In this document: in pieces, positions 1 to 64,000 of the stretch
Position numbering within the stretch: the first letter of the stretch is position 1
How the letters are laid out: the number at the start of each line of letters is the position of its first letter
DNA from: Thermobispora bispora DSM 43833
GTDB taxonomy: Bacteria > Actinomycetota > Actinomycetes > Streptosporangiales > Streptosporangiaceae
DNA: 64,000 nt
Assembly: GCF_000092645.1 (NCBI RefSeq)
Contig: NC_014165.1
Location: forward strand, 2,542,001-2,606,000
Reading direction: 5' to 3'
Notes under the pieces: generated by a model
What the model saw: only the letters and a program-made list of their open reading frames with translations
Told to the model about the DNA's origin: nothing
The model's database searches: none
Program-made: the position numbers and the translations under genes

Positions 1-1
1 G

Positions 2-835
2 ACTACGGACAAGTTGAACGGCCTGTATAAGCAGAGCGATTCTCTGTCCAAGAAGATCGCCGATGCTAAGCAGTTCCAATCGAGCACGCGGGACAACGCC
101 CGACAGTTCGCCGGTATCGCCGGCTTCGATTACGGGGACCGTGGACCGACCGCAGGGAAGGTTCGTACCGGACTCCAGTCGAAGCTACAGGTCATCAAGA
201 ATTTCGCCTCCGTCATCAAGGCTCTCGCCAAGCGAGGAATCAGCAAGAGTCTGCTCCGTCAGGTCATCGAAGCTGGTCCCGAGCAAGGCTACGAACTCGG
301 CAGGGCGATTCTGTCGGCCGATTCCGGCACGTTCAAGTCCATCAATGCCGCTCAGGCTGAGATCGATAAGACGACGTCGGCTCTCGGCACCAGTGCTGCG
401 GACCTTCTGTATGACTCTGGGAAGATGGCCGGTAAGGGATTCCTTGCGGGACTTCTGGCCCAGAAGAAGGACATCGACAAGGCGATGGACGACATCGCTA
501 AGTCGCTGGTTACTCGGGTCCGTAAGTCGCTCAAGATCAAGAGTCCGTCTCAGGTGATGTATGAAGCCGGTGACATGACCGGTCAGGGCTTCATCAATGG
601 TGTCTTGTCCTCGCTTGGTGGCGTCGCTGCTGCTGGTAACCAGCTTGCATCTTCGGTGATGGGCGTTCGGCCCAGCGTTTCCGTTCCTGGTGCTACTGCT
701 GCCGCATCGGCCGGTGGTGGAGAGGTTCGCGTGGTGTTCGACACTACGGGCGCTGACGCTGACTTCCTGCGAATGATCCGAAAGATGGTCCGTGTCGAGG
801 GTCGTGGCAATGTCCAAACCGCTTTCGGGAGGTAG
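2..835 (+). CDS. Phage tail tape-measure protein, C-terminal part
   Basis: The frame is open to the left edge, so this is the 3' end of a longer gene; the TTG at 14 is probably internal. The C-terminal region has two copies of the pattern seen in actinophage tape-measure proteins, a Gly-rich GxGFxxGL-type stretch near a KSPSQVM motif (KMAGKGFLAGL, then KIKSPSQVM, then MTGQGFINGV). A coiled-coil-like helical segment lies between them. Tape-measure proteins set tail length and thread the tail tube. The stop overlaps the ribosome binding site of the next tail gene, which fits a tail-module operon. Confidence 0.8.
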   Translation, partial: TTDKLNGLYKQSDSLSKKIADAKQFQSSTRDNARQFAGIAGFDYGDRGPTAGKVRTGLQSKLQVIKNFASVIKALAKRGISKSLLRQVIEAGPEQGYELGRAILSADSGTFKSINAAQAEIDKTTSALGTSAADLLYDSGKMAGKGFLAGLLAQKKDIDKAMDDIAKSLVTRVRKSLKIKSPSQVMYEAGDMTGQGFINGVLSSLGGVAAAGNQLASSVMGVRPSVSVPGATAAASAGGGEVRVVFDTTGADADFLRMIRKMVRVEGRGNVQTAFGR

Positions 836-837
836 TC

Positions 838-2940
838 GTGGCTTTCCCGATCGATCCTCTTGATGTCGCGGTCGAGCTGCTGATAGACGGTGCATGGGTC
901 GATATCACGACGGACGTCCTCGTTCGCGACGGCATCACGATTAATCGCGGTCGTCGTGACGAGGGCGTTCAGACCGACCCGTCGAAGTGTTCGCTGAGCA
1001 TCAACAACGTCAGCGGGAAGTATTCGCCACGTAACCCGAACTCTCCCTACTTCCAGAAAATCGGCCGGAACACTCAGATTCGTATCAAGGTCGATGGGGT
1101 CGTTCGGTTCCATGGAGAGGTCTCCAGTTGGCCGCCGAAGTGGGACGTGTCCGGCAACGATGTGTGGACTCCCATAGAACCGTCCGGCATCCTGCGTCGG
1201 CTCGGTCAGGGTGCGACGGTTCTCCGCTCGACCTTGTACCGCGGACTGACCTATCCGGAAGCTACTGATCCTCCCGTCGCCTACTGGCCGTGCGAGGACG
1301 CCAAGGGCTCAACGTCGCTTGCGTCCGCTGCCGGCGGTCAACCGATGCGTATCAAGGGTGATCCGACCCTTGCCGAATTTTCGGATTTCATCGCGTCCGG
1401 ACCTATCCCGCTGCTGAGCGACAGTGAGTGGACCGGAACCGTTCCTACCTACTCGATGACCAGCCAGACGCAGGTTCGGTTCCTGCTTCATGTCCCGAGC
1501 ACAGGTTCGGCCAACGGGCAGACCATCTGCCGGATTCGTACGACCGGCACGGCGAAGCTCTGGCATCTGAACTACGGATCAGGTGGCGCGCTACAGCTCC
1601 AGGCGTTCGCCGGTGACGGTGGCGGTGGGGTCATGGACACGGGCATGGTCACGTTCAACGTTGACGGCAAGCTCTTGCGCGTCTCCATCGAACTGGAGCA
1701 GAACGGCGCCAACATCGATTGCGCCGTAGCCACGCTCGAAGCCGGGAAGAACACGGGTCTGGTCTACCTGAGTTCGGTATCCGGCCAGACCGTTGGACAG
1801 GTAACGCAGCTCATCATCTCGCCCGAGGGCGGCATCGGTGACGTGGCGATCGGTCACCTGTCGGTACAGAACGCGATCACAGATCTGTTCGACCTGTCGG
1901 GACAGCTCACCGGTTGGGTTGGCGAGACGGCCGGACGGCGGATCGAGCGGTTGTGCCGAGAGGAAGGTATTCCCTTCACATCAGCCGGCGACTTGGACGA
2001 TACCGAGCCGATGGGGCCGCAACGCTCGACGACGCTCCTAGAGCTGCTGTCCGACGCTGCTCTGTCGGATGACGGCATCCTCTATGAGCCTCGCGAGAAT
2101 TTCGGCCTGGCGTATCGGACCCGATCAGGCATGTATAACCAGGTGGCTACGGCTGCTCTGAACTACGCAGCAGGTCACCTCTCGCCACCGTTGGAACCTG
2201 TCGATGACGACCAGGGCGTGATCAATGACGTCACAGCCTCTCGGTACGACGGTTCGAGCGCCCGATACACGAAGGACACAGGCGCTCTGTCGGTCGCTGA
2301 TCCTCCTGATGGTGTCGGCCGGTATGACGAGTCGATCACTGTGAGCGTCCGCGACGACTCGCGACTTCCCGATCATGCGTCATGGCGTGTCCACGTTGGC
2401 ACGGTCGATGAGGCTCGCTATCCACAGATCACGGTCAACCTGGCGAACAGCGCCATTGTCGCTGATCCTGATCTCAAGACCGGTCTCGTCTCGATGGACA
2501 TCGGCGACAGGCTGACGATCGACAACCCTCCCCCGTGGTTGCCACCCGACCAGATCAGTCAGCTCTCACTCGGCTTCACGGAAACTCTGGAGCCGTTCGT
2601 CTGGCAGATCGACGTCAACTGTGTGCCTGAGTCTCCCTACCAGGTAGCCGTCTATAGCAGCGACCGGTACGGGACCGAGTACAGCACCTTGTCTTCCAGC
2701 ATGTCTGTCAACGCTACGTCGATGTCGGTCTCGACCTCGGTCGGGCCGCTGTGGACGACGGCACTCGGTGACTTCCCGCTTGACGTCATGGTCGGCGGTG
2801 AGCGCATGCGGGTTACGCGAATCACAGGAACGTCATCCCCGCAGACGTTCACGGTTACCCGTTCCATCAACGGCATCAAGAAATCCCATTCCCCCGGTGA
2901 GCCGGTAACTCTGTTCAAGCCTGCGATCAGAGCACTCTAA
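838..2940 (+). CDS. Phage minor tail protein with LamG-like insert
   Basis: This 700-residue protein directly follows the tape-measure gene, where actinophages encode distal-tail or baseplate-hub proteins. The GTG start lies two bases after the previous stop, with GGGAGGTAG as the ribosome binding site. Residues 1-120 resemble the N-terminal domain of actinophage minor tail proteins (DITTDVLVRDGITINRGR). Around residues 145-340 a segment starting VAYWPCEDAKGST looks like a laminin-G/concanavalin-type beta sandwich, a common carbohydrate-binding insert. The last part is again tail-like. The exact role (distal tail, hub or adhesin) is inferred from order. Confidence 0.75.
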   Translation: MAFPIDPLDVAVELLIDGAWVDITTDVLVRDGITINRGRRDEGVQTDPSKCSLSINNVSGKYSPRNPNSPYFQKIGRNTQIRIKVDGVVRFHGEVSSWPPKWDVSGNDVWTPIEPSGILRRLGQGATVLRSTLYRGLTYPEATDPPVAYWPCEDAKGSTSLASAAGGQPMRIKGDPTLAEFSDFIASGPIPLLSDSEWTGTVPTYSMTSQTQVRFLLHVPSTGSANGQTICRIRTTGTAKLWHLNYGSGGALQLQAFAGDGGGGVMDTGMVTFNVDGKLLRVSIELEQNGANIDCAVATLEAGKNTGLVYLSSVSGQTVGQVTQLIISPEGGIGDVAIGHLSVQNAITDLFDLSGQLTGWVGETAGRRIERLCREEGIPFTSAGDLDDTEPMGPQRSTTLLELLSDAALSDDGILYEPRENFGLAYRTRSGMYNQVATAALNYAAGHLSPPLEPVDDDQGVINDVTASRYDGSSARYTKDTGALSVADPPDGVGRYDESITVSVRDDSRLPDHASWRVHVGTVDEARYPQITVNLANSAIVADPDLKTGLVSMDIGDRLTIDNPPPWLPPDQISQLSLGFTETLEPFVWQIDVNCVPESPYQVAVYSSDRYGTEYSTLSSSMSVNATSMSVSTSVGPLWTTALGDFPLDVMVGGERMRVTRITGTSSPQTFTVTRSINGIKKSHSPGEPVTLFKPAIRAL

Positions 2941-2953
2941 GAAAACTCAGGAC

Positions 2954-3196
2954 ATGGCGCATGAGTGGTCCTACGTAGGGCTGCCTCTTGTTTCAGACAC
3001 GTTCAGTTTCTCCGTCAGCGACGGTTCGACACGATTCGCTGTCACGGTGAGATTTTCCTCGGCCGAATATGACCCGTCCGCTTGGGCGTCGCTGTGCGCT
3101 CAGATCAGGGATGCATTGTCTGACTATGGTCTGGAGATCTCGCCTGTCGTCGGCGAAACGACCCAACCTGTTCAACTGACGGAATTCCCCTATTGA
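2954..3196 (+). CDS. Small phage structural protein, unknown function
   Basis: An 80-residue frame starts at an ATG preceded by CAGGA, 13 bases after the large tail gene. The sequence is beta-rich (repeated S/T/V with aromatic residues), has no transmembrane segment and matches no family that I recognise. Its place between a minor tail protein and the fibre-like paralogues suggests a virion or assembly role, but this is positional inference only. Confidence 0.6.
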   Translation: MAHEWSYVGLPLVSDTFSFSVSDGSTRFAVTVRFSSAEYDPSAWASLCAQIRDALSDYGLEISPVVGETTQPVQLTEFPY

Positions 3197-3211
3197 TGTA
3201 GGAGGTTTCGC

Positions 3212-3658
3212 GTGACCGTCGTTAAGTCGCTCGACACACCTCCGGCAGTCGGAAACTTTGACGACACGGTTCTAGTTCAGATCTCCTCAGCCTCGTACAC
3301 CGAGGGCGTTCCGGAGGTTGGTGTTACGTTCGTGGCTCCGACCTCCGGTCGCGTTCTGATCACTATCGGCGGCGGCCTTCGAGACAACGGCGCCAATGCC
3401 ACGCGGGTATTCATGGCTCCGCAGGTGTTCGAGGACGATTCGGACGGAACCGTTGTCCTGTCTCCAACTGTTGGACAGTACGGAATCGGATCAGCCGGCG
3501 AGCAGTCGGAATTCATGTACTACAGCCGAACGTCATTGCTCTCGGACCTGACGCCCGGACGGGTCTACTACGCGAGAGTCATGCATCAGACGTCGAACAC
3601 TCCAGGTTCACCAACGGCTGACATCGCGTGCCGTGAGATCACTGTGAGCCCGGCATGA
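3212..3658 (+). CDS. Tail-associated beta-rich protein, paralogue 1 of 3
   Basis: This 148-residue protein has a GTG start with a near-perfect TAGGAGG eight bases upstream. It is the first of three tandem paralogues with the same landmarks: a YTEGVPEVGVTFVAPTSGRV segment, a G-rich loop, an (M/S)PEV/MAPQV-like strand, a YY/YLSRT(S/T)LL segment and an ending ADIACREITV. No known domain is evident. The beta-rich composition and location suggest a fibre or adhesion component. The stop overlaps the start of the next copy (ATGA), so the copies are translationally coupled. Confidence 0.7.
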   Translation: MTVVKSLDTPPAVGNFDDTVLVQISSASYTEGVPEVGVTFVAPTSGRVLITIGGGLRDNGANATRVFMAPQVFEDDSDGTVVLSPTVGQYGIGSAGEQSEFMYYSRTSLLSDLTPGRVYYARVMHQTSNTPGSPTADIACREITVSPA

Positions 3659-4116
3659 CAGATATTCTCGTCGGCTCGAAGATTCAGCCGGAAGACTTCC
3701 CTGCCGCTGTCCAGTCGTTCAACAACACCACGCTCAACCCGGTCAGCAACACCTCGTATGCGGCTGGTTCACCCGTGGTCGCGGTTACGTTCGTCGCTCC
3801 TACGTCGGGCCGTGTGCTCGTCACGGTCGGGCTCGGTGCCCGATCGACCGATGGTGGTAATCGTGTCCACATCTCGCCCGAGGTTTATCTAGGCACCAGT
3901 TCTTCCGGCTCTCTTGTCCTGTCGGCCGATGTGACGACACGCGGTGCCGGAACTCCGGCCGAGACGAAGGACTACATGTATCTGTCCAGGACGACGCTGC
4001 TCAGCGGCTTGACTCCAGGGAGCACGTACTACGCCAGGACGGTTCACAAGGTTTCCGGCGGTGGTGCGACGAATTACATCGTTGCCCGATCGATCGTTGT
4101 GGAGCCGACGTCATGA
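3655..4116 (+). CDS. Tail-associated beta-rich protein, paralogue 2 of 3
   Basis: This is the second copy of the tandem family, 153 residues. It shares VAVTFVAPTSGRVLVTVG, the G-rich loop, YMYLSRTTLLSGLTPG and a C-terminal IVARSIVVEP with its neighbours. The N-terminus (TDILVGSKIQPEDFPAAVQ) is closer to copy 3 than to copy 1, which suggests two duplication steps. Both flanking junctions are ATGA overlaps. Function is unknown; a fibre or decoration role is inferred from location only. Confidence 0.7.
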   Translation: MTDILVGSKIQPEDFPAAVQSFNNTTLNPVSNTSYAAGSPVVAVTFVAPTSGRVLVTVGLGARSTDGGNRVHISPEVYLGTSSSGSLVLSADVTTRGAGTPAETKDYMYLSRTTLLSGLTPGSTYYARTVHKVSGGGATNYIVARSIVVEPTS

Positions 4117-4579
4117 GCGACTACATCGCGGGTACGCGAATCGAAGCTCTCGACTTCCCTCCTGCCGTTTCTGCGTCGAACAATACCCAGATCGACAACT
4201 TCGCCAGTGCGAACTATTCGCCTGGTAATCCGGAAGTGAGCGTTACGTTCATCGCTCCCACATCCGGCCGAGTGTGGGTCATCATCGGCGGCGGCATAGG
4301 CAACAGTTCCGGTGCCGACCGCATCTTTTTGTCTCCCGAAATTCGGCTGAACAACTCGGCCGGTTCGGTGATCGTATCCCCATCAGCGCCAGCGCACGGT
4401 TTCGGCTCCTTCAAGGGTGCCGCGTCATTCCATTACGGAAGCCGTAGGACGCTGGTTACTGGACTCATTCCAGGTCAGACTATTTCGCCCGAGTAATGCA
4501 AGCCTGCTCGACCAGCGATACCGGCCCTAGCACGGCTGACATCGCATGCAGAGACATCGCGGTAGTCCCGGCCACCTGA
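4113..4579 (+). pseudogene. Tail-associated beta-rich paralogue 3, frameshifted
   Basis: The third tandem copy starts by ATGA overlap with copy 2 and matches it up to LVTGLIPGQT. The frame then runs into a stop at 4494-4496. In another frame the sequence continues from 4481 with YFARVMQACSTSD and ends ADIACRDIAVVPAT with a stop at 4577-4579, which is the expected family C-terminus. The whole span is 467 bases, one short of a multiple of three, so a single base is missing near 4479-4481. Restored, the protein would be 155 residues, like its 148- and 153-residue sisters. A sequencing error is possible. Confidence 0.8.
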
Positions 4580-4637
4580 CACGGAAAAATTCGGCCCACT
4601 TCATGTAAGTCCGTTTTTCCCGTAAGGAGATATCTCC

Positions 4638-4964
4638 GTGACCGGCATCTTCATTGTCGACATCTGCATTGCCGCTACTGCCGTCGCCGGTGGTCTAGCC
4701 GTCTTTTGGAAGCTATTCAAGCTGATGAAGCGCCTCGGCGATTTTTTCGATGACTGGCACGGTGAGCCCGAGCGCGACGGAGTTCCGGAACGACCGGGAG
4801 TAATGCGTCGGCTGGCAACCATCGAAGAGAAGCAAGTAACGATCGAAGCCGAATTGCACCCAAACCATGGGTCGAGTCTCCGTGATGCCGTCGATAAGGC
4901 CGTCTTCACTGTCCAGCGCCTCGAAGAGCGCTTCGACGCTCACCTAAAGAACGAGACTTTCTAG
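4638..4964 (+). CDS. Small phage membrane protein with coiled coil
   Basis: The GTG start has AAGGAG nine bases upstream. Residues 2-28 (GIFIVDICIAATAVAGGLAVFW) form one hydrophobic segment at the N-terminus. A charged region and a probable coiled coil (LATIEEKQVTIEAEL, then AVDKAVFTVQRLEERF) follow, linked by HPNHGSSLRD, a phrase typical of actinophage small membrane proteins. Such proteins often sit near lysis genes and are sometimes called holin-like, but the endolysin here is about 3 kb downstream. A holin role is possible and not shown. Confidence 0.6.
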   Translation: MTGIFIVDICIAATAVAGGLAVFWKLFKLMKRLGDFFDDWHGEPERDGVPERPGVMRRLATIEEKQVTIEAELHPNHGSSLRDAVDKAVFTVQRLEERFDAHLKNETF

Positions 4965-4973
4965 GAGTCGTCC

Positions 4974-5312
4974 ATGGCCATGAACACAACCTATTTGAAT
5001 CTGATCGCCGAGACCGGCCGATCCACCCTTACCCATATTGGTTTGGTTAACGGTTCCGGTGTGGAGATCTCCGGGGGCTCATACGCCAGGAAGGCCGTTA
5101 CGTGGACTGCTGCGAGCAACGGAGTAATCCGGCCGAACGCTGATCTGGTGTTCGACGTTCCCTCGGGTGCGACAGTCGCCGGCTGGCGTGCTTATTCCGG
5201 TAGTGCTGGCGGTGCGACGAATTACGGCGGTGCTGATCTCACCTCGCAGAATTTCGCATCGTCCGGCACATACACCTTGCTCGCGGCTAGCACGTCGATC
5301 TCTCACAGCTAA
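4974..5312 (+). CDS. Phage tail-fibre-type protein
   Basis: This 112-residue protein has an ATG start with AGGAG upstream, ten bases after the previous stop. Its pattern (LNLIAETGRSTLTHIGL, then GGSYARKAVTWTAASNGV, VFDVPSGATVAGWRAYSG and a YTLLAASTSI end) is that of the small tail-fibre domain common in actinophage tail modules. The fold is expected to be all-beta and the protein part of the tail tip. The call rests on recalled family resemblance and position. Confidence 0.6.
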   Translation: MAMNTTYLNLIAETGRSTLTHIGLVNGSGVEISGGSYARKAVTWTAASNGVIRPNADLVFDVPSGATVAGWRAYSGSAGGATNYGGADLTSQNFASSGTYTLLAASTSISHS

Positions 5313-5335
5313 ATCGGACTGATCGGAGGTCGCTG

Positions 5336-7477
5336 GTGAAAACGAATCCCAGGGCCGACGCAGTTAGGAACGCCATAGCCCAGCGTTGGGCAGGCAACGG
5401 CCGGAAGCTCGAATCCGTCCGCAACGGGCGCAGGCTCGTATTCACATCTCAGCCGGAATTCATCCGGAACGCTACAGGTGACGTCGTCGGCGTTGACGCA
5501 TGGGTCAGGCTGTACGACGGCGACGGCAAAGAGCTTCCGATCGATCCTCATCGGATCATCGTTAATCCTCCGGTAATTCCGCGCTCTGGAATCAAGGAAA
5601 CAGTAGATGCCAAGGGTAAGGCGACCAGGGTACTTACGCCTAGCCCTTATGAAGCGTTCATCGAGGCTGTTTGGGATTCCGTCGAGTCTCAGCCGAATCC
5701 GTCCGGCTGGAATACGGCGGGCACGGTTACGACCATCTACGCCGATGAGGACGATGGTCGAATCACATGCACGTCATCGAACTATTCGACGGCCAGAGCT
5801 GGTAACGGAACGTACAACGTCAACCCGACCGGTAACGTCTCGGCTGTCGGGCAGTCGTTCGCGTCCCCAAACTATAACGTCTTTCAGATGTTTTGGGGAT
5901 TCGACACCTCATCGATCGGTGCGGACGCCCGTATCACGTCGATCGATTTCGAGTTGAACCATGCGCTCGACAACTCGGCTACAGACTTCGTTCTGGAGAT
6001 TAGAGAGCGGGATTGGGTTCCTCCGCTCAGCTCATCGCATTTCGTCCCTGGTGCGAGTCTCGCCAATTCCGGGCCGATCGTTGCACAGCGGAACACGAAC
6101 TCGCTTCCGGCCGTGGGCGAATACTGGCTGCTCGACACCCAACCGGATATGTTCCGGATGGCCAACCTCGGTACCGGCACGGTACGTCTGTTCGGATCGT
6201 CGTCTCGTACCCGAGCCGGAAATACTCCATCCGGTCAGGAGTCGGTACAGTTCCGATTCGCCGAGCAGTCGGGAACTACGCAAGACCCGCGGCTGACGAT
6301 CGTTCACCAGACCGAACGGGCTCAAGCCGTTGAGACGTTCGAGACCAACCCGCTTACGTTCAAGTGGCTTGGTACCTGGGGATGGGCGTCTGACTCGACG
6401 CACACCGGTTCGTTCTCGTGGAAATCAGCAGCGATCGGGAACAGCGCTTCCACCGATACCACGCTGATCCTTCCCCCAGACGCTCAGACGCTCCAGTTCT
6501 GGTATCGAGTCTCATCTGAGTCCGGTTGGGATCACTTCCGTGTCTATCGAGACGCTGCCAGCGGTACGCCCGTACTCGAAGAGTCGGGCAACCTTTCGTG
6601 GCGTCAGTCACCGGTCATCGACGTTTCCAGCGCGACGACGATCATCTTCCGGTACATCAAGGACACCTCGAACGCTTCCGGTTCTGACTGTGTGTGGATA
6701 GACGACGTTGTTCTGACCTTCCCGGTTCCGTCGTACTCCGGTGGCTCCAGTACCTCAGTGACGCACTCGGTATCCGGTGCTGGTCGGCCCGGTCCGAAAA
6801 ACGGCGCCGATTCTGGCATCTCGGTATCGGCTGCTGCTGTAGGCCGACCGGCGACGTCCGGTGGATCTGCCGTCGAGGTCTCGGTCTCCTTCAGCGGCTC
6901 GGGAAGTCCCGGATGGTCGGACGGCTCTCCCACATCGATCACGGTCACATCAGCCGGCAACGGCATCCCCGGTCTCTTGGGCGGCTCGGATGTCTCGGTC
7001 ACTGTCGAGGCTGTAGGCGCTGGTGAGAAGGGCGACATCAGCGGCGGCTCTACGGCCGAGGTTGTGGTTCTCGCATCTGGCGACGGTTTCGCGTCCTTCG
7101 CCGAAGGTTCGGCCGTCGAGGTAGCCGTCTCGGTTTCGAGTGCGTGGACCATCGCGATTGCCGAAGGCGCTACCGCTCTGGTCAAGGTCGTTGCGGTAGG
7201 CCGCGGAATCAAGCCAACGGTAGACATCACGGTCGATGTCGGCCCGTCGTACGTGGTCGAGCGGTTCGGCGTACTGGAGAGCCGCAACGGTTCTGAGATC
7301 GGCGACAACCGGTTGAGTCTCGTCGCTCTAGACAGTGCTGTCCGGGAAACCGTCGAGGTGTTGCTGTCCCGAATTCGTGAGCGCGTAGAAATCGGCGAAA
7401 CGCGATCGTCGGTCAGCGTATCGGACGCACGCACATCTACGGCCTTTGAGCCGAGCAGAATTTCTAGAGGAGAGTGA
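5336..7477 (+). CDS. Large minor tail protein with Gly/Ser-rich beta repeats
   Basis: This 713-residue protein has a GTG start with GGAGG upstream. Residues about 100-320 resemble the DNRLRE-like beta region found in phage and surface proteins. Residues about 325-460 (FKWLGTWGWASDSTHTGSFS to SDCVWIDDVVLTF) look like a carbohydrate-binding beta sandwich. Residues about 465-630 hold about seven degenerate repeats of roughly 25 residues, each a GGS-type turn followed by alternating V/S strands. The C-terminus is helical and charged. The layout suits a receptor-binding tail protein; the receptor is unknown. Confidence 0.6.
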   Translation: MKTNPRADAVRNAIAQRWAGNGRKLESVRNGRRLVFTSQPEFIRNATGDVVGVDAWVRLYDGDGKELPIDPHRIIVNPPVIPRSGIKETVDAKGKATRVLTPSPYEAFIEAVWDSVESQPNPSGWNTAGTVTTIYADEDDGRITCTSSNYSTARAGNGTYNVNPTGNVSAVGQSFASPNYNVFQMFWGFDTSSIGADARITSIDFELNHALDNSATDFVLEIRERDWVPPLSSSHFVPGASLANSGPIVAQRNTNSLPAVGEYWLLDTQPDMFRMANLGTGTVRLFGSSSRTRAGNTPSGQESVQFRFAEQSGTTQDPRLTIVHQTERAQAVETFETNPLTFKWLGTWGWASDSTHTGSFSWKSAAIGNSASTDTTLILPPDAQTLQFWYRVSSESGWDHFRVYRDAASGTPVLEESGNLSWRQSPVIDVSSATTIIFRYIKDTSNASGSDCVWIDDVVLTFPVPSYSGGSSTSVTHSVSGAGRPGPKNGADSGISVSAAAVGRPATSGGSAVEVSVSFSGSGSPGWSDGSPTSITVTSAGNGIPGLLGGSDVSVTVEAVGAGEKGDISGGSTAEVVVLASGDGFASFAEGSAVEVAVSVSSAWTIAIAEGATALVKVVAVGRGIKPTVDITVDVGPSYVVERFGVLESRNGSEIGDNRLSLVALDSAVRETVEVLLSRIRERVEIGETRSSVSVSDARTSTAFEPSRISRGE

Positions 7478-7480
7478 CCT

Positions 7481-7819
7481 ATGGCTGTCGAGATTTTCAG
7501 CACGAGCACTGAGTACATAGCCAATGAGATTACGATCTCCAGAGGCACGGTTGCTGACATCACCGCTGTAGGCGTCTATCACTCCGAAGACCCGAATTCT
7601 CGGCCGGATGTTACCGACTTCACCACGGTACAACTGGTAGACGGCACGGTTCCTGATCCGTTGCCTTTGGCTGAGGCTGGAAAGATTGACGTGCTGTCGC
7701 TGGTCGGTCCCAGAGATGGGGACGTTGTTCTGACGCCCGGTGACTATCAGCGCTTCGTCCTGGTGCAGACGGCTACGGAAGACATCATCCGGAAAACCGA
7801 CACAGTCACGATCTTGTGA
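7481..7819 (+). CDS. Phage protein of unknown function
   Basis: This 112-residue protein starts three bases after the big tail gene, with GAGGAG upstream. It is beta-rich and acidic (ITISRGTVADITAVGVYHSED, then LTPGDYQRFVLVQTATEDI), with no membrane segment and no family that I recognise. The spacing suggests co-translation with the tail gene, so a structural or chaperone role is plausible. Confidence 0.6.
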   Translation: MAVEIFSTSTEYIANEITISRGTVADITAVGVYHSEDPNSRPDVTDFTTVQLVDGTVPDPLPLAEAGKIDVLSLVGPRDGDVVLTPGDYQRFVLVQTATEDIIRKTDTVTIL

Positions 7820-7826
7820 GGTGAGT

Positions 7827-8051
7827 ATGTCGGCCCGAATTATCGATGGCTGGCTCGCGGTGCCGTACTCCGGTCACGACATGGCGAGCGTGTATCTGAA
7901 CGTCGGTGGTGAATGGAAGCCTGCGTTTCTCGACTGGCACAACGGTAAGCGCGTAGCGAAGGTTCGATTCCCTGCTACGGCCAGTAGGTCGAGCAGCGTC
8001 GTAATCCGGATCAATGATGTTGAGACAACTGTCGGTCGAATTTCCGCATAG
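7827..8051 (+). CDS. Small phage protein of unknown function
   Basis: The ATG at 7827 is preferred to an in-frame start at 7740 because it follows a GTGAGGTGAG ribosome binding site and avoids a long overlap with the previous gene. The 74-residue product (SARIIDGWLAVPYSGHDMAS) is basic and contains WKPAFLDWHNGKR. It lies between structural genes and the endolysin. No function can be assigned. Confidence 0.6.
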   Translation: MSARIIDGWLAVPYSGHDMASVYLNVGGEWKPAFLDWHNGKRVAKVRFPATASRSSSVVIRINDVETTVGRISA

Positions 8052-8061
8052 GTAGGTACCG

Positions 8062-8769
8062 ATGCCTTATCTGACGAACCTAGCCGACGTGGCACGTCGT
8101 ACCGGCTATCCGGTTACCGAGGTCGCCGGCTGGAAGTCCCGAGGCCATGGACCGCAGCCATCAGTGCAGGGCATTGTCTGCCATCACACGGCCGGTCGTA
8201 ATGACATGCATGTGGTCAGGGATGGTCGGCCCGGTTTGACGGGACCGCTGTCTCAGTTCTGGCTACGGCATGACGGTCATATCTTCGTGATCGCCGCTGG
8301 TCGATGCTGGCACAATGCGCCTTCGACCTCGAACTATCACCGGAACGATACGTCTCTCGGTATCGAGGCCGAAAATAACGGCTCCGAACCTTGGCCTGCC
8401 AAACAGGTTGATGCCTATCAGCGGCTCTGTGCTGAGCTATGCAGGGCATTCAAGCTTCCGGCTTCCCGTGTCAAGGGACACAAGGAAGTCAACACTCAAA
8501 AGCCGGACCCGCACTCTATCAACATGGACACGTTCCGGGCTCGGGTCGATCTGCTGCTCAAGGGAGAAGATGACGTGAGCGCTAAGGACATGTGGACGTA
8601 CGAAATTCCGGTGCCGTACGGCAGCAAGGAAAATCCGGAATGGCAGGCTCGGAATATCCTGACCAATCACGGCGTGTGGCTGCGTAAGATCTCGACTCAG
8701 ATCGGCGATCTTTCGACGTCTATTAATCGCCTGGTCGATCGGCTGGAAGCCGATAACGCTGAGAAGTGA
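8062..8769 (+). CDS. Endolysin, N-acetylmuramoyl-L-alanine amidase
   Basis: The N-terminal 170 residues are an Amidase_2/PGRP-type zinc amidase that cuts the bond between N-acetylmuramic acid and L-alanine in peptidoglycan. Visible landmarks are the zinc-ligand region IVCHHTAG, the conserved SLGIEAENNG strand, and a second ligand region VKGHKEVNTQKPDPHSI in the order expected for the family. Residues about 170-235 (WTYEIPVPYGSKENPEW and a coiled-coil end) form a short wall-targeting or oligomerising tail. No signal peptide is seen, so release would need a holin. A TAGGTAGG ribosome binding site precedes the ATG. Confidence 0.9.
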   Translation: MPYLTNLADVARRTGYPVTEVAGWKSRGHGPQPSVQGIVCHHTAGRNDMHVVRDGRPGLTGPLSQFWLRHDGHIFVIAAGRCWHNAPSTSNYHRNDTSLGIEAENNGSEPWPAKQVDAYQRLCAELCRAFKLPASRVKGHKEVNTQKPDPHSINMDTFRARVDLLLKGEDDVSAKDMWTYEIPVPYGSKENPEWQARNILTNHGVWLRKISTQIGDLSTSINRLVDRLEADNAEK

Positions 8770-8806
8770 TACACCACCCGTTCCCCAATGGTTCGGGTAT
8801 GCAAAA

Positions 8807-8846
8807 CCCCCGTCGCTCCTTATTGGAGTGGCGGGGGCTCTTTTTG
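8807..8846. terminator. Strong bidirectional rho-independent terminator
   Basis: A 13-bp stem (8807-8819 with 8825-8837, two G-U pairs in the RNA) with a TTATT loop is followed by CTCTTTTT on the plus strand. On the minus strand the stem is followed by TTTTGC. It lies between the endolysin and the convergent leftward gene block and can end transcription from both sides. Confidence 0.9.
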
Positions 8847-8866
8847 CGTTGGGCCGAATTTAGCGC

Positions 8867-9103
8867 CTACGGCTGCTCGTCTCCCGATCCGTCGTCGGTC
8901 TGCTCCGTCGATCCCTGGTCGTCGGTCTGCTCGTCGGCGGTACCCACCTCATAGACGATGTAGCCCTGTCCCTTGCAGTGCTTACACTGCTCATCGACCA
9001 GCGCTGTGCCGATTCTGCCGTTATGCACTGCCGCCCGAGGAACAGCGGCTCGACCAGAGCCGAAGCAGGTTCGGCAGAGCATCGTTTCTTGCCTGATCGC
9101 CAC
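8867..9103 (-). CDS. Phage zinc-knuckle protein, DnaJ-like CxxCxGxG pair
   Basis: This 78-residue protein contains two DnaJ-type zinc half-sites, CRTCFGSG and CKHCKGQG, separated by a 21-residue loop, enough for one zinc centre. The C-terminus is a Q/D/E-rich low-complexity tail. Small proteins of this type are common in actinophages, where they are thought to be zinc-binding chaperone-like or DNA-binding factors; the role is not established. The GTG start overlaps the upstream stop by one base. Confidence 0.65.
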   Translation of the reverse strand: MAIRQETMLCRTCFGSGRAAVPRAAVHNGRIGTALVDEQCKHCKGQGYIVYEVGTADEQTDDQGSTEQTDDGSGDEQP

Positions 9104-9294
9104 TAGTTACTGTCTCCCGTTCCTCCGCAGCGCTTGCAGTCGACCCAGACCGTTTCCGTCACGATCTGGTCCTTCTTCTGGTCGGCCGTCTGATCTTTGG
9201 GGATTACCCGCTGTACCTGCGTCTTGATGCTGCCGCTACCTGAGCAGCCGGGGCAGGACTGCCGACCTCCGCTAGCGCCCTTCTTCCAGCCCAT
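9103..9294 (-). CDS. Phage zinc-knuckle protein, second CxxCxGxG type
   Basis: This 63-residue protein has CPGCSGSG near the N-terminus and CKRCGGTG at the C-terminus, again two DnaJ-type half-sites around a polar linker (QTADQKKDQIV). It is a divergent partner of the gene just downstream, with which it overlaps by one base. Two adjacent copies suggest duplication or a pair acting together. Function is unknown beyond likely zinc binding. Confidence 0.65.
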   Translation of the reverse strand: MGWKKGASGGRQSCPGCSGSGSIKTQVQRVIPKDQTADQKKDQIVTETVWVDCKRCGGTGDSN

Positions 9295-9327
9295 CTGATC
9301 CTCCCAGTATGCATCTCGGTTGGTGTG

Positions 9328-9567
9328 TTACCTGACTCGCTGCGCGATTTCGTCTTGGTGGGCGAGAGCCGACGACAGCGCTTCGCCCGTATGGCGTGCG
9401 ACGGTGGCGACCATTCCGGCCGAAATTTGGGCAAGAGTCGGTGGGACGTATCGCGTTGCCCACCACCTGACCGGGCCGTGAGGTCTGATCGTGATCCTCC
9501 ATGCGGGATGAGTCACCTCAAGCGCGTAGAGCTGCTGACACTCCCTGATCTGTTCGTCATCGATCAC
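9328..9567 (-). CDS. Small phage protein of unknown function
   Basis: This 79-residue protein has no family that I recognise. It contains a central WRITIRPHGPVRWWATRYVPP segment split by aromatic residues and a C-terminal helix (EALSSALAHQDEIAQRV). It overlaps the upstream gene by four bases (ATGA), so it belongs to the same leftward operon. A role in lysogeny or host takeover is possible but unsupported. Confidence 0.55.
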   Translation of the reverse strand: MIDDEQIRECQQLYALEVTHPAWRITIRPHGPVRWWATRYVPPTLAQISAGMVATVARHTGEALSSALAHQDEIAQRVR

Positions 9568-9890
9568 GAAGCGGCTCGCATGATCCTTCGGTGCCTACCC
9601 GTGGTGATCAGGCCGACCGTACGTCTCGTGAGCGCGCGCGTCTCGGCATCGCCCATCAGATCCTCAAGCTCTTCGGCCGTAGCGGCTTCGAGGATCAGGC
9701 TCTCGTGAGTCTGCATCGACGCGATGGCGTAGAACCGTCTCGACCACGTTCCGTAGAACACGGTCCAGTTCGACCACTGTTCGTCCATCCATCGGGCGTC
9801 GGCACGTGCCTGACGGTCCCATAACCGGCGTCGCCACTCGCGGTAGGCGGAACCGATACGGTGCTCTCCCCTGCTCCTACCGAAGATCAC
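9564..9890 (-). CDS. Small phage protein of unknown function
   Basis: This 108-residue, strongly basic protein is rich in Trp and Arg (EWRRRLWDRQARADARW, then YGTWSRRFYAI), followed by an acidic helix (EAATAEELEDLMGDAETRAL) and a basic end. It has no transmembrane segment or known motif. ATGA overlaps on both sides put it in the middle of a coupled operon. Confidence 0.55.
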   Translation of the reverse strand: MIFGRSRGEHRIGSAYREWRRRLWDRQARADARWMDEQWSNWTVFYGTWSRRFYAIASMQTHESLILEAATAEELEDLMGDAETRALTRRTVGLITTGRHRRIMRAAS

Positions 9891-10102
9891 CGGTTCACCT
9901 GCTCAGAGATCTCTTCCTGCTCCGAGATGACCTTGATGAGGCCGGCCATGTCGTCGGCATCGACCGTCCGGTATGCGCCTGCCTTCTCCGCATCTGTCGA
10001 GAACGGGCGCATCCGGGATGCCCAGAGCCGGTTTGCGTCACTGGTGAAAATCCGCCATCCGGGGATCGTGCTGACGCTGCGGTTGGCACTACTCTGTTCC
10101 AC
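9887..10102 (-). CDS. Small phage protein, first gene of leftward operon
   Basis: This 71-residue protein starts with an ATG at 10102 and ends in a helical acidic tail (DMAGLIKVISEQEEISEQV). A middle segment (PGWRIFTSDANRLWASRM) is aromatic and basic. No family is recognised. As the first gene of the block its promoter should lie in the 160 bases between it and the attachment site. Confidence 0.5.
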   Translation of the reverse strand: MEQSSANRSVSTIPGWRIFTSDANRLWASRMRPFSTDAEKAGAYRTVDADDMAGLIKVISEQEEISEQVNR

Positions 10103-10242
10103 GGGTCGGACCTCCGATGTCCGATCAAGGGTCTGTCCGGTCGTCGTCAGCGCCGGGCAGACCCGCCTATTACGTGCGGTGAGTCAATAACACCTCTGAG
10201 ATGCGTCGACAGTAAGGTCCGACCCTCCTATGGTGATCTCTT

Positions 10243-10275
10243 GGTTAGTCCTTTAGAGTTACCTACAGGCAGCGG
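10243..10275. other. Probable attR junction, prophage with host pirin gene
   Basis: Left of about 10262 the DNA is phage-like; from about 10265 the frame reads TGSGLQHIEQPPPELV, the centre of a pirin. Typical actinobacterial pirins continue upstream of this point with a stretch like QWMTAGSGLLHIE, so the cut falls within or just before the first Gly codon. The phage side contains an imperfect inverted repeat, GGTTAGTCC and AGAGTTACC (10243-10263, six of nine pairs), as expected for a serine-integrase arm. No tRNA and no long duplicated core are visible. The exact crossover cannot be set without attL. Confidence 0.65.
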
Positions 10276-10912
10276 GCTGCAGCACATCGAACAGCCGCCC
10301 CCGGAGCTCGTGGCCAAGGGCGGGCTCTTCCACGGCGTCCAGCTGTGGGTGAACCTGCCGCGGGCGCGCAAGTGGGTGCCGCCCCGGTACCAGGACATCC
10401 GCGGACGCGACCTCACGCTGGTCGCCAGCGACGACGGCTCCTCGCTCATCCGGATCATCGCCGGCTCGCTCGCCGGGCACGAGGGCCCCGGCGTCACCTA
10501 CACCCCGATCACCTACCTGCACGCCACGGTCGCGCCCGGCGCGCGGCTCGCCCTCCCCTGGCCCGGCGGCTTCAGCGCCATGGTGTACGTGCTCGGCGGC
10601 GACGGGCACGTGGGCCCCGGCGGCCGGCCGTTGCACGAGGGCCAGCTCGCCGTGTACGGCATGGCCGGCGACGCGCTCTGCCTGCGGGCGGCCGATCGGC
10701 AGCCGCTCGCCGCCCGGGGCGGCTGGGAGGTCCTCGTGCTCGGCGGCCTGCCGATCCGCGAGCCGATCGCCCGGTACGGCCCGTTCGTGATGAACACCCG
10801 TGAGGAGATCATCCAGGCGTTCGAGGACTACCAGGCGGGGCGCATGGGGATCATCCCCCCGGAGCGCCTGCCGCACCGCACCGCGGCCGATGATCGGCTG
10901 CCGGACGGATGA
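10265..10912 (+). pseudogene. Pirin-family protein, 5' part removed by prophage
   Basis: About 215 residues of a pirin remain: the end of the first cupin (GLFHGVQLWVNLP, then PPRYQDIRG) and the C-terminal cupin, ending NTREEIIQAFEDYQAGRMG as in family members. The N-terminal metal-binding half, with the PHPHRGFETVTY-type motif, is missing and should lie at the far end of the prophage. The frame stays open into phage DNA, so an aberrant fusion could be made, but no ribosome binding site marks one. Pirins are metal-binding cupins with quercetinase or regulatory roles. Confidence 0.85.
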
Positions 10913-11279
10913 TCTGCTCTCTCTCCCCGGCAGCGGCAACCTCGACGAAGAAGTGGACCACCTGATGCGGATCAACGGGGGCGAACCAGGCAAACATCAC
11001 CCGTTCGCGGCGACGGTCGAGCGCATCTTCTCCGAGGCGTGGTCGCTGAACTCGCTCACCGGCCGGGACCGCCGCCTGCTGCTCATCGGCGCGCTGGCGG
11101 GCCTCGGCGTCGACGACATGCTCACGCGCCACCTCGACGCCGCCCTGCGGACCGGTGATCTCAACCCGGGTGAGCTGAGGGACGCCGTGGCCTTCCTCGT
11201 CCCGTACCTCGGCCTGGCCCGTGCGGCGAAGCTCCACGCCCTGGTGGAGGAGCTGATCGACCGGTGCGGGGAGACCTAG
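10890..11279 (+). CDS. Carboxymuconolactone decarboxylase-like protein
   Basis: The C-terminal 70 residues (LLIGALAGLGVDDMLTRHLD, then LRDAVAFLVPYLGLARAAKL) fit the CMD/AhpD helical fold: an ALA-type helix, a short turn, then a conserved amphipathic helix. The Cys-x2-Cys pair of AhpD is absent, so it is not a peroxidase of that kind. Start choice is uncertain: ATG 10890 (129 residues), GTG 10953 or ATG 10965 (104 residues). It follows pirin with a possible overlap, and pairing with pirin suggests they were co-transcribed before the prophage inserted. Confidence 0.6.
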   Translation: MIGCRTDDLLSLPGSGNLDEEVDHLMRINGGEPGKHHPFAATVERIFSEAWSLNSLTGRDRRLLLIGALAGLGVDDMLTRHLDAALRTGDLNPGELRDAVAFLVPYLGLARAAKLHALVEELIDRCGET

Positions 11280-11323
11280 GGCCCTGATCGCCCGGAGCCG
11301 GGGAGGCCCGGTACCCTGCCGTC

Positions 11324-12076
11324 ATGCCCATCGCTTTGATCACCGGCGCGACCGCCGGAATCGGCGCGGAGTTCGCGCGCCGCGCCGCCGCCGACGGGTT
11401 CTCCCTCGTGCTCGTCGCCCGCGACGCCGAACGGCTCGCCTCGACCGCGGAGGCGCTGCGGCGGCGCTACGGCGTGACGGCCGAGACCCTCCCGGCCGAC
11501 CTCGCCACGGAGGAGGGGATCGCGGCGGTCGAGGAACGGCTGGGCCGCGGGGTGGACCTCCTCGTCAACAACGCCGGGTTCGGGCTGCGCGCCGGATTCC
11601 TCGACGCCCCGGTCGCGGACGAGCTGCGGATGCTCCGCGTCCACTGTGAGGCGGTGCTGCGGCTGACCAGGGCGGCCCTGCCGTACATGGTCGGCAAGGG
11701 CCGGGGCGCGGTGATCAACGTCTCCTCGGTCGCCGCCTTCTTCCCCCGCGGGACCTACAGCGCGTCCAAGGCGTGGGTAGTGAGCTTCAGCGAGGCGGCC
11801 GCCGCCGAGGTCGCCGGCTCGGGGGTGCGGGTGATGGCGCTCTGCCCGGGTTTCGTGCGGACCGAGTTCCACCAGCGCGCGGGCATGAACGTCTCCGCGA
11901 TCCCGTCCTTCCTGTGGCTGAACGCCGAGCGCGTGGTCGACGAGGCGATGCGCGATCTGGCGCTGGGCCGGTGGGTGAGCGTCCCCACCCTGCGGTACAA
12001 GGCGATCGTCGCCGTCGGGAGGTTCCTGCCGCGCCGGCTGATCTCGCGGGTGTCCGTCCGCCTCGGCCGCCGGTGA
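11324..12076 (+). CDS. Short-chain dehydrogenase/reductase
   Basis: This 250-residue classical SDR has the cofactor-binding TGATAGIG at residues 5-12, NNAG near residue 81, catalytic Ser in INVSSVAA and YSASK near residue 145. ARDAERL after strand 2 suggests NADP preference. The C-terminal RVVDEAMRDLALGRWVSVP resembles the DltE/YqjQ-type group of lipid- or sterol-related SDRs. The substrate cannot be read from sequence. The gene is followed by a 135-base gap and then by cell-envelope glycosyltransferase genes. Confidence 0.85.
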   Translation: MPIALITGATAGIGAEFARRAAADGFSLVLVARDAERLASTAEALRRRYGVTAETLPADLATEEGIAAVEERLGRGVDLLVNNAGFGLRAGFLDAPVADELRMLRVHCEAVLRLTRAALPYMVGKGRGAVINVSSVAAFFPRGTYSASKAWVVSFSEAAAAEVAGSGVRVMALCPGFVRTEFHQRAGMNVSAIPSFLWLNAERVVDEAMRDLALGRWVSVPTLRYKAIVAVGRFLPRRLISRVSVRLGRR

Positions 12077-12211
12077 GGCCGGGCGGGAAGGGCAAGCGGC
12101 GGTAGCGATCGGGTAGTGATCGGGGAAACTCTCGCCCGTACCTCGATCAGCGGACCCCGCCCGGGTCAGGGGCTGGGTTAGCTTCTCCCACATGATCAGG
12201 GAGAAGCCCGG

Positions 12212-13387
12212 ATGAAGCCCGACGGCCGGATCCGCGTCATGGAGATCATGGCGCGGATGAACGTCTGCGGTGCGGCGACCCAGGTCACCGGGGTGTGCGA
12301 ACGCCTCAACCCCGAGGAGTTCGACCACCGGCTGTACACCGGCCACGTCGACGGTGGCGAGGGCGACCACCTGCGGCTCCGCGGATCGGCCGTTCAGGTC
12401 CACCGGGTGGCCGGGCTCGGCCGGTCGATCCGGCCCCTCGGCGACCACCGGGCGCTCGTCGGGCTCGCCAGGGCCATGCGCGAGTTCCGGCCCCACATCA
12501 TCCACACCCGCTCCCCCAAGGACGGCGCGCTGGCGCGGCTCGCCGCCCGCCTCTCCGGGGTCTCCGCCGCCCGGATCCACGCCTTCCACGCGCCGTACCC
12601 GCACGGTCATCTGCCGTGGGTGAAGCGCCGGCTCCGCCTGCGCGCCGAGCGGTACGCCGCGTCCGGCGCCGACCGGCTGGTGACCGTGGGCGCCACGCTC
12701 CGGGACGAGCTGCTCCGCGCCGGGGTCGGCCGCCCCGAGCAGTACGTGGTGATCCCGCCGGGCGTCGAGCTCGGCCCGATGCCGGACCGCCGGGAGGCGC
12801 GGCGCTCCCTCAGCCTGCCGGGGGACGCGCCGGTCGTGGCGTACGTCGGCAGGCTCAGCCGGGCGAAGCGGCCGGACCGGTTCGCCGAGGTGGCCCGGCG
12901 CGTGCTGGACCGGGTGCCGGGCTGCCGGTTCCTGATCTGCGGGGGCGGGGAGCTGAGGGCCGAGTTCGAGCGGGCGATCCGCCCGATGTGGGACTCCTTC
13001 CGGCTGCTCGGCTGGCGCCGGGACGTGGAGACCGTGTACGCGGCGGCCGACGTGGTGCTGCTCACCTCCGACTGCGAGAGCTCGCCGCTCGCCCTGATCG
13101 AGGCGGGCATGGCCGGGGTCCCGGTGGTCTCCACCGCGGTCGGCGGGGTGGCCGAGGTGGTGCAGGACCGGCGTACCGGGCTGCTCGGCGGCCCCGACGC
13201 CGCGGAGCTGGCCGGGCACACGGTCCGCCTGCTCACCGACCCGGGCCTCGCCCGGCGGATGGGCGAGGCGGCGCGCCAGTGGACCACCCGCGCGTTCGCC
13301 GTCGACCGGCTGGTCGCCGACACCGAGGCCCTCTACCGCTCGCTCAGCGGCGCCGTCCGTCCCCGGCGGGGGGTGGGCATCCGATGA
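12212..13387 (+). CDS. GT-B glycosyltransferase, family 4
   Basis: This 391-residue retaining glycosyltransferase has an N-terminal acceptor domain (MARMNVCGAATQV, with the usual sugar-enzyme Gly-rich loop) and a C-terminal donor domain with AYVGRLSRAKRPDRF, CGGGELRAEFE and the E-x7-E motif in ESSPLALIEAGMAGVPVV. It probably transfers a nucleotide-activated sugar to a lipid or polysaccharide. The next gene overlaps it by four bases (ATGA) and is a polyprenyl-phosphate-transferase-like membrane protein, so both may make one envelope glycan. GAGAAGC precedes the ATG. Confidence 0.85.
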   Translation: MKPDGRIRVMEIMARMNVCGAATQVTGVCERLNPEEFDHRLYTGHVDGGEGDHLRLRGSAVQVHRVAGLGRSIRPLGDHRALVGLARAMREFRPHIIHTRSPKDGALARLAARLSGVSAARIHAFHAPYPHGHLPWVKRRLRLRAERYAASGADRLVTVGATLRDELLRAGVGRPEQYVVIPPGVELGPMPDRREARRSLSLPGDAPVVAYVGRLSRAKRPDRFAEVARRVLDRVPGCRFLICGGGELRAEFERAIRPMWDSFRLLGWRRDVETVYAAADVVLLTSDCESSPLALIEAGMAGVPVVSTAVGGVAEVVQDRRTGLLGGPDAAELAGHTVRLLTDPGLARRMGEAARQWTTRAFAVDRLVADTEALYRSLSGAVRPRRGVGIR

Positions 13388-14286
13388 CCGTGATCGTGGC
13401 GGCCGCGGCCGGGCTGCTGCTCGCCGCCGCGGCCCGGCGCCCGCCCCGGCACCTGGGGGCGTCCCTGTCCGGGCTCGCGCTCGTCCCCGCCGCGGTGGCC
13501 CCGGCGGCCGTGCTCGGCGATCCCGACCACCGCGCGGTCGGCGTCCTGCTCGCGGCGACGGCGGTGGCGGTGCTCGGCCTGATCGACGATCTCGCCCTGA
13601 TCCCCGCGCCGGCCCGGCTGATCGTGGAGTCGGTGGCGGCCGGCGGGGTCGTGCTCTGCGGTGTTCAGGTCACGTTCACCGGCGGGCCGGCCGACGGCCC
13701 GATCACGGTGATGTGGCTGGTGGCGGTGGCCAACGCCTTCGGGCTGCTCGACCGGGAGCGCGGGGTCGCCCCGGCGGTGACCGCGGTGGGCGCGGGCTGC
13801 CTCGCCGGGGTCGCGCTGGTGCGCGCGGAGCCCGCGCAGGCGGTGCTGCTCGCCGCGCTCGCGGGCGCCGCGCTCGCGTTCCTGCGCCCGGGCCGGATGG
13901 GCCGGTCGGGCGCGCGGTTCGCCGGGTTCGCCATGGCCTGCGGCGCCATCGTGCCGACCGCCGGGCGGAGCGCCGATGTGATCGCCGCCGGGATGCTCCT
14001 CCCCGCCGCCGTGGCCCTGGTGAGCGTGGCCGGGCGCGCCGCGCACCGGCTCCGCCGTGCCGGCCTGGTCCCCGGGGCGGTGACCGCGGTGCACGCCGGG
14101 GCCGCGGCGGTGGCCGGTGCGGCCGGGCTGGCGGTCGCCGCCGAGGTGGTGCCCGCGTGGCCGGTGGCGGCCGCCGCGGCCGCGGCCTCCGCAGTGCTCA
14201 GCGGCGTGCTGCGCGGGCCGCTGCGCCCACGGCCGGCCCGGGTGCCGGTCCCCGCCGTGGTGCGGGCCACGGCCCGGCGGGCCTGA
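13384..14286 (+). CDS. Degenerate MraY/WecA-like membrane protein
   Basis: This 300-residue protein has about nine hydrophobic segments and the layout of polyprenyl-phosphate sugar-1-phosphate transferases. LGLIDDL at residues 65-70 keeps the double Asp that binds magnesium. The second motif reads NAFGLLDRERG (from residue 117), where active members read NAFNLLDGxDG, so a key Asp and Gly are lost. The HLHHRL-type loop is reduced to AHRLRRAGL. It may be inactive, have a changed substrate, or serve as a partner for the overlapping glycosyltransferase upstream. Confidence 0.65.
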   Translation: MTVIVAAAAGLLLAAAARRPPRHLGASLSGLALVPAAVAPAAVLGDPDHRAVGVLLAATAVAVLGLIDDLALIPAPARLIVESVAAGGVVLCGVQVTFTGGPADGPITVMWLVAVANAFGLLDRERGVAPAVTAVGAGCLAGVALVRAEPAQAVLLAALAGAALAFLRPGRMGRSGARFAGFAMACGAIVPTAGRSADVIAAGMLLPAAVALVSVAGRAAHRLRRAGLVPGAVTAVHAGAAAVAGAAGLAVAAEVVPAWPVAAAAAAASAVLSGVLRGPLRPRPARVPVPAVVRATARRA

Positions 14287-14340
14287 GCCTCAGGGGCGGC
14301 GGCCGGCGGGCGGCCCGCCGGCCGTGCCGCGGCCCCTGGC

Positions 14341-14342
<2 letters not shown>
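14286..14342. terminator. Convergent hairpin terminator
   Basis: A long GC-rich inverted repeat (CAGGGGC at 14291 with GCCCCTG ending 14338, and an inner GGCCGGCGGGC with GCCCGCCGGCC) fills the space between the convergent membrane-protein and msiK genes and touches both stop codons. There is no T run, which is usual for high-GC actinobacteria. Confidence 0.7.
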
Positions 14343-15558
<1,216 letters not shown>

Positions 15559-15582
15559 CTCTGTCCTTGTCTACGGGTCTTC

Positions 15583-15596
15583 TGGATACGTTTTCA
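15583..15596. promoter_or_regulatory. LacI-type operator candidate, msiK side
   Basis: TGGATACGTTTTCA is an imperfect palindrome around a central CG, as LacI/GalR regulators prefer, and lies 25 bases upstream of msiK. It matches the cre-like pattern TGNAANCGNWNNCA except at one position and is a near copy of the site at 15658. No experimental support is available. Confidence 0.5.
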
Positions 15597-15653
15597 CAAA
15601 ATTCACGTCCTGTCCTCATATGTCAAGCTCATCCAAATAGAATCCCTGGAATT

Positions 15654-16673
15654 ATGGTGGAATCGTTTCCAGGAGCCCGGTCGCGGCGTACGACGATCAA
15701 GGACGTGGCGGAGGCCGCGGGCGTCGGGGTGGCGACGGTCTCCCGGGTGTTCTCGGGCGGGCCGGTCAGCGACGAGACCCGCGAGAAGGTGCTCGCCGCG
15801 GCAGCGCGGCTCGACTACCGCCCGAGCGCGCTCGGCCGCAACCTGCGGCAACGGCGGAGGGGCGGGATCGGGCTCCTCGTCCCGGACATCACCGACGGCT
15901 TCTACGCCGGGCTCGCCGACGGCGTGCTCGCCTGCGCCCGCTCGTACGGCGAGCCGGTCACCGTCGGGGTCACCGGGGACGACCCCGAGCAGGAGGCCGA
16001 GATGATCGGCACGATGATCGAGCAGAGCATGGACCGCATCGTCGCGGTGCCCACGGGCGACGCGGAGATGTGGGCCCCCGCGCTCCGCGCCGGGCTGGAG
16101 GTGATCTTCGCCGAGCGCCGGGTGCGGCCGGACGTGCCCGGGGTGCTCACCGACGACGCCTCCGGGGTCCGCACCGCGCTGGAGTACCTCACCGGCCTCG
16201 GCCACCGGCGGATCGCCTTCCTCGCGCAGCGGGGGCAGTCCCGCCGGGTGGCCGCCTTCACCGACGCGCTCACCGCGCTCGGCATCCAGGCCGACCCCGA
16301 GCTCATCGTGCACGCCCGCGCCTCCCGGGACTCGGCCTACGCGGTCGCGGCCGGCCTGCTGCAGAGCCGTACCGACCTCACGGCGATCATCGCCGGGAGC
16401 AACCTGCTCGGCGAGGCGGTCGTGCTCGCCGCGCGGGAGCTCGCGGTCCGGATCCCGAGAGACCTGTCGCTGATCATGTTCGACGACGTGCCCTGGGCCG
16501 AGCTGTGCTCGCCGCCGCTCACCGTGATCGCCCGGCCCGCCCAGGACGTCGGGTACCGGGCGGCCGAGCTCGCGCTCCGGCAGGGCCGCCGGCCCAAGAC
16601 GGTCACGCTCCCGGCCGGGCTGATCGTGCGGGCGAGCTGCGGACCGCGGCGCGCGGCCGGGTACTGGCGCTGA
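15654..16673 (+). CDS. LacI-family transcriptional regulator
   Basis: This 339-residue regulator has an N-terminal HTH (TTIKDVAEAAGVGVATVSRV, residues about 12-31), the hinge helix YRPSALGRNLR and a periplasmic-binding-protein-like sensor domain. The ATG at 15654 is chosen because the HTH then lies at the usual distance; an upstream ATG at 15567 would add an atypical leader. It is divergent from msiK, so it probably controls sugar-import energy supply in response to a sugar. The effector is unknown. A palindrome like its likely operator overlaps codons 2-6. Confidence 0.85.
   Translation: MVESFPGARSRRTTIKDVAEAAGVGVATVSRVFSGGPVSDETREKVLAAAARLDYRPSALGRNLRQRRRGGIGLLVPDITDGFYAGLADGVLACARSYGEPVTVGVTGDDPEQEAEMIGTMIEQSMDRIVAVPTGDAEMWAPALRAGLEVIFAERRVRPDVPGVLTDDASGVRTALEYLTGLGHRRIAFLAQRGQSRRVAAFTDALTALGIQADPELIVHARASRDSAYAVAAGLLQSRTDLTAIIAGSNLLGEAVVLAARELAVRIPRDLSLIMFDDVPWAELCSPPLTVIARPAQDVGYRAAELALRQGRRPKTVTLPAGLIVRASCGPRRAAGYWR
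15658..15671. promoter_or_regulatory. LacI-type operator candidate, regulator side
   Basis: TGGAATCGTTTCCA is a palindrome with six of seven matched positions and a central CG. It fits the cre-like pattern TGNAANCGNWNNCA exactly and lies just inside the 5' coding end of the LacI gene. With the site at 15583 it could let the regulator loop DNA and repress both itself and msiK. Confidence 0.55.
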
Positions 16674-16694
16674 CCCCGCGGACGCCGCGGGTCA
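16671..16694 (+). terminator. Hairpin terminator after the LacI gene
   Basis: TGACCCCGCGG, ACG, CCGCGGGTCA forms a ten-pair stem with one bulged C, beginning at the stop codon itself. There is no T run. Confidence 0.5.
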
Positions 16695-16939
16695 CCCCAG
16701 CCCCAGGCGGCCACCACGCGGGATCAGGGCGCGGGCAAAGAATCGGCGGGCCCATGTCGCCGATGGCCCGAGTGCGGCGGTCCGTCGTATTTCAATCCGG
16801 TCCATGAGGACTCGTCGCGGTGCCCGCCGGAGCAAGGGTCCGGCGAAGGGCGAGCGGACGGCCGCGCTCACCGGGCGCGGACCGATGGCGGGCGCGGGCA
16901 TGCCCGCCTTCCGCACGCGACCCGGCGACAAGGACCGAC

Positions 16940-17434
16940 TTGGACGGTAACCGACGTAGCAACGGCAACCGGAACGTGCTTCGCGGCACGGCAACGATGA
17001 TCGCTTCCACGGTGCTCGGCGGGTGGTGCGCTCTCCCCGCGTGGGCGGGCGAGCCCGACCCCAAGCCGGCCCACGTGCGGGTGTGGCGGACCCGGGCCAC
17101 GGCCGGCCCGGAGCAGAAGGCCCCGCTGAAGACCCGCTTGAAGGCGTACGCCTTCCGCCTGCTCACCCGGTACGCCTGGCGTGGCGGGGAGCAGTTCCGC
17201 TGCCTGGACAGCCTGTGGACCCGGGAGAGCAACTGGAACCACCGGGCCAAGAACCCCACCTCGGGCGCGTACGGGATCCCCCAGGCGCTGCCCGCCGGGA
17301 AGATGCGGAGCGCCGGCCCGGACTGGCGGTCGAACCCGCGGACGCAGATCCGCTGGGGGCTGCGCTACATCAAGGAGCGGTACGGCACGCCGTGCGCGGC
17401 GTGGGACCACTTCCGCGCGCACAACTGGTACTGA
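16940..17434 (+). CDS. Secreted transglycosylase-like protein
   Basis: The TTG at 16940 is chosen because AAGGA lies six bases upstream and it gives a classic secretion signal: basic N-region (NRRSNGNRNVLRG), hydrophobic core (IASTVLGGWCALPAWA) and an A-x-A cleavage site. The mature domain (LWTRESNWNHRAKN, then SGAYGIPQALP and WGLRYIKERYGTPCAAW) is the lysozyme-like/aggregation-promoting C-terminal domain of actinobacterial cell-wall enzymes, with the Glu of RESNW as probable catalytic acid. It most likely remodels peptidoglycan. A ydaO-type riboswitch was looked for upstream and not recognised. Confidence 0.75.
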   Translation: MDGNRRSNGNRNVLRGTATMIASTVLGGWCALPAWAGEPDPKPAHVRVWRTRATAGPEQKAPLKTRLKAYAFRLLTRYAWRGGEQFRCLDSLWTRESNWNHRAKNPTSGAYGIPQALPAGKMRSAGPDWRSNPRTQIRWGLRYIKERYGTPCAAWDHFRAHNWY

Positions 17435-17631
17435 GCGCGCACCCCGCGTACTGAGCACGCGCCCCGGACCGGGGTGGCGGGCCCGCCCGATGGTGACGAG
17501 AACGCGTCCGGCCGGACCGGTCATGAGCCGGGCCATCGTCAGGCGCCGATGCGGGGAAGGCGGCCGCGGCAGCCGGTGGCCGTGTCCGGCCGGGCGATCG
17601 CCCGCGCGGGCGCTCCGGGCGCGGTCCCGGA

Positions 17632-17982
17632 TCAGGGCACCGCGCCGAGCACGCACAGCAGCGCGCCCGCGGCCGCGGCGAGCGTGCCGAGCCAGGCGAG
17701 CCGGGCGTCGGCCGTCGCGTCGCCCCGTGCGCCGGCGCGTCCCGCCCGCAAGGTCCGCCGGTACCGCACCCCGGTCCGGGTGAGCAGGACCGCGCCGGCG
17801 AGCAGGGTGAGCGTGAAGCACGCCGGCGCCGGTGGCGGGGCGCCGTGGCGGAGCGCCGTGTCCAGGCCGGCGATGCCGCCGCCCACGAGGATCACGGCCG
17901 TGCGGATCCAGGCGAGCACGGTCCGCTCGCCGTGCAGGCCGGGCCGCTCGGCCTCCCGGCCCGGCCGCCGCCCGGGCGTCAC
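17632..17982 (-). CDS. DUF202 membrane protein, second of a pair
   Basis: The GTG at 17982 overlaps the upstream gene's TGA (GTGA), which marks the start within a longer open frame. The 116-residue product has the DUF202 landmark ERTVLAWIRTAVILVGGG followed by two more hydrophobic segments (FTLTLLAGAVLL and LAWLGTLAAAAGALLCVL). Such YidH-like proteins are small inner-membrane proteins of unknown function, often encoded in pairs, as here. Confidence 0.75.
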   Translation of the reverse strand: MTPGRRPGREAERPGLHGERTVLAWIRTAVILVGGGIAGLDTALRHGAPPPAPACFTLTLLAGAVLLTRTGVRYRRTLRAGRAGARGDATADARLAWLGTLAAAAGALLCVLGAVP

Positions 17983-18314
17983 CGGAAGGACAGGAGACCG
18001 ACGAGGGCGAGCAGGGCCACCGCGGCCACGCCGTACCCGAGCACCGGGGCGATCACGGGCGGCGGGAGCGGGCCGTCCTGCCGGAGCGCCGCCTCGATGC
18101 GCCGCCACCGGGGGTAGGCGGTGGCCGCGGCGAGCGCGCCGAGCAGCACCAGGGTGACGGCGAGCGGCGTCCGGATCCACGGCAGGCCGCCGTCGCCCGG
18201 CACGAACGCGATCGCCACGCCCGCGGCGGTGAGCGCGAGCGAGGTGCTCAGCCAGGTGAGGAACGTGCGCTCGTTGGCGAGCGTGAACCGGGGGTCGGGC
18301 TCCTTCCCTTCCAT
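17979..18314 (-). CDS. DUF202/YidH-type membrane protein, first of a pair
   Basis: This 111-residue protein has the family signature ANERTFLTWLSTSLALTAAG near the N-terminus, then two further membrane segments (LAVTLVLLGALAAATAY and GYGVAAVALLALVGLLSF), three in all. It is translationally coupled to the downstream paralogue. The cellular function of the family is not known. Confidence 0.8.
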   Translation of the reverse strand: MEGKEPDPRFTLANERTFLTWLSTSLALTAAGVAIAFVPGDGGLPWIRTPLAVTLVLLGALAAATAYPRWRRIEAALRQDGPLPPPVIAPVLGYGVAAVALLALVGLLSFR

Positions 18315-18476
18315 GGAGACAAAGGTAGGCCGCGGCCGGAGGTGCCCCGGACCGCGCCGGGGCGCCGGCGGAGGCGGGCCGTCGCGGGTCCCGCCGTGGG
18401 CCGGCCCGCGGATTCCCCGGCCGGCAGGCCGCGCGCGCCTTCGGGCCGGCGGCCCGCCTCGGCGAGCCGGAGGAGG

Positions 18477-18866
18477 CTACAGGCAGGCCTCGCGGATCTT
18501 GTTGAGGTACTCGGCGGTGTCCTTCGCGACCTGCGCCGCCGCCTTGGCCGCCTGCTGGACGTCGCTGACCTGGATCCGCTCCAGGCGGTCGGTGAGCCCT
18601 TGCAGCGCCTCTCTGAGGGTGGTGTCCGCCGCCTTGTCGGCGAGATCCCGGAGCTTGGTGATCCCGGCGGAGATCTCCTCACGCATCGCGTCCGGATCGT
18701 TGACCACCCGGCGGACCCGGTCGAGGGTCTCACTGATCGCCTTGGGGGCCTCGATGCAGGTGCGGGCCTTGTCCATGGTCTCCGCCGTCTCCGCGCAACC
18801 TGTGGCGGACAGCAGGGCGAAAGCCGTTAACGCCGTGGTCACAGCAAGGGTTCTCACGGCCGCCAC
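18477..18866 (-). CDS. Small secreted lipoprotein, unknown function
   Basis: This 129-residue protein begins with a lipoprotein signal (RTLAVTTALTAFALLSATGC, lipobox LSATGC with Cys24 as lipidation site). The rest is almost all helical and amphipathic (ETLDRVRRVVNDPDAM, then AAKAAAQVAKDTAEYLNKI). It is probably anchored to the outer face of the membrane. No family is recognised beyond similar small actinobacterial lipoproteins. It lies alone between the DUF202 pair and an unrelated gene. Confidence 0.65.
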   Translation of the reverse strand: MAAVRTLAVTTALTAFALLSATGCAETAETMDKARTCIEAPKAISETLDRVRRVVNDPDAMREEISAGITKLRDLADKAADTTLREALQGLTDRLERIQVSDVQQAAKAAAQVAKDTAEYLNKIREACL

Positions 18867-18904
18867 CCTACCCGGCCGCGATCAGGGGCGCGCAGGGCGC
18901 GCGA

Positions 18905-19651
18905 TCACCAGTCCCGCCGGGTCTCCCACTCGTCGGTGTCGTGGTGCTGCCGGGAGCGGGGGCGCTCCCCGCCTCCGTACCGCTGGTCCCGGTGCCCCCG
19001 CATGGGCCCGAGGCCGAGCGGGTCGTTGGGGTCGACCACGGGGTCGTGGGCCAGCTGGTCGGGCATCGGCTCATGCCGCTGATCGCGCACGTGGCCCTGG
19101 GGCCGGGACCGCTGGGCGTGCCCCGACGACGAGGCGACCAGACGGTCCTGCGGCGGGTTGCCGCGGGCGACGAGCACGTCGTTCGGCCCGAGCGCCGCCG
19201 TGGGGTACTGCTCCTGGGCGGCCGGCTGGTACGGCTCCGCCTGGTAGCCGCCGGCCTGCGGGTACTGCTCCCGCGGCTGGTAGCCACCGTCCTGGTAGGA
19301 CCGTTCCGACGCAGACGGCCGCGCGTACTGCCCGGTGCCGGGGTAGTCGTGGTACTCCTGCTGATCGTCCCGGGCGTAGGCCTCCTCCTGGCGCGGGAGT
19401 GGGCCGGTGTTCTCCTCCTGGGCCAGCCGGCTCTCCGCCTCCGCGAGCCCTTCGTCGAGGGCGTCGATGAGGCGCCCCACGTCGCTGAGGGGCATGCGGA
19501 AGCTCGCCGTGCACATGTCGCCTCGCCACAGGCTCAGCACGAGCGTGCCGTGGTGCCAGGTGATCCGGAGCACGCGGTCCTGGCCGCGTGCGTCGAAGAA
19601 CACCTCGCCGAACGATGGCAGCGGGACAACTTGCGACATGGCAGACAACAT
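18905..19651 (-). CDS. Conserved actinobacterial protein with disordered tail
   Basis: The ATG at 19651 is chosen because GGTGAGG lies six bases upstream; a second ATG at 19639 lacks such a site. The first 85 residues (VPLPSFGEVFFDARGQDR, then LRITWHHGTLVLSLWRGDM and LSDVGRLIDALDEGLAEAE) form a compact conserved-looking domain. The remaining 160 are Gln/Tyr/Pro/Gly-rich repeats of the YQP-GGY type and look disordered. Function is unknown. It is divergent from the DinG-like helicase, with a shared 160-base promoter region. Confidence 0.65.
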   Translation of the reverse strand: MLSAMSQVVPLPSFGEVFFDARGQDRVLRITWHHGTLVLSLWRGDMCTASFRMPLSDVGRLIDALDEGLAEAESRLAQEENTGPLPRQEEAYARDDQQEYHDYPGTGQYARPSASERSYQDGGYQPREQYPQAGGYQAEPYQPAAQEQYPTAALGPNDVLVARGNPPQDRLVASSSGHAQRSRPQGHVRDQRHEPMPDQLAHDPVVDPNDPLGLGPMRGHRDQRYGGGERPRSRQHHDTDEWETRRDW

Positions 19652-19813
19652 AGTGCCCTCACCCGCCGTGACCCGTCCACTTGACCACGGAGACCGGGCC
19701 GGCGGGGCGCGACGGGCCTCAGTGTGCCATGACGCCCGCCGGACGGTGGGCGGAATCGCGGCGGGCCCGCGCGGATGGCCGCGGACGTCGGTGCGGCAGG
19801 GTACGGTTCTTCC

Positions 19814-21805
19814 GTGCCCACGGACCATGCCGAGCCGCCGCCGGTCGAAGAACTCCTCGCCATCGCCGTGCGCGGCCTCCGCGGGGTGGAGCGCCCCGGT
19901 CAGGTCAAGATGGCCCAGGCCGTCTGGCAGGCGATGAGCGATGCGGAGCACCTCGCCGTGCAGGCGGGCACCGGCACCGGCAAGTCGCTCGCCTACCTGG
20001 TCCCCGCGATCCGGTACGCGGCGGAGACCGGGAGGCCCGTCGTGGTCTCCACGGCGACCATCGCGCTCCAGCGGCAGCTCGTCGAGCGGGACCTGCCGCG
20101 GCTCATCGACGCGCTCGCCCCGCACCTGCCGCACCGGCCGGAGTTCGCCATCCTCAAGGGCCGGCGCAACTACCTGTGCCGCCACAAGATGAGCACCGGC
20201 CTCGCCGACGACGAGGAGGAGCGGCTCTTCGACGTGGCGGAGGTGAGCGCGACCGGCCGGATGGTCCAGCGGATCCAGGAGTGGGCGAATGAGACCGAGA
20301 CCGGCGACCGCGACGAGCTGGTCCCCGGCGTGAGCGATCTGGCCTGGCGGCAGTTCTCGGTCAGCGGCCGGGAGTGCCTCGGCGCCCAGCGCTGCCCGAA
20401 CGGCGCCGAGTGCTTCGCCGAGCTCGCCAAGGAGCGCGCGAGCCACGCCGACATCGTGGTGACCAACCACGCGCTGCTCGCCATCGACGCCATGGAGGAC
20501 CTGCCGCTGCTCCCGGAGCACGACGTGGTGGTGGTCGACGAGGCGCACGAGCTGACCGACCGGGTCACCTCGGTCGTCACCGGCGAGCTGTCCGAGAGCA
20601 CCGTCGCCCTCGCCGCGCGCCGGGCCGAGCGGCTCGTCGGCCCGGACGTCGCCGAGCGGCTCAAGGAGGCGGGCGAGAGCCTGGCCGCCCTGCTCGCCGC
20701 GGCCCCGCCCGGCCGGATCGACCGGCTGCCCGAGTCGCTCGCGCTCACCCTCGCCCTGGTGCGGGACGCCGCCTCCGCCTGCGTGACCGCCCTCGGGCCG
20801 CGGAACGCGGACGACCCGGAGAACGCGGCGGCGCGCCGGGCCGCGTTCACCGCGCTCGACGAGATCCACGATACGGCCCAGCGGATGCTCGACGCCTTCG
20901 GCGACCCGGAGCAGGGCGGCCTGCCCGAGGCGCAGCGCAGCGAGGTCGTCTGGCTCGACCCGCCGGGCCTGCATGGGCGGCGGACTCCCCCGGCGCTGCG
21001 GGTGGCGCCGCTGTCGGTCGGCGGGATGCTGCGCGAGCGGCTGTTCGGGCGCCGCACCGTGATCCTCACCAGCGCCACGCTCGTGCTCGGCGGGTCGTTC
21101 GACGGGCTCGCCCGCCAGTGGGGCCTCCGGGAGGGCGAGTGGACCGGGCTCGACGTGGGCTCGCCGTTCGACCACGCCCGCCAGGGCATCCTCTACGTGG
21201 CCAAGCACCTCCCCCAGCCCGGCCGGGACGGGCTGCCCGAGGCGTACCTCACCGAGATCGCCGAGCTGATCGAGGCGGCCGGCGGGCGCACGCTCGGCCT
21301 GTTCTCCTCGATGCGGGCCGCCAGGGCGGCGGCCGAGGCGCTCCGGGAGCGGCTCGACGTGCCGGTGCTCTGCCAGGGGGACGACACCACCGGGCAGCTC
21401 GTCAAGCGGTTCGCCGCCGACCCGGCCACGTGCCTGTTCGGCACGCTCTCCCTCTGGCAGGGGGTGGACGTGCCGGGGCCGTCGCTGTCGCTCGTCATCA
21501 TCGACCGGATCCCGTTCCCGCGCCCGGACGACCCGCTCGCCTCCGCCCGCCAGCGCCACGTGGCCGCGACCGGCGGGAACGGGTTCATGGCCGTGGCGGC
21601 CACCCACGCGGCGCTGCTCCTCGCCCAGGGGGCGGGACGGCTGCTGCGCTCGCCGGACGACCGGGGGGTGGTCGCCGTGCTCGACCCCCGCCTCGCCACG
21701 GCCCGGTACTCGGGGTTCCTGCTCGGCTCCCTGCCGCCGTTCTGGCGGACCACGGATCCCCGGGTGGTGCGGGACGCCCTGCGGCGGCTCAACGCCCAGG
21801 CCTGA
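19814..21805 (+). CDS. dinG: ATP-dependent DNA helicase, DinG/XPD-like
   Basis: This 663-residue superfamily 2 helicase has Walker A GTGTGKSLAYL, motif Ia STATIALQRQL, and the four-Cys iron-sulfur region (YLCRHK, then ECLGAQRCPNGAEC) typical of XPD/DinG enzymes. It also has the DEAH box in VVVDEAHEL, a helicase C-terminal half (FSSMRAARAAAEAL, LFGTLSLWQGVDVPG) and QGAGRLLRS as motif VI. It unwinds 5' overhang DNA, R-loops or damaged structures. The GTG at 19814 gives the usual N-terminus. No exonuclease domain is present, unlike the DinG of some Firmicutes. Confidence 0.85.
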   Translation: MPTDHAEPPPVEELLAIAVRGLRGVERPGQVKMAQAVWQAMSDAEHLAVQAGTGTGKSLAYLVPAIRYAAETGRPVVVSTATIALQRQLVERDLPRLIDALAPHLPHRPEFAILKGRRNYLCRHKMSTGLADDEEERLFDVAEVSATGRMVQRIQEWANETETGDRDELVPGVSDLAWRQFSVSGRECLGAQRCPNGAECFAELAKERASHADIVVTNHALLAIDAMEDLPLLPEHDVVVVDEAHELTDRVTSVVTGELSESTVALAARRAERLVGPDVAERLKEAGESLAALLAAAPPGRIDRLPESLALTLALVRDAASACVTALGPRNADDPENAAARRAAFTALDEIHDTAQRMLDAFGDPEQGGLPEAQRSEVVWLDPPGLHGRRTPPALRVAPLSVGGMLRERLFGRRTVILTSATLVLGGSFDGLARQWGLREGEWTGLDVGSPFDHARQGILYVAKHLPQPGRDGLPEAYLTEIAELIEAAGGRTLGLFSSMRAARAAAEALRERLDVPVLCQGDDTTGQLVKRFAADPATCLFGTLSLWQGVDVPGPSLSLVIIDRIPFPRPDDPLASARQRHVAATGGNGFMAVAATHAALLLAQGAGRLLRSPDDRGVVAVLDPRLATARYSGFLLGSLPPFWRTTDPRVVRDALRRLNAQA

Positions 21806-22401
21806 CCGCCGCGCCCGCGGCGCCCCGCCCGCCGGTTCGTCCCCGCCCGGGGCGGTGCTCGCGGCCGCCCTGGCCCCTTGCTCCGGCTGCGCTCGGCCCG
21901 GCGGCTGATCGCCCAGGGCCTGCCCCTCGGCGAGGTGGCCGCCCAGGCCTGCTTCGCCGACCAGACCGCGGGCGGTGCCTCGTGGCCGCCGGCCGGCTCA
22001 CCGCCCGCGCCCGCCCGAGGCGGTACGGCAGGCCTGGGGCGGCGGCCCCGCGGCGCGGCGGCCGGATCGGCCTTGCCGTACCGGGCCGCCCCCGTCGGGC
22101 CCGGCCCCGATCCGGCCCGGGTCGTTGACCGGGCGGTCAGTCAACCACGGCGCCGAGATCGGGAACTGGGCGGGGTCGCATCATCGGGAGTCAGACCCTG
22201 ACGGGCCGCGCCCGGGCTCCCACCCCGGCCGGGCGGGCGCTCCGAGCCGCGTGGCCTGGGACGGGAGCCTTGCCCAGTGGATCCGCGGACCCGGCGTCCG
22301 GCCCTGCGGGCCGAGCCGGGCGGCTCGGGCTCTGTGGGCTCGGGCGGCACCCCTCCCCCGGGGTGATGCCGCGGATCCGGTGCCGGATTCCCGCCGGGCG
22401 G
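21806..22401. other. 596-base gap with gene debris
   Basis: There is no intact gene here. The first third holds a decayed AraC-type fragment. Around 22345-22400 the sequence resembles the last 50 bases of the SGNH hydrolase gene about 90 bases away, with GCGGATCCGG shared, and looks like a partial duplication. Open frames across the rest have unnatural composition (Pro/Arg/Gly only) and are not called. Confidence 0.6.
21878..22055 (+). pseudogene. AraC-family regulator remnant, C-terminal HTH
   Basis: One frame reads RLRSARRLIAQGLPLGEVAA, then QACFADQT, which is the second helix-turn-helix of AraC regulators (usually RLRxARRLIAxGxPLAEVAA then GFADQSHLxR). After FADQ the match breaks, and about 25 codons later another frame gives EAVRQAWGG, like the YRQAWG end of the domain. 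No start or N-terminal domain is present, so this is a gene fragment with at least one frameshift. Confidence 0.6.
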
Positions 22402-23187
22402 TCAGCCGAGCGGCGCGAGCTCCGGGCGCTTGGGCGGGACCCCGTCGCCCGAGGACACCCCGCGGATCCGGCGCCCGATCCAGGGGGCGACGTGGTTCTT
22501 CAGCCAGAGGGTGTCCTCACGCCGCTTCGTCCACGGGTCGACCGCCTCGAGCGGCGGCCACTTCTTGCGCCAGTCGTCCTTCGACGGCACGCCGAGCACG
22601 TCGAGCACCTTGGCGGCGACCAGCCGGTGGCCCTCCGCGTTGAGGTGGAGCCGGTCCTCGCTCCACGCCCGCGGATCGCGTAGCGACTGCATGGGCCACA
22701 GGTCGACCAGGTGGCAGCCGTACATGTCGGCGATCGCCCGGGTGTGCATGAAGAACACGGCGAACTTGCCGCGCCCCATGCGCATGAGGGGGGTGTCCCG
22801 GGGGTCGGTGCCGGTGAACATGATCACCTCGGCGCCGGTCTTCCGCAGGTCGCGGACCGCCGTGGCGAGCTTCTTGGCGACCCGGTCGGGGTCGCTGCCC
22901 GGGCGGAGCAGATCGTTGCCGCCGGCGCAGAAGCTGATCAGGTCGGGCTTCATCTCGATCGCCCGGGGCACCTGATCGGCGATGATCTGGTCGATCAGCT
23001 TGCCGCGGACCGCGAGGTTCGCGTAGCGGAACCCCGGCTCGAGCTCGGCGAGCCGCTCCGCCACCCGGTCGGCCCACCCGCGGTACCGGGTGATGCCGTT
23101 GGGGTCCTGGGCCGCGCCCTCCGGTAACGGATCGTTGAGACCTTCGGTGAAACTGTCGCCGAGCGCCACGAACGATCTGTACGCCAT
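22402..23187 (-). CDS. SGNH/GDSL-family hydrolase
   Basis: This 261-residue esterase-type hydrolase has all four SGNH blocks: GDSFTEG with the nucleophile Ser, the Gly of NLAVRGK, AGGNDLL and DRLHLNAEGH with the catalytic Asp-His. It has no signal peptide, so it should act in the cytoplasm. The last 60 residues (WKNHV-type basic tail, WIGRRIRGVSSGDG) are an extension. It lies 29 bases after aroQ and may be read through from the shikimate operon. Likely substrates are acyl esters; none can be named. Confidence 0.85.
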   Translation of the reverse strand: MAYRSFVALGDSFTEGLNDPLPEGAAQDPNGITRYRGWADRVAERLAELEPGFRYANLAVRGKLIDQIIADQVPRAIEMKPDLISFCAGGNDLLRPGSDPDRVAKKLATAVRDLRKTGAEVIMFTGTDPRDTPLMRMGRGKFAVFFMHTRAIADMYGCHLVDLWPMQSLRDPRAWSEDRLHLNAEGHRLVAAKVLDVLGVPSKDDWRKKWPPLEAVDPWTKRREDTLWLKNHVAPWIGRRIRGVSSGDGVPPKRPELAPLG

Positions 23188-23216
23188 AAACCCTGCCTTG
23201 GTATCGCCTTTACTGG

Positions 23217-23651
23217 TTACTCACCAGTATCAGCGATCGCCTGCAGGGCGAGAACGTACGACCTGAAGCCGAAACCGGCGATCGTGCCGGTCGCCACCCC
23301 GGCGACGACCGAGGTGTGGCGGAACTCCTCCCGCGCGTGCGGGTTGGAGATGTGCACCTCGATCAGCGGCGCGGTGCGCTGGGCGATCGCGTCGCGCAGC
23401 GCGTACGAGTAGTGGGTGAAGGCCCCCGGGTTCAGCACGACCGGGGTGCGGGTGTCGGCGGCCTCGTGGATCCACTGGATCAGCTCGGCCTCGTCGTCGG
23501 TCTGCCGCACGTCCACGGAGAGGCCGAGCGCGCGCCCGGTCTCCCGGCAGAGCCGCTCCAGGTCGTCGAAGGTGAGCGTGCCGTACACGTCCGGCTCCCG
23601 GCTCCCCAGCCGGCCGAGGTTGGGGCCGTTGAGCACGAGGACAGGCCTCAT
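23217..23651 (-). CDS. aroQ: Type II 3-dehydroquinate dehydratase
   Basis: This 144-residue enzyme catalyses the third step of the shikimate pathway. The type II signatures are [20 protein letters not shown] with the catalytic Arg and Tyr, [15 protein letters not shown] and [17 protein letters not shown] with the catalytic His and the flexible loop. Length matches the dodecameric family. The start overlaps aroB by four bases, so it ends the coupled aroC-aroK-aroB-aroQ unit. Confidence 0.95.
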
Positions 23652-24724
23652 CTGGCTACCTCCCGGTAGGCCGCCTCGAGCAGCTCCTCAGGGGGGTTCT
23701 CGAGGCGGGACGCCTTCGCGATGCCGTCGAGCACGACGAACCGCAGGGTCGCTCCGCGTGCCTTCTTGTCGACCCGCATGTGCTCCCGGACCGCCGGCCA
23801 CGCGTCGCGCCGGTAGGTGGTGGGCAGGCCCACCGACTCGAGGATCGACCGGGTCCGGTCGACCAGGTCCCGGCCGGCGCGGCCGTCGAGCCGGGCGAGC
23901 TCCGCGGCGTAGACGAGGCCGATCGCCACGGCCTCGCCGTGCCGGATCCGGTAGTCCTCCGCCCGCTCGATGGCGTGGCCGAGCGTGTGCCCGTAGTTGA
24001 GGATCTCCCGCAGCCCGCTCTCCCGCAGGTCGGCGCCGACCACCTCGGCCTTGACCCGGATCTTCCGCTCGATCAGCTCCCGGGTGTGCGCGCCGTGCGG
24101 GGTCACCGCGCCCGCGGGGTCGCTCTCGATGAGCCGGAGGATCTCCGGGTCGGCGATGAACCCGCCCTTGATGATCTCGGCGAGCCCGGCGACGTAGTCC
24201 TCGCGGGGCACGGTCTCCAGCGCGGCCAGGTCGCACAGCACGCCGACCGGCGGGTGGAAGGCCCCTACGAGGTTCTTGCCCTCGGGCGTGTTGATCCCGG
24301 TCTTGCCGCCCACGGCCGCGTCGACCATGGCGAGCAGCGTGGTCGGCACGAGCGCCACCCGCACCCCGCGCAGCCAGGTCGCCGCCACGAACCCGGCCAG
24401 GTCGGTGGTCGCCCCGCCGCCCACGCCGACGATCGCGTCGGACCGGGTCACCCCGTGGCGGCCGAGCTCGGACCACAGCCCGGCCGCGACCTCGATGGTC
24501 TTGGCCTGCTCCCCGTCGGGCACCGGGAGCGGCACCACGTGGTACCCGGCCTCCTCCAGCGCGGCGCAGGCCGGGCGGGCGAGCCCGGGCAGCCCGGCCG
24601 GGTGGATGACGGCGACGGTGCGCACCCCGGGGCCGAGCATGCCGGGCAGCTCCCCGGCGATCCCGGTCCCCACCACCACGTCGTACGGGCGTTCGCCCTT
24701 GACGGTGATGCGTGTCACGCTCAT
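23648..24724 (-). CDS. aroB: 3-dehydroquinate synthase
   Basis: This 358-residue enzyme converts DAHP to 3-dehydroquinate using NAD and a divalent metal. Landmarks are PDGEQAKTI, the NAD loop [19 protein letters not shown], the substrate loop [11 protein letters not shown] and the metal ligands in [18 protein letters not shown] and RHGEAVAIG. Length is standard. ATGA overlaps couple it to aroK upstream and aroQ downstream. Confidence 0.96.
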
Positions 24725-25218
24725 AGCGCCGCCGCGATCTCGGAGGCCACGTCCTCGGGGTCGCGGCCGTCGGTCTTCACGGTGATGTCGGCGAGCCGCT
24801 CGTAGATCGGCCGGCGCTCCTCCATGAGCTTGCGGAGCTGGCTGCGCGGGTTGAGCACGAGCAGCGGCCGCGCCGTGGCGAGCCCCACCCGCTTCACCGC
24901 CTGGTCGAGCCCGACCTCCAGGTAGACCACGCGGTGGTCCTCGAGCAGCCGCTGGGTGGGCTCGTGGAGGATCGCGCCGCCGCCGAGCGAGAGCACCCCG
25001 TCGTGGGTGGCCAGCGCCTGCCGTACGGCCTCCGCCTCGAGCTCGCGGAACCTGGCCTCGCCGTCCTCGATGAAGATGTCGCTCACCGGTTTGCCGGCCA
25101 CGGCCTCAACGTCCGCGTCGGTGTCACGGAAGGGCACGCCGAGCCGGTCGGCGAGGATCCGGCCGACCGTGGTCTTGCCGGCGCCGGGCGGGCCGATGAG
25201 GACTACGACAGATCCCAT
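24721..25218 (-). CDS. aroK: Shikimate kinase
   Basis: This 165-residue P-loop kinase phosphorylates shikimate at the 3-hydroxyl. It has Walker [10 protein letters not shown], the shikimate-binding DTDADVEA and FRELEAEAV motifs, SLGGGAIL, and the lid region around TARPLL. Length is standard. It begins 14 bases after aroC and overlaps aroB by four bases. Confidence 0.95.
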
Positions 25219-25232
25219 GATCGCAAACCTTA

Positions 25233-26411
25233 TTACTTGATCACCAAGGAGGAGAGGTAGCCGGCCACGTTGCGCTTGACCTCTTCGACGGAGTCCCCGC
25301 CGAACTTCTCCACGGCCGCGTCGGCGAGCACGAGCGCCATCATCGCCTCGCCCACGACCGCGGCCGCGGGGACCGCGCAGACGTCGGACCGCTCGTGGTG
25401 CGCCTTGGCCGGCTCGCCGGTGAGCACATCGACCGTGGAGAGCGCCCGCGGCACCGTGGAGATCGGCTTCATCGCCGCGCTCACCCGGATCGGCTCGCCG
25501 TTGGACATGCCGCCCTCGATGCCGCCGGCCCGGTTGGTGATGCGGCGCACGCCCTCCGGCGTCTTCTCGATCTCGTCGTGGGCGCGCGAGCCCGGGCGGC
25601 GGGCCGTCTCGAACCCGTCCCCGATCGCCACGCCCTTGATCGCCTGGATGCTCATGAACGCGGCGGCGAGCCGGGCGTCGAGCCGGCGGTCCCAGTGCGC
25701 GTAGCTGCCGAGCCCCGGCGGCACGCCGTACGCGATCACCTCGATCACGCCGCCGAGCGTGTCACCGTTCTTGTGCGCCTTGTCGATCTCGGCGACCATC
25801 GCCGCGCTCGCCTCCCGGTCGAAGCACCGCACCGGGTCGGCGTCGATCGCCGCGAGGTCGTCCGGGCCGGGCAGCACATCGCGCGGGGCGCTCGCCTCGC
25901 CGATCGCGACGACGTGGCTCACGATCTCGATCCCGAGGGCCTGCCGGAGGAAGTTCCGCGCCACCTGCCCGAGGGCCACCCGTGCCGCGGTCTCCCGGGC
26001 GCTCGCCCGGTCGATCACCGGGCGGGCGTCGGTGAAGCCGTACTTCTGCATCCCGGCGAGGTCGGCGTGGCCCGGCCGGGGGCGGGACCGCGGGGCGTTG
26101 CGCGCCAGGCCCTCCAGGCGCGCCGGATCCACCGGGTCGGCCGCCATCACGGCCTCCCACTTCGGCCACTCGGTGTTGCCGATGCGGATCGCGACGGGCG
26201 AGCCCATCGTGCGGCCGTGCCGTACGCCGCCGGAGATGGTCACCACGTCCTGCTCGAACTTCATCCGCGCGCCCCGGCCATAGCCGAGCCTGCGGCGGCG
26301 GAGCGCCTCGGCGAGCTCGGCGGTCGTGATCTCGACACCGGCGGGAATGCCTTCCAGGATCGCCATGAGTTCGGGGCCGTGGGACTCCCCGGCGGTCAAC
26401 CAGCGCACCAT
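25233..26411 (-). CDS. aroC: Chorismate synthase
   Basis: This 392-residue FMN-dependent enzyme makes chorismate from EPSP. The signatures are [20 protein letters not shown] at the N-terminus, [32 protein letters not shown] and [12 protein letters not shown], and near the end [15 protein letters not shown]. The ATG at 26411 is chosen because the family begins [12 protein letters not shown]; the frame is open further but reads as low-complexity sequence. It is the first gene of the aro operon. Confidence 0.96.
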
Positions 26412-26832
26412 GCAGATAAGTCTTCCATGCACGCGCCGGTGCGCCGTCCGGCGGCGCGCCCGGCCGGCCGCGGAGGCCGTTGGCGGCCAGGCGCGCGGAC
26501 GGCGCCGTGTCACCCCCGGAGAGCACGGACGGCATGGCATGCCGGGCGAGCCCGGTGGGGAGCACAGCGGCCCCGGGTGCGGCCATGCCCCTGCCGCCCA
26601 GCGAGCCCGGCCCCTTCCTGGGAGAACGGGTGGCTTGGCCCGGCGATGTGGGCGCGGCCCGGTCGCGGACGCCGTGGTGGAGGTCGCGGTCGCGGGCGTC
26701 GCGGGCGGCGCCCGGGCCTGCGGGCGCACCGGCCTGTTCATCGGCGAGTGGGCCCCGACACTCGTCGCCACTCGTCGCCGCCCCGGAGCTGCGGGCGCAC
26801 CACGGCGCATCCCTGCCCCACGGGGCTCGCGC
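26412..26832. other. 421-base gap, aroC promoter region
   Basis: The leftward promoter of the aro operon should lie here, but I see no clear -10/-35 pair. On the plus strand around 26660-26780 one frame reads [15 protein letters not shown], then [13 protein letters not shown], which looks protein-like; it has no good start and is not called as a gene. The rest is featureless GC-rich sequence. Confidence 0.5.
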
Positions 26833-27501
26833 TCACCCGGGGGAGCCGGCGGCGAGCGCGGCGAGCGCCCCGGTGATCAGGAACGGCCCGAACGGGAACA
26901 CGGTGTCCCGGCTCCCCCGCCCGCGCGCCAGCAGGGCGATGGCGTAGAGGGCGGCGAGGAGCACCCCGGCCAGCACGGCGGTGGCCGCGGCCGCCGGGCC
27001 ACCGGACCCGGTCACCAGCCCGATCAGCCCGGAGAGCTTGACGTCGCCGAGGCCGAGATCGGCCGGGCGGATGAGCCAGAGCACCCCGAAGACCACGATG
27101 AGCACGGCCGCGGCGAGCGCGGCGCCCGGGAGCCGGCCGGACGGGGCGAGCAGGGCGATCAGCACCGGGTAGGACGGGAGGGTGATCGCGTCGGGCAGCC
27201 GCCGGGTCCGCCAGTCGATCGCGGCGAGGGCGGCGCCGGCCCACACCGCGTACCCCCAGGCGGCGAGCTGCCAGCCGGGCTCCACCCGCCAGGCCGCCAG
27301 CGCGGCCGCGGCCGCGGTCGCGATCTCCAGCAGGTACGGCGGGCGGGGGACGGGCCGGGCGCGCACCGCCGCGGCGAAGGCGTCCCGCGCCTCCCGCCGG
27401 GGATCGCCCGGGTCCGCGGTGAAGCGGGCGGCGAGCGCCCGGGCGTACGCACCGGCGATCAGCCCGGCGGCCGCCGCACCGGCGACGAGGAGTGCGGTCA
27501 C
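26833..27501 (-). CDS. Prepilin peptidase, type 4 (A24 family)
   Basis: This 222-residue membrane protein has the two aspartate motifs of type 4 prepilin peptidases: [13 protein letters not shown] after the third hydrophobic segment and GLGDVKL, an exact GxGD motif. About six membrane segments are visible. The N-terminal cytoplasmic Cys-rich methylase domain of classic PilD is missing, as in most actinobacterial tad-type enzymes. It would cleave leader peptides of Flp-type pilins. No pilus genes are in the window. It starts with GTG. Confidence 0.8.
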
Positions 27502-27511
27502 GGGCCGGAAT

Positions 27512-28411
27512 CTAGCCGCGGCCGCGCCTGGACCGCCCGGGGATCAGCCTCGACCACCACCGGCGGGGCCGGTCGTCCGGGCCGGGATCCTCGGCGATCC
27601 GGGCGACGGTCACCCCCGCGCCGGCGAGCTCCTCCGGTGAGGCCGAGCCGCGGGCGGCGTCCTCGAGCCGGGCGAGCGCGCCGAGCGCCTCCCCCTCGAT
27701 CACGAAGGGCACCGGCCCGGCGACGTCGATGACGACCGCCGCCGCCCGCTCCAGGCGGGCGGCCTGGCAGACCTGCGCGACCGTGGCCTGGATCGGCCGG
27801 GCGTCGGGGCGCCACCGCGCCAGCGGCTCGGCGCCGGTGAAGGCGGGCACCGCCTGCCTGCCGTCCTTGCCGACCAGCTTGGGGAGCGCGACGTCGCTCC
27901 CCTTGCGCCGCCCCGCTCCGTGGCCATGCCCGTGACCGTGCCCGTGGCCGTGGCCGTGCCCGTGCCCCGCGGGACCGCCGCCATGGCCGTGCCCTGGCTC
28001 GTGTTCGTGGCCGTCACCACGCTCGTGGCCATCGCCATGCCCGTGGCCGTGTCCGTGGGCGTGCCCGTCTCCGCTGCCGTGGCCCTGAGCGTGCCCGTCG
28101 CCATGGCCGTTCTCGAGGTCGCGCCCATGCCCGTGACCGTGCCCGTGGCCATGGCCGTGACCATGACCGTGGTCGCTCCCCTGCTCGTGACCGTGCTCGT
28201 GGCCGTGGTCATGTCCCTCGTCGTGGCCGTGCGCCTCGGCCGCGTCCGCGGGCAGGGGGACCACCGGGATGAACAGCCTCGTGCCGGTGAGCGCGGACAG
28301 CACCTCGGCGGCGGTGGCCTTCCCGGCCTGGTAGGCGGAGAGCGCCGAGGCGACCGCCGGGTCCACGGAGCCGTCGTCGTCCGGGCGCAGGGGCTGCGAA
28401 ATCGCTGGCAC
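27512..28411 (-). CDS. SseB-like protein with large His-Gly insert
   Basis: This 299-residue protein is an SseB N-terminal-type domain split by a metal-binding-like tract. Residues 1-60 (VASALSAYQAGKATAAEVL, then GTRLFIPVV) give the first half. Residues 61-164 are His-Gly repeats with about 45 His. From residue 170, VALPKLVGKDGRQAVPAFTG and LARWRPDARPI continue the fold. The tail is basic. Actinobacterial SseB-like proteins often have a short His-rich loop at this place; here it is very long. It likely binds nickel, zinc or copper, but no transport function can be claimed. It starts with GTG. Confidence 0.7.
   Translation of the reverse strand: MPAISQPLRPDDDGSVDPAVASALSAYQAGKATAAEVLSALTGTRLFIPVVPLPADAAEAHGHDEGHDHGHEHGHEQGSDHGHGHGHGHGHGHGHGRDLENGHGDGHAQGHGSGDGHAHGHGHGHGDGHERGDGHEHEPGHGHGGGPAGHGHGHGHGHGHGHGHGAGRRKGSDVALPKLVGKDGRQAVPAFTGAEPLARWRPDARPIQATVAQVCQAARLERAAAVVIDVAGPVPFVIEGEALGALARLEDAARGSASPEELAGAGVTVARIAEDPGPDDRPRRWWSRLIPGRSRRGRG
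27920..28231 (-). repeat. His-Gly coding repeat tract
   Basis: This is a 312-base stretch of degenerate CAC/CAT-GGC/GGT repeats coding for residues 61-164 of the SseB-like protein. Both strands are free of stops, so a spurious frame appears antisense. Codon choice varies between units, which argues for an old, selected repeat and not a recent slippage expansion. Confidence 0.9.
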
Positions 28412-28493
28412 GTCTCCCGAGACTAGCCGCTCCCCCGCCCGCCCCCGTGCGCGGCCATCGGGCGGCGGCGCTCCGGAACCCCGCGGAACGTGC

Positions 28494-28526
28494 GAAGGCC
28501 GCCGGGCATGGCGCCCGGCGGCCTTC
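28494..28526 (-). terminator. Strong hairpin after the ring-opening amidohydrolase operon
   Basis: A perfect 14-bp stem (28494-28507 with 28513-28526, GAAGGCCGCCGGGC) and a five-base loop lie 32 bases after the amidohydrolase stop, before the SseB-like gene. No T run follows. Confidence 0.75.
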
Positions 28527-28557
28527 AGGTGACATCTCCGCGCCGGAGATCCCCGCG

Positions 28558-29664
28558 TCAGCCGTGGTCGACGATGGCGATCACCGGGCCGCCTCCGGCC
28601 GGGCCCTGGTGCACCGCCGCGACCGAGACGAACACGGCCGGGTCACCGGTCACGCTCGCCGCCACACCGCCGACGGCGGCCTTGATCTGGCGGTGCCAGT
28701 GCACGTCCGAGTCGTCGAGCATGATGTTGCGGCGGCCGCGCACCCGGCCCGTCGGGTCGGCCTCGCACTTGAGGAAGACGTTGACCAGCCGGCCCTTGAG
28801 GTCGCTCGGGTGCGGGCGCTCGGGGAGGTCGAGGCCGGCGTTCCGGATCGCCTCCCAGATGCCGTCGGTGTCGAGGGCGTCCTTCATCACGGAGTGCCCG
28901 ATGCGGTACCGGCCGCCGATGCCGCGCACGTTGCCCATCACGACGATCTGCGCGCGGTCGAGCTCGACACCGCTGGAGCAGGACGCGACCGAGGAGTACA
29001 GCGACAGATCCCGGTGGATCTGGTCCTCGCGCGGCATCTCGATCTCGCCGAGCGCCACGGCGATGCCGAGCGCGGTCGTGGAGTTCGAGATGTCCATCGA
29101 CTTGAGGGTGTCCTCGGTGACCACCGTGTGCCCGCGCCGCTTCGCGTCGTTGATCGTCTCAAGGGTGAGCAGCGGGGTCTTGGTCTGCACGTAGTGCACA
29201 TCGGCCGGGTCCTCGATGCCGGCGATCTTCATCGCCTCGCGGACGCCGTTGGCCACCTTCTCGATCATGGCGGGCCGGCCGATGTCCTCGGGCAGGATGG
29301 GCTCGCTCATCGCCACGCCCACGCTCAGCCGCGGCTCGTCGGTCTTCGGGGCCTTGGCCGGGTCGACGGTGGCGAAGATCGTCGCGTGCGGGCTGAGCAC
29401 GCCGTCGGTACCGCCGGACCAGACCAGCGGCACCTGGGCCACCTCCTCCGGCGTCCGGGTGCCCTTCTGCACGAGCACGTCGCGGAAGGCGCGGTCGGCC
29501 AGGATCCGGGTGTAGTCGTTGACGCCGCCGTTGCCCTCGGTCTTGCCGATCACCGCGAGCACGCGGTCGGCCTCGATGATCCCTTCGTCGATGAGCTTGG
29601 CGAGCCCCGAGGCGTCGGTGACGCTCTCGATGGGAACCTTCCGTACCTCGATCGGGTCCGGCAT
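28558..29664 (-). CDS. Ring-opening amidohydrolase, cyanuric acid hydrolase/barbiturase family
   Basis: This 368-residue enzyme opens cyclic imides such as cyanuric acid or barbiturate by hydrolysis. It shows the threefold pseudo-repeat of the Toblerone fold, each third with a catalytic Ser-Lys region: the first around [19 protein letters not shown] and [15 protein letters not shown], the second around YVQTKTPLL and [17 protein letters not shown], the third around LKCEADPTG and [16 protein letters not shown]. The ATG directly follows the carbamate kinase stop (TAGATG). Substrate cannot be told apart from sequence; the paired kinase suggests a carbamoyl-bearing product downstream. Confidence 0.85.
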
Positions 29665-30606
29665 CTAGCTCTCCACCCCTCTGAAAACCCGAGTCCCTAC
29701 TTTTCCTGACAGCGCGTCGCCGATCTGCTCGAGCGAGGTGATCACGGCTCGCTCCCCGCCGCCCTCCACGAAGCGGAGCGCGGCCTCGACCTTCGGGCCC
29801 ATGCTCCCGCTCGCGAAGTGCCCCGCAGCCTGCAGCTCACGGAGCTCCGCCGTGGACACCTCCTCGATCGGGCGACTGTCCGGCGTGCCGAACCCCACGA
29901 TCGCGTTCGGCACATCGGTCGCGATCACCAGTTCGGTCGCCCCCACCGCCGTGGCGAGCACGGCGGCGGCGAGGTCCTTGTCGATGACGGCCTCGACCCC
30001 GGTCAGGGTGCCGTCGGCCGTGCGGATGACGGGCACTCCCCCGCCGCCGGCGGCGACGACGGTGTACCCGGCCTCGATCAGCGCGACCGCCGCAGCGGCG
30101 TCGAGGACCTCGACCGGCTCCGGCGAGGCGACGACCCGCCGCCAGCCGCGGTCGAACCGCCGCCAGGTCTCCCCCTGCTCTTGGAACCGCCGGGCCTCCG
30201 CCTCGCCGAAGTACCGCCCGATGGGCTTGACCGGGTCGCCGAACGCCGGGTCGTCCGCGTCCACCAGGGTTCTCGTCACGAGGGCGGCCACCCGCGCCGG
30301 ATCCGGCGCGAGCGCCTGCTCCAAGGCGCTCACAATGACCGCGCCGATCGTGCCCTGGGTCTGCGCGACGCACCAATCGAGTGGGACGGGCGGCACCACC
30401 TGGGCGGCCAGCTGGTTCTTCAGCAGCAGATTGCCGACCTGTGGACCGTTGCCGTGAGTGAGCACGACCTGGTATCCGGATTTGATCAGGCGAGCGACGT
30501 GGACCATTGCCGCGCCGATCGCCCGTCGCTGGTCGGCCGGGGCCGCGCTCCCGTCGGGAGCGGTCATGGCGTTGCCGCCCAGCGCAATCAGTACGCGTCC
30601 ACCCAC
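29665..30606 (-). CDS. arcC: Carbamate kinase
   Basis: This 313-residue amino-acid-kinase-fold enzyme makes ATP and carbamate from carbamoyl phosphate and ADP. Landmarks are LIALGGNA, THGNGPQVGNLLLKNQ, PVKPIGRYF, AAGGGGVPVI and the C-terminal GSMGPKVEAALRF. There is no arginine deiminase or ornithine carbamoyltransferase near it, so the carbamoyl phosphate must have another source. The likely source is the AllFGH enzyme encoded 21 kb away. The start is GTG, and the gene is coupled to the ring-opening amidohydrolase. Confidence 0.92.
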   Translation of the reverse strand: MGGRVLIALGGNAMTAPDGSAAPADQRRAIGAAMVHVARLIKSGYQVVLTHGNGPQVGNLLLKNQLAAQVVPPVPLDWCVAQTQGTIGAVIVSALEQALAPDPARVAALVTRTLVDADDPAFGDPVKPIGRYFGEAEARRFQEQGETWRRFDRGWRRVVASPEPVEVLDAAAAVALIEAGYTVVAAGGGGVPVIRTADGTLTGVEAVIDKDLAAAVLATAVGATELVIATDVPNAIVGFGTPDSRPIEEVSTAELRELQAAGHFASGSMGPKVEAALRFVEGGGERAVITSLEQIGDALSGKVGTRVFRGVES

Positions 30607-30685
30607 ACGGGGAACCTATCCAGGCACCGGACCCCGCATCATGGGCGACTATCGCCCACTCCGGCGCGATTCATCGGCAAGGTTC

Positions 30686-30723
30686 CCCAAAAACGTGACG
30701 GGGTGCCCTGACTGGGCACCCCG
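30686..30723 (-). terminator. Terminator of the ahpC-ahpD unit
   Basis: A perfect 10-bp stem CGGGGTGCCC with loop TGACT (30699-30723) is followed on the minus strand by TCACGTTTTT. It lies 27 bases after the ahpD stop, and the carbamate kinase gene begins beyond it. Confidence 0.85.
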
Positions 30724-30749
30724 TTCGTCCGTGAAATGGGCCGCGCCGG

Positions 30750-31286
30750 TCAAACCCCGGTGGGGACGGCCTCGGCCTCCAGGGTGGTGGCGACCGCGTT
30801 GATCACCGCCGCGATCTTGAGGGTCTCCTGGACCTGCTCCCGGGAGAGCCCGGCCTGGCGCACGACGCGCTCGTGCGACTCCAGGCAGGCGCCGCACCCG
30901 TTGATCGCGCTCACCGCGAGGCACCAGAGCTCGAAGTCGACCTTCTCGACACCCGGGTTGCCGATGACGGTCATCCGCAGCTTGGCGGGCATCGTGGTGT
31001 AGGCCTCGTCACCGATGAGGTGAGTCGACCGGTAGTAGACGTTGTTCATCGCCATGATGCTCGCCGCCGCCTTGGCCGCGGTGAACGCCTCGGCGGAGAG
31101 GTAGTCGGCCGCCTCACCGGACACCTCGGCGATCACCTTCGGCGACTTCGTGGCGATGGCCGTGGCGAGCAGCGTGCCCCAGAGCTGCTGCTCGGTGAGC
31201 TGCGAGGTGGTGACGAGCGACCCGAGGTTGAGCTTGATGTCCTTGGCGTAAGCGGGAAGTGCGTCCTTCAGGTTGTCGATCGACAT
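30750..31286 (-). CDS. ahpD: Alkyl hydroperoxide reductase AhpD
   Basis: This 178-residue protein has the redox Cys-x2-Cys in [15 protein letters not shown] with the associated Glu and His, and the flanking helical AhpD fold. In mycobacteria AhpD passes electrons from the lipoamide system to AhpC. The ATG overlaps the ahpC stop by one base (TGATG), so both are made together. Length matches the trimeric family. Confidence 0.93.
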
Positions 31287-31840
31287 CACACACCGGCCAG
31301 CAGCTTCTTGGCGTCCAGGGTCTCCTCGCCCTTGTTCCAGTTGCACGGGCAGAGCTCGTCCGACTGGAGCGCGTCGAGGACCCGCAGGACCTCCTTGACG
31401 TTCCGGCCCACCGAGCCGGCGGTGACCATGACGAACTGGATCTCGTTGTTCGGGTCGACGATGAAGGTGGCCCGCTCGGCGACACCCTCCTTGTTCAGGA
31501 TGCCCAGGGCGCCGGTGAGCTCGCGGTTGGTGTCGGCGAGCATGGGGAAGGGCAGGTCGCGCAGGTCGGGGTGGTGCTTCCGCCAGGCGTAGTGGACGTA
31601 CTCGGAGTCGACCGAGCACCCGAGCACCTGGCAGTCACGGTCGGCGAACTCCTGGTTCAGCCGGCCGAACTCGGCGATCTCGGTGGGACAGATGAAGGTG
31701 AAGTCCTTCGGCCAGAAGAAGACCACGCGCCACTTGCCCTCGTAGGTCTTGTGGTTGATGGTCTGGAACGCGTTGTCCGGGTCGAGCGAGACGCATGCGG
31801 TCAGCTCGTACTCAGGGAAACGATCACCGATGGTCAGCAC
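31286..31840 (-). CDS. ahpC: Peroxiredoxin AhpC
   Basis: This 184-residue peroxiredoxin reduces hydrogen peroxide, organic peroxides and peroxynitrite. The peroxidatic Cys is in [14 protein letters not shown] and resolving Cys residues are in [13 protein letters not shown], the AhpC pattern of actinobacteria. The GTG at 31840 is chosen; it yields [14 protein letters not shown], the usual N-terminus. The gene is divergent from oxyR, its probable activator. Confidence 0.93.
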
Positions 31841-31893
31841 GGCGCAACACCTTCCTTGCAGTGGTCTTCGGTCTCGTTCCCAGCGTGCCCGAC

Positions 31894-31948
31894 TAGCATT
31901 GATATGAGAAATCGAGTAGTCGAACCAATCTGAAAGGTGATTGCTATC
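31894..31948. promoter_or_regulatory. Possible OxyR site between ahpC and oxyR
   Basis: TAGCATTGATA (31894-31904) and TGATTGCTATC (31938-31948) form an imperfect inverted repeat over 55 bases in the ahpC-oxyR gap, with TAGCA facing TGCTA. The spacing suits a tetrameric LysR-type regulator. The match to the E. coli OxyR consensus is weak. Confidence 0.35.
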
Positions 31949-32911
31949 AGTGAGCCGCTGCCGACGATAGCCCAGCTCCGCGCCTTCCTCGCGGTCGCCG
32001 ATCACCTGCACTTCCGGGACGCGGCGGCCGCGCTCCGGATGAGCCAGCCCGCGCTGTCCAGCGCGATCGCCGCGCTGGAGCGGACCCTGCAGACGCAGCT
32101 GCTGGAGCGGACCACCCGCAAGGTGATGCTCACGCCGGCGGGCGAGCGCGTGAGCGTGCACGCCGCGCGCATCCTCGCCGACCTGGAGAACCTGGTCGCC
32201 GACGTGGCGCGGTCGCGGGAGCCGTTCACGGGGCCGGCCCACCTGGGCGTCATCCCGACGGTCGCCCCGTACCTGCTCCCGACGCTGCTCCCGATGTTCG
32301 CGGAGCGTTTTCCGGGTTTGAGGTTAATTGTCCAGGAAGCGAAGACCGAGACCCTCCTCGAGGAGGTCCGGGAGGGCGGGCTGGACCTCGCCCTGGTCGC
32401 CCTCCCCACCGAGGTGCGCGGGCTCGTGGAGGAGCCGCTCTACGACGAGGACTTCCTCCTCGCCCTGCCGTGCGACCACCCGCTCGCCCAGGGCACCGAG
32501 CCGCTCGGCCGGGACGTCCTCAAAGGGCTCGACATCGTGCTCCTCAACCAGGGCCACTGCCTGCGGGAGCAGGCGATCGACGTGTGCCGCGAGGTGGGCG
32601 CGCGGGCGACCATGACCACGTACGCCACGAGCCTGCAGACCCTGATCCAGCTCGTCGCGGGCGGGCTCGGGGTGACGCTCGTGCCCCGGCTCGCGGTCGC
32701 GGACACGGCGAACCGGCCGGACCGGCTCGCCCTGCGCCACTTCGCCGAGCCGCCCGGCCGCCGGATCGGCCTGGTCTACCGCGCCACCTCGGCGCGGTCG
32801 GGCGAGTACGCCCAGGTCGCCGCCGCCATCCGCGGCGCCATCGAGGCCAAAGGGCTCCCGGTGCGGGTGGTCAGGCCAGCCGCTGAAGACGGCGCACCGC
32901 CTCGTCGATGA
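31937..32911 (+). CDS. oxyR: Hydrogen-peroxide-sensing regulator OxyR
   Basis: This LysR-family regulator has an N-terminal HTH (ADHLHFRDAAAALRMSQPAL) and a sensor domain with the OxyR redox signature GHCLREQAIDVCREVG, holding both Cys that form the peroxide-triggered disulfide. It lies divergent from ahpC-ahpD, the standard OxyR target in actinobacteria. The GTG at 31937 is the only in-frame usual start near the HTH; the AAAGG site overlaps it, so the exact start is uncertain. Confidence 0.9.
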   Translation: MIAISEPLPTIAQLRAFLAVADHLHFRDAAAALRMSQPALSSAIAALERTLQTQLLERTTRKVMLTPAGERVSVHAARILADLENLVADVARSREPFTGPAHLGVIPTVAPYLLPTLLPMFAERFPGLRLIVQEAKTETLLEEVREGGLDLALVALPTEVRGLVEEPLYDEDFLLALPCDHPLAQGTEPLGRDVLKGLDIVLLNQGHCLREQAIDVCREVGARATMTTYATSLQTLIQLVAGGLGVTLVPRLAVADTANRPDRLALRHFAEPPGRRIGLVYRATSARSGEYAQVAAAIRGAIEAKGLPVRVVRPAAEDGAPPRR

Positions 32912-34034
32912 CCTCGTCCTTCTTGCAGAAGGCGAACCGCAGGTAGTGCCGCCCCCGGGACGGGTCGTCGTAGAAGACCTGGGTGGGGATGGCCACCACC
33001 CCGGCGAGCTCCGGGAGCCGCAGGGCGAGCTCGTGCCCGTCGGCGAAGCCGAGCGGGCGGATGTCCGTCTGGATGAAGTACGTGCCGGCCGGGGTGAACA
33101 CCTCGAAGCCCACCGACTTCAGCCCGGCCATCAGCCGGTCCCGCTTCGCCTCCAGCGCGGCGCGCTGGGCGGCCACCCAGTCCATCTCCTCGCGCAGCGC
33201 GTACGCCACGGCGAGCTGCCACGGCGCGCTCGCGGTGAAGGTGAGGAACTGCTTGACGGTCTGCACCGCGCCGACCAGCGGGGCCGGGGCGCACACCCAG
33301 CCGGTCTTCCACCCGGTCACGCTGAAGGTCTTCCCCGCCGAGGAGATCATGACGGTGCGCTCGCGCATGCCGGGGAGCGTGGCGAGGGGGACGTGCTCCA
33401 CCCCGTCGAAGGTCAGGTGCTCGTACACCTCGTCGGTGATCGCGATCAGGTCCCGGTCGCGGCAGATCCGGGCGATCGTCTCCAGCTCCTCCCGGGTGAA
33501 CACGGTCCCGGTCGGGTTGTGCGGCGAGTTCACCAGGATCGCCCGGGTCCTCGGACCGGCCGCCGCCGCCAGCTCGTCCGGGTCGAACGTGAACCGGCCC
33601 GCGTCCGGGCGGAGGGTCACCGGCCGGCGCACCGCCCCGGCGAGGGCGATCGCCGCCGCGTACGAGTCGTAGTACGGCTCGAACACGATGACCTCGTCGC
33701 CCGGCTCGCAGAGGGCGAGGATCGCGGCGGTGATCGCCTCGGTGGCCCCGACCGTCACGAGGACCTCGGTCTCCGGGTCGTACTCCAGCCCGTACCAGCG
33801 CGCGCGGTGCTCGGCCACCGCCCGGCGCAGCTCGGGCAGGCCGGGCCCCGGTGGGTACTGGTTCCAGCCGCCCCGGACGGCCTCGACGGCCCGCTCCAGC
33901 ATCCGCTCCGGCCCGTCGGTGTCCGGGAAGCCCTGCCCCAGGTTGATCGAGCCGGTCTCCACGGCCAGCCTCGTCATCTCCGCGAAGACCGTCGTGCCGA
34001 ATTCGCGCATGCGGGTCACCAGCGGCTCGTTCAC
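32871..34034 (-). CDS. PLP-dependent aminotransferase, class I/II
   Basis: This 387-residue fold type I aminotransferase has NSPHNPTGTVF, ITDEVYEHLTFDG and the PLP Lys in SSAGKTFSVTGWKTGW. QGFPDTDGP at the N-terminus and the SAGKTFSVTGWK context fit the methionine/kynurenine/N-succinyldiaminopimelate aminotransferase (YbdL/DapC) group, and the specific reaction is not decidable. The GTG at 34034 gives the usual start. It overlaps the oxyR tail by 41 bases in opposite orientation. Confidence 0.85.
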   Translation of the reverse strand: MNEPLVTRMREFGTTVFAEMTRLAVETGSINLGQGFPDTDGPERMLERAVEAVRGGWNQYPPGPGLPELRRAVAEHRARWYGLEYDPETEVLVTVGATEAITAAILALCEPGDEVIVFEPYYDSYAAAIALAGAVRRPVTLRPDAGRFTFDPDELAAAAGPRTRAILVNSPHNPTGTVFTREELETIARICRDRDLIAITDEVYEHLTFDGVEHVPLATLPGMRERTVMISSAGKTFSVTGWKTGWVCAPAPLVGAVQTVKQFLTFTASAPWQLAVAYALREEMDWVAAQRAALEAKRDRLMAGLKSVGFEVFTPAGTYFIQTDIRPLGFADGHELALRLPELAGVVAIPTQVFYDDPSRGRHYLRFAFCKKDEVIDEAVRRLQRLA

Positions 34035-34296
34035 CGGGCCAGGGTAACCCGGCGGCGGGCGTCCGCGCCCCGGCGGGCCACCGCCCCCCCGGCGGGCCAC
34101 CGCCCCGGACGGCCCGGTGGGCGGGCCGGCCGGGCGACCGGCGCCGCGCGGGCGCGCCCGGGGCCGGGTGCGCCGACGGGCGCGGCCGGGACGCCGGGCG
34201 CCCCGCGGCCGCCCATGGCCTGACGCGGCGCGCGGCGCCCGCCGGCGGTCTCCCGGCGCCTACCCCGGCCGATCGGCACCCGGCAGACTGGTGGTC

Positions 34297-35088
34297 ATGA
34301 CACGCGTAGCCCTCTGCCAGATCCCCGTCGGCCACGACCCCGCGGAGAACCTCAAGACCGCTCTGGACGCCCTCGCCCAGGCGCGCGGCGCCCGGCTCGC
34401 TGTCTTCCCCGAGGCGGCGCTCGCCCGCTTCGGCAAACGGGTGGTCGAGGCCGCCCAGCCGCTCGACGGCCCCTACGTCACCGGGATCGCCGAGGCCGCG
34501 CGGGAGCACGGAATCGCGGTGATCACGGGCGTGTTCGAGCCGGCCGGGGACGGCCGGGTGTACAACACCACGGTCGCCATCGACGAGCAGGGGCGGATCG
34601 CCGGCACCTATCGGAAGATCCACCTGTTCGACTCGTTCGGCGCGCGCGAGTCCCAGTTCGTCGCGCCCGGGGACACGCCGGTCGTCGTGGAGCTCGCCGG
34701 GCTGCGGATCGGGCTGATCACCTGCTACGACGTGCGCTTTCCCGAGCTCGCCAGGGCGCTGATCGACCAGGGCGCCGAGGTGTTCGCGGTGCCCGCCGCC
34801 TGGGGGTCGGGCCTGCTGAAGGAGGACCACTGGGCCACCCTGGTGCGGGCCCGGGCGATCGAGAACACCACCTGGACGATCGCGGTCGGCCAGGCGCCCC
34901 ACCCGTCGATCAGCGACGGCTTCGGCATCGGCCGCAGCATGCTCGTCGACCCGATGGGCGTGGTCCGGCTCGACCTCGGCCCGTGGCCGGCCGTGCGGAT
35001 CGGCGAGATCGACCCCGAGACCACCGAGCGCGCCCGGCGGACGCTGCCCTGCCTGGAACACCGGCGGCTGGGGGCCGGCCGATCGTAA
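34297..35088 (+). CDS. Carbon-nitrogen hydrolase, nitrilase superfamily
   Basis: This 263-residue amidase has the Glu-Lys-Cys triad of the nitrilase superfamily: FPEAAL, YRKIHLFDSFG and ITCYDVRFPELARAL. The HLFDSFG and RFPEL contexts point to the Nit1/Nit2 group of omega-amidases and deaminated-glutathione amidases, not to true nitrilases. It could release ammonia from omega-amides; a role in the N-heterocycle region is possible but unsupported. The ATG at 34297 is chosen by N-terminal fit (VALCQIP). Confidence 0.85.
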   Translation: MTRVALCQIPVGHDPAENLKTALDALAQARGARLAVFPEAALARFGKRVVEAAQPLDGPYVTGIAEAAREHGIAVITGVFEPAGDGRVYNTTVAIDEQGRIAGTYRKIHLFDSFGARESQFVAPGDTPVVVELAGLRIGLITCYDVRFPELARALIDQGAEVFAVPAAWGSGLLKEDHWATLVRARAIENTTWTIAVGQAPHPSISDGFGIGRSMLVDPMGVVRLDLGPWPAVRIGEIDPETTERARRTLPCLEHRRLGAGRS

Positions 35089-35168
35089 ACTTGCCCCCGT
35101 GATCGAGCGGAGTTCGACCGGGGACCGCCGTCCTCCGGGCGGCCCCGCGGGCCGGTGAGGGAGGCGGC

Positions 35169-35627
35169 ATGGGCGAGGAGGCGCGGCCGGCCCTGATGCT
35201 CAAGGTGATCCCGCCCAAGCTGCTCGTGCCGTACCTCTCCGGACGGCGGACGTTCATCTCGGGCTACGTGTACCGGGCGCAGGACTGCGACCACCTGGCC
35301 ACCCCGGCCGACTACGTGGCCGCCCTGGACCTGGGCTTCACCGGGTCCGAGCTCACCCCCGAGGTCCCCGAGCTGTACATCCTGCGCTGGCGGGCGCACG
35401 ACGTCGACACCTACACCGTCCCGTACGGCCCGCTGATGGGCGGCGACTGGCACGACCGGCCGCCGTTCACCGGGACCGGGTTCACCTCCTCCCGGGAGCA
35501 CGTGATCCCGCAGTTCCACACCATGCCGATGCCGATCCCCGCGGGCGCCGAGATCGTCCACCTCACCGCGGCCGGGGCGCGGCCGTTCGCCGTGTTCGAC
35601 GGGCTCACCTGGCGGCCGGCCGGATGA
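35169..35627 (+). CDS. Hypothetical protein, first of a coupled pair
   Basis: This 152-residue protein starts with ATG and GAGGGAGG upstream. It is rich in Pro, Tyr and aromatic residues (LPYLSGRRTFISGYVYRAQD, then ELYILRWRAHDVDTYTVPYG), with no membrane segment or known domain. The stop overlaps the next gene's ATG. Fold and role are unknown. Confidence 0.6.
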   Translation: MGEEARPALMLKVIPPKLLVPYLSGRRTFISGYVYRAQDCDHLATPADYVAALDLGFTGSELTPEVPELYILRWRAHDVDTYTVPYGPLMGGDWHDRPPFTGTGFTSSREHVIPQFHTMPMPIPAGAEIVHLTAAGARPFAVFDGLTWRPAG

Positions 35628-36055
35628 GCACGCCACCCGTGGGGCTCGGCCTCATCGCCGGGTACCGGGGGCGGACCTATGTCGCCGCCATCGGGCCGGG
35701 CGACGGGGAGGTCACCCTGTTCAGCGAGACCCCGCAGCCGGGTTTCGACCGGGAGGGCGACGGCTACTGGCGGCTGCGCGTGCCCCGGGCCGAGCTGGAA
35801 CGGCTCACCCTGCTGCGCACGGTCGGGGTGTTCGGCGGGGAGCCGTGCCTGGTGCTCGCCGAGGAGGAGGACGACGAGGGCGGCCTGCACATCGCGTACG
35901 CGGGCCACGACGGCCGGCGGGCCGAGGAGCTGGGGTACTGGCTCGTCGACCACGGCGCCTACGAGGTCGTCGTGCCCCCGGAGGAGGTGCACGCCATCCG
36001 GGTCGAGCAGGTGCCGGTGCCGCTCGGCGGCGATCAGGAGCCGAGCGACCGGTAG
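35624..36055 (+). CDS. Hypothetical protein, second of a coupled pair
   Basis: This 143-residue acidic protein (LIAGYRGRTYVAAIGPGDGE, then VFGGEPCLVLAEEEDDEGGL) starts by ATGA overlap with the gene upstream. The beta-rich sequence with Tyr and Gly suggests a small barrel. Its 3' end overlaps the convergent carboxyltransferase gene by 22 bases. Function unknown. Confidence 0.6.
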   Translation: MSTPPVGLGLIAGYRGRTYVAAIGPGDGEVTLFSETPQPGFDREGDGYWRLRVPRAELERLTLLRTVGVFGGEPCLVLAEEEDDEGGLHIAYAGHDGRRAEELGYWLVDHGAYEVVVPPEEVHAIRVEQVPVPLGGDQEPSDR

Positions 36056-37545
36056 CGGGCGATCCGGGCGGCGCGCCGTTCCGCGGCGGGCGTGTCGAGC
36101 AGGCCGATGATCTCGTACTCGAGCACGCGCGCCACCCTGCGGCAGAACGCCTCGGGCTCCTCGGCGGCGTCCGGGCGCTCCGGGATGATCCGGTCGACGA
36201 TGCCGTCCCGTTTGAGGTCGACCGCCCGCACCCCCTGCGCCTCGGCGATCTCGGGGGCCCGGTCCACGGTCCGGTAGAGGATCGCGGACGCCCCCTCCGG
36301 CGGGAGCGGGGAGAGCCAGGCGTGCTGGGCGCACACCACCCGGTCGGCCGGGAGCAGGGCGAGCGCCGCGCCGCCCGCGCCCTCGCCGAGCATGAGGCAG
36401 ACGGTCGGCGTGTCGAGCATCACCAGGTCGGCCAGGCAGCGGGCGATCTCACCGGCGAGGCCGCCCTCCTCGGCGGCCCGGGAGAGCGCGGCGCCCGCCG
36501 TGTCGATCACGGTGACCAGGGGCAGGCCGAGCTCGGCGGCGAGCCGCATGCCGCGGCGGGCCACCCGCAGCCCGGCCGGGCCGATGCCCATGCCGGTGCG
36601 CCGGCTCCTGCGGTCCTGGCCGAGGACGACGGCGGGGGCCTCACCGAACCGGGCGAGCGCGAGCAGCAGCCCGGGGTCGTTCTCCCCGGCGCCGGTGCCG
36701 TTGAGCGGGGTGACGTCGCGGGCGGCGAGCTTGAGCAGCTCGCGCACGCCGGGCCGGTGCTCGTTGCGCGACCGGGTGATCGCCTCCCAGGCCGGCACGG
36801 CCACCTCCGCCTCCTCGGGCTCGGGGCCGCGCTCGAGCCCGGTGCGCGGCGCGCAGAGCACCTCCAGCGCCCGGATGGCGACCTCGCGCGCGTCCTCGGC
36901 CGACACCACGGCGTCGAGCAGCCCGTGGGTGAAGAGGTTCTCGGCCACCTGGACGCCCTCGGGGAACGGGAACCCGTACAGCGCCTGGAACACCCGCGGG
37001 CCGAGGAAGCCGATCAGCGCCCCGGGCTCGGCCGCGGTCACGTGGCCGAGCGAGCCCCAGGACGCGAACACGCCCCCGGTGGTGGGGTGCCGCAGGTAGA
37101 CGAGGTACGGCAGGCCGGCCTCGCGGTGGGCGGCGACCGCGGCGGTGATCTTCACCATCTGGGCGAAGGCGAGCGCGCCCTCCTGCATCCGGGTGCCGCC
37201 GCTCGCGGTGGAGGCGATCAGCGGGAGCCGCTCCGCGGTGGCGCGCTCGATCGCCGCGACGAGCCGCTCGGCCGCGGCCACGCCGATCGAGCCGGCGAGG
37301 AAGGAGAACTCGCAGGCGACGATCGCGACCCGGCGCCCGCCGAGGGTGCCCTCGCCGGTGATCACCGCCTCGTCGTAGCCGCTCTTGGCCCGGGCCTCGG
37401 CGAGGTCCTGGGCGTACTCGGACCCGGGGGCGGCCCGGTCCACCACCGGCGCGTCCCAGGAGCGCCACGAGCCGGGGTCGAGCACCCGGGTGATGAGCGT
37501 GCGCGCGTCGGGCCTGGCGATCCGCCGCTGCGTGGTCCCGGTCAT
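36034..37545 (-). CDS. Fused acyl-CoA carboxyltransferase, AccD/AccA type
   Basis: This 503-residue protein joins both halves of a biotin-dependent carboxyltransferase. Residues about 50-240 are AccD-like (ACEFSFLAGSIGVAAAERLV, then TASGGTRMQEGALAF and GGVFASWGSLGHVT). Residues about 300-450 are AccA-like (VTVIDTAGAALSRAAEEGGL, then GEGAGGAALALLPADRV and SPLPPEGASAILYR). The N-terminal Zn ribbon of AccD is absent. No biotin carboxylase or carrier is nearby. It overlaps the CoA-transferase gene by four bases, so the pair may convert a dicarboxylate to its CoA ester and remove or move a carboxyl group. The start is ATG at 37545. Confidence 0.75.
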   Translation of the reverse strand: MTGTTQRRIARPDARTLITRVLDPGSWRSWDAPVVDRAAPGSEYAQDLAEARAKSGYDEAVITGEGTLGGRRVAIVACEFSFLAGSIGVAAAERLVAAIERATAERLPLIASTASGGTRMQEGALAFAQMVKITAAVAAHREAGLPYLVYLRHPTTGGVFASWGSLGHVTAAEPGALIGFLGPRVFQALYGFPFPEGVQVAENLFTHGLLDAVVSAEDAREVAIRALEVLCAPRTGLERGPEPEEAEVAVPAWEAITRSRNEHRPGVRELLKLAARDVTPLNGTGAGENDPGLLLALARFGEAPAVVLGQDRRSRRTGMGIGPAGLRVARRGMRLAAELGLPLVTVIDTAGAALSRAAEEGGLAGEIARCLADLVMLDTPTVCLMLGEGAGGAALALLPADRVVCAQHAWLSPLPPEGASAILYRTVDRAPEIAEAQGVRAVDLKRDGIVDRIIPERPDAAEEPEAFCRRVARVLEYEIIGLLDTPAAERRAARIARYRSLGS

Positions 37546-38729
37546 CCGGATCCGCCCCCCTGCTCCCGCTCGCGGAGCCACGCGAGCACCGCCTCGTTGT
37601 CCTGGCCGAGCGCGGGCGGCGCCAGGTGCCGCACGGGCTCCTCCTCGACCCCGCCGGGCGCCTCGAACCGCAGCGGCGAACCGGGGAGCTCGATCTCGCC
37701 GAGCACCGGGTGGTCGACCTTCACCAGGAGCCGCTGGGACCGGACCTGGTCCCAGGCGTAGACCTCGTCGATCGACCGGATGGCCCCGGCGGGCACGCCC
37801 AGCTCGCCGAGCCGGGCGAGCCAGTGGGCGCGGTCGTGCGCGGCGAGCGCCTTCTCGATGTCGGCGATCAGCTCGTCCCGGTGGATGAGCCGGTCCCGGT
37901 TGGTGGCGTACTTGGGCTGGTCGGGGTCGATGCCGAGCAGCTCGGCGACCTTCCGCCACTGCCCGTCGTTGGCGACCGCGAGCTGGATCATGCCGTCGGC
38001 GCACCGGAAGGCGCCGTACGGGGCGATCGAGGAGTGGTGGTTGCCGTTGGCCTTCGGCACGGTGCGGCCCACGGTCCAGGCCGTGCCGTGGTAGGAGTGG
38101 ATGCCCACCACCGAGGCGAGCAGGGAGGTGCGGACGACCTTGCCGCGCCCGGTCCGCTCGCGCTCGAAGAGCGCGGCCAGCACGCCGAAGGCGCCGTGGA
38201 TGCCGGCGAGCAGGTCGGCGATGGAGGCCCCGACCCGGTACGGCTCGTCGGGGGACGGCCCGGTGAGGGACATCAGGCCGGCCTCGCCCTGGGCGATCTG
38301 GTCGTAGCCGGGCCGGCCGCCCTCCGGGCCGTCGTGGCCGAACCCGGTGATCGACAGGATGACCAGGCGCGGGTTGAGCTCGTGCAGCCGGGCGACCGGG
38401 AAGCCGAGCCGGTCGAGCACCCCGGTGCGGAAGTTCTCGATGAGCACGTCGCTCTGCCGCACCAGCCGCTCGAGGAGCTCCTTGCCCTCGGCGGACTTCA
38501 GGTCCACGGTGATCGACCGCTTGTTGCGGTTGGCCGCGAGGAAGTAGGTGGAGATGTCGCCGTCCGGGCCGACGAACGGCGGGCCCCACCCGCGGGACTC
38601 GTCGCCGCCGGACGGGTGCTCCACCTTGATCACGTACGCGCCGAGGTCGCCGAGCATCTGGGCCGCGTGGGGCCCGGCCAGCGCCCTCGACAGGTCGAGA
38701 ACGACGATGTCGTGCAGGGGTCCAGGCAA
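37542..38729 (-). CDS. Class III CoA-transferase, CaiB/BaiF family
   Basis: This family moves CoA between carboxylic acids. The signatures are VLDLSRALAGPHAAQMLGDL, HPSGGDESRGWGPP, TYFLAANRNKRSITVDLK, VLIENFRTGVLDRLG with the Asp-containing region expected for catalysis, and the C-terminal GVPAGAIRSIDEVY. TTG at 38729 is chosen because GGAGG sits six bases upstream; it gives 395 residues. It is coupled to the carboxyltransferase downstream. Formyl-, oxalyl- or malonyl-CoA chemistry would suit the context, but the acid is not known. Confidence 0.8.
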   Translation of the reverse strand: MPGPLHDIVVLDLSRALAGPHAAQMLGDLGAYVIKVEHPSGGDESRGWGPPFVGPDGDISTYFLAANRNKRSITVDLKSAEGKELLERLVRQSDVLIENFRTGVLDRLGFPVARLHELNPRLVILSITGFGHDGPEGGRPGYDQIAQGEAGLMSLTGPSPDEPYRVGASIADLLAGIHGAFGVLAALFERERTGRGKVVRTSLLASVVGIHSYHGTAWTVGRTVPKANGNHHSSIAPYGAFRCADGMIQLAVANDGQWRKVAELLGIDPDQPKYATNRDRLIHRDELIADIEKALAAHDRAHWLARLGELGVPAGAIRSIDEVYAWDQVRSQRLLVKVDHPVLGEIELPGSPLRFEAPGGVEEEPVRHLAPPALGQDNEAVLAWLREREQGGGSG

Positions 38730-38844
38730 GATCGGCCTCCACAAGGGATTCCAGGGGGAGGGTGTCGGTCGCTCCCCGGTTCGGCGGGGCGGACCCGGCC
38801 CGACCGGCACCCGGGGATCCCCCTGGATCCGCCCGGGTGGCCGG

Positions 38845-39000
38845 TCAGTGCCGGGACCCGCCCCTGCGCCAACGGTCGAGGAAGTGGCGTACCCGGTCCC
38901 GGGTCCGCCGGTCGGTGGCCATGTGCTTCGCCCGCTCGACGGCGTCGCGGCCCGGCCGGCTCCGCATGTACTCCTTGACCCGCTCGATCATCGATGGCAT
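38845..39000 (-). CDS. Small basic helical protein, unknown function
   Basis: This 51-residue protein has a clear GAGGAGG ribosome binding site eight bases before the ATG at 39000. It is almost all charged helix (MIERVKEYMRSRPGRDAVE, then RTRDRVRHFLDRWRR), with a strong positive charge. It may bind nucleic acid or act as a stress or sporulation-related peptide; no family is recognised. A hairpin lies just upstream of it. Confidence 0.6.
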   Translation of the reverse strand: MPSMIERVKEYMRSRPGRDAVERAKHMATDRRTRDRVRHFLDRWRRGGSRH

Positions 39001-39021
39001 CGGTGATTCCTCCTCGTTTGC

Positions 39022-39053
39022 ACCCGTCTGACGGTTATGCCGGTCAGACGGGT
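39022..39053 (-). terminator. Hairpin after hyuB or leader of the small protein
   Basis: A perfect 11-bp stem, ACCCGTCTGAC with GTCAGACGGGT, and a ten-base loop lie 62 bases after the hyuB stop and 22 bases before the small protein start. It may end hyuAB transcription or attenuate the small gene. Confidence 0.6.
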
Positions 39054-39114
39054 ACCCCGGCAGATCCGGTCGAATCACCCGGGCGCCATCGGGCGCGGAG
39101 CCGGCCCGGCCGCG

Positions 39115-40950
39115 TCACAGCACGTCGACGTCCGCGTACCGCTTGCCGCCGGAGAGCTTGGGGTAGCCCGGTCCCCGGTCGAAGAAGGCCTCCTGCGGCT
39201 GGGCGCGCATCTCCGCCCGGAGCCGCTCGGTCGCCTCCTCGTCGACCACGATGTGGTCCCGGTCCCCGGAGAGCACCACGCCGTAGTCCCGCCGCGCCCC
39301 CTCGAAGGAGACCTTGCCGTCGCGGACGTCGGCGACCACCTTCTCCACCGGGCGGTTGTACGGGTGGCCCCAGCCGCCGCCACCGGTGGTGCGGATCCGG
39401 ATGATCTCCCCGGCGCGGACCGGGTAGTCGTCGACCAGGCCGTCGAGCTCCACGTCGCCCACCGTGACCCGGAACGGGGCGCCGGCCTTGCCGCCGTTCA
39501 CCCCCCAGCAGGAGAGGATCGACCGGTCGGCGATCGACATGAACGACGCGTCGCGGAGCATGCGGATGTGCTTGTCGTAACCGAGGCCGCCGCGGAACTC
39601 CCCCGGCCCGCCGCTGTCCACGGCGAGCCCGAGCCGCTCCACCCGCAGCGGCCAGCGCGACTCGGCGAACTCCACCGGGATGTTCCGCGAGTCCGGCACG
39701 ACGTGGATGGTGTCCTCGCCGTCCGCGTACCAGCGGCCGCCCGAGCCGCCGCCGAGCACCTCGCGCATCAGGTACGGGCCGTCGTCGGACTCGCCGTACA
39801 CGCCGGTGTACCGGATGGTCTCCTGGTCGGCCGGCATCCGCCCCCCGGTCGCCTTGGCGAGCACCCCGGCGAGCACCCCCAGCAGCCGCAGGATCACGAA
39901 CGTCCGGGCGTTGGTGGGCGCCGGGAAGATCGGCGTGAGCAGGGTGCCCTTCTCCGGGAAGACCATCTTGATCAGCGGGACGACGCCCTCGTTCACGTCG
40001 AGCTCGGCCATCCGCTCGGGCGTGTCGGCGAGATTGCGGAGGATCGGGGCGAGCCACTTCTTCAGGAACACCCCGTCCGCGTAGTCGCCCGCGTGGTTGA
40101 TCGGCCCCTTCGCCTGGGGCGAGGTGCCGGTGAAGTCGATGGTGAGCGGCGGGTCGGCCGAGTGGTCGACGGTGAGCGTGATCCGCTGGGTGTGCAGCTT
40201 CGGCTCGTCCACGCCGTCGTGCTCGGCGTAGTCCTCCCAGACGTAGACCCCCTCGGGGATCTTCGACAGCAGCTCCCGGCGGAAGGTCTCCGTCGTGTTG
40301 TCGATGATCGCGTCGAAGCACGCCTCCACCGCCTCCCGGCCGTACCGGTCGAACAGCTCGGCGAGCCGGCGCGCCCCCATCAGGCAGGCGGAGCACTCGG
40401 CGTCGAGGTCGCCGGCGAGCGCGTCGGGCGTCCGGGAGTTGCGGGTCATGATGGTGAGCGCGGCCCGGTTGGGCACCCCCTGGTCCCACAGCTTGATCGG
40501 GGGCACCATCAGGCCCTCTTCGAAGACGCTGCGCGCCCGCGACGGCATCGAGCCGGGTACGGCGCCGCCGATGTCGTCGTGGTGGCCGAACGCCTGGACG
40601 AAGGCGACGACCTCCCCCTTGTGGAACACCGGCACGGTGACGCACAGGTCCGGCAGGTGGCCGATGCCGCCCTCGGACAGGTACACGTCGTTGTGGAAGT
40701 AGACGTCACCCGGGCGCATGGTCTCGATCGGGAAGTCCCGCACGATCGGCTGGACCAGCGCCGAGTAGGACCGGCCGGTGAGCTTGCGCAGCTTCACGTC
40801 GTGGATGCCGGCCCGGAAGTCGTGCGCGTCGCGGATCATCGGCGAGCGCGCGGTCCGCGCGATCGCGGTCTCGACCTCCTTCTCGACCGAGGCGAGCGTG
40901 CCCTGCACGATCTCCACGAGGACCGGGTCGGCGCCGTTCTTCGCGCTCAT
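39115..40950 (-). CDS. hyuB: Hydantoinase/oxoprolinase-type subunit B
   Basis: This 611-residue protein is the B subunit of an ATP-dependent ring-opening amidase such as N-methylhydantoinase, or of related acetophenone or acetone carboxylases. Landmarks are RSPMIRDAHDFRAGIHD, GDVYFHNDVYLSEGGIGHLP, QAFGHHDDIGGAVPGSM, TIDFTGTSPQAKGPIN and GGPGEFRGGLG, with GGGGWGHPYNRP near the C-terminus. The ATG at 40950 overlaps the hyuA stop (ATGA), so both subunits are made together. Confidence 0.88.
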   Translation of the reverse strand: MSAKNGADPVLVEIVQGTLASVEKEVETAIARTARSPMIRDAHDFRAGIHDVKLRKLTGRSYSALVQPIVRDFPIETMRPGDVYFHNDVYLSEGGIGHLPDLCVTVPVFHKGEVVAFVQAFGHHDDIGGAVPGSMPSRARSVFEEGLMVPPIKLWDQGVPNRAALTIMTRNSRTPDALAGDLDAECSACLMGARRLAELFDRYGREAVEACFDAIIDNTTETFRRELLSKIPEGVYVWEDYAEHDGVDEPKLHTQRITLTVDHSADPPLTIDFTGTSPQAKGPINHAGDYADGVFLKKWLAPILRNLADTPERMAELDVNEGVVPLIKMVFPEKGTLLTPIFPAPTNARTFVILRLLGVLAGVLAKATGGRMPADQETIRYTGVYGESDDGPYLMREVLGGGSGGRWYADGEDTIHVVPDSRNIPVEFAESRWPLRVERLGLAVDSGGPGEFRGGLGYDKHIRMLRDASFMSIADRSILSCWGVNGGKAGAPFRVTVGDVELDGLVDDYPVRAGEIIRIRTTGGGGWGHPYNRPVEKVVADVRDGKVSFEGARRDYGVVLSGDRDHIVVDEEATERLRAEMRAQPQEAFFDRGPGYPKLSGGKRYADVDVL

Positions 40951-42989
40951 CGCTCGCTCACCACCACAAGGTTGCCGTAGTCGTCCATGGTCGCGGTGAA
41001 GCCCGGGTGCACGGGCAGGGTCGATCCGTACTCCTCGATGACCGCCGGGCCGCGCACCACGGCGCCGGCCCCGAGGTCGCCGCGGCGGTAGATCACCGTG
41101 CGGCTCCACTGGTCGAAGTAGACCTGGCGGGTCGCCACCGGGCTCGGCTCCTCGGCCTGCCGCGGCCGCCGCGGGATGGTCGGGCGCTTGATCGGGCCGA
41201 TCCCGGACACCCGGAAGTTGACGAACTCGACCGCGTGGCGCGGGTCGTTCCGGTACGCGTACCCGTAGAGCCGCTCGTGCTCGGTGTGGAACCGGTCGAC
41301 GACCGCGGCGAGCCAGGCGGCGTCGATCGGGCCGTCGGGCGCCGGCACCCGCACCTCGTACGCCTGGCCGTAGTAGCGCAGGTCCGCGCTGCGGGCGTAG
41401 ACGTGCTCGGTGAAGCCTTCGCGGTCGAGCGCGTCGGCCGCCTGGGCCTCCAGCTCCGCGTAGAGCTCCGCCACCTTCTCCGGCGCGGGGTTGCGCGAGA
41501 CGTAGGTGCGGACGTAGTCGTTCCGGACGTCCACGCTGAGCAGGCCGAACGCCGACAGGTTGCCCGGGTCCGGCGGGACGATCACCGCGGGGAGGCCGAG
41601 GATGTCGATCAGGCGGCAGGCGAGCAGCGGGCCGGAGCCGCCGAAGGCCACCATCGGGAACTCGCGGATGTCGAGCCCGCGCTCCACGGTGATCTGGCGG
41701 ATCGCGTTCGCCTGGTTGAACGCGCTGATCTCCAGGATGCCGGTGGCGCACCGCTCCGGGGTGAGGCCGAGCCTGCCCGCGAGCTCCTCCAGGCCCTTCC
41801 GGGCCGCGGCCACGTCGAGGGCGATCTCCCCGCCGAGCAGGTGCGGCGGCACACGGCCGAGGAAGACGTGGGCGTCCGTCACCGTGACCTCGGTGCCGCC
41901 CTTGGCGTAGCAGAGCGGCCCCGGGTCCGCCCCGGCGGAGCGCGGGCCGACCTTGAGCGTGCCCTCGGGCGAGACCCACGCGATCGAGCCGCCGCCCGCC
42001 CCGACGGTCACGATGTCGATCATCGGGATCTTGCAGGGGTAGGGGCCGATGCTCCCCTCGGTGGTGAGGCTAGGCTCACCGTTGATCACCACGGCGACGT
42101 CGGTGGAGGTGCCGCCGCCGTCCAGGGTGATCACGCTCGGGTGGCCGGCGTTCGCCGCGATCAGCGCGGCCCCGAGGGCGCCGGCGGCCGGGCCGGAGAG
42201 CACCGTGGCGATCGGCTGGTGCACCACCTCGGCGGCCGAGAGGATGCCGCCGTTGCTCTTCATGACCGAGAACCCGCGGCCGAGCCGCTCGGTGAGGTTG
42301 CCGATGTACTGCCGGATCACCGGCTTGACCGCGGCGTCCACCAGGGTGGTGACCGACCGCTCGTACTCGCGGTACTCCCGCAGCACGTCGCTGGAGATCG
42401 AGACCACGGCCTCGGGGTGCTCGCGCGCCAGCACCTCGCGCATGCGCCGCTCGTGCTCCGGGTTGGCGTACGAGTGGAGGAAGCAGACGCCGATCGCGGT
42501 GATCCCGCGCTCCTTGAACCACCGCGCCACCCGGACGGCCTCCTCCTCGTCGAACGGCCGGACCTCCCGGCCGAGGTGGTCGAGCCGCCCTCCGACGGTC
42601 TTCACCCGGTGCACCGGGACGATCCGCGGCGGCTTCACCCAGAAGTAGGAGTTGCCGTACCCATCCGGCACGCTCTGCCGGGCGATCTCCAAGATGAACT
42701 CGAAGCCCTCGGTCGTGATGAACCCGAGGTGGGACATGCCCTCGGGACGCTCTTGGAGGAGCAGGTTGGTGGCGACCGTCGTGCCGTGGACGATCGCCGC
42801 CACCGCGCCGATGTCGCAGGAGCCGCCATAGGCCTCGAGGACCTTGTGGACGGCTGCCATGAATCCCTCGGCTGGATCGGCAGGAGTAGAGGGGGTCTTG
42901 GTGGTGATGATCTGGCCGGTCTCGTCATCCACCAGAACGACGTCGGTGAATGTGCCCCCGGTGTCGACCCCGATGCGGACGCTAGGCAT
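40947..42989 (-). CDS. hyuA: Hydantoinase/oxoprolinase-type subunit A
   Basis: This 680-residue protein is the ATP-binding A subunit. The N-terminus holds GVDTGGTFTDVVLVD, the actin/hexokinase-like phosphate loop of the family; further landmarks are HGTTVATNLLLQ, FLHSYANPEHE, MKSNGGILSAAEV and TLDGGGTSTDVAV. Together A and B use ATP to open a lactam or imide ring. Its exact substrate (hydantoin, 5-oxoproline, caprolactam or acetone-type ketone) is not fixed by sequence. The upstream gap carries its promoter; a Mo hydroxylase is encoded beyond. Confidence 0.88.
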   Translation of the reverse strand: MPSVRIGVDTGGTFTDVVLVDDETGQIITTKTPSTPADPAEGFMAAVHKVLEAYGGSCDIGAVAAIVHGTTVATNLLLQERPEGMSHLGFITTEGFEFILEIARQSVPDGYGNSYFWVKPPRIVPVHRVKTVGGRLDHLGREVRPFDEEEAVRVARWFKERGITAIGVCFLHSYANPEHERRMREVLAREHPEAVVSISSDVLREYREYERSVTTLVDAAVKPVIRQYIGNLTERLGRGFSVMKSNGGILSAAEVVHQPIATVLSGPAAGALGAALIAANAGHPSVITLDGGGTSTDVAVVINGEPSLTTEGSIGPYPCKIPMIDIVTVGAGGGSIAWVSPEGTLKVGPRSAGADPGPLCYAKGGTEVTVTDAHVFLGRVPPHLLGGEIALDVAAARKGLEELAGRLGLTPERCATGILEISAFNQANAIRQITVERGLDIREFPMVAFGGSGPLLACRLIDILGLPAVIVPPDPGNLSAFGLLSVDVRNDYVRTYVSRNPAPEKVAELYAELEAQAADALDREGFTEHVYARSADLRYYGQAYEVRVPAPDGPIDAAWLAAVVDRFHTEHERLYGYAYRNDPRHAVEFVNFRVSGIGPIKRPTIPRRPRQAEEPSPVATRQVYFDQWSRTVIYRRGDLGAGAVVRGPAVIEEYGSTLPVHPGFTATMDDYGNLVVVSER

Positions 42990-43302
42990 ATTCCGTGTTT
43001 ACCGATCGGCTCCGACCCGCCGAACCGGCGCACTCTGCCGAATAAAAAGCGCCCCCTCGTCAGACCCTGCCACAGAAGATCTCCGCGCGTCCGGCTCCCG
43101 TCCGGGAATCGCGCCGGGAAACGCGCGCGGAAAACCGCGGAGAAGACTTTTCCGGGAAAACACGAATGGGCGACCCGCACGGGTCGCCCATGCCCATCGC
43201 CTGCACCGGGCGGGCGGGCCCGCCGGTACCGCGGCGGAGCGAGCCCGGCCCACCCCGGCCCGGGGCCGCCCCACCGGGCCCCGTCCCCGCCCGGCGCAGG
43301 CG
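42990..43302. other. 313-base gap between coxG and hyuA
   Basis: The gap holds a terminator-like hairpin at 43166-43191 for the upstream coxG gene and, to its left, the promoter and leader of hyuA (an A/T-rich patch CGAATAAAAAGC at about 43037-43048 could be part of it). I see no gene. Confidence 0.6.
43166..43191 (-). terminator. Terminator hairpin after coxG
   Basis: A perfect 11-bp stem, ATGGGCGACCC with GGGTCGCCCAT, and a GCAC loop are followed on the minus strand by TCGTGTTTTCC. It lies 111 bases after the coxG stop, before hyuA. Confidence 0.75.
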
Positions 43303-43992
43303 TCAGCGGCGCCGCGAGCGGCCGAGGAGCCAGCCGACGACGGCGCTGCCGAGCGCCACGGCCGCCCCGAGGCCGAACGCGGTGACCAGTGACCAGGACG
43401 GAGCCCCGGCCGGGCGGGCCGGCCCACCGGCCTCCCGGGTGAACACCTTGGCGGTCTCCCGCGGTGCGGCCGCGGGCTCGGCGGCGGCCGCCTCCGGAGC
43501 GGCCTGCTCCGGAACCGCCTGCTCGGGGGCCTGCTGCCCGGCCGCGGCGGCCGCGCCCGACAGCAGGTGCCGCTCGACGGCGGTGAAGAACTCGTTCGCC
43601 ATCCGCTTCGCCACCGAGCTGAGCATCCGCTGGCCGACCCCGCCGATCATGCCGCCGACGACGGCATCGGCGTCGTAGTCGACCCGGGTGCCGCCCTCGA
43701 CCTCGCTGAGCCGGACCTGCACGGTCGCCTCGACCGTGCCCGGGGCACCCTGCCCCTGCGCCTTGAGCACGAACCGCTCCGGCTCCTGGGGGTCGACGAG
43801 CGCCACCTGGCCCTGGTACACCCCCTTGATCGAGGCGACGCCGGCGGTCAGCGTCATCGAATAGACATCCGTGCCGACCTCCTGCAGGCGCTCGCACCCG
43901 GGGATGGTCCGTACCAGAACCTCGGGGTCGTGGAAAGCCTCCCATAGGCGTTTGCGCTCCACCCCGAGCGTTGCACTGCCAACGACCTTCAT
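43303..43992 (-). CDS. CoxG-like SRPBCC protein with C-terminal anchor
   Basis: This 229-residue protein has an SRPBCC/CoxG fold at residues 1-145 (LWEAFHDPEVLVRTIPGCER, then YQGQVALVDPQEPERF and RVDYDADAVVGG), a low-complexity Ala/Pro/Glu linker, and a C-terminal membrane helix (SLVTAFGLGAAVALGSAVVG) followed by RRR. CoxG proteins help attach or mature carbon monoxide dehydrogenase-type Mo hydroxylases at the membrane. The ATG at 43992 is chosen because GGAGG lies five bases upstream. It lies 233 bases after the Mo subunit, with a terminator between. Confidence 0.82.
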   Translation of the reverse strand: MKVVGSATLGVERKRLWEAFHDPEVLVRTIPGCERLQEVGTDVYSMTLTAGVASIKGVYQGQVALVDPQEPERFVLKAQGQGAPGTVEATVQVRLSEVEGGTRVDYDADAVVGGMIGGVGQRMLSSVAKRMANEFFTAVERHLLSGAAAAAGQQAPEQAVPEQAAPEAAAAEPAAAPRETAKVFTREAGGPARPAGAPSWSLVTAFGLGAAVALGSAVVGWLLGRSRRR

Positions 43993-44153
43993 GGGCACCT
44001 CCGATGCCGAGCACCCTAAGGATTCACTTCACCCGGGGAGAACGGCAAGATCTGCCCCCTGTCGGGCTTTCCCTCATGAAGAATTCACAGGATTTCGCGG
44101 GCCGCGCGATGGTGAAAAACGCGGCGGCCGGGCCGAGCGCCGCGGTCCCGCTT

Positions 44154-44174
44154 CAAAAGGGAGCGCGTGCTCCC
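44154..44174 (-). terminator. Terminator after the Mo-hydroxylase large subunit
   Basis: A GGGAGC stem with GCTCCC and a four-base loop (44159-44174) is followed on the minus strand by CTTTTG. It lies 52 bases after the stop of the large subunit gene and separates it from coxG. Confidence 0.7.
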
Positions 44175-44225
44175 GTTCGGGCCCGCCGGCACCGGCCCGG
44201 CCGCTCCCCCGGCCGGGATCCGCGG

Positions 44226-46628
44226 TCAGCCGACCGAGGCGTGCTCCCGCGCCTTGCGCAGCTCGTACAGCTCGGACGGGGAGATCGGCATCCGGTCGAT
44301 GGGGAAGCCCTCCGCGTCCTCGATGGCCGAGGCGATGACCGCCGAGACCGGGATCACGCCCGCCTCGCCCGCGCCCTTGATGCCGAGCGGGTTGAGCGGC
44401 GAGGGCGTCTCCAGGTGGTCGGTCTCGATCCGCGGCACCTCGGTGGCGTACGGGATGAGGAAGTCCATGAACGAGGCGTTGAGCAGCTGCCCGTGCTCGT
44501 CGTAGACGAGCCGCTCGTAGAGCGCGCCGCCGACGCCCTGGGCGACTCCCCCGTGGACCTGCCCCTCCACGATCATCGGGTTGATGAGCCGGCCGCAGTC
44601 GTGCACCACCGCGTACTTGAGGATCTTGATCTCGGCCGTCTCGGGGTCGGTCTCCACGATCGCCGCGTGCATGCCGCTGGCGAACGTCGACCGGACGGGC
44701 GAGTAGTAGTCCTTGCCCTCCAGCCCCGGCTCCTCGCCCTCCTCCACCGGGGGCCGGTCCATGGACGTCGCCCCGGCGAACTGGGTGGCGCGCTTGGCCT
44801 CCTCGTCGAACGCGTACCGCAGCGGGTTGGCGAGCACGGCGACGGTCGCCAGCGGGATCGACACCGACGGCGCGCCGACCACGTGCACCACCCCGTCGGT
44901 GATGGTGAGGTCGCGCGGGTCGGCCTCCAGCGCCTCGGCCGCGATCTTCAGCGCCTTCTCCCGCACCTTCCGGCAGGCGAGCGCGATCGCGTTCCCGCTC
45001 ATCACGGCCGCCCGGGAGGCGAAGGTGCCCACCGCGTACCCGAACCGGCGGGTGTCCCCGGTGACCACGGTCACCTTCTCGATCGGCACGCCGAGCTCGG
45101 TCGCGGCGATCTGCGCGAAGACCGTCTCGTGCCCCTGCCCCTGCGAGGTGAGGCCGGTCGAGACGTGGACCCGCCCGTCGGTGGTGATCTGGACGTGCCC
45201 GCCCTCGTACGGGCCGACGCCGGTGCCCTCGACGTAGCAGCCGATGCCGATGCCGAGCCGCCGCCCCTCCGCGGCCGCCTTGGCCTTCAGCTCCGGGAAC
45301 GAGTCCCAGCCGATCAGCTTCTTGAGCATCCGCAGGGCCTCGGGGTAGTTGCCGCTGTCGTAGATGAGCGGCCGCCCGTCCTGGAAGATCAGGCCCTGGT
45401 CGTACGGGAACTCATCGGGCTGGATGAAGTTCACGGCCCGCACCTCGGTCCGGTCCTTGCCGAGGTACGCCGCGATCTTGTCCATGGTGCGCTCCATGCA
45501 GAACACGCCCTGCGGGCGGCCGGCGCCCCGGTACGGCGTGACCTGCACGGTGTTGGTGTAGAGCGAGGAGAACTCGACCCGGTAGGCGCCGATCTTGTAC
45601 GGCCCGAGCAGCTGGGTCGAGGTGATGATCGGCACGATGATCCCGTACGGCGTGTACGCGCCGTGGTCGTGGAGGATGTTCACGTCCAGGCCGAGGATGC
45701 GGCCGTCGTCGTCGAACCCCACCCGGACGTACTGCACCTGGGCCCGCTCGTGGGCCGAGGAGATGAAGTGCTCCCGGCGGTCCTCGGTCCACTTGATCTC
45801 CCGGTTGAGCTGCCGGGCGGCCCACGGGATGAGGATCTCCTCCGGCCACGGGTGCATGATCTTGACGCCGAAGCCGCCGCCCACGTCCGGGGCGATCACC
45901 TCGACCTTCGGCAGCGGGAGCCCGAGCTTGGCCGCGATCGCCATCCGGACGCTGGTCGAGGTCTGCGTGGACGAGTAGACCCGCAGCGACTCGTCGTCCG
46001 GGTCCCACCGGGCGTACACGCCCCTGCCCTCCATCGGCATGGAGGCGCTGCGCTCGATGTCGAGCCGGAACGCGAGGGTGTGCGGCGCGTCCTCGATCAT
46101 CTCCCGCGCCGAGCGGCCGTCGGCGGAGCGCACCTCCTGCACCAGGTGCGCGCCCACGTTGCCGGGCACGTCCGGGTGGACCAGGTGCTCCCCGCGGGCC
46201 GCCTCCTCCACGCCGATGACCGGCTTGAGCGGCTCGTACTCGACCTTGATCAGGTCGCAGGCGTCCTCGGCGACGTACCGGTCGCGGGCGACGACCATGA
46301 CCACCGGCTCGCCCACGTGCCGGACCACGTCCTTGGCGAGCGCGTACGCGGTCCTGCCGTGGGTGAGCGCGGGGTGCGGGATCAGCAGCGGCAGCGGCTC
46401 GGCGATCGCACCGGGCAGGTCCTCCCACGTGTAGATGGCGACCAGCCCGTCCACGTCGAGCGCGGCCGACACGTCGATGTCGACGATCCGGGCGTGGGCG
46501 TGGGGCGACCGGACGAACGCGGCCGCGAGCGCGTCCCGGCCCAGATCGTCGAGGTACCGCCCGTTGCCGGTGACCAAGCGGGGGTCCTCACGCCGCTGCA
46601 CCGGCTCCCCGAACAGCTGCGTCGTCAC
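44226..46628 (-). CDS. Molybdenum hydroxylase large subunit, xanthine/CO dehydrogenase type
   Basis: This 800-residue molybdopterin-binding subunit has the family landmarks GNGRYLDDLGRDALAAAFV, VGEPVVMVVARDRYVAEDA, APDVGGGFGVKI and PYRGAGRPQGVFCMERTMD (form II style, not the AYXCSFR of true CO dehydrogenase). GLTSQGQGHETVFAQIAATE and the Glu of GIKGAGEAGVIP at the active site complete it. The enzyme hydroxylates heterocycles or aldehydes using water. The GTG start overlaps the small-subunit stop (GTGA). Context suggests a purine, pyrimidine or related ring as substrate. Confidence 0.88.
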   Translation of the reverse strand: MTTQLFGEPVQRREDPRLVTGNGRYLDDLGRDALAAAFVRSPHAHARIVDIDVSAALDVDGLVAIYTWEDLPGAIAEPLPLLIPHPALTHGRTAYALAKDVVRHVGEPVVMVVARDRYVAEDACDLIKVEYEPLKPVIGVEEAARGEHLVHPDVPGNVGAHLVQEVRSADGRSAREMIEDAPHTLAFRLDIERSASMPMEGRGVYARWDPDDESLRVYSSTQTSTSVRMAIAAKLGLPLPKVEVIAPDVGGGFGVKIMHPWPEEILIPWAARQLNREIKWTEDRREHFISSAHERAQVQYVRVGFDDDGRILGLDVNILHDHGAYTPYGIIVPIITSTQLLGPYKIGAYRVEFSSLYTNTVQVTPYRGAGRPQGVFCMERTMDKIAAYLGKDRTEVRAVNFIQPDEFPYDQGLIFQDGRPLIYDSGNYPEALRMLKKLIGWDSFPELKAKAAAEGRRLGIGIGCYVEGTGVGPYEGGHVQITTDGRVHVSTGLTSQGQGHETVFAQIAATELGVPIEKVTVVTGDTRRFGYAVGTFASRAAVMSGNAIALACRKVREKALKIAAEALEADPRDLTITDGVVHVVGAPSVSIPLATVAVLANPLRYAFDEEAKRATQFAGATSMDRPPVEEGEEPGLEGKDYYSPVRSTFASGMHAAIVETDPETAEIKILKYAVVHDCGRLINPMIVEGQVHGGVAQGVGGALYERLVYDEHGQLLNASFMDFLIPYATEVPRIETDHLETPSPLNPLGIKGAGEAGVIPVSAVIASAIEDAEGFPIDRMPISPSELYELRKAREHASVG

Positions 46629-47137
46629 TGGGCCTCCTCCGCCTGGATCTCGGCGGCCCGGCGGACCGCCTTGATGATGTTCTGGTAACCGGTGCACCGG
46701 CACAGGTTGCCGGCGATGCCCTCCACGATCTCGTCGTCGGTGGGGGACGGGTTCTCCCGGAGGAACGCCGTGATGGTGGTGAGGAAGCCGGGGGTGCAGA
46801 ACCCGCACTGCAGCGCGTGGCACTCGATGAAGGCGCGCTGCACCGGCGAGAGCTCGCCGTCCTTGGCGAGGCCCTCGACCGTGGTGATCTCGTGCCCGTC
46901 CGCGGTGACCGCCAGGGTCAGGCACGAGCGCACCGGCTCCCCGTCGAGGAGCACCGTGCACGCGCCGCACACCCCGTGCTCACAGCCGACGTGCGTGCCG
47001 GTGAGGCCGAGGTCGTGCCGCAGGCAGTCGGAGAGCAGCCGGCGCACCGGTACCGTCGCCTCCCGCACCACCCCGTTCACCGTGAGGGTGATGCTCCGGG
47101 TGCACTCCGTGTCGATCTCCTCTGTCCGCTCGCTCAT
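46625..47137 (-). CDS. Molybdenum hydroxylase [2Fe-2S] small subunit
   Basis: This 170-residue electron-transfer subunit has a plant-type [2Fe-2S] domain (CEHGVCGACTVLLDGEPVRS) and a second, helical domain (LQCGFCTPGFL and CRCTGYQNII). Both clusters link the Mo site to FAD. Length and motifs are complete. It overlaps its neighbours by four bases on each side, so three subunits come from one coupled mRNA. Confidence 0.93.
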   Translation of the reverse strand: MSERTEEIDTECTRSITLTVNGVVREATVPVRRLLSDCLRHDLGLTGTHVGCEHGVCGACTVLLDGEPVRSCLTLAVTADGHEITTVEGLAKDGELSPVQRAFIECHALQCGFCTPGFLTTITAFLRENPSPTDDEIVEGIAGNLCRCTGYQNIIKAVRRAAEIQAEEAQ

Positions 47138-48009
47138 TCCTCACTCTCCCCCGCGGCGTCGGCGGCGCTCCGCAGTGCCCGTACCGCGAGCACCCCGGTC
47201 AGATGCCGCCGGTATTCGGCGGTCGCGTGGATGTCCGCCTCCGGGTCGATCCGCTCGCGCACCGCGTCCGCGACCGCGTCCCAGTCCACGGAGGACGCCG
47301 GGCGGGCTCCGCAGACCGCGGTGACGTCGATGACCACGGGGACCGGGCCGACGCTCACGCACGCGACGCGGGCCGACCTGATCCGCAGGTCCTCGTCGAG
47401 GGTGACGGCCGCGGCCACGCCCGCCATCGCGTAGTCGCCGTGGCGCCGGGAGACCTCGCAGAACGCGGTGCCCGAGCGCTCCGGCAGCGCCGGGAAGAAC
47501 GCCGACACGGCGAGCTCGCCCGGCTGCAGCGCCGTCTCCAGGGGGCCGACGAAGAACTCCGCGGCGGGGACGTCCCGCTCCCCGCGGCTGCTGGCGAGCC
47601 GTACGGAGCCGCCGAGCAGGGCGAGGACGGCGGGCATCTCCGCGGAGGGGTCGGCGTGGACGATGCTGCCGACCACGGTCCCCCGGTTGCGGATCACCGG
47701 GTGGGCGACGTGGTGGAGCGCCTGGGCGAGGAGCGGCTGGACCGCCCTCGCCTCGGCCGAGCGCTCCACCGCCCGGTGCCGGGCGAGCGCGCCCACCCGC
47801 ACCCCGCCGGGCTCGGCGGTGATCGTGTTCAGCTCGGTGATCCGGTTGATGTCGACCAGATGGGCAGGGGCGGCCAGCCGCATGTTGAGCAGCGGGATCA
47901 GGCTCTGGCCGCCCGCCAGGACCTTGCCGTCCGGGCCGAGCCGGGCGAGGAGGTCGACCGCCTCGCCCAGCTCGGCCGGATCGTGGTAGCGAAAGGCTGG
48001 TGGTTTCAC
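47134..48009 (-). CDS. Molybdenum hydroxylase FAD-binding medium subunit
   Basis: This 291-residue subunit has the FAD-binding motifs of the CO dehydrogenase flavoprotein family: AGGQSLIPLLNMRLAAPAHL (near residue 36) and RNRGTVVGSIVHADPSAEMP. It passes electrons from the iron-sulfur clusters to an acceptor. The gene order, medium-small-large, matches cox-like operons. It starts 14 bases after the permease stop, so import and oxidation are probably co-expressed. Confidence 0.9.
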   Translation of the reverse strand: MKPPAFRYHDPAELGEAVDLLARLGPDGKVLAGGQSLIPLLNMRLAAPAHLVDINRITELNTITAEPGGVRVGALARHRAVERSAEARAVQPLLAQALHHVAHPVIRNRGTVVGSIVHADPSAEMPAVLALLGGSVRLASSRGERDVPAAEFFVGPLETALQPGELAVSAFFPALPERSGTAFCEVSRRHGDYAMAGVAAAVTLDEDLRIRSARVACVSVGPVPVVIDVTAVCGARPASSVDWDAVADAVRERIDPEADIHATAEYRRHLTGVLAVRALRSAADAAGESEE

Positions 48010-48023
48010 CGGTTTCCTGTGAT

Positions 48024-49391
48024 TCAGACTGATGCGTCTCGTTCGGCTGGGGCCTTCTCACTCACCGCCGCCTGCGTGCCCGGCCGGTTCGCGATCCAGC
48101 GGAGCACGTGATACCCGCCGAGGACCACGATCGTGCCGAGCGCGATGCCGGCGAGCGAGAAGTCGTCGGTGATCTGGTGGGTGACCGGGCCGATGGCGAG
48201 GATGATCCCGGCGCCGACCGGGACCATGTTCACCGGGTCGGAGAAGTCCACCCGGTTCTCGATCCAGATCTTCGCGCCGAGCAGGCCGATCATGCCGTAC
48301 AGGATCACGGTCACGCCGCCGAGGACGCCGTCCGGCGTGGCCGACACCAGGGCGCCGAACTTCGGGCAGAGGCCGAAGAGGATGGCGATGATCGCGGCGA
48401 TGTAGTAGGCCGCGGTCGAGTACACCCGGGTGGCGGCCATGACGCCGATGTTCTCGGCATAGGTGGTGGTCGGAGAGCCACCGACCGAGGTGGCCACGAC
48501 GGTGGCGACACCGTCGGCCATGACCGCCCGGCCCATGTACGGGTCGACGTCCGTGCCGGTCATCTCGCCGACCGCCTTGACGTGCCCCACGTTCTCCGCG
48601 ATCAGGGCGATCACGGCGGGGAGCACCAGGACGATCGCCGAGAACTCGAAGGCGGGACCGTGGAACTGCGGCAGGCCGATCCAGTCGGCCGCGGCCACGT
48701 TCTCCAGGTTGACCCGGTAGTGCGGGGCGACCTCGCCGGTGGCCGTGGGCGAGGTGATCTGGCCGACGGTCACGTCGAGGACCCAGGAGAGCACGTACCC
48801 GAAGATCAGGCCGAGCAGGATCCCGATCCGGCCGAGGAAGCCCTTGAACAGGACGATGAAGAGCCCCGTCACCACCATCGTGATCAGCGCGACCCACTGG
48901 TCCTTGGGCCAGTAGACCTGGGCGACCACGTAGGCGAGGCCGAAGCCGATGAGCATGACCACGGCACCGGTCACCACCGGCGGGAAGATCCGGTTGATGA
49001 TCCGGACGCCGAGGAAGTGGATGGCCACGCCCACGGCGGCGAGGACCAGACCGGCGACGAGGATCGCGCCGGTCACCGTGGCGTCATCGCCCTGCGCCGC
49101 CCGGATGGCGGCCACGCCGCCGACGAACGACGCGGACGAACCGAGATAGCTCGGGATCTTCCCCTGGACGATGAGCAGGAACAAGATCGTGGCGACGCCG
49201 GACATCATGACCGCGATGTTCGGGTCGAGCCCCATGACGACGGGGAACACGAACGTGGCGCCGAACATCGCGACCACGTGCTGAAAACCGAACCCGATCA
49301 TCCGCGGCCAGCTCAGCCGCTCGTCGGGCTTGACCACCTCACCGGGCGCCAGCGTCTTGCCGTCGCCGTGCACCTTCCATCTGAGGGCCAT
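48024..49391 (-). CDS. Nucleobase permease, NCS2 (xanthine/uracil) family
   Basis: This 455-residue protein has about 13 hydrophobic segments. NCS2 landmarks are GFQHVVAMFGATFVFP, the ALIAENVGHVKAVGEMTG loop and GGSPTTTYAENIGVMAATRV. It should import a purine or pyrimidine base with a proton. The ATG at 49391 has AAGGAG six bases upstream. The gene heads a unit with the Mo hydroxylase and lies just after pucR, pointing to nucleobase catabolism. The exact base is unknown. Confidence 0.88.
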   Translation of the reverse strand: MALRWKVHGDGKTLAPGEVVKPDERLSWPRMIGFGFQHVVAMFGATFVFPVVMGLDPNIAVMMSGVATILFLLIVQGKIPSYLGSSASFVGGVAAIRAAQGDDATVTGAILVAGLVLAAVGVAIHFLGVRIINRIFPPVVTGAVVMLIGFGLAYVVAQVYWPKDQWVALITMVVTGLFIVLFKGFLGRIGILLGLIFGYVLSWVLDVTVGQITSPTATGEVAPHYRVNLENVAAADWIGLPQFHGPAFEFSAIVLVLPAVIALIAENVGHVKAVGEMTGTDVDPYMGRAVMADGVATVVATSVGGSPTTTYAENIGVMAATRVYSTAAYYIAAIIAILFGLCPKFGALVSATPDGVLGGVTVILYGMIGLLGAKIWIENRVDFSDPVNMVPVGAGIILAIGPVTHQITDDFSLAGIALGTIVVLGGYHVLRWIANRPGTQAAVSEKAPAERDASV

Positions 49392-49547
49392 GCGAGCTCC
49401 TTCAGCTACAGGCCGAGGGCCGGTGGACACCCCGCACTCGTCCCTCCGTGGCACTTGCTGCCGTTGTGTGGACTGTTTGCGGCACTGTAGGACCGGCGTC
49501 GGCGCTAGACATGGGCAGGATTTGCCAAACCGTATCGGCTAGTCGCG

Positions 49548-51161
49548 TCAGATGCCCCGCATGCGCAACACGTGCAGGGCGAGGGTGAGATTGAGCCTTA
49601 AGTGCGGGTCCTGGGTGAAGCAGCCGAGCATGCGCTCGAGCTTGCTGATCCGGTACCGCAGCGTGTTGTAGTGGAAGTGCAGCCGCCGCGCGGTCTCGGC
49701 CACGTTGAGGTTGGTCTCCAGCAGCACCTGGAGGGTCCGCCGCAGGTCGGCGTTGTCCGGGTCGTCGTCCCCGGCGAGCGGGCCGAGCGTCTCCTTGACG
49801 AACGCGTGCAGCTCGCCGGTGTCCTTCACCAACGAGAGCAGCCGGTAGACGCCGAGCTCGTCGAAGTGCGCGATCGCGCCGGCCCCGTGGAGCTGGCGGC
49901 CCACCCGGGCGGCCTTCAGCGCCTGGCCGTACGCCCCGGGGAGCGCGCCGGCGTCCTGGGCCACCCGGCTGATGCCGGTGGAGAACGTGCCGTCGGGTAC
50001 GGCGGAGCGGGCGTCGCGGGCGAGCCGTACCGGGTCCACGGAGGAGCCGACCACGGCGACGACCTCGTGGGAGAACCCGGCGACCGCGCCGCACGGGTCG
50101 TGCTTGCGCACCGCGGCCTGCCAGGCGGAGACCATCCGGTCCTGGATCGGCCGCTCCACCGCGTCCGGGTCGATCTCCGCCACGAGCACGCACATCGGGC
50201 GCTCCAGGTCCCAGCCGAACGCCCGGGCGCGGTCGGTGACCCGGGCGCCGCCCCGGCCGGCGAGCACGTCCCGCAGGAAGTCGGCGCGGTACTTGCTCTC
50301 GACCGCGGTGATGGCCTCCTGCTTGGTGATGACCAGCGCGGCCACGGTCGCGGCCCGCTCCAGGATCTGGATCTCGCCCGCGCCGAGCGGCTCGTGCGGG
50401 CTGTACGCGGCGATCCGGCCGTAGTGGTGGCCGCCCGCCACCACGGGCACGGCCGTGTAGTGGTGGTCGGCCTCGAACACCGGGGTGATCGACGTGGCGG
50501 TCACGTCGGCCGCGGCCGCGTGGATCTCGCGTAACCGCGCCACCTGGGCGGGGTCGCCGGCGGTGGCGAGGATCCGGCCCGAGCGGTCGACGGCCGCGAC
50601 CGCCACCTGCAGCAGGCCCGCGACCTCGGCGGTCACCTCGCGCAGCCCGCCGCCGGCGAGCACGATCTGGACCAGCGCCCGGTGGGCCTCCTCGGTCCGG
50701 GCGAGCATGGCCGCCTGGCGGTTGAGGATGTCGGTGAGGACCTGGTTGAGGATGTCGTCGAAGCCGACGTCGTTGGGGAGCAAGATCAGGGGGAAGGCGA
50801 GCCGGTCGGCCTGCTCGACCATCACCTCGGGCAGCTCGTCCAGGTAACGGCCGAGCTTGATCGCCAGCGCGGACAGCCCGCGCTCGTCCAGGTCGGCCAC
50901 GAGCCGGTCGAGCGACTGGGGCGTGTTGCGCAGCGGATACCCGGTGGTGAGCAGCAGCTCGTTGGGCTTCACCCAGGCGAGGATGTCCGGGACCTCCATG
51001 ACGTTGAGCCGCTGGACGATGCGGCCCAGCCCGTCCTTTCCGGCGATGAGCTGTGCGTCGGCCAGGGTGGAGACCTCGAGCACTTCGCCGACCGAGATGC
51101 CGTGCAGGATCTTTCCGGTACTCGCCAATCGCAGCGCCGGGGGCGCCGGCTCGTTCGTCAT
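49548..51161 (-). CDS. PucR-family transcriptional regulator
   Basis: This 537-residue protein has an N-terminal PucR domain (ISVGEVLEVSTLADAQLIAG, then DILAWVKPNELLLTTGY), a middle GAF/GGDEF-like region, and a C-terminal helix-turn-helix (NVAETARRLHFHYNTLRYRI). PucR is the purine-catabolism regulator of Bacillus. It stands divergent from allH-allF-allG and just upstream of the permease gene, so it probably controls both. The effector is unknown; allantoin-type compounds are likely by analogy. Confidence 0.9.
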   Translation of the reverse strand: MTNEPAPPALRLASTGKILHGISVGEVLEVSTLADAQLIAGKDGLGRIVQRLNVMEVPDILAWVKPNELLLTTGYPLRNTPQSLDRLVADLDERGLSALAIKLGRYLDELPEVMVEQADRLAFPLILLPNDVGFDDILNQVLTDILNRQAAMLARTEEAHRALVQIVLAGGGLREVTAEVAGLLQVAVAAVDRSGRILATAGDPAQVARLREIHAAAADVTATSITPVFEADHHYTAVPVVAGGHHYGRIAAYSPHEPLGAGEIQILERAATVAALVITKQEAITAVESKYRADFLRDVLAGRGGARVTDRARAFGWDLERPMCVLVAEIDPDAVERPIQDRMVSAWQAAVRKHDPCGAVAGFSHEVVAVVGSSVDPVRLARDARSAVPDGTFSTGISRVAQDAGALPGAYGQALKAARVGRQLHGAGAIAHFDELGVYRLLSLVKDTGELHAFVKETLGPLAGDDDPDNADLRRTLQVLLETNLNVAETARRLHFHYNTLRYRISKLERMLGCFTQDPHLRLNLTLALHVLRMRGI

Positions 51162-51220
51162 CGCGCAACTCCGGGGGGTGCCGGGCCTTCCTTGTGGCGC
51201 CGATTGTGCACGAGGTCACC

Positions 51221-51231
51221 TCCTGTCAGGA
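51221..51231. promoter_or_regulatory. Short palindrome in the pucR-allH gap
   Basis: TCCTGTCAGGA is an exact palindrome with a single central base. It shares CAGGA/TCCTG halves with the palindrome at 51316, so both could be bound by one dimeric regulator such as the PucR-type protein. Support is only their position and shared halves. Confidence 0.3.
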
Positions 51232-51315
51232 AGAGCCAAGCATCCGGCCGACTGTTGGCAGCTTTCTCCGTACGGTGCCGGGGCGGCGGACTCTACCGTC
51301 GGAATCGCTTGTCGT

Positions 51316-51327
51316 CAGGAGGTCCTG
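51316..51327. promoter_or_regulatory. Palindrome overlapping the allH ribosome binding site
   Basis: CAGGAGGTCCTG reads the same on both strands and includes the AGGAGG ribosome binding site of allH, ending at its GTG. Part of its symmetry is caused by the Shine-Dalgarno sequence itself, so regulatory meaning is uncertain. Confidence 0.25.
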
Positions 51328-52253
51328 TGAGCGTTGGCACGCGCCTGGAGCGGCGAACGACGGGGAAGTGGGGCCGTACCCGCCGGCAGACCGTCTTCGC
51401 CGGCGGCGCGGCCAGCGTCGCCCTGCGCCCGGCGGTGCAGGCGCCACGGCGCCCGGCCCGCGTGCTCGCCGTGTTCCCCGCCGCCGCCTACCTGGAGGTG
51501 CGGAGCGGGGCCGAGCCGCGGGTGATCGCACTCGTGACCCCGGACGCCGTCCGGCCGCCCAACGCGATCGTGGTCGGCTTCGCCGGGCAGGCCGGGCCGG
51601 CCGACCTCGCGGCCGTGCTCTCCTGCGATGACGAGGCCTGGGTCGGAGAGGGGATGGCCGGCGCCGGGCGGCTCTGCGTCACGGTCCACCGCTGGTGGGA
51701 CCCGGCGCCCCCGCTCGGCGCGGCCGATCCGGAGTCGCTGCGGCGAGGCCTCGCCGCGCTCGACGAGATCATCGCCACCGCGCCGCGGCGGCCGGGGCTC
51801 GACCTCGGCGGCGACGCCGCCCGGCTCGCGGCGGGCTGCCGCACCGGCTCGCTCGCCGACGCGGTCACCGCGGCGGAACGGCTCATCGGGCTCGGCCCGG
51901 GCCTGACCCCGAGCGGTGACGACATGCTGTGCGGCCTGCTCGTCGCGATGCGCCGGCTCGGTCACGCGGCCGGGGCGCCGCGGGCGGTCTGGTTCGCCGA
52001 CTGGCTCGCCGCGACGGTGACGTACCACGCCCGCACCAGCACGACGCCGATCTCCGCCACCCTCCTCCACTGCGCCGCCCGCGGGGAGGCGTCCCGGGAG
52101 GTGCTCGCAGTGCTCCACGGCCTCACCGGCCGCCGGCCGCTCGCCCCCGCGGTCCACCGCCTGCTGGAGGTCGGCCACACCTCGGGCGCCGACCTGCTGT
52201 GGGGCATCCACGCCGGCCTGTCCGCCGTCCTTGTCCATTGGGAGCGTCCTTGA
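51327..52253 (+). CDS. allH: Oxamate carbamoyltransferase subunit AllH-like (DUF2877)
   Basis: This 308-residue DUF2877 protein has the family signature IGLGPGLTPSGDDMLCGLL (residue about 190) and TTTPISATLLHCAARGE. In E. coli YlbF, now AllH, works with FdrA/AllF and YlbE/AllG to split oxalurate into oxamate and carbamoyl phosphate. The GTG start has CAGGAGG just upstream. It is the first gene of a tightly coupled trio (TTGA and ATGA junctions), divergent from pucR. Confidence 0.8.
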   Translation: MSVGTRLERRTTGKWGRTRRQTVFAGGAASVALRPAVQAPRRPARVLAVFPAAAYLEVRSGAEPRVIALVTPDAVRPPNAIVVGFAGQAGPADLAAVLSCDDEAWVGEGMAGAGRLCVTVHRWWDPAPPLGAADPESLRRGLAALDEIIATAPRRPGLDLGGDAARLAAGCRTGSLADAVTAAERLIGLGPGLTPSGDDMLCGLLVAMRRLGHAAGAPRAVWFADWLAATVTYHARTSTTPISATLLHCAARGEASREVLAVLHGLTGRRPLAPAVHRLLEVGHTSGADLLWGIHAGLSAVLVHWERP

Positions 52254-53623
52254 ACGATCTGGTCGAAGTACGCGCAGGCGTCTACCACGACTCGGTGACC
52301 CTCATGCGGGTGAGCCAGGCGCTCTCCGCGCGGCCCGGGGTGGAGGTCGCCGTCGTCGCGATGGCCACCGAGCTCAACGTCGCACTCGCCCGCGATCTCG
52401 GCTTCACCGTGCCGCCCGCCACCCCGGGCGACCTGCTGATCGCGATCCGCGCCGCCTCGGAGGACGAGCTCTCCGCGGCGGTCGCCGAACTGGACCGGAG
52501 GCTCGCCGAGCGGACGGCCGGCGGCGGCGCCGGCCGGCAGGACGAGGCCCACCCGCGCACGACCCGGTCGGCCGCGCGGTCGTGGGACGCGACCATGGTC
52601 CTGGTGAGCGTTCCGGGCGAGCACGCGTTCGCCGAGGCGCTCGACGCCATCGAGGCCGGGCTCTCCGTCATGATCTTCAGCGACAACGTCCCGGTGGAGC
52701 AGGAGATCCTGCTCAAGGACCGGGCGCGGGAGCGCGGCGTGCTGGTCATGGGCCCGGACTGCGGCACCGCGGTGGTCGCCGGGGCCGGCCTCGGCTTCGC
52801 CAACGTCCTCCGGCCCGGGCCGGTCGGGGTGGTGGCCGCCTCCGGCACCGGCGCCCAGCAGGTGACGAGCCTGCTCGACCACGCGGGCGTGGGCGTCAGC
52901 CACGTGCTCGGCGTGGGCGGCCGGGACCTGTCGGCGGAGGTCGGCGGGCGCTCGGCGGTGCAGGCGCTGCGCGCGCTCGACGAGGACCCGGCGACCGAGC
53001 TGATCGTGCTGATCTCCAAGCCGCCCGCGCCCGAGGCGGCGGCCGCGGTCCGCGAGCTCGGGCTCACCAAGCCCGTGGTCTACGCGCTGCTCGGGCCCGG
53101 CCAGGAGGACCTCACCACGGCGACGGAGAAGGTGCTCGGCGCCCTCGGCCGGCCGGTGCCGGAGTGGCCGTCGTGGCCGGCCCCGGGTGAGCCCGCGCGG
53201 CCGGCGCCGCAGAGCCTGCGCGGCCTGTACTCGGGCGGCACGCTCTGCACCGAGGCCGAGCTGATCGTGGGCACGGGCGAGTTCACCGACTTCGGCGACG
53301 ACGCGTACACGCGGGGACGCGCCCACCCGATGATCGACCCCACGCTCCGCCTCGAGGCGCTCGCCGAGGTCGACTCCGGCGTGGTGCTCCTCGACGTGGT
53401 GCTCGGCCACGGGGCCGACCCCGACCCGGCCGCGAAGCTGGCCCCGGCCATCGAGGCGGCCCGGGCTCGGGGGGTGAACGTGGTGGTCGCGCTCATCGGC
53501 ACCGAGGGCGACCCGCAGGGCCTGCGCACTCAGGCCGCCCGGTTGAACGAAGCGGGAGCGGCCGTGTTCACCTCGAACGCGGCCGCCGCCCGGCACGCGA
53601 GGTGGATGATCGGAGCCGCATGA
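52250..53623 (+). CDS. allF: FdrA-like oxamate carbamoyltransferase subunit AllF
   Basis: This 457-residue protein of the FdrA family has an acyl-CoA-synthetase-like fold: a regulatory N-terminus (VEVRAGVYHDSVTLMRVSQ), then a CoA-binding-like domain (VMGPDCGTAVVAGAGLGFA, VVAASGTGAQQVTSLL) and a ligase-type domain (LYSGGTLCTEAELIV). It starts with TTG in a TTGA overlap with allH. Genes of this family stand beside carbamate kinase in E. coli; here the kinase is 21 kb away. Function in this organism is inferred. Confidence 0.82.
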   Translation: MNDLVEVRAGVYHDSVTLMRVSQALSARPGVEVAVVAMATELNVALARDLGFTVPPATPGDLLIAIRAASEDELSAAVAELDRRLAERTAGGGAGRQDEAHPRTTRSAARSWDATMVLVSVPGEHAFAEALDAIEAGLSVMIFSDNVPVEQEILLKDRARERGVLVMGPDCGTAVVAGAGLGFANVLRPGPVGVVAASGTGAQQVTSLLDHAGVGVSHVLGVGGRDLSAEVGGRSAVQALRALDEDPATELIVLISKPPAPEAAAAVRELGLTKPVVYALLGPGQEDLTTATEKVLGALGRPVPEWPSWPAPGEPARPAPQSLRGLYSGGTLCTEAELIVGTGEFTDFGDDAYTRGRAHPMIDPTLRLEALAEVDSGVVLLDVVLGHGADPDPAAKLAPAIEAARARGVNVVVALIGTEGDPQGLRTQAARLNEAGAAVFTSNAAAARHARWMIGAA

Positions 53624-55005
53624 CCCTCTCGATGCTGAACCAAGAGCCGCGTGTGATCACGGTGGGGGCCGCCCTCCTCGACGAGGCCCTCGACCGGCAG
53701 GCCGTGCCCCGGCGGCCGGTGGACTGGCGGCCGCCGCTCCCCGGCACCTCGGAGGCGCTCGCCAAGGTGCTCGCCGACCCGCGCCGCGAGGAGGCCAACC
53801 GGACCGCGGTGGGGCGGATGCTCTCCGCGCGCCCCCAGCTCGTCGGCGTCCGGCCGGCCCGGGAGGTGCTCGGCCTGGAGCCGGGGACGTTCTTCCACGC
53901 CGGCCCGCCGATCACCTGGGAGCGGGCCTCGGGGCCGATGCGCGGCGCCCTGATCGGGGCGATGCTGTTCGAAGGGCTCGCCGCCACCCCGGAGGAGGCG
54001 GAGGCGGCCCTGGCCTCGGGCAAGGGGATCACCCTCGACTCCTGCCACCACCACCGCGCCGTGGGCCCGATGGCGGGGGTGGTGAGCCCGTCGATGTGGA
54101 TGTTCGAGGTCGTCGACGCCGAGCACGGCGGCACCGCGTACTGCTCGCTCAACGAGGGCCTGGGCAAGGTGCTCCGCTACGGCGCCTACGGGCCGGAGGT
54201 GATCGAGCGCCTGCGGTGGATGGGCGAGGTGCTCGGCCCGGTGCTCCAGGCGGCGCTGCAGAAGACGGGCCCGATCGACCTCAAGACGCTGATCGCCCAG
54301 GCGCTGCAGATGGGCGACGAGCTCCACAACCGCAACCGCGCCGCCACCTCGCTGCTGCTGCGCGAGCTCGCCCCGGCGATCGTGGACGCGGCCCCGGAGC
54401 GCGCCGCCGAGGTGCTGCGCTTCATCAATGGGAATGATCATTTCTTCCTGAACCCCGGAATGGCCGCGGCGAAAGTCAGCGCGGACGCGGCGCGCAACGT
54501 TCCCGGATCGAGCCTTGTCGTGGCGATGGCCAGAAACGGAACCGATTTCGGAATTCAGGTTTCCGGGCTCGGCGACCGCTGGTTCACCGGGCCGGCCGGG
54601 ATTCCGGACGGGCTCTACCTCGGCGCGTACGGCCCGGACGACGCCAATCCGGACATCGGCGACTCGGCGATCACGGAAACCGTGGGCCTCGGCGGGTTCG
54701 CGATGGCCGCCGCCCCGGCGATCGTGCGGTTCGTCGGCGGGGAGGTGAAGGACGCGTTCGCCGCCACCACCTCGATGTACGAGATCACCCTGGCCGAGCA
54801 CCCGGCCTACCAGATCCCCGGCTTCGGATTCCGCGGCACTCCGGTGGGGATCGACGTCGCGCTCGTCGCGCGGACCGGGCTGCTCCCCGTGATCAACACG
54901 GGAATCGCCGGACGGGTCGCGGGAACGGGGCAGGTGGGCGCCGGATTGGTGCGGCCGCCGGTTGAACCGTTCGTCGCCGCCCTTCATGCCCTGACTGAGG
55001 TGTGA
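53620..55005 (+). CDS. allG: DUF1116 oxamate carbamoyltransferase subunit AllG-like
   Basis: This 461-residue DUF1116 protein has the family pattern VLGLEPGTFFHAGPPITWER, SCHHHRAVGPMAGVVSPSMW and a C-terminal NTGIAGRVAGTGQVGAGLVR. In E. coli its homologue YlbE/AllG is the third subunit of the carbamoyltransferase. The ATG at 53620 overlaps the allF stop, which favours it over an upstream ATG at 53602. It ends the operon; the following gene is an unrelated kinase. Confidence 0.82.
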   Translation: MTLSMLNQEPRVITVGAALLDEALDRQAVPRRPVDWRPPLPGTSEALAKVLADPRREEANRTAVGRMLSARPQLVGVRPAREVLGLEPGTFFHAGPPITWERASGPMRGALIGAMLFEGLAATPEEAEAALASGKGITLDSCHHHRAVGPMAGVVSPSMWMFEVVDAEHGGTAYCSLNEGLGKVLRYGAYGPEVIERLRWMGEVLGPVLQAALQKTGPIDLKTLIAQALQMGDELHNRNRAATSLLLRELAPAIVDAAPERAAEVLRFINGNDHFFLNPGMAAAKVSADAARNVPGSSLVVAMARNGTDFGIQVSGLGDRWFTGPAGIPDGLYLGAYGPDDANPDIGDSAITETVGLGGFAMAAAPAIVRFVGGEVKDAFAATTSMYEITLAEHPAYQIPGFGFRGTPVGIDVALVARTGLLPVINTGIAGRVAGTGQVGAGLVRPPVEPFVAALHALTEV

Positions 55006-55119
55006 ATTCCCTTTGACCGCGTTTTCACTCTAGTATCGGTGGCCGACCTCAGTTACCGGTGATCTCGCACGATCCGGTTGGGGGATCATGCGAATCGAGC
55101 GCGGATTGGGGACCTTTCC

Positions 55120-57090
55120 ATGACGACCGATCGCTTGCTCGGTATGGTCCCCCCCATGCCGGAAGGCCAGCGATCTTCAGGGGACGCCCCGATGAAGGGG
55201 CAGGGTCGGCTCATCGGCAGGCGGTACCGGCTGCTCTCGCCGGTCGGCCGCGGCGGCATGGGGATGGTGTGGCACGCCCACGACGAGCTGCTCGATCGTG
55301 ATGTCGCGGTCAAGGAGCTGATCCTGCCGTTCGGCCTCGACCACGCGGGCACGCAGGCGGCCTACCGCCGGGTGCTCCGCGAGGCGAGGTCGGCGGCGCG
55401 GCTCAGCCACCCCGGCATCATCACCGTCCACGACGTGGTCGAAGAGGACGGGCGGCCGTGGATCGTCATGGAGCTCGTCCGCGCCTGGTCGCTGGAGCAG
55501 GCGGTACGGCACAGCGGTCCCCTGCCGGTGGTGCAGGCCGCCGAGATCGGCATCCGCGTGCTCGACGCCCTGCGCCACGCGCACGCCGCCGGGATCCTCC
55601 ACCGCGACGTGAAACCGGGGAACGTGCTGCTGACCAACGATCGGGTCGTGCTCACCGACTTCGGGATCGCCGCGGTCGAGGGCGAGGTCACGATCACCCA
55701 GACCGGGATCCTGATGGGCTCCCCGGCGTACATCCCGCCGGAGCGGCTGCAGGGCCGCCCGATCACCCCGGCCGCCGACCTGTGGTCCTTCGGGGCCACG
55801 CTCTACACCGCGGTGGAGGGCCGCCCGCCGTACGAGGGGCCGGACGCGGTCGCGGTGCTCGGCGCCGTGCTCACACAGGACCCGGCCCCTCCGCAGCGGG
55901 CCGGGGCCCTGCTCCCGGTGATCCAGGGCCTGCTCCGCAAGAACCCGGCCGACCGGCTCCCGGCCGCGCAGGTTCACGAGATGCTCGAGCAGATCCTGCG
56001 CAGCCACGGGGCCGGCGCGCCGTACTCTGCGGCGACTCCGCTGTCGGCGCCCACCCCGCAGGACGCGCTCCCCGCCGGGCTGCTGCCGCCCCTGGACTTC
56101 CCGTCCGGGCCGAACCCGATGCGCATCATCGAGACCCCGTCCGGGCCGGTCCGGGTGCCGGTCCCCCCGGAGGAGCTCTCCTCCTCGGGACCGCACGCGA
56201 TGCCGCAGGCCGCCGCGCCGGAGGCTCCGCCGGCCGCCCGGCCCTCCCTGGCCGACGCCTGGCCGCGGCAGGACACGGGGCCGGTCTCCCGGGCGGCCGC
56301 CGAGCGGGGCGGCGGCGAGGGCCGGACGGACGGTGAGCACCGGGACGGCCCGGCCGCGCGGGCGCGTGACCGCCGGGACGCCTCACGGGACCGGGACCAT
56401 CGGGACGCCTCACGGGACCGGGACCGGCGGGACGCCTCACGGGATCGGGACCGCCACGACGGCACCTCGTCCGGGCGCGACGTCCGCTCGGTGCTCCTCA
56501 CCGTGGTGACCGCGGCGGCCGTGCTCGGGCTGCTCGTGACCCTTCTCCTCGTGCTGCTGCCCGGCGGCGACCCGGCCGAGGAGGACCGGGAGCCGGCGGC
56601 CGTCGCGCAGCCGACGGCGGCGGCCACGCCGGAGGCGCGCGAGAGCGTGCGGATCCCCGACCCGCCCAAGGGGTACCGCACGCACACCGAGGGCGGCATA
56701 TCCGTGGCGGTGCCGAAGAACTGGACGGTCTCCGAATCGGAGGGGGCGCTCACCTTCACCGGCCCCCGGCAGAGCGGCCAGAAGATCACGATCGAGGAGA
56801 TCACCGACGGCAGCCTCGCCGCGCTCCAGGCCACCGAGCAGCAGCTCGACGTCGGCAAGCACCCGGACTACACGCAGATCCGCCTGGACTCGGTCAACTA
56901 CCGGTGGCCGGCGGCCGACTGGGAGTACACCTACACCGACGACAAGCAGGTGACCATCCACGTGGTCGTCCGGTACGTCCAGGCCGGCGGGAAGGCGTAC
57001 GCGATCACCTTCAGCTCGCCCGACTACGACTGGAACGAGTCGGCGGCGCGGGTGCGGCAGGTGCTCTGGAACACCTTCACCCCGGTCTGA
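55120..57090 (+). CDS. Membrane Ser/Thr protein kinase, PknB type
   Basis: This 656-residue kinase has a complete N-terminal catalytic domain: GRGGMGMVW, VAVKELI with the ATP-binding Lys, LHRDVKPGNVLL, DFGIA and SPAYIPPE. A Pro/Ala-rich linker with RDASRDRD repeats leads to one membrane helix (VVTAAAVLGLLVTLLLVLL). The C-terminal 180 residues (YRTHTEGGISVAVPKNWTVS) form an extracellular sensor domain of unknown ligand. The ATG at 55120 is a choice among several; ATG 55192 would give the shortest natural kinase start. Confidence 0.85.
   Translation: MTTDRLLGMVPPMPEGQRSSGDAPMKGQGRLIGRRYRLLSPVGRGGMGMVWHAHDELLDRDVAVKELILPFGLDHAGTQAAYRRVLREARSAARLSHPGIITVHDVVEEDGRPWIVMELVRAWSLEQAVRHSGPLPVVQAAEIGIRVLDALRHAHAAGILHRDVKPGNVLLTNDRVVLTDFGIAAVEGEVTITQTGILMGSPAYIPPERLQGRPITPAADLWSFGATLYTAVEGRPPYEGPDAVAVLGAVLTQDPAPPQRAGALLPVIQGLLRKNPADRLPAAQVHEMLEQILRSHGAGAPYSAATPLSAPTPQDALPAGLLPPLDFPSGPNPMRIIETPSGPVRVPVPPEELSSSGPHAMPQAAAPEAPPAARPSLADAWPRQDTGPVSRAAAERGGGEGRTDGEHRDGPAARARDRRDASRDRDHRDASRDRDRRDASRDRDRHDGTSSGRDVRSVLLTVVTAAAVLGLLVTLLLVLLPGGDPAEEDREPAAVAQPTAAATPEARESVRIPDPPKGYRTHTEGGISVAVPKNWTVSESEGALTFTGPRQSGQKITIEEITDGSLAALQATEQQLDVGKHPDYTQIRLDSVNYRWPAADWEYTYTDDKQVTIHVVVRYVQAGGKAYAITFSSPDYDWNESAARVRQVLWNTFTPV
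56374..56454 (+). repeat. Three 27-base repeats in the kinase linker
   Basis: Three units of 27 bases code for RDASRDRDx in the juxtamembrane part of the kinase. The units differ at only a few positions. The charged repeat may be a phosphorylated or flexible spacer. Confidence 0.85.
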
Positions 57091-57123
57091 TCGCCTCACC
57101 CCGGTTCGGTGCCGGCCGCTCCC

Positions 57124-57295
57124 GCACACCGGCGGGGCGTCCGTTCCCATCCCGGCGGCCCGCCGGTCGGCCTGCACCCCGCTCCGATCCCGGCGTCCGC
57201 ACCGGTCTCGTCCGCCCGGCCGCACACCGGTCCGATCCCAGCCCGGCACGGGTCCCATACGCCCGGGCGCACACCGCTCCGAACCCCTGCGCGCG
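57124..57295. repeat. Degenerate 47-50 base tandem repeats
   Basis: Four units begin at about 57124, 57174, 57222 and 57269 with GCACACCGG- or GCACACCGCTCCGA-like starts and a shared CCGATCCC core in the middle ones. They fill the 237-base gap between the convergent kinase and polymerase genes. Copies have diverged. No gene is evident. Confidence 0.6.
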
Positions 57296-57327
57296 CTTCG
57301 TGGCACGGCCGGACCGGCCCCGCGGGC

Positions 57328-58944
57328 TCACTTGGCGTCGGCGTAGCAGCGCACCGCGACCGCCTTCATCGGGAACCGCACCGGCGTCCGGCCGAAGAGC
57401 AGCCGGGTGGCCTCGCCGGCCGCCCGCTCGACCGCGGCCCGCACCCGCTCGGCCTGGTGCAGCGGGCAGTGCACCATCACCTCGTCGTGCTGGAAGAACA
57501 CCAGCCGCGCCGGGTCCGGCAGGAGGCCGCGCAGCACCGCGAGGAGGGTGAGCGCCCACTCGGCGGCGGTCGCCTGCACCACGAAGTTGCGGGTGAACCT
57601 GCCCCGCTCCCGGGCCACCCGCCCGCCGTCCGGGCCCGCGGTGAGCTCGCGCCAGCGCTGCGACGGTGGGGGGCACGTGCGGCCGAGCCACGACCGGACG
57701 ACCCGTCCCTCCTCCCCGGCGCGCGCCGCCTCCTCCACGAAGGCGTACGCCCGGGGGAACCGCTGCCGCATGACCGCGAGCAGCCGGGGGGCGTCCCCGC
57801 TCGTCCCGCCGTACATCGCGGAGAGCATGGCGATCTTGGCGGACTCCCGTGACCCGCCGAACGCCTCGGCCAGGGCCGAGTACAGGTCGGCCTCGCCGGC
57901 CGCGCGGGCGAGCGCGGCGTCCCCGGACATCGCGGCGAGCACGCGCGGTTCGAGCTGGGCCGCGTCCGCGACCACGAGCGTCCAGCCCTGGTCGGCCACG
58001 ACCGCCCGGCGCATCACCTTGGGGATCTGCAGCGCTCCCCCGCCGCTCGTCGCCCACCGGCCGCTCACCACACCGCCGACCACGTACTCGGGGTGGAACC
58101 GGCCGCCGCGCACCCACTGGGCGGCCCACGCCCAGCCGTAGAAGCTGTGCAGCCGGGAGAGCTCCTTGTACTCGAGCAGCGGCTTCACCGCCGGGTGGTC
58201 GACCCGCTCGAGCACGTGGGAGCGGGTGGAGGGCAGGTCGATCCCGGCGGCCTTGAACGCCTTCAGGAGCTGCTGCGGGGAGTCGGGGTTGACCGGGTGG
58301 CCGAAGGCCGCGGAGATCTCGTCGGCGAGGGCCTGGAGCCGCGCCGGGCGCATGCCGGGCGCGGGGCGCGGGCCGAGGAGCTCGGTGAGGAGCGCGTCGT
58401 GCACGTCCTGCCGCCACGGCATGCCGTGGTGGCGCATCTCCGCCGCGATCAGCGCCCCGGCCGACTCGGCGGCGACGAGAAGCCGGAACCGCCCGGGGTG
58501 AGGGGTGCGCGCGATCCGGCGCCACTGGTCCTCGAACACCTCGGCGACGAGGTCGGCCTCGGCCACGCCGATCGGGTCCGGCGGCCGGGGGGTGAAGAGG
58601 GCCTGCTGCTCCCCCTCGGCGGGCTCGCCGGGCTCGTCGGCGTCCTCGGGCACCGGGAGCCCGCGCAGCCGGGCGTACGCGGCGCGCGCGCTCCTGGGCT
58701 GCCCGTACCGCCCCTCGGCCGCGAGCAGCAGCCCTTCGGTGAGGGCGATGTCGTGGCAGCGCGTCACCCGCACCCCGGCCGCGAGCAGCCGCGGGTAGAC
58801 GCGCCGCGTGTCCGCCCAGACCCACCGGGGACGGCCCGCCGCCTCGAGCCGGCGCACGGCGGCGGCGAGGTCGGGAACCCGGGTCGCCGCCTGCCCGGCG
58901 GGGCGGATCGTCCCGCCCCCGTCCGGTTCGGGGGCCACCACCAC
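57328..58944 (-). CDS. Family A DNA polymerase-like protein (bifunctional exonuclease/polymerase group)
   Basis: This 538-residue protein matches the actinobacterial group annotated as bifunctional 3'-5' exonuclease/DNA polymerase. The polymerase motifs are present: ADAAQLEPRVLAAMSGD (motif A), ESAKIAMLSAMYGG (motif B) and VFFQHDEVMVHCP (motif C). The N-terminal region, where a DEDD exonuclease should lie, shows no clear exonuclease acids. The GTG at 58944 is preferred because GGAGG lies seven bases upstream; GTG 58950 is also possible. No 5' nuclease domain is present, so it is not the housekeeping PolI. Its role is probably in repair. Confidence 0.8.
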   Translation of the reverse strand: MVVAPEPDGGGTIRPAGQAATRVPDLAAAVRRLEAAGRPRWVWADTRRVYPRLLAAGVRVTRCHDIALTEGLLLAAEGRYGQPRSARAAYARLRGLPVPEDADEPGEPAEGEQQALFTPRPPDPIGVAEADLVAEVFEDQWRRIARTPHPGRFRLLVAAESAGALIAAEMRHHGMPWRQDVHDALLTELLGPRPAPGMRPARLQALADEISAAFGHPVNPDSPQQLLKAFKAAGIDLPSTRSHVLERVDHPAVKPLLEYKELSRLHSFYGWAWAAQWVRGGRFHPEYVVGGVVSGRWATSGGGALQIPKVMRRAVVADQGWTLVVADAAQLEPRVLAAMSGDAALARAAGEADLYSALAEAFGGSRESAKIAMLSAMYGGTSGDAPRLLAVMRQRFPRAYAFVEEAARAGEEGRVVRSWLGRTCPPPSQRWRELTAGPDGGRVARERGRFTRNFVVQATAAEWALTLLAVLRGLLPDPARLVFFQHDEVMVHCPLHQAERVRAAVERAAGEATRLLFGRTPVRFPMKAVAVRCYADAK

Positions 58945-59144
58945 GTGCACGCCTCCAGCGTGCCAGGCGGCACCGACGATCCGGCTCCCAGCCGCCCGAC
59001 GGGCCCCGCGCCCGGGACGTGCCGCCGCCCGTGCCCGGCACGCACCGCACCGCCGCCCCGCGGCCGGGCGCGGCACCGCGCTCGCGGGGCCGTACGGCCG
59101 CCGGCCTGCCGGGCCGGCGCCCAGGGCATGCCGTGCGCGGGCCG

Positions 59145-60743
59145 TCAGGGGATCAGCACGCCGGGGTTGAGGATGCCCGCCGGGTCGATCCGCTCCTTGA
59201 TCGCGCGGAGGATCTCGGCGCCGAGCTCCCCGATCTCCGCGGCGTACGCGGGCAGGTGGTCGCGGCCGACCCCGTGGTGGTGGGAGATCGTGCCCCCGGC
59301 CTCGATGATCGCCTCGTTGGCCGCCCGTTTCGCGGCCGCCCACTGGCCGACCGGGTCGGCGGTCTGCGCGGTCGCCACGGTGAAGTACAGCGAGGCGCCG
59401 GTGGCGTACACGTGGGAGATGTGGCACATGACGAGCGGCTTGCCGAGCGCGGCGGTGAGCGCGCTCCGCACGGCCTCGTACAGGCGGGGGATGCCCGACC
59501 AGAAGCAGGCGGTCTCCAGGGTCTCCACGGTGGCGCCCGCGGCGAGCAGGGCGTCCCGCAGGTACGGGGCGGCGAACCGCTCCTCGGCCCACCGCTCCCC
59601 CGGCTCGGTGCCGAGATACTCGCCGCCCATCCGGGTGAGCGCCTCCGCGGTCCGCTTCCGGAGGTCCGCCACGTCGTCCTGGCCGCCCTCGTACCCGACG
59701 ATGGCGAGGCAGCCGGACATGGCGGGCGCCGCGCCGATCTCGGTGGGCCGGGCGAGGCCGATCAGGGTCTCCGTCTCGTCCGACAGCCGGAGGATGGCCG
59801 GGAGCCGGCCGTCCTGGGCGAGCCGGCGGAGCGCGGCCGTGCCCGCGGTGAACGACTCGAACCGCCACCCCTCCTGGATCCGCGCCGTGGGGACCGGGCG
59901 GACCCGGAGCCGGAGCGAGGTGATCACGCCGAAGGCGCCCTCCGACCCGAGGATCACCTGGCGCAGGTCCGGGCCGGCGGCCGACCTCGGGGCCCGGCCC
60001 AGCCGCAGGGTGCCGCGGGGTGTGGCGACGGTGAGGCCGACCACCATGTCGTCGAACCGCCCGTACCCGGCGGAGGCCTGCCCGCTCGACCGGGTGGCGG
60101 CGAACCCGCCGAGCGTCGCGTACTCGTAGGACTGCGGGAAGTGGCCGAGGGTGAGCCCGTACCCGGCGAGGAGGTCCTCCGCCTGCGGGGCGCGCAGCCC
60201 CGGCTCGAGCTCGGCGACCATCGACACCGGGTCCACCTCGACGAGGCGGTTGAGCCGGGAGAGGTCGAGCGCCACCACCCCGGCGTACCCCTCGCGCACG
60301 GGGGCGAGCCCGCCGACCACCGAGGTGCCGCCGCCGAACGGCACCACGGCCACCCGGTGCTCCGAGCAGAGCCGCAGGATCTCCACCACCTCGTCGTGCG
60401 ACCCCGGGTACACGACCGCGTCGGGCGCGTCCGACCCGTCCCCGGCCCGCATGCGCAGCAGGTCGGGGGTGGACTTGCCGCGGGTGTGGCGGATCCTGGT
60501 CTCGTCGTCGGCGCGGACGTGCGCGTCGCCGGCGATGGCGGCGAGCCCGTCGCGCACCCGTTCCGGGAGCGCGGGGTCCGGCAGGCGCACCTCGCCGAGG
60601 CCGGCGGCCGGCCGCGCCGGCTCCCGCACGCCGAGCACCTCGCCGAGGAGCCGGCGCACTTCGTCCGGCAGCTCCACGGCCTTGTCAGGATCTCCCCATC
60701 CGGACCAGTTCATCGGTTCCGCGGGGATCATCGGGGTTTTCAC
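59145..60743 (-). CDS. FAD-linked oxidase, alkyl-DHAP synthase-like
   Basis: This flavoprotein of about 532 residues has the PCMH-type FAD-binding domain (VVPFGGGTSVVGGLAP, then GHFPQSYEYATLGGFAATRS) and a C-terminal FAD-oxidase domain ending TISHHHGVGRDHLPAYAAEI, the His triplet of alkyldihydroxyacetonephosphate synthases. MNWSGWGDP near the start is also typical. GTG 60743 has GGGAGG eleven bases upstream; ATG 60731 is an alternative. It is divergent from glpD, so both may serve glycerophospholipid or ether-lipid metabolism. Substrate unproven. Confidence 0.8.
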   Translation of the reverse strand: MKTPMIPAEPMNWSGWGDPDKAVELPDEVRRLLGEVLGVREPARPAAGLGEVRLPDPALPERVRDGLAAIAGDAHVRADDETRIRHTRGKSTPDLLRMRAGDGSDAPDAVVYPGSHDEVVEILRLCSEHRVAVVPFGGGTSVVGGLAPVREGYAGVVALDLSRLNRLVEVDPVSMVAELEPGLRAPQAEDLLAGYGLTLGHFPQSYEYATLGGFAATRSSGQASAGYGRFDDMVVGLTVATPRGTLRLGRAPRSAAGPDLRQVILGSEGAFGVITSLRLRVRPVPTARIQEGWRFESFTAGTAALRRLAQDGRLPAILRLSDETETLIGLARPTEIGAAPAMSGCLAIVGYEGGQDDVADLRKRTAEALTRMGGEYLGTEPGERWAEERFAAPYLRDALLAAGATVETLETACFWSGIPRLYEAVRSALTAALGKPLVMCHISHVYATGASLYFTVATAQTADPVGQWAAAKRAANEAIIEAGGTISHHHGVGRDHLPAYAAEIGELGAEILRAIKERIDPAGILNPGVLIP

Positions 60744-60801
60744 GATTCCGAACGCCTCCCAGTGGGGTACCCCAGAGTAATGCGTGATCGTGGAGAAGAA
60801 C

Positions 60802-62292
60802 ATGGATACCCGCCTCAACGCGGCCCGGCGGGAGCGTGAGCTCGCCGAGGCACGCCGGACCGTCGCCGACCTGCTGGTGATCGGGCTCGGGGCGACCGGC
60901 GCCGGGGCGGCCCTCGACGCGGCCTCCCGCGGCCTGTCGGTCGTCGCGATCGACGCGCACGACATCGCGTTCGGCACCTCGCGGTGGAGCTCGAAGCTGA
61001 TCCACGGCGGGCTGCGCTACCTGGCCCGCGGTCAGGTCGGCGTCGCCTGGGAGAGCGCGGTGGAGCGCGGGCGCCTGCTCCGCCGCATCGCGCCGCACCT
61101 GGTCGCCGCCCACCCGTACCTGCTGCCGCTCACCCCCGCGGTGAGCCGGGCGCAGGAGGCCGCGGTGCTCGCCGGGTACCGGCTGGGCGACGCGCTCCGC
61201 GCCGCGGCCGGGACGCCGCGGCGGCTGCTCCCCGGCCCGAGCCGGGTGCCGCCCGGGCGGGCGCTCGCCCTCGCCCCGGCGTTACGGGGGGACGGGCTGC
61301 GCGGCGCCCTGGTCTCCTGGGACGGCCGGGTGGTGGACGACGCCCGGCTGGTCCTCGCCATCGCCCGGACGGCGGCCGGGCACGGGGCGCGGGTGCTCAC
61401 CCGGTGCCGAGCCCTGGCGGTCTCCGGGGACGGCGCCCAGGTGCGGGACGAGCTCACCGGCGAGGAGTTCACCCTGCGCGCCCGGGCGGTGATCAACGCC
61501 ACCGGGGTGTGGGCCGGCACGCTCGTGCCGTCGGTGCGGCTGCGGCCGTCGCGGGGCACCCACATCGTGCTCCGCCCCGGCGCCCTCGGCGGCCAGGCGG
61601 TGGGGCTCCACGTGCCCATCCCGGGCGAGCTGAACCGGTTCGTGGTGGTGCTGCCCCAGGCCGACGGGCGGACCTACGCCGGCCTCACCGATGAGCCGGT
61701 CGACGGGCCGATCCCGGACGTGCCCGAGGCGACCGAGGGCGACGTGGCCTTCCTCCTCGACGTGCTCAACTCCGTGCTCGCCGAGCCGATCGGCCGGGAG
61801 GAGGTGGCGGGGGCGTTCGCCGGGCTGCGCCCGCTGCTCGACGGGGCCGGCCGGACCGCCGACCTGTCCCGGCGGCACGCGGTGCTCCGCTCGCGGGACG
61901 GGGTCGTCACGGTCGTGGGGGGAAAGCTCACCACGTACCGGCGGATGGCCGAGGAGGCCGTGGACGCGGCCTGCCCGCACGCGGGGCCGAGCCGTACGGC
62001 ACGGCTGCCGCTGGTGGGCGCCGGGCCGGTCGGCCCCGGCCTGCCCAGGAGGCTGGTTCGGCGCTACGGCGCGGAGGCGGCCGCCGTGCACGCGCTCATG
62101 CGCGATCACCCGGAGCTCGCCGAGCCGGTCGCGCTCGGCATCACCCGGGCCGAGCTGGTGTGGGCCGTGCGCAGCGAGGGGGCGCTCGACGTGGCCGACC
62201 TGCTCGACCGGCGGACCCGGATCGGCCTGGTCCCCGAGGACCGCGCGGCCGCCCTGCCCGCCGCCGAGGCCGCGCTCGCCGCGGCCGGCTGA
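60802..62292 (+). CDS. glpD: Glycerol-3-phosphate dehydrogenase, FAD-dependent
   Basis: This 496-residue enzyme oxidises glycerol-3-phosphate to dihydroxyacetone phosphate at the membrane. It has the dinucleotide motif VIGLGATGAGAALDAASRGL, GTSRWSSKLIHGGLRYL, INATGVWAG, and the C-terminal helical domain with VVGGKLTTYRRMAE. The ATG at 60802 has GGAG six bases upstream and is preferred to GTG 60784. A short divergent region of about 60 bases separates it from the FAD-linked oxidase. Confidence 0.9.
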   Translation: MDTRLNAARRERELAEARRTVADLLVIGLGATGAGAALDAASRGLSVVAIDAHDIAFGTSRWSSKLIHGGLRYLARGQVGVAWESAVERGRLLRRIAPHLVAAHPYLLPLTPAVSRAQEAAVLAGYRLGDALRAAAGTPRRLLPGPSRVPPGRALALAPALRGDGLRGALVSWDGRVVDDARLVLAIARTAAGHGARVLTRCRALAVSGDGAQVRDELTGEEFTLRARAVINATGVWAGTLVPSVRLRPSRGTHIVLRPGALGGQAVGLHVPIPGELNRFVVVLPQADGRTYAGLTDEPVDGPIPDVPEATEGDVAFLLDVLNSVLAEPIGREEVAGAFAGLRPLLDGAGRTADLSRRHAVLRSRDGVVTVVGGKLTTYRRMAEEAVDAACPHAGPSRTARLPLVGAGPVGPGLPRRLVRRYGAEAAAVHALMRDHPELAEPVALGITRAELVWAVRSEGALDVADLLDRRTRIGLVPEDRAAALPAAEAALAAAG

Positions 62293-62497
62293 CCGGTGCC
62301 CGGCCGGTACGGCCGGCCCCTCCGCGGCCGGCCGAGCCGCTCGCCGGGACCGGAGGCCGCCGGGGCCTTCCGCGCCCGGGTGCGGTCCGCTCGCCGTCGC
62401 CCGCCCGGCGCCGGGAAGGCGAGCCCGGTCTGCGGCGTGCTCCGCCCGGGAACCCCTGACGGGGATTTCACCCTCCCCTGAGACCGTGGCAGAGAAG

Positions 62498-62516
62498 TAA
62501 GGTTAGACTAACCTAA
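62498..62516. promoter_or_regulatory. IdeR/DmdR-type iron box
   Basis: TAAGGTTAGACTAACCTAA matches the actinobacterial iron box TTAGGTTAGSCTAACCTAA at 17 of 19 positions. It lies 26 bases before the GTG of the ferredoxin-like gene, a typical repressor location. It predicts that the gene is turned on when iron is scarce. Confidence 0.85.
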
Positions 62517-62542
62517 GCACGTGAGAGGAAGGCGGGACGGAA

Positions 62543-63448
62543 GTGGCGAACGGATGCGACCATCCCGCCGCCTGCCACACGGGGGAGGCGCCGGTTCTGG
62601 CGAGCGCCACGGTCGGCGCGCGGCACTGGTTGCTCATCGAACACCCTGGGCCGTGGGCGGCGTCCCTGGATCGGTGCCGGCTTCCCGGCGCGATGCGCAC
62701 TCTGCTGGACCGCGCGGCCGCCCTCGGGATACGGGGGCAGCTCATCCGCCGGCCCGGGTCCCGCAAGGCCGCCCCGGGGCCGATCCACGTCTTCGTCGCC
62801 TCCTCCCGGTCGGAGGAGCCGTGGGTGGCCGAGGGGTTCTTTGAAAATCCAAACGATCTTGACTTGGACGCGCTCGGGCACGGAGTGGTTCCGGAGTCCT
62901 GCATACTGGTGGACAAGCCGGTCTTCCTGGTGTGCACCCACGGCAAGCGCAACGCGTGCTGCGCGCGCCTGGGGCTCCCGCTCGCCCGGCACCTCGCGGC
63001 GAGCCTGCCCGGCGAAGTATGGGAAACCACACACGTTGGCGGTGATCGATACGCCGCCAATCTCGTATGCTTGCCACACGGCCTCTACTACGGCAGCATG
63101 TCTCAGGCTGCTGCAATCGCGGCCGCACACGCGTACCGGCGCGGCGAGGTCGTCCTCGACCGTTTCCGGGGACGCGCGGGTATCCCTGAGCCACTGCAGG
63201 CCGCCGAGCACTTCACCCGGGTCCACACGGGTGAGCTCTCGGTGGACGGGGTGGCCGTGGAATCCTCTTGGGCGGAAGGCGACGCCACGGTCTGTGTCGT
63301 GCGATGCACGTCACAGCGTGGCCTGTCGCGGTTCCGGGTCGTGGTCGAGCCCACGGTGTTCTCCGCACCGTGCGGTGAGACCTGCGCCGAGGCGATTTCG
63401 ACCTACAGGTTGGCCGGGCTGAGCCCGCTCATGCCCGTGTCGACCTGA
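62543..63448 (+). CDS. Sucrase/ferredoxin-like protein, Apd1/Aim32 family
   Basis: This 301-residue protein has the thioredoxin-like ferredoxin core of the family: VCTHGKRNACCARLG and, about 40 residues later, THVGGDRYAANLVCLPHG. In yeast Apd1 two Cys and two His bind a [2Fe-2S] cluster; here the second His place reads Asp (GGD), a common bacterial variant, so the cluster ligands should be checked. The iron box in front makes a role in iron uptake or siderophore-iron reduction likely. It starts with GTG 62543 and lies 250 bases after glpD. Confidence 0.85.
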   Translation: MANGCDHPAACHTGEAPVLASATVGARHWLLIEHPGPWAASLDRCRLPGAMRTLLDRAAALGIRGQLIRRPGSRKAAPGPIHVFVASSRSEEPWVAEGFFENPNDLDLDALGHGVVPESCILVDKPVFLVCTHGKRNACCARLGLPLARHLAASLPGEVWETTHVGGDRYAANLVCLPHGLYYGSMSQAAAIAAAHAYRRGEVVLDRFRGRAGIPEPLQAAEHFTRVHTGELSVDGVAVESSWAEGDATVCVVRCTSQRGLSRFRVVVEPTVFSAPCGETCAEAISTYRLAGLSPLMPVST

Positions 63449-63557
63449 CCGCGCCCGCTGGGAACACCACGGCCGATCCCCGCGTTGGTACCAGGGACAC
63501 CACAAGCGTCCAACTCGGCACGAACACTGAAACGATTCGCACCAAAGGTGGTTTCTC

Positions 63558-63872
63558 ATGTCTCAGGTACGTCGGCAGCTCGCCCGCCCGCGCCCCAGCT
63601 GGGGCTGGCAGGATCATGCCGCGTGCCGGGGAGAGGACCTTGTGCTCTTCTTCGGGCCTGACGGTGAGCGTCAGCCCGAGCGCGAAATCCGGGAGCGTAA
63701 GGCCAAGGCCATCTGCGCTCAGTGCCCGGTTCGCATTGAATGCCTCGACTACGCCCTATCCCGGCCGGAGAAGTACGGCACGTGGGGCGGGATGAACGAG
63801 GACGAGCGGGCCTCCGAGCGCCGTCGTCGTATGCGCCGGGCGGCAAGCGCCGGCATCAGCGCGGTCGCCTGA
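63558..63872 (+). CDS. WhiB-family iron-sulfur regulator
   Basis: This 104-residue protein has the Wbl pattern: the first Cys in HAACRGED, the CAQCPVRIEC cluster with three more Cys, the GTWGGMNEDER turn and a basic C-terminus (RRRRMRRAA) for DNA or sigma-factor contacts. Four Cys bind a [4Fe-4S] cluster sensitive to oxygen or nitric oxide. An AAAGGTGG ribosome binding site precedes the ATG. The subgroup (WblE-like or another) cannot be settled by eye. Confidence 0.9.
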   Translation: MSQVRRQLARPRPSWGWQDHAACRGEDLVLFFGPDGERQPEREIRERKAKAICAQCPVRIECLDYALSRPEKYGTWGGMNEDERASERRRRMRRAASAGISAVA

Positions 63873-63905
63873 GCCGTCTACCCCCCTCCCCGAAACGCGT
63901 CCGCT

Positions 63906-63950
63906 GGCCGTGCGGTGTTCCGCCTGCCCGCACCGCGGAACACCCCGGCC
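63906..63950 (+). terminator. Hairpin terminator after the WhiB-family gene
   Basis: A perfect 10-bp stem, GGTGTTCCGC with GCGGAACACC (63914-63944), is extended by GGCCG and CGGCC on the outside. It lies about 34 bases after the stop codon. No T run. Confidence 0.65.
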
Positions 63951-64000
63951 GGCTCTCTCCCTGCCAGTCACGCATGCCAGGACCAATGGGTGGGTCGATC

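Follow-up and report, generated by a model that had tools for sequence, protein, structure and literature searches.

A barbiturase-linked AllFGH-type carbamoyltransferase of Thermobispora bispora DSM 43833, probably harvesting ATP from uracil-type bases

One of the closest described systems is the AllFGH complex of Escherichia coli with the carbamate kinase AllK (available part of PMC11326118). The window, that is the whole analysed stretch of 64,000 nucleotides from the genome of Thermobispora bispora DSM 43833, contained homologues of AllF, AllG and AllH, as found by Pfam, PDB and E. coli alignments, and identity to the E. coli subunits was 48% over 409 residues for AllG, 38% over 478 for AllF and 35% over 127 for AllH. 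In both complexes a carbamoyl group would be expected to pass from an acylurea to phosphate or back, with a carbamate kinase being used, as far as the available E. coli description goes. Gene order was F-G-H-K in the E. coli all operon whereas it was H-F-G in the window, and the neighbours were AllD, AllC and AllE in the former but barbiturase and a molybdenum hydroxylase in the latter, with the AllG proteins falling into separate clades. The second E. coli set, yahEFG-yahI-yahJ, had the H-F-G order of the window, followed by a carbamate kinase and an amidohydrolase, and its AllG homologue aligned with the window AllG over the full length including the N-terminus (45.6%). It was placed outside the window clade, its own position in the tree being unsure, and unlike the window the 12-kb yah stretch had no ring-opening amidohydrolase or molybdenum hydroxylase annotated.

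Two further systems are related by context. The oxidative pyrimidine pathway of Rhodococcus has a barbiturase of the same signature group as that of the window; in the part of the literature available it ends with hydrolysis of ureidomalonate to malonate and urea, whereas phosphorolysis with recovery of ATP is proposed here. In nitrifiers, allFGHK lies beside biuret and triuret genes and was read by the authors as oxalurate degradation (available part of PMC12625717). As in the window, this set stands beside acylurea catabolism without upstream purine genes, and the string 'barbitur' was not found in the text of that paper. The window cluster suggests another reading of this nitrifier set.

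The three genes were encoded on the plus strand with open reading frames. The AllH-type subunit (51327..52253, 308 aa) had a GTG start after AGGAGG and matched PF11392 with 106.5 bits. The AllF/FdrA-type subunit (52250..53623, 457 aa) had a TTG start and contained PF00549 (Ligase_CoA) and PF02629 (CoA_binding); it gave 230 bits to FdrA of PDB 3dmy and 375 bits to the NCBIfam FdrA model, below the cut-off of 433. The AllG-type subunit (53620..55005, 461 aa) matched PF06545 with 336.6 bits and PDB 3clq with 376 bits, while the NCBIfam search returned no match for AllH or AllG. The AllF TTG at 52250 lies over the AllH stop in a 4-base overlap (TTGA), and AllF and AllG overlap by ATGA, also 4 bases, at 53620, so the three-gene set with both junctions described in the initial annotation was confirmed by sequence and Pfam matches. 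The gene caller gave an alternative AllF start (GTG 52295), which would trim the alignment with E. coli AllF; the TTG start fits because this alignment begins at residues 7 and 6, respectively. Counting the window, allH and allF overlapped in 16 of 18 measurable clade loci and allF and allG in 16 of 19, with counts given for 18 of the 21 clade loci since the other three were cut by contig ends, and with a bias towards overlap because the start nearest the stop was chosen. Family matches together with junctions kept in relatives made the earlier proposal of a three-subunit AllFGH-type carbamoyltransferase well supported.

The only full match to carbamate kinase in the genome (29665..30606, minus strand) gave 310 bits against a cut-off of 266 with NF009007 and 348 bits, under the cut-off of 358, with TIGR00746; two other matches were partial, at 33.4 bits or less. 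It was 20.7 kb from AllH and was directly followed by a ring-opening amidohydrolase (28558..29664, minus strand), in agreement with the earlier placing of the kinase 21 kb off beside a ring hydrolase. This hydrolase matched PF09663 with 525 bits and PDB 5hwe, 'Barbiturase', with 615 bits, against at most 338 bits to cyanuric acid hydrolases. The NCBIfam cyanuric acid equivalog also scored above its cut-off, so the family name cannot settle between barbiturate and cyanuric acid as substrate. The signature of Group VI barbiturases is Asn/His/Lys/Val/Ser-Ala, with Asn194 in Bar (PMC3758960), and it was complete in the window protein as N194, H324, K328, V348 and A349, on which the NCBIfam hint of a cyanuric acid hydrolase was rejected. 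Among the rows from 80 barbiturase loci, the 80 others that could be scored all had the same signature (81 of 82 rows scored, one fragment left out). Of 12 ring hydrolases from other classes, 6 had Gly instead of Ser or Ala at the last place. A glutamine proposed for the barbiturase subgroup in the available part of PMC4051656 did not fit, as the window protein has asparagine, which does fit Asn194 of Bar. By signature and nearest solved structure, the product of 28558..29664 is probably a barbiturase.

Between this pair and the trio, a PucR-family regulator (49548..51161, minus strand, PF07905 122.9 bits) was divergent from allH, followed by an NCS2 nucleobase permease (48024..49391, minus strand), whose best score was RutG with 369 bits, under its cut-off; profile scores were taken from a longer start, and the coordinates are those of the shorter start of the gene caller. 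The molybdenum hydroxylase consisted of an FAD subunit (47134..48009, PF00941 and PF03450), a 2Fe-2S subunit (46625..47137, PF01799 and PF00111) and a large subunit (44226..46628, PF20256, PF02738 and PF01315; NCBIfam name CODH_aero_grp5), all on the minus strand. As judged from gene order, which was kept in all six other genomes mapped, the hydroxylase, permease and regulator formed one conserved divergent neighbourhood. Further minus-strand genes encoded a CoxG-type protein (43303..43962, PF06240), the hydantoinase/oxoprolinase A HyuA (40947..42989, PF01968), the hydantoinase B HyuB (39115..40950, PF02538), a family III (CaiB) CoA-transferase (37542..38657, PF02515) and a carboxyltransferase with AccD-like and AccA-like halves (36034..37545, PF01039 and PF03255), which overlapped the CoA-transferase gene by 4 bp and had weak similarity to malonate decarboxylase subunits. 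Gene-caller starts were used for the large hydroxylase subunit and HyuB. A carbon-nitrogen hydrolase (34291..35088, PF00795 189 bits) was on the plus strand.

From these parts, the trio would quite probably serve as carbamoyltransferase in a cluster for oxidative breakdown of pyrimidines, phosphorolysing ureidomalonate, with carbamate kinase leading to ATP. Uracil would be oxidised to barbiturate by the molybdenum hydroxylase, whose large subunit is the candidate uracil dehydrogenase, and barbiturase would open barbiturate to ureidomalonate (HOOC-CH2-CO-NH-CO-NH2). AllHFG could then transfer the carbamoyl end of ureidomalonate to phosphate, so that malonamate and carbamoyl phosphate are formed; apart from the additional CH2, this would be the reaction that turns oxalurate into oxamate. 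From carbamoyl phosphate, the kinase would make ATP, ammonia and CO2. The carbon-nitrogen hydrolase is a candidate amidase which may free malonate from malonamate, and the CoA-transferase (candidate malonate activation) and carboxyltransferase (candidate malonyl-CoA step) may channel malonate into acetyl-CoA metabolism. In this way the trio, barbiturase and kinase probably let the cell harvest ATP from uracil-type bases. In the records and passages covered by the literature search, no gene was found assigned to removal of ureidomalonate or to uracil oxidation to barbiturate, and the cluster supplies candidate genes for both, as well as an energy-conserving alternative to urea formation. Two matches to urease alpha were present in the genome and the Rhodococcus route is hydrolytic, so the phosphorolytic step would not be required for nitrogen; the idea that urease-negative bacteria need this route does not apply here.

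The window AllG belonged to a clade with support of 99/96. In the phylum sample, PF09663 was present in 22 of 22 clade genomes and in none of 27 other AllG genomes. The class sample comprised 394 genomes; AllG was found in 75 of the 82 that had the amidohydrolase and in 13 of the remaining 312 (both 75, amidohydrolase only 7, AllG only 13, neither 299), for which Fisher p was 3e-58, a value that ignores relatedness and counts AllG presence and not clade membership. AllG was also present in 49 of the 50 genomes searched from the 80 barbiturase loci, and was on one contig with barbiturase in 19 of 20 named genomes, these being preselected by contig numbers or coordinates that hinted at a shared contig.

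Of the 80 barbiturase loci, 64 had carbamate kinase immediately upstream of barbiturase. The kinase was beside allH in 14 of 21 fetched clade loci of the phylum sample, with overlap or a gap of at most 4 bp in 13 of the 14, and relatives from other classes mostly have it directly next to allH; two clade loci (L052 and L057) had no kinase seen at the locus. The initial annotation had stressed the lack of an adjacent kinase, and indeed none abuts the trio, but this looks like a derived arrangement, with the kinase at the far end of the same conserved divergent neighbourhood. Among 13 barbiturase genomes without kinase beside barbiturase, all kept AllG, so co-loss of kinase and AllG was rejected; seven had a full kinase elsewhere, and none was found in the other six.

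Those six genomes keeping AllG without a full kinase would fit mere co-carriage, where AllHFG has no barbiturate step and an amidase converts ureidomalonate to malonate and urea, as would the amidases of related clusters, the ureases of the genome and the hydrolytic ureidomalonase activity reported for Rhodococcus, as given in a citing paper. Such co-carriage is very unlikely, as the association holds throughout many GTDB families, whether the genes are compact or split, and extends to carbamate kinase, for which a route ending in urea has no use. HyuAB, kept in many of the clusters, could instead supply the carbamoyl compound used by the trio, as an ATP-dependent type of hydantoinase in place of barbiturase. 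Five AllG rows stood beside the clade with weak support, having NCS2 or molybdenum hydroxylase and HyuAB as neighbours, and PF09663 was not found in their genomes; in L042, L053 and L056, AllF-AllG follow HyuAB and molybdenum hydroxylase in genomes without PF09663. A HyuAB product is nevertheless unlikely as the substrate, because these three rows lie outside the barbiturase-linked clade, every clade genome of the phylum sample has the ring hydrolase, and carbamate kinase pairs with the latter. Counted against the ureidomalonate pathway were the kinase-less AllG genomes (6 of 13), the clade loci L052 and L057, the five AllG rows beside the clade, the hydrolytic Rhodococcus route together with the two urease matches, the Gly variants, the unexplained HyuAB, PucR and the xanthine-type permease of L045, whose best score was xanthine permease.

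PucR is a purine-type regulator family. Its position next to the trio, the family names, an E. coli homologue for each of the three subunits and the uricase and allantoinase of the genome would suit a true oxamate carbamoyltransferase. Like the E. coli enzyme, it would split purine-derived oxalurate, the substrate given by the initial annotation, into oxamate and carbamoyl phosphate. PF02615, the family of the ureidoglycolate dehydrogenase AllD as the source of oxalurate, had no match in the genome, while four control genomes including E. coli were positive, and purine breakdown by uricase, allantoinase and allantoicase, sited elsewhere, follows the allantoicase route. E. coli AllG grouped with AllD-linked AllG at 100/100, apart from the window clade, these rows carrying a sequence-composition warning. 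Among 70 clade or barbiturase genomes searched, with two AllD-linked controls both matched, PF02615 was present in 25, which speaks for oxalurate, and absent in 45, which speaks against it. Residues separating AllD-linked from barbiturase-linked proteins numbered 15 in AllF and 31 in AllG, lists which rest on three AllD-linked rows and are leads only. With the missing AllD family, the clade placement and a gene context of co-occurrence with barbiturase, the oxalurate reading was rejected as quite unlikely; the oxalurate phosphorolysis assay proposed earlier probably uses the wrong substrate, and annotations as 'oxamate carbamoyltransferase' in such actinobacteria are probably wrong on substrate.

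AllFGH-type complexes could tentatively be seen as an acylurea phosphorolase family whose members have been paired with different sources of HOOC-X-CO-NH-CO-NH2. The compound would be oxalurate where AllD is the partner, ureidomalonate for the barbiturase of the window, and 1-carboxybiuret for the plasmid-borne cyanuric acid hydrolase, the last being turned into allophanate and carbamoyl phosphate. Pyrimidine and triazine ring breakdown would then yield ATP via carbamate kinase; the hydrolytic textbook routes lack this step. Plasmids of Klebsiella pneumoniae (NZ_KP125893.1), K. quasipneumoniae (NZ_CP084773.1) and Aminobacter (NZ_CP062120.1) carried a ring-opening amidohydrolase with FdrA, DUF1116 and carbamate kinase, a pairing that counts in favour of the ureidomalonate pathway proposed for the window. 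Unlike the window protein with its barbiturase signature, these hydrolases had the cyanuric acid signature RTRGG; the plasmid AllG belonged to other lineages than that of the window, and both Klebsiella plasmids have an annotated allophanate hydrolase in the vicinity. A match to AllG was also observed on a Rhodococcus opacus plasmid.

In Thermobispora bispora DSM 43833, with a genome of 4,189,976 bp in one contig, AllH (51327-52253, Pfam AllH match), AllF (52250-53623, matching CoA-ligase-type domains of FdrA/AllF) and AllG (53620-55005, Pfam AllG match) were encoded on the plus strand, and the sequence bore out the TTGA (AllH/AllF) and ATGA (AllF/AllG) overlaps described in the initial annotation. 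The sole full carbamate kinase match in the genome (29665-30606, minus strand) directly abutted a ring-opening amidohydrolase (28558-29664, minus strand), both 20.7 kb from the trio, in agreement with the earlier estimate of about 21 kb. The trio is a member of a larger neighbourhood, not isolated: minus-strand genes for PucR, an NCS2 permease, a three-subunit molybdenum hydroxylase, CoxG, HyuA, HyuB, and a CoA-transferase that shares 4 bp with an AccD/AccA-type carboxyltransferase separate it from the kinase, with additional genes on both strands. The molybdenum subunit at 44226-46628 was named aerobic CO dehydrogenase by NCBIfam (1537 bits), a name that may mislead because its context suggests a nucleobase hydroxylase.

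The best solved relative of the ring hydrolase was 5hwe, deposited as 'Barbiturase' (615 bits), followed by a cyanuric acid hydrolase (338 bits). The published active-site residues separating Bar from cyanuric acid hydrolase are Asn194, His324, Lys328, Val348 and Ser349, the last being Ser or Ala in Bar's group (PMC3758960). This signature was scored on the window, on the rows of 80 barbiturase loci, on 12 cluster members from a phylum sample and on plasmid hydrolases. The window reads N194, H324, K328, V348 and A349, as did 80/80 other scorable rows of the barbiturase loci (one fragment was left unscored). In the 12 phylum-sample members NHKV was followed by A in five, S in one and G in six; the G rows deviate from the published signature at this last place. 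Three plasmid ring hydrolases beside FdrA-DUF1116 (AllF- and AllG-type) had RTRGG, the cyanuric acid signature.

E. coli AllFGH is described as converting oxalurate and phosphate into oxamate and carbamoyl phosphate (PMC11326118), and the product of barbiturase as 3-oxo-3-ureidopropionate, which is oxalurate plus one CH2. AllHFG would produce malonamate and carbamoyl phosphate from ureidomalonate and phosphate, and carbamate kinase would conserve the energy of the carbamoyl phosphate. The CoA-transferase/carboxyltransferase pair, which could handle malonate, the carbon-nitrogen hydrolase in the window, and a cytosine-deaminase-like gene and AtzE-like amidase adjoining the trio in locus L045 support this pathway through roles that we infer.

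In the phylum sample (396 genomes), AllG was found in 49 genomes, PF09663, the family of the ring hydrolase, in 27 and both in 22. All 22 had an AllG in one clade (52 rows, support 99/96; the other 30 rows were Streptosporangiales-type genomes found via barbiturase) of a tree whose program warned of long branches, Ec_YahG included, and of unusual composition in Ec_AllG and loci L062 and L063. PF09663 occurred in 0/27 remaining AllG genomes, and the five genomes with PF09663 but without AllG had divergent hydrolases (38-45% identity to the window's). In the class sample (394 genomes), PF09663 was present in 82, AllG in 88 and both in 75 (Fisher p 3e-58, ignoring relatedness), as presence counts only. 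Of the seven genomes with the hydrolase alone, five scored at most 439 bits, and G614 and G457, with barbiturase-like scores, are exceptions to the association. Within the window's own family 19/19 AllG genomes had PF09663, itself present in 20. Searching from barbiturase, AllG was recovered in 49 of 50 genomes taken from the 80 loci (37 had the kinase beside barbiturase and 13 did not), the single negative being a metagenome assembly (G409).

The gene order of the window recurred in all six genomes mapped (Microbispora corallina, two Actinomadura, Thermocatellispora and two others of the class), with some genes not found in some of them. Among 20 genomes chosen because contig numbers or coordinates hinted at linkage, a single contig held both AllG and the ring hydrolase in 19, 25-80 kb apart, and the 20th had coordinates incompatible with the AllG contig. 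In the class sample, one contig carried both in 48 of the 75 genomes, less than 60 kb apart in 40 and 65 kb to 1.7 Mb apart in the other 8. The gene set was mostly compact in other classes of the phylum, and carbamate kinase adjoined allH in 14/21 clade loci fetched from the phylum sample, 13 of them by overlap or a gap of at most 4 bp; three of the other seven end at contig ends, two of the window's class had the kinase beside barbiturase, further away, and two showed no kinase. The trio had been presented as lacking an adjacent kinase, which is true of the window but not of these 14 loci; since the kinase adjoins allH in compact clusters of other classes, its distance from the trio here is best read as rearrangement of a kinase-containing cluster.

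Oxalurate, the substrate first assumed, was not supported. The family search revealed no PF02615 protein, the expected AllD-type oxalurate source, in the genome; its urate breakdown runs by way of uricase, allantoinase and allantoicase, encoded about 446 kb from AllG; and E. coli AllG grouped with two AllD-linked actinobacterial proteins (100/100). Both AllD-linked control genomes matched PF02615, which was absent from 45/70 clade or barbiturase genomes and present in 25, a family that also includes malate and lactate dehydrogenases. By contig number, 4 of the 25 (G051, G118, G410, G436) had a match on the AllG contig, the nearest 356 kb off. One close published case, in the text consulted, is that of nitrifiers with allFGHK beside biuret and triuret genes and without upstream purine genes, interpreted by its authors as oxalurate degradation (PMC12625717). 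No paper treating barbiturase and carbamate kinase together was found, and a link of AllFGH and carbamate kinase to barbiturate breakdown was unstated in the open literature on barbiturase, cyanuric acid, ureidomalonate and malonamate, covered mostly as titles and passages.

Against phosphorolysis of ureidomalonate, six of the 13 barbiturase genomes without kinase beside barbiturase had no full carbamate kinase, yet kept AllG (G396, G397, G398, G399, G403, G405); carbamoyl phosphate might go to biosynthesis there, or the drafts may be incomplete. A hydrolytic route would agree with the ureases encoded by the host genome and with a hydrolytic ureidomalonase reported for Rhodococcus. Five AllG rows placed next to the clade, with support of only 86/64, came from genomes without PF09663. 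The trio could instead act on a HyuAB product: in three of these five, loci L042, L053 and L056, AllF-AllG lie directly behind HyuAB and Mo hydroxylase in genomes without PF09663, where HyuAB may be the ring opener.

Related sets were observed on plasmids, where Escherichia accounted for 96/193 records with an AllG match. Conjugative plasmids of Klebsiella (L241, NZ_KP125893.1; L239, NZ_CP084773.1) and Aminobacter (L240, NZ_CP062120.1) carried a cyanuric-acid-type ring hydrolase together with FdrA, DUF1116 and carbamate kinase, with allophanate hydrolase nearby on both Klebsiella plasmids; carboxybiuret phosphorolysis by these FdrA-DUF1116 sets is possible. On a plasmid of the anaerobe Peptoclostridium acidaminophilum (L242, 9923-18685), DUF2877-FdrA-DUF1116-carbamate kinase accompany an isochorismatase-family hydrolase and a pair of xanthine permeases; PucR lies just past this stretch (18916-20526). 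The ColV plasmid pAPEC-O2-ColV (L243, 7282-11307) encodes carbamate kinase and a cytosine permease together with a DUF1116 protein. The uncharacterised E. coli yahEFG-yahI-yahJ (L032, 3926-10508) has the order H-F-G-kinase, like the window's, and may likewise use an acylurea different from oxalurate. Partial AllG matches on plasmids of Paenarthrobacter ureafaciens (NZ_CP014575.1, 9565-10056; 60% identity over 36% of AllG) and Pseudomonas sp. EGD-AKN5 (NZ_KP289281.1, 72500-72703; 66% over 15%) are possibly remnants.
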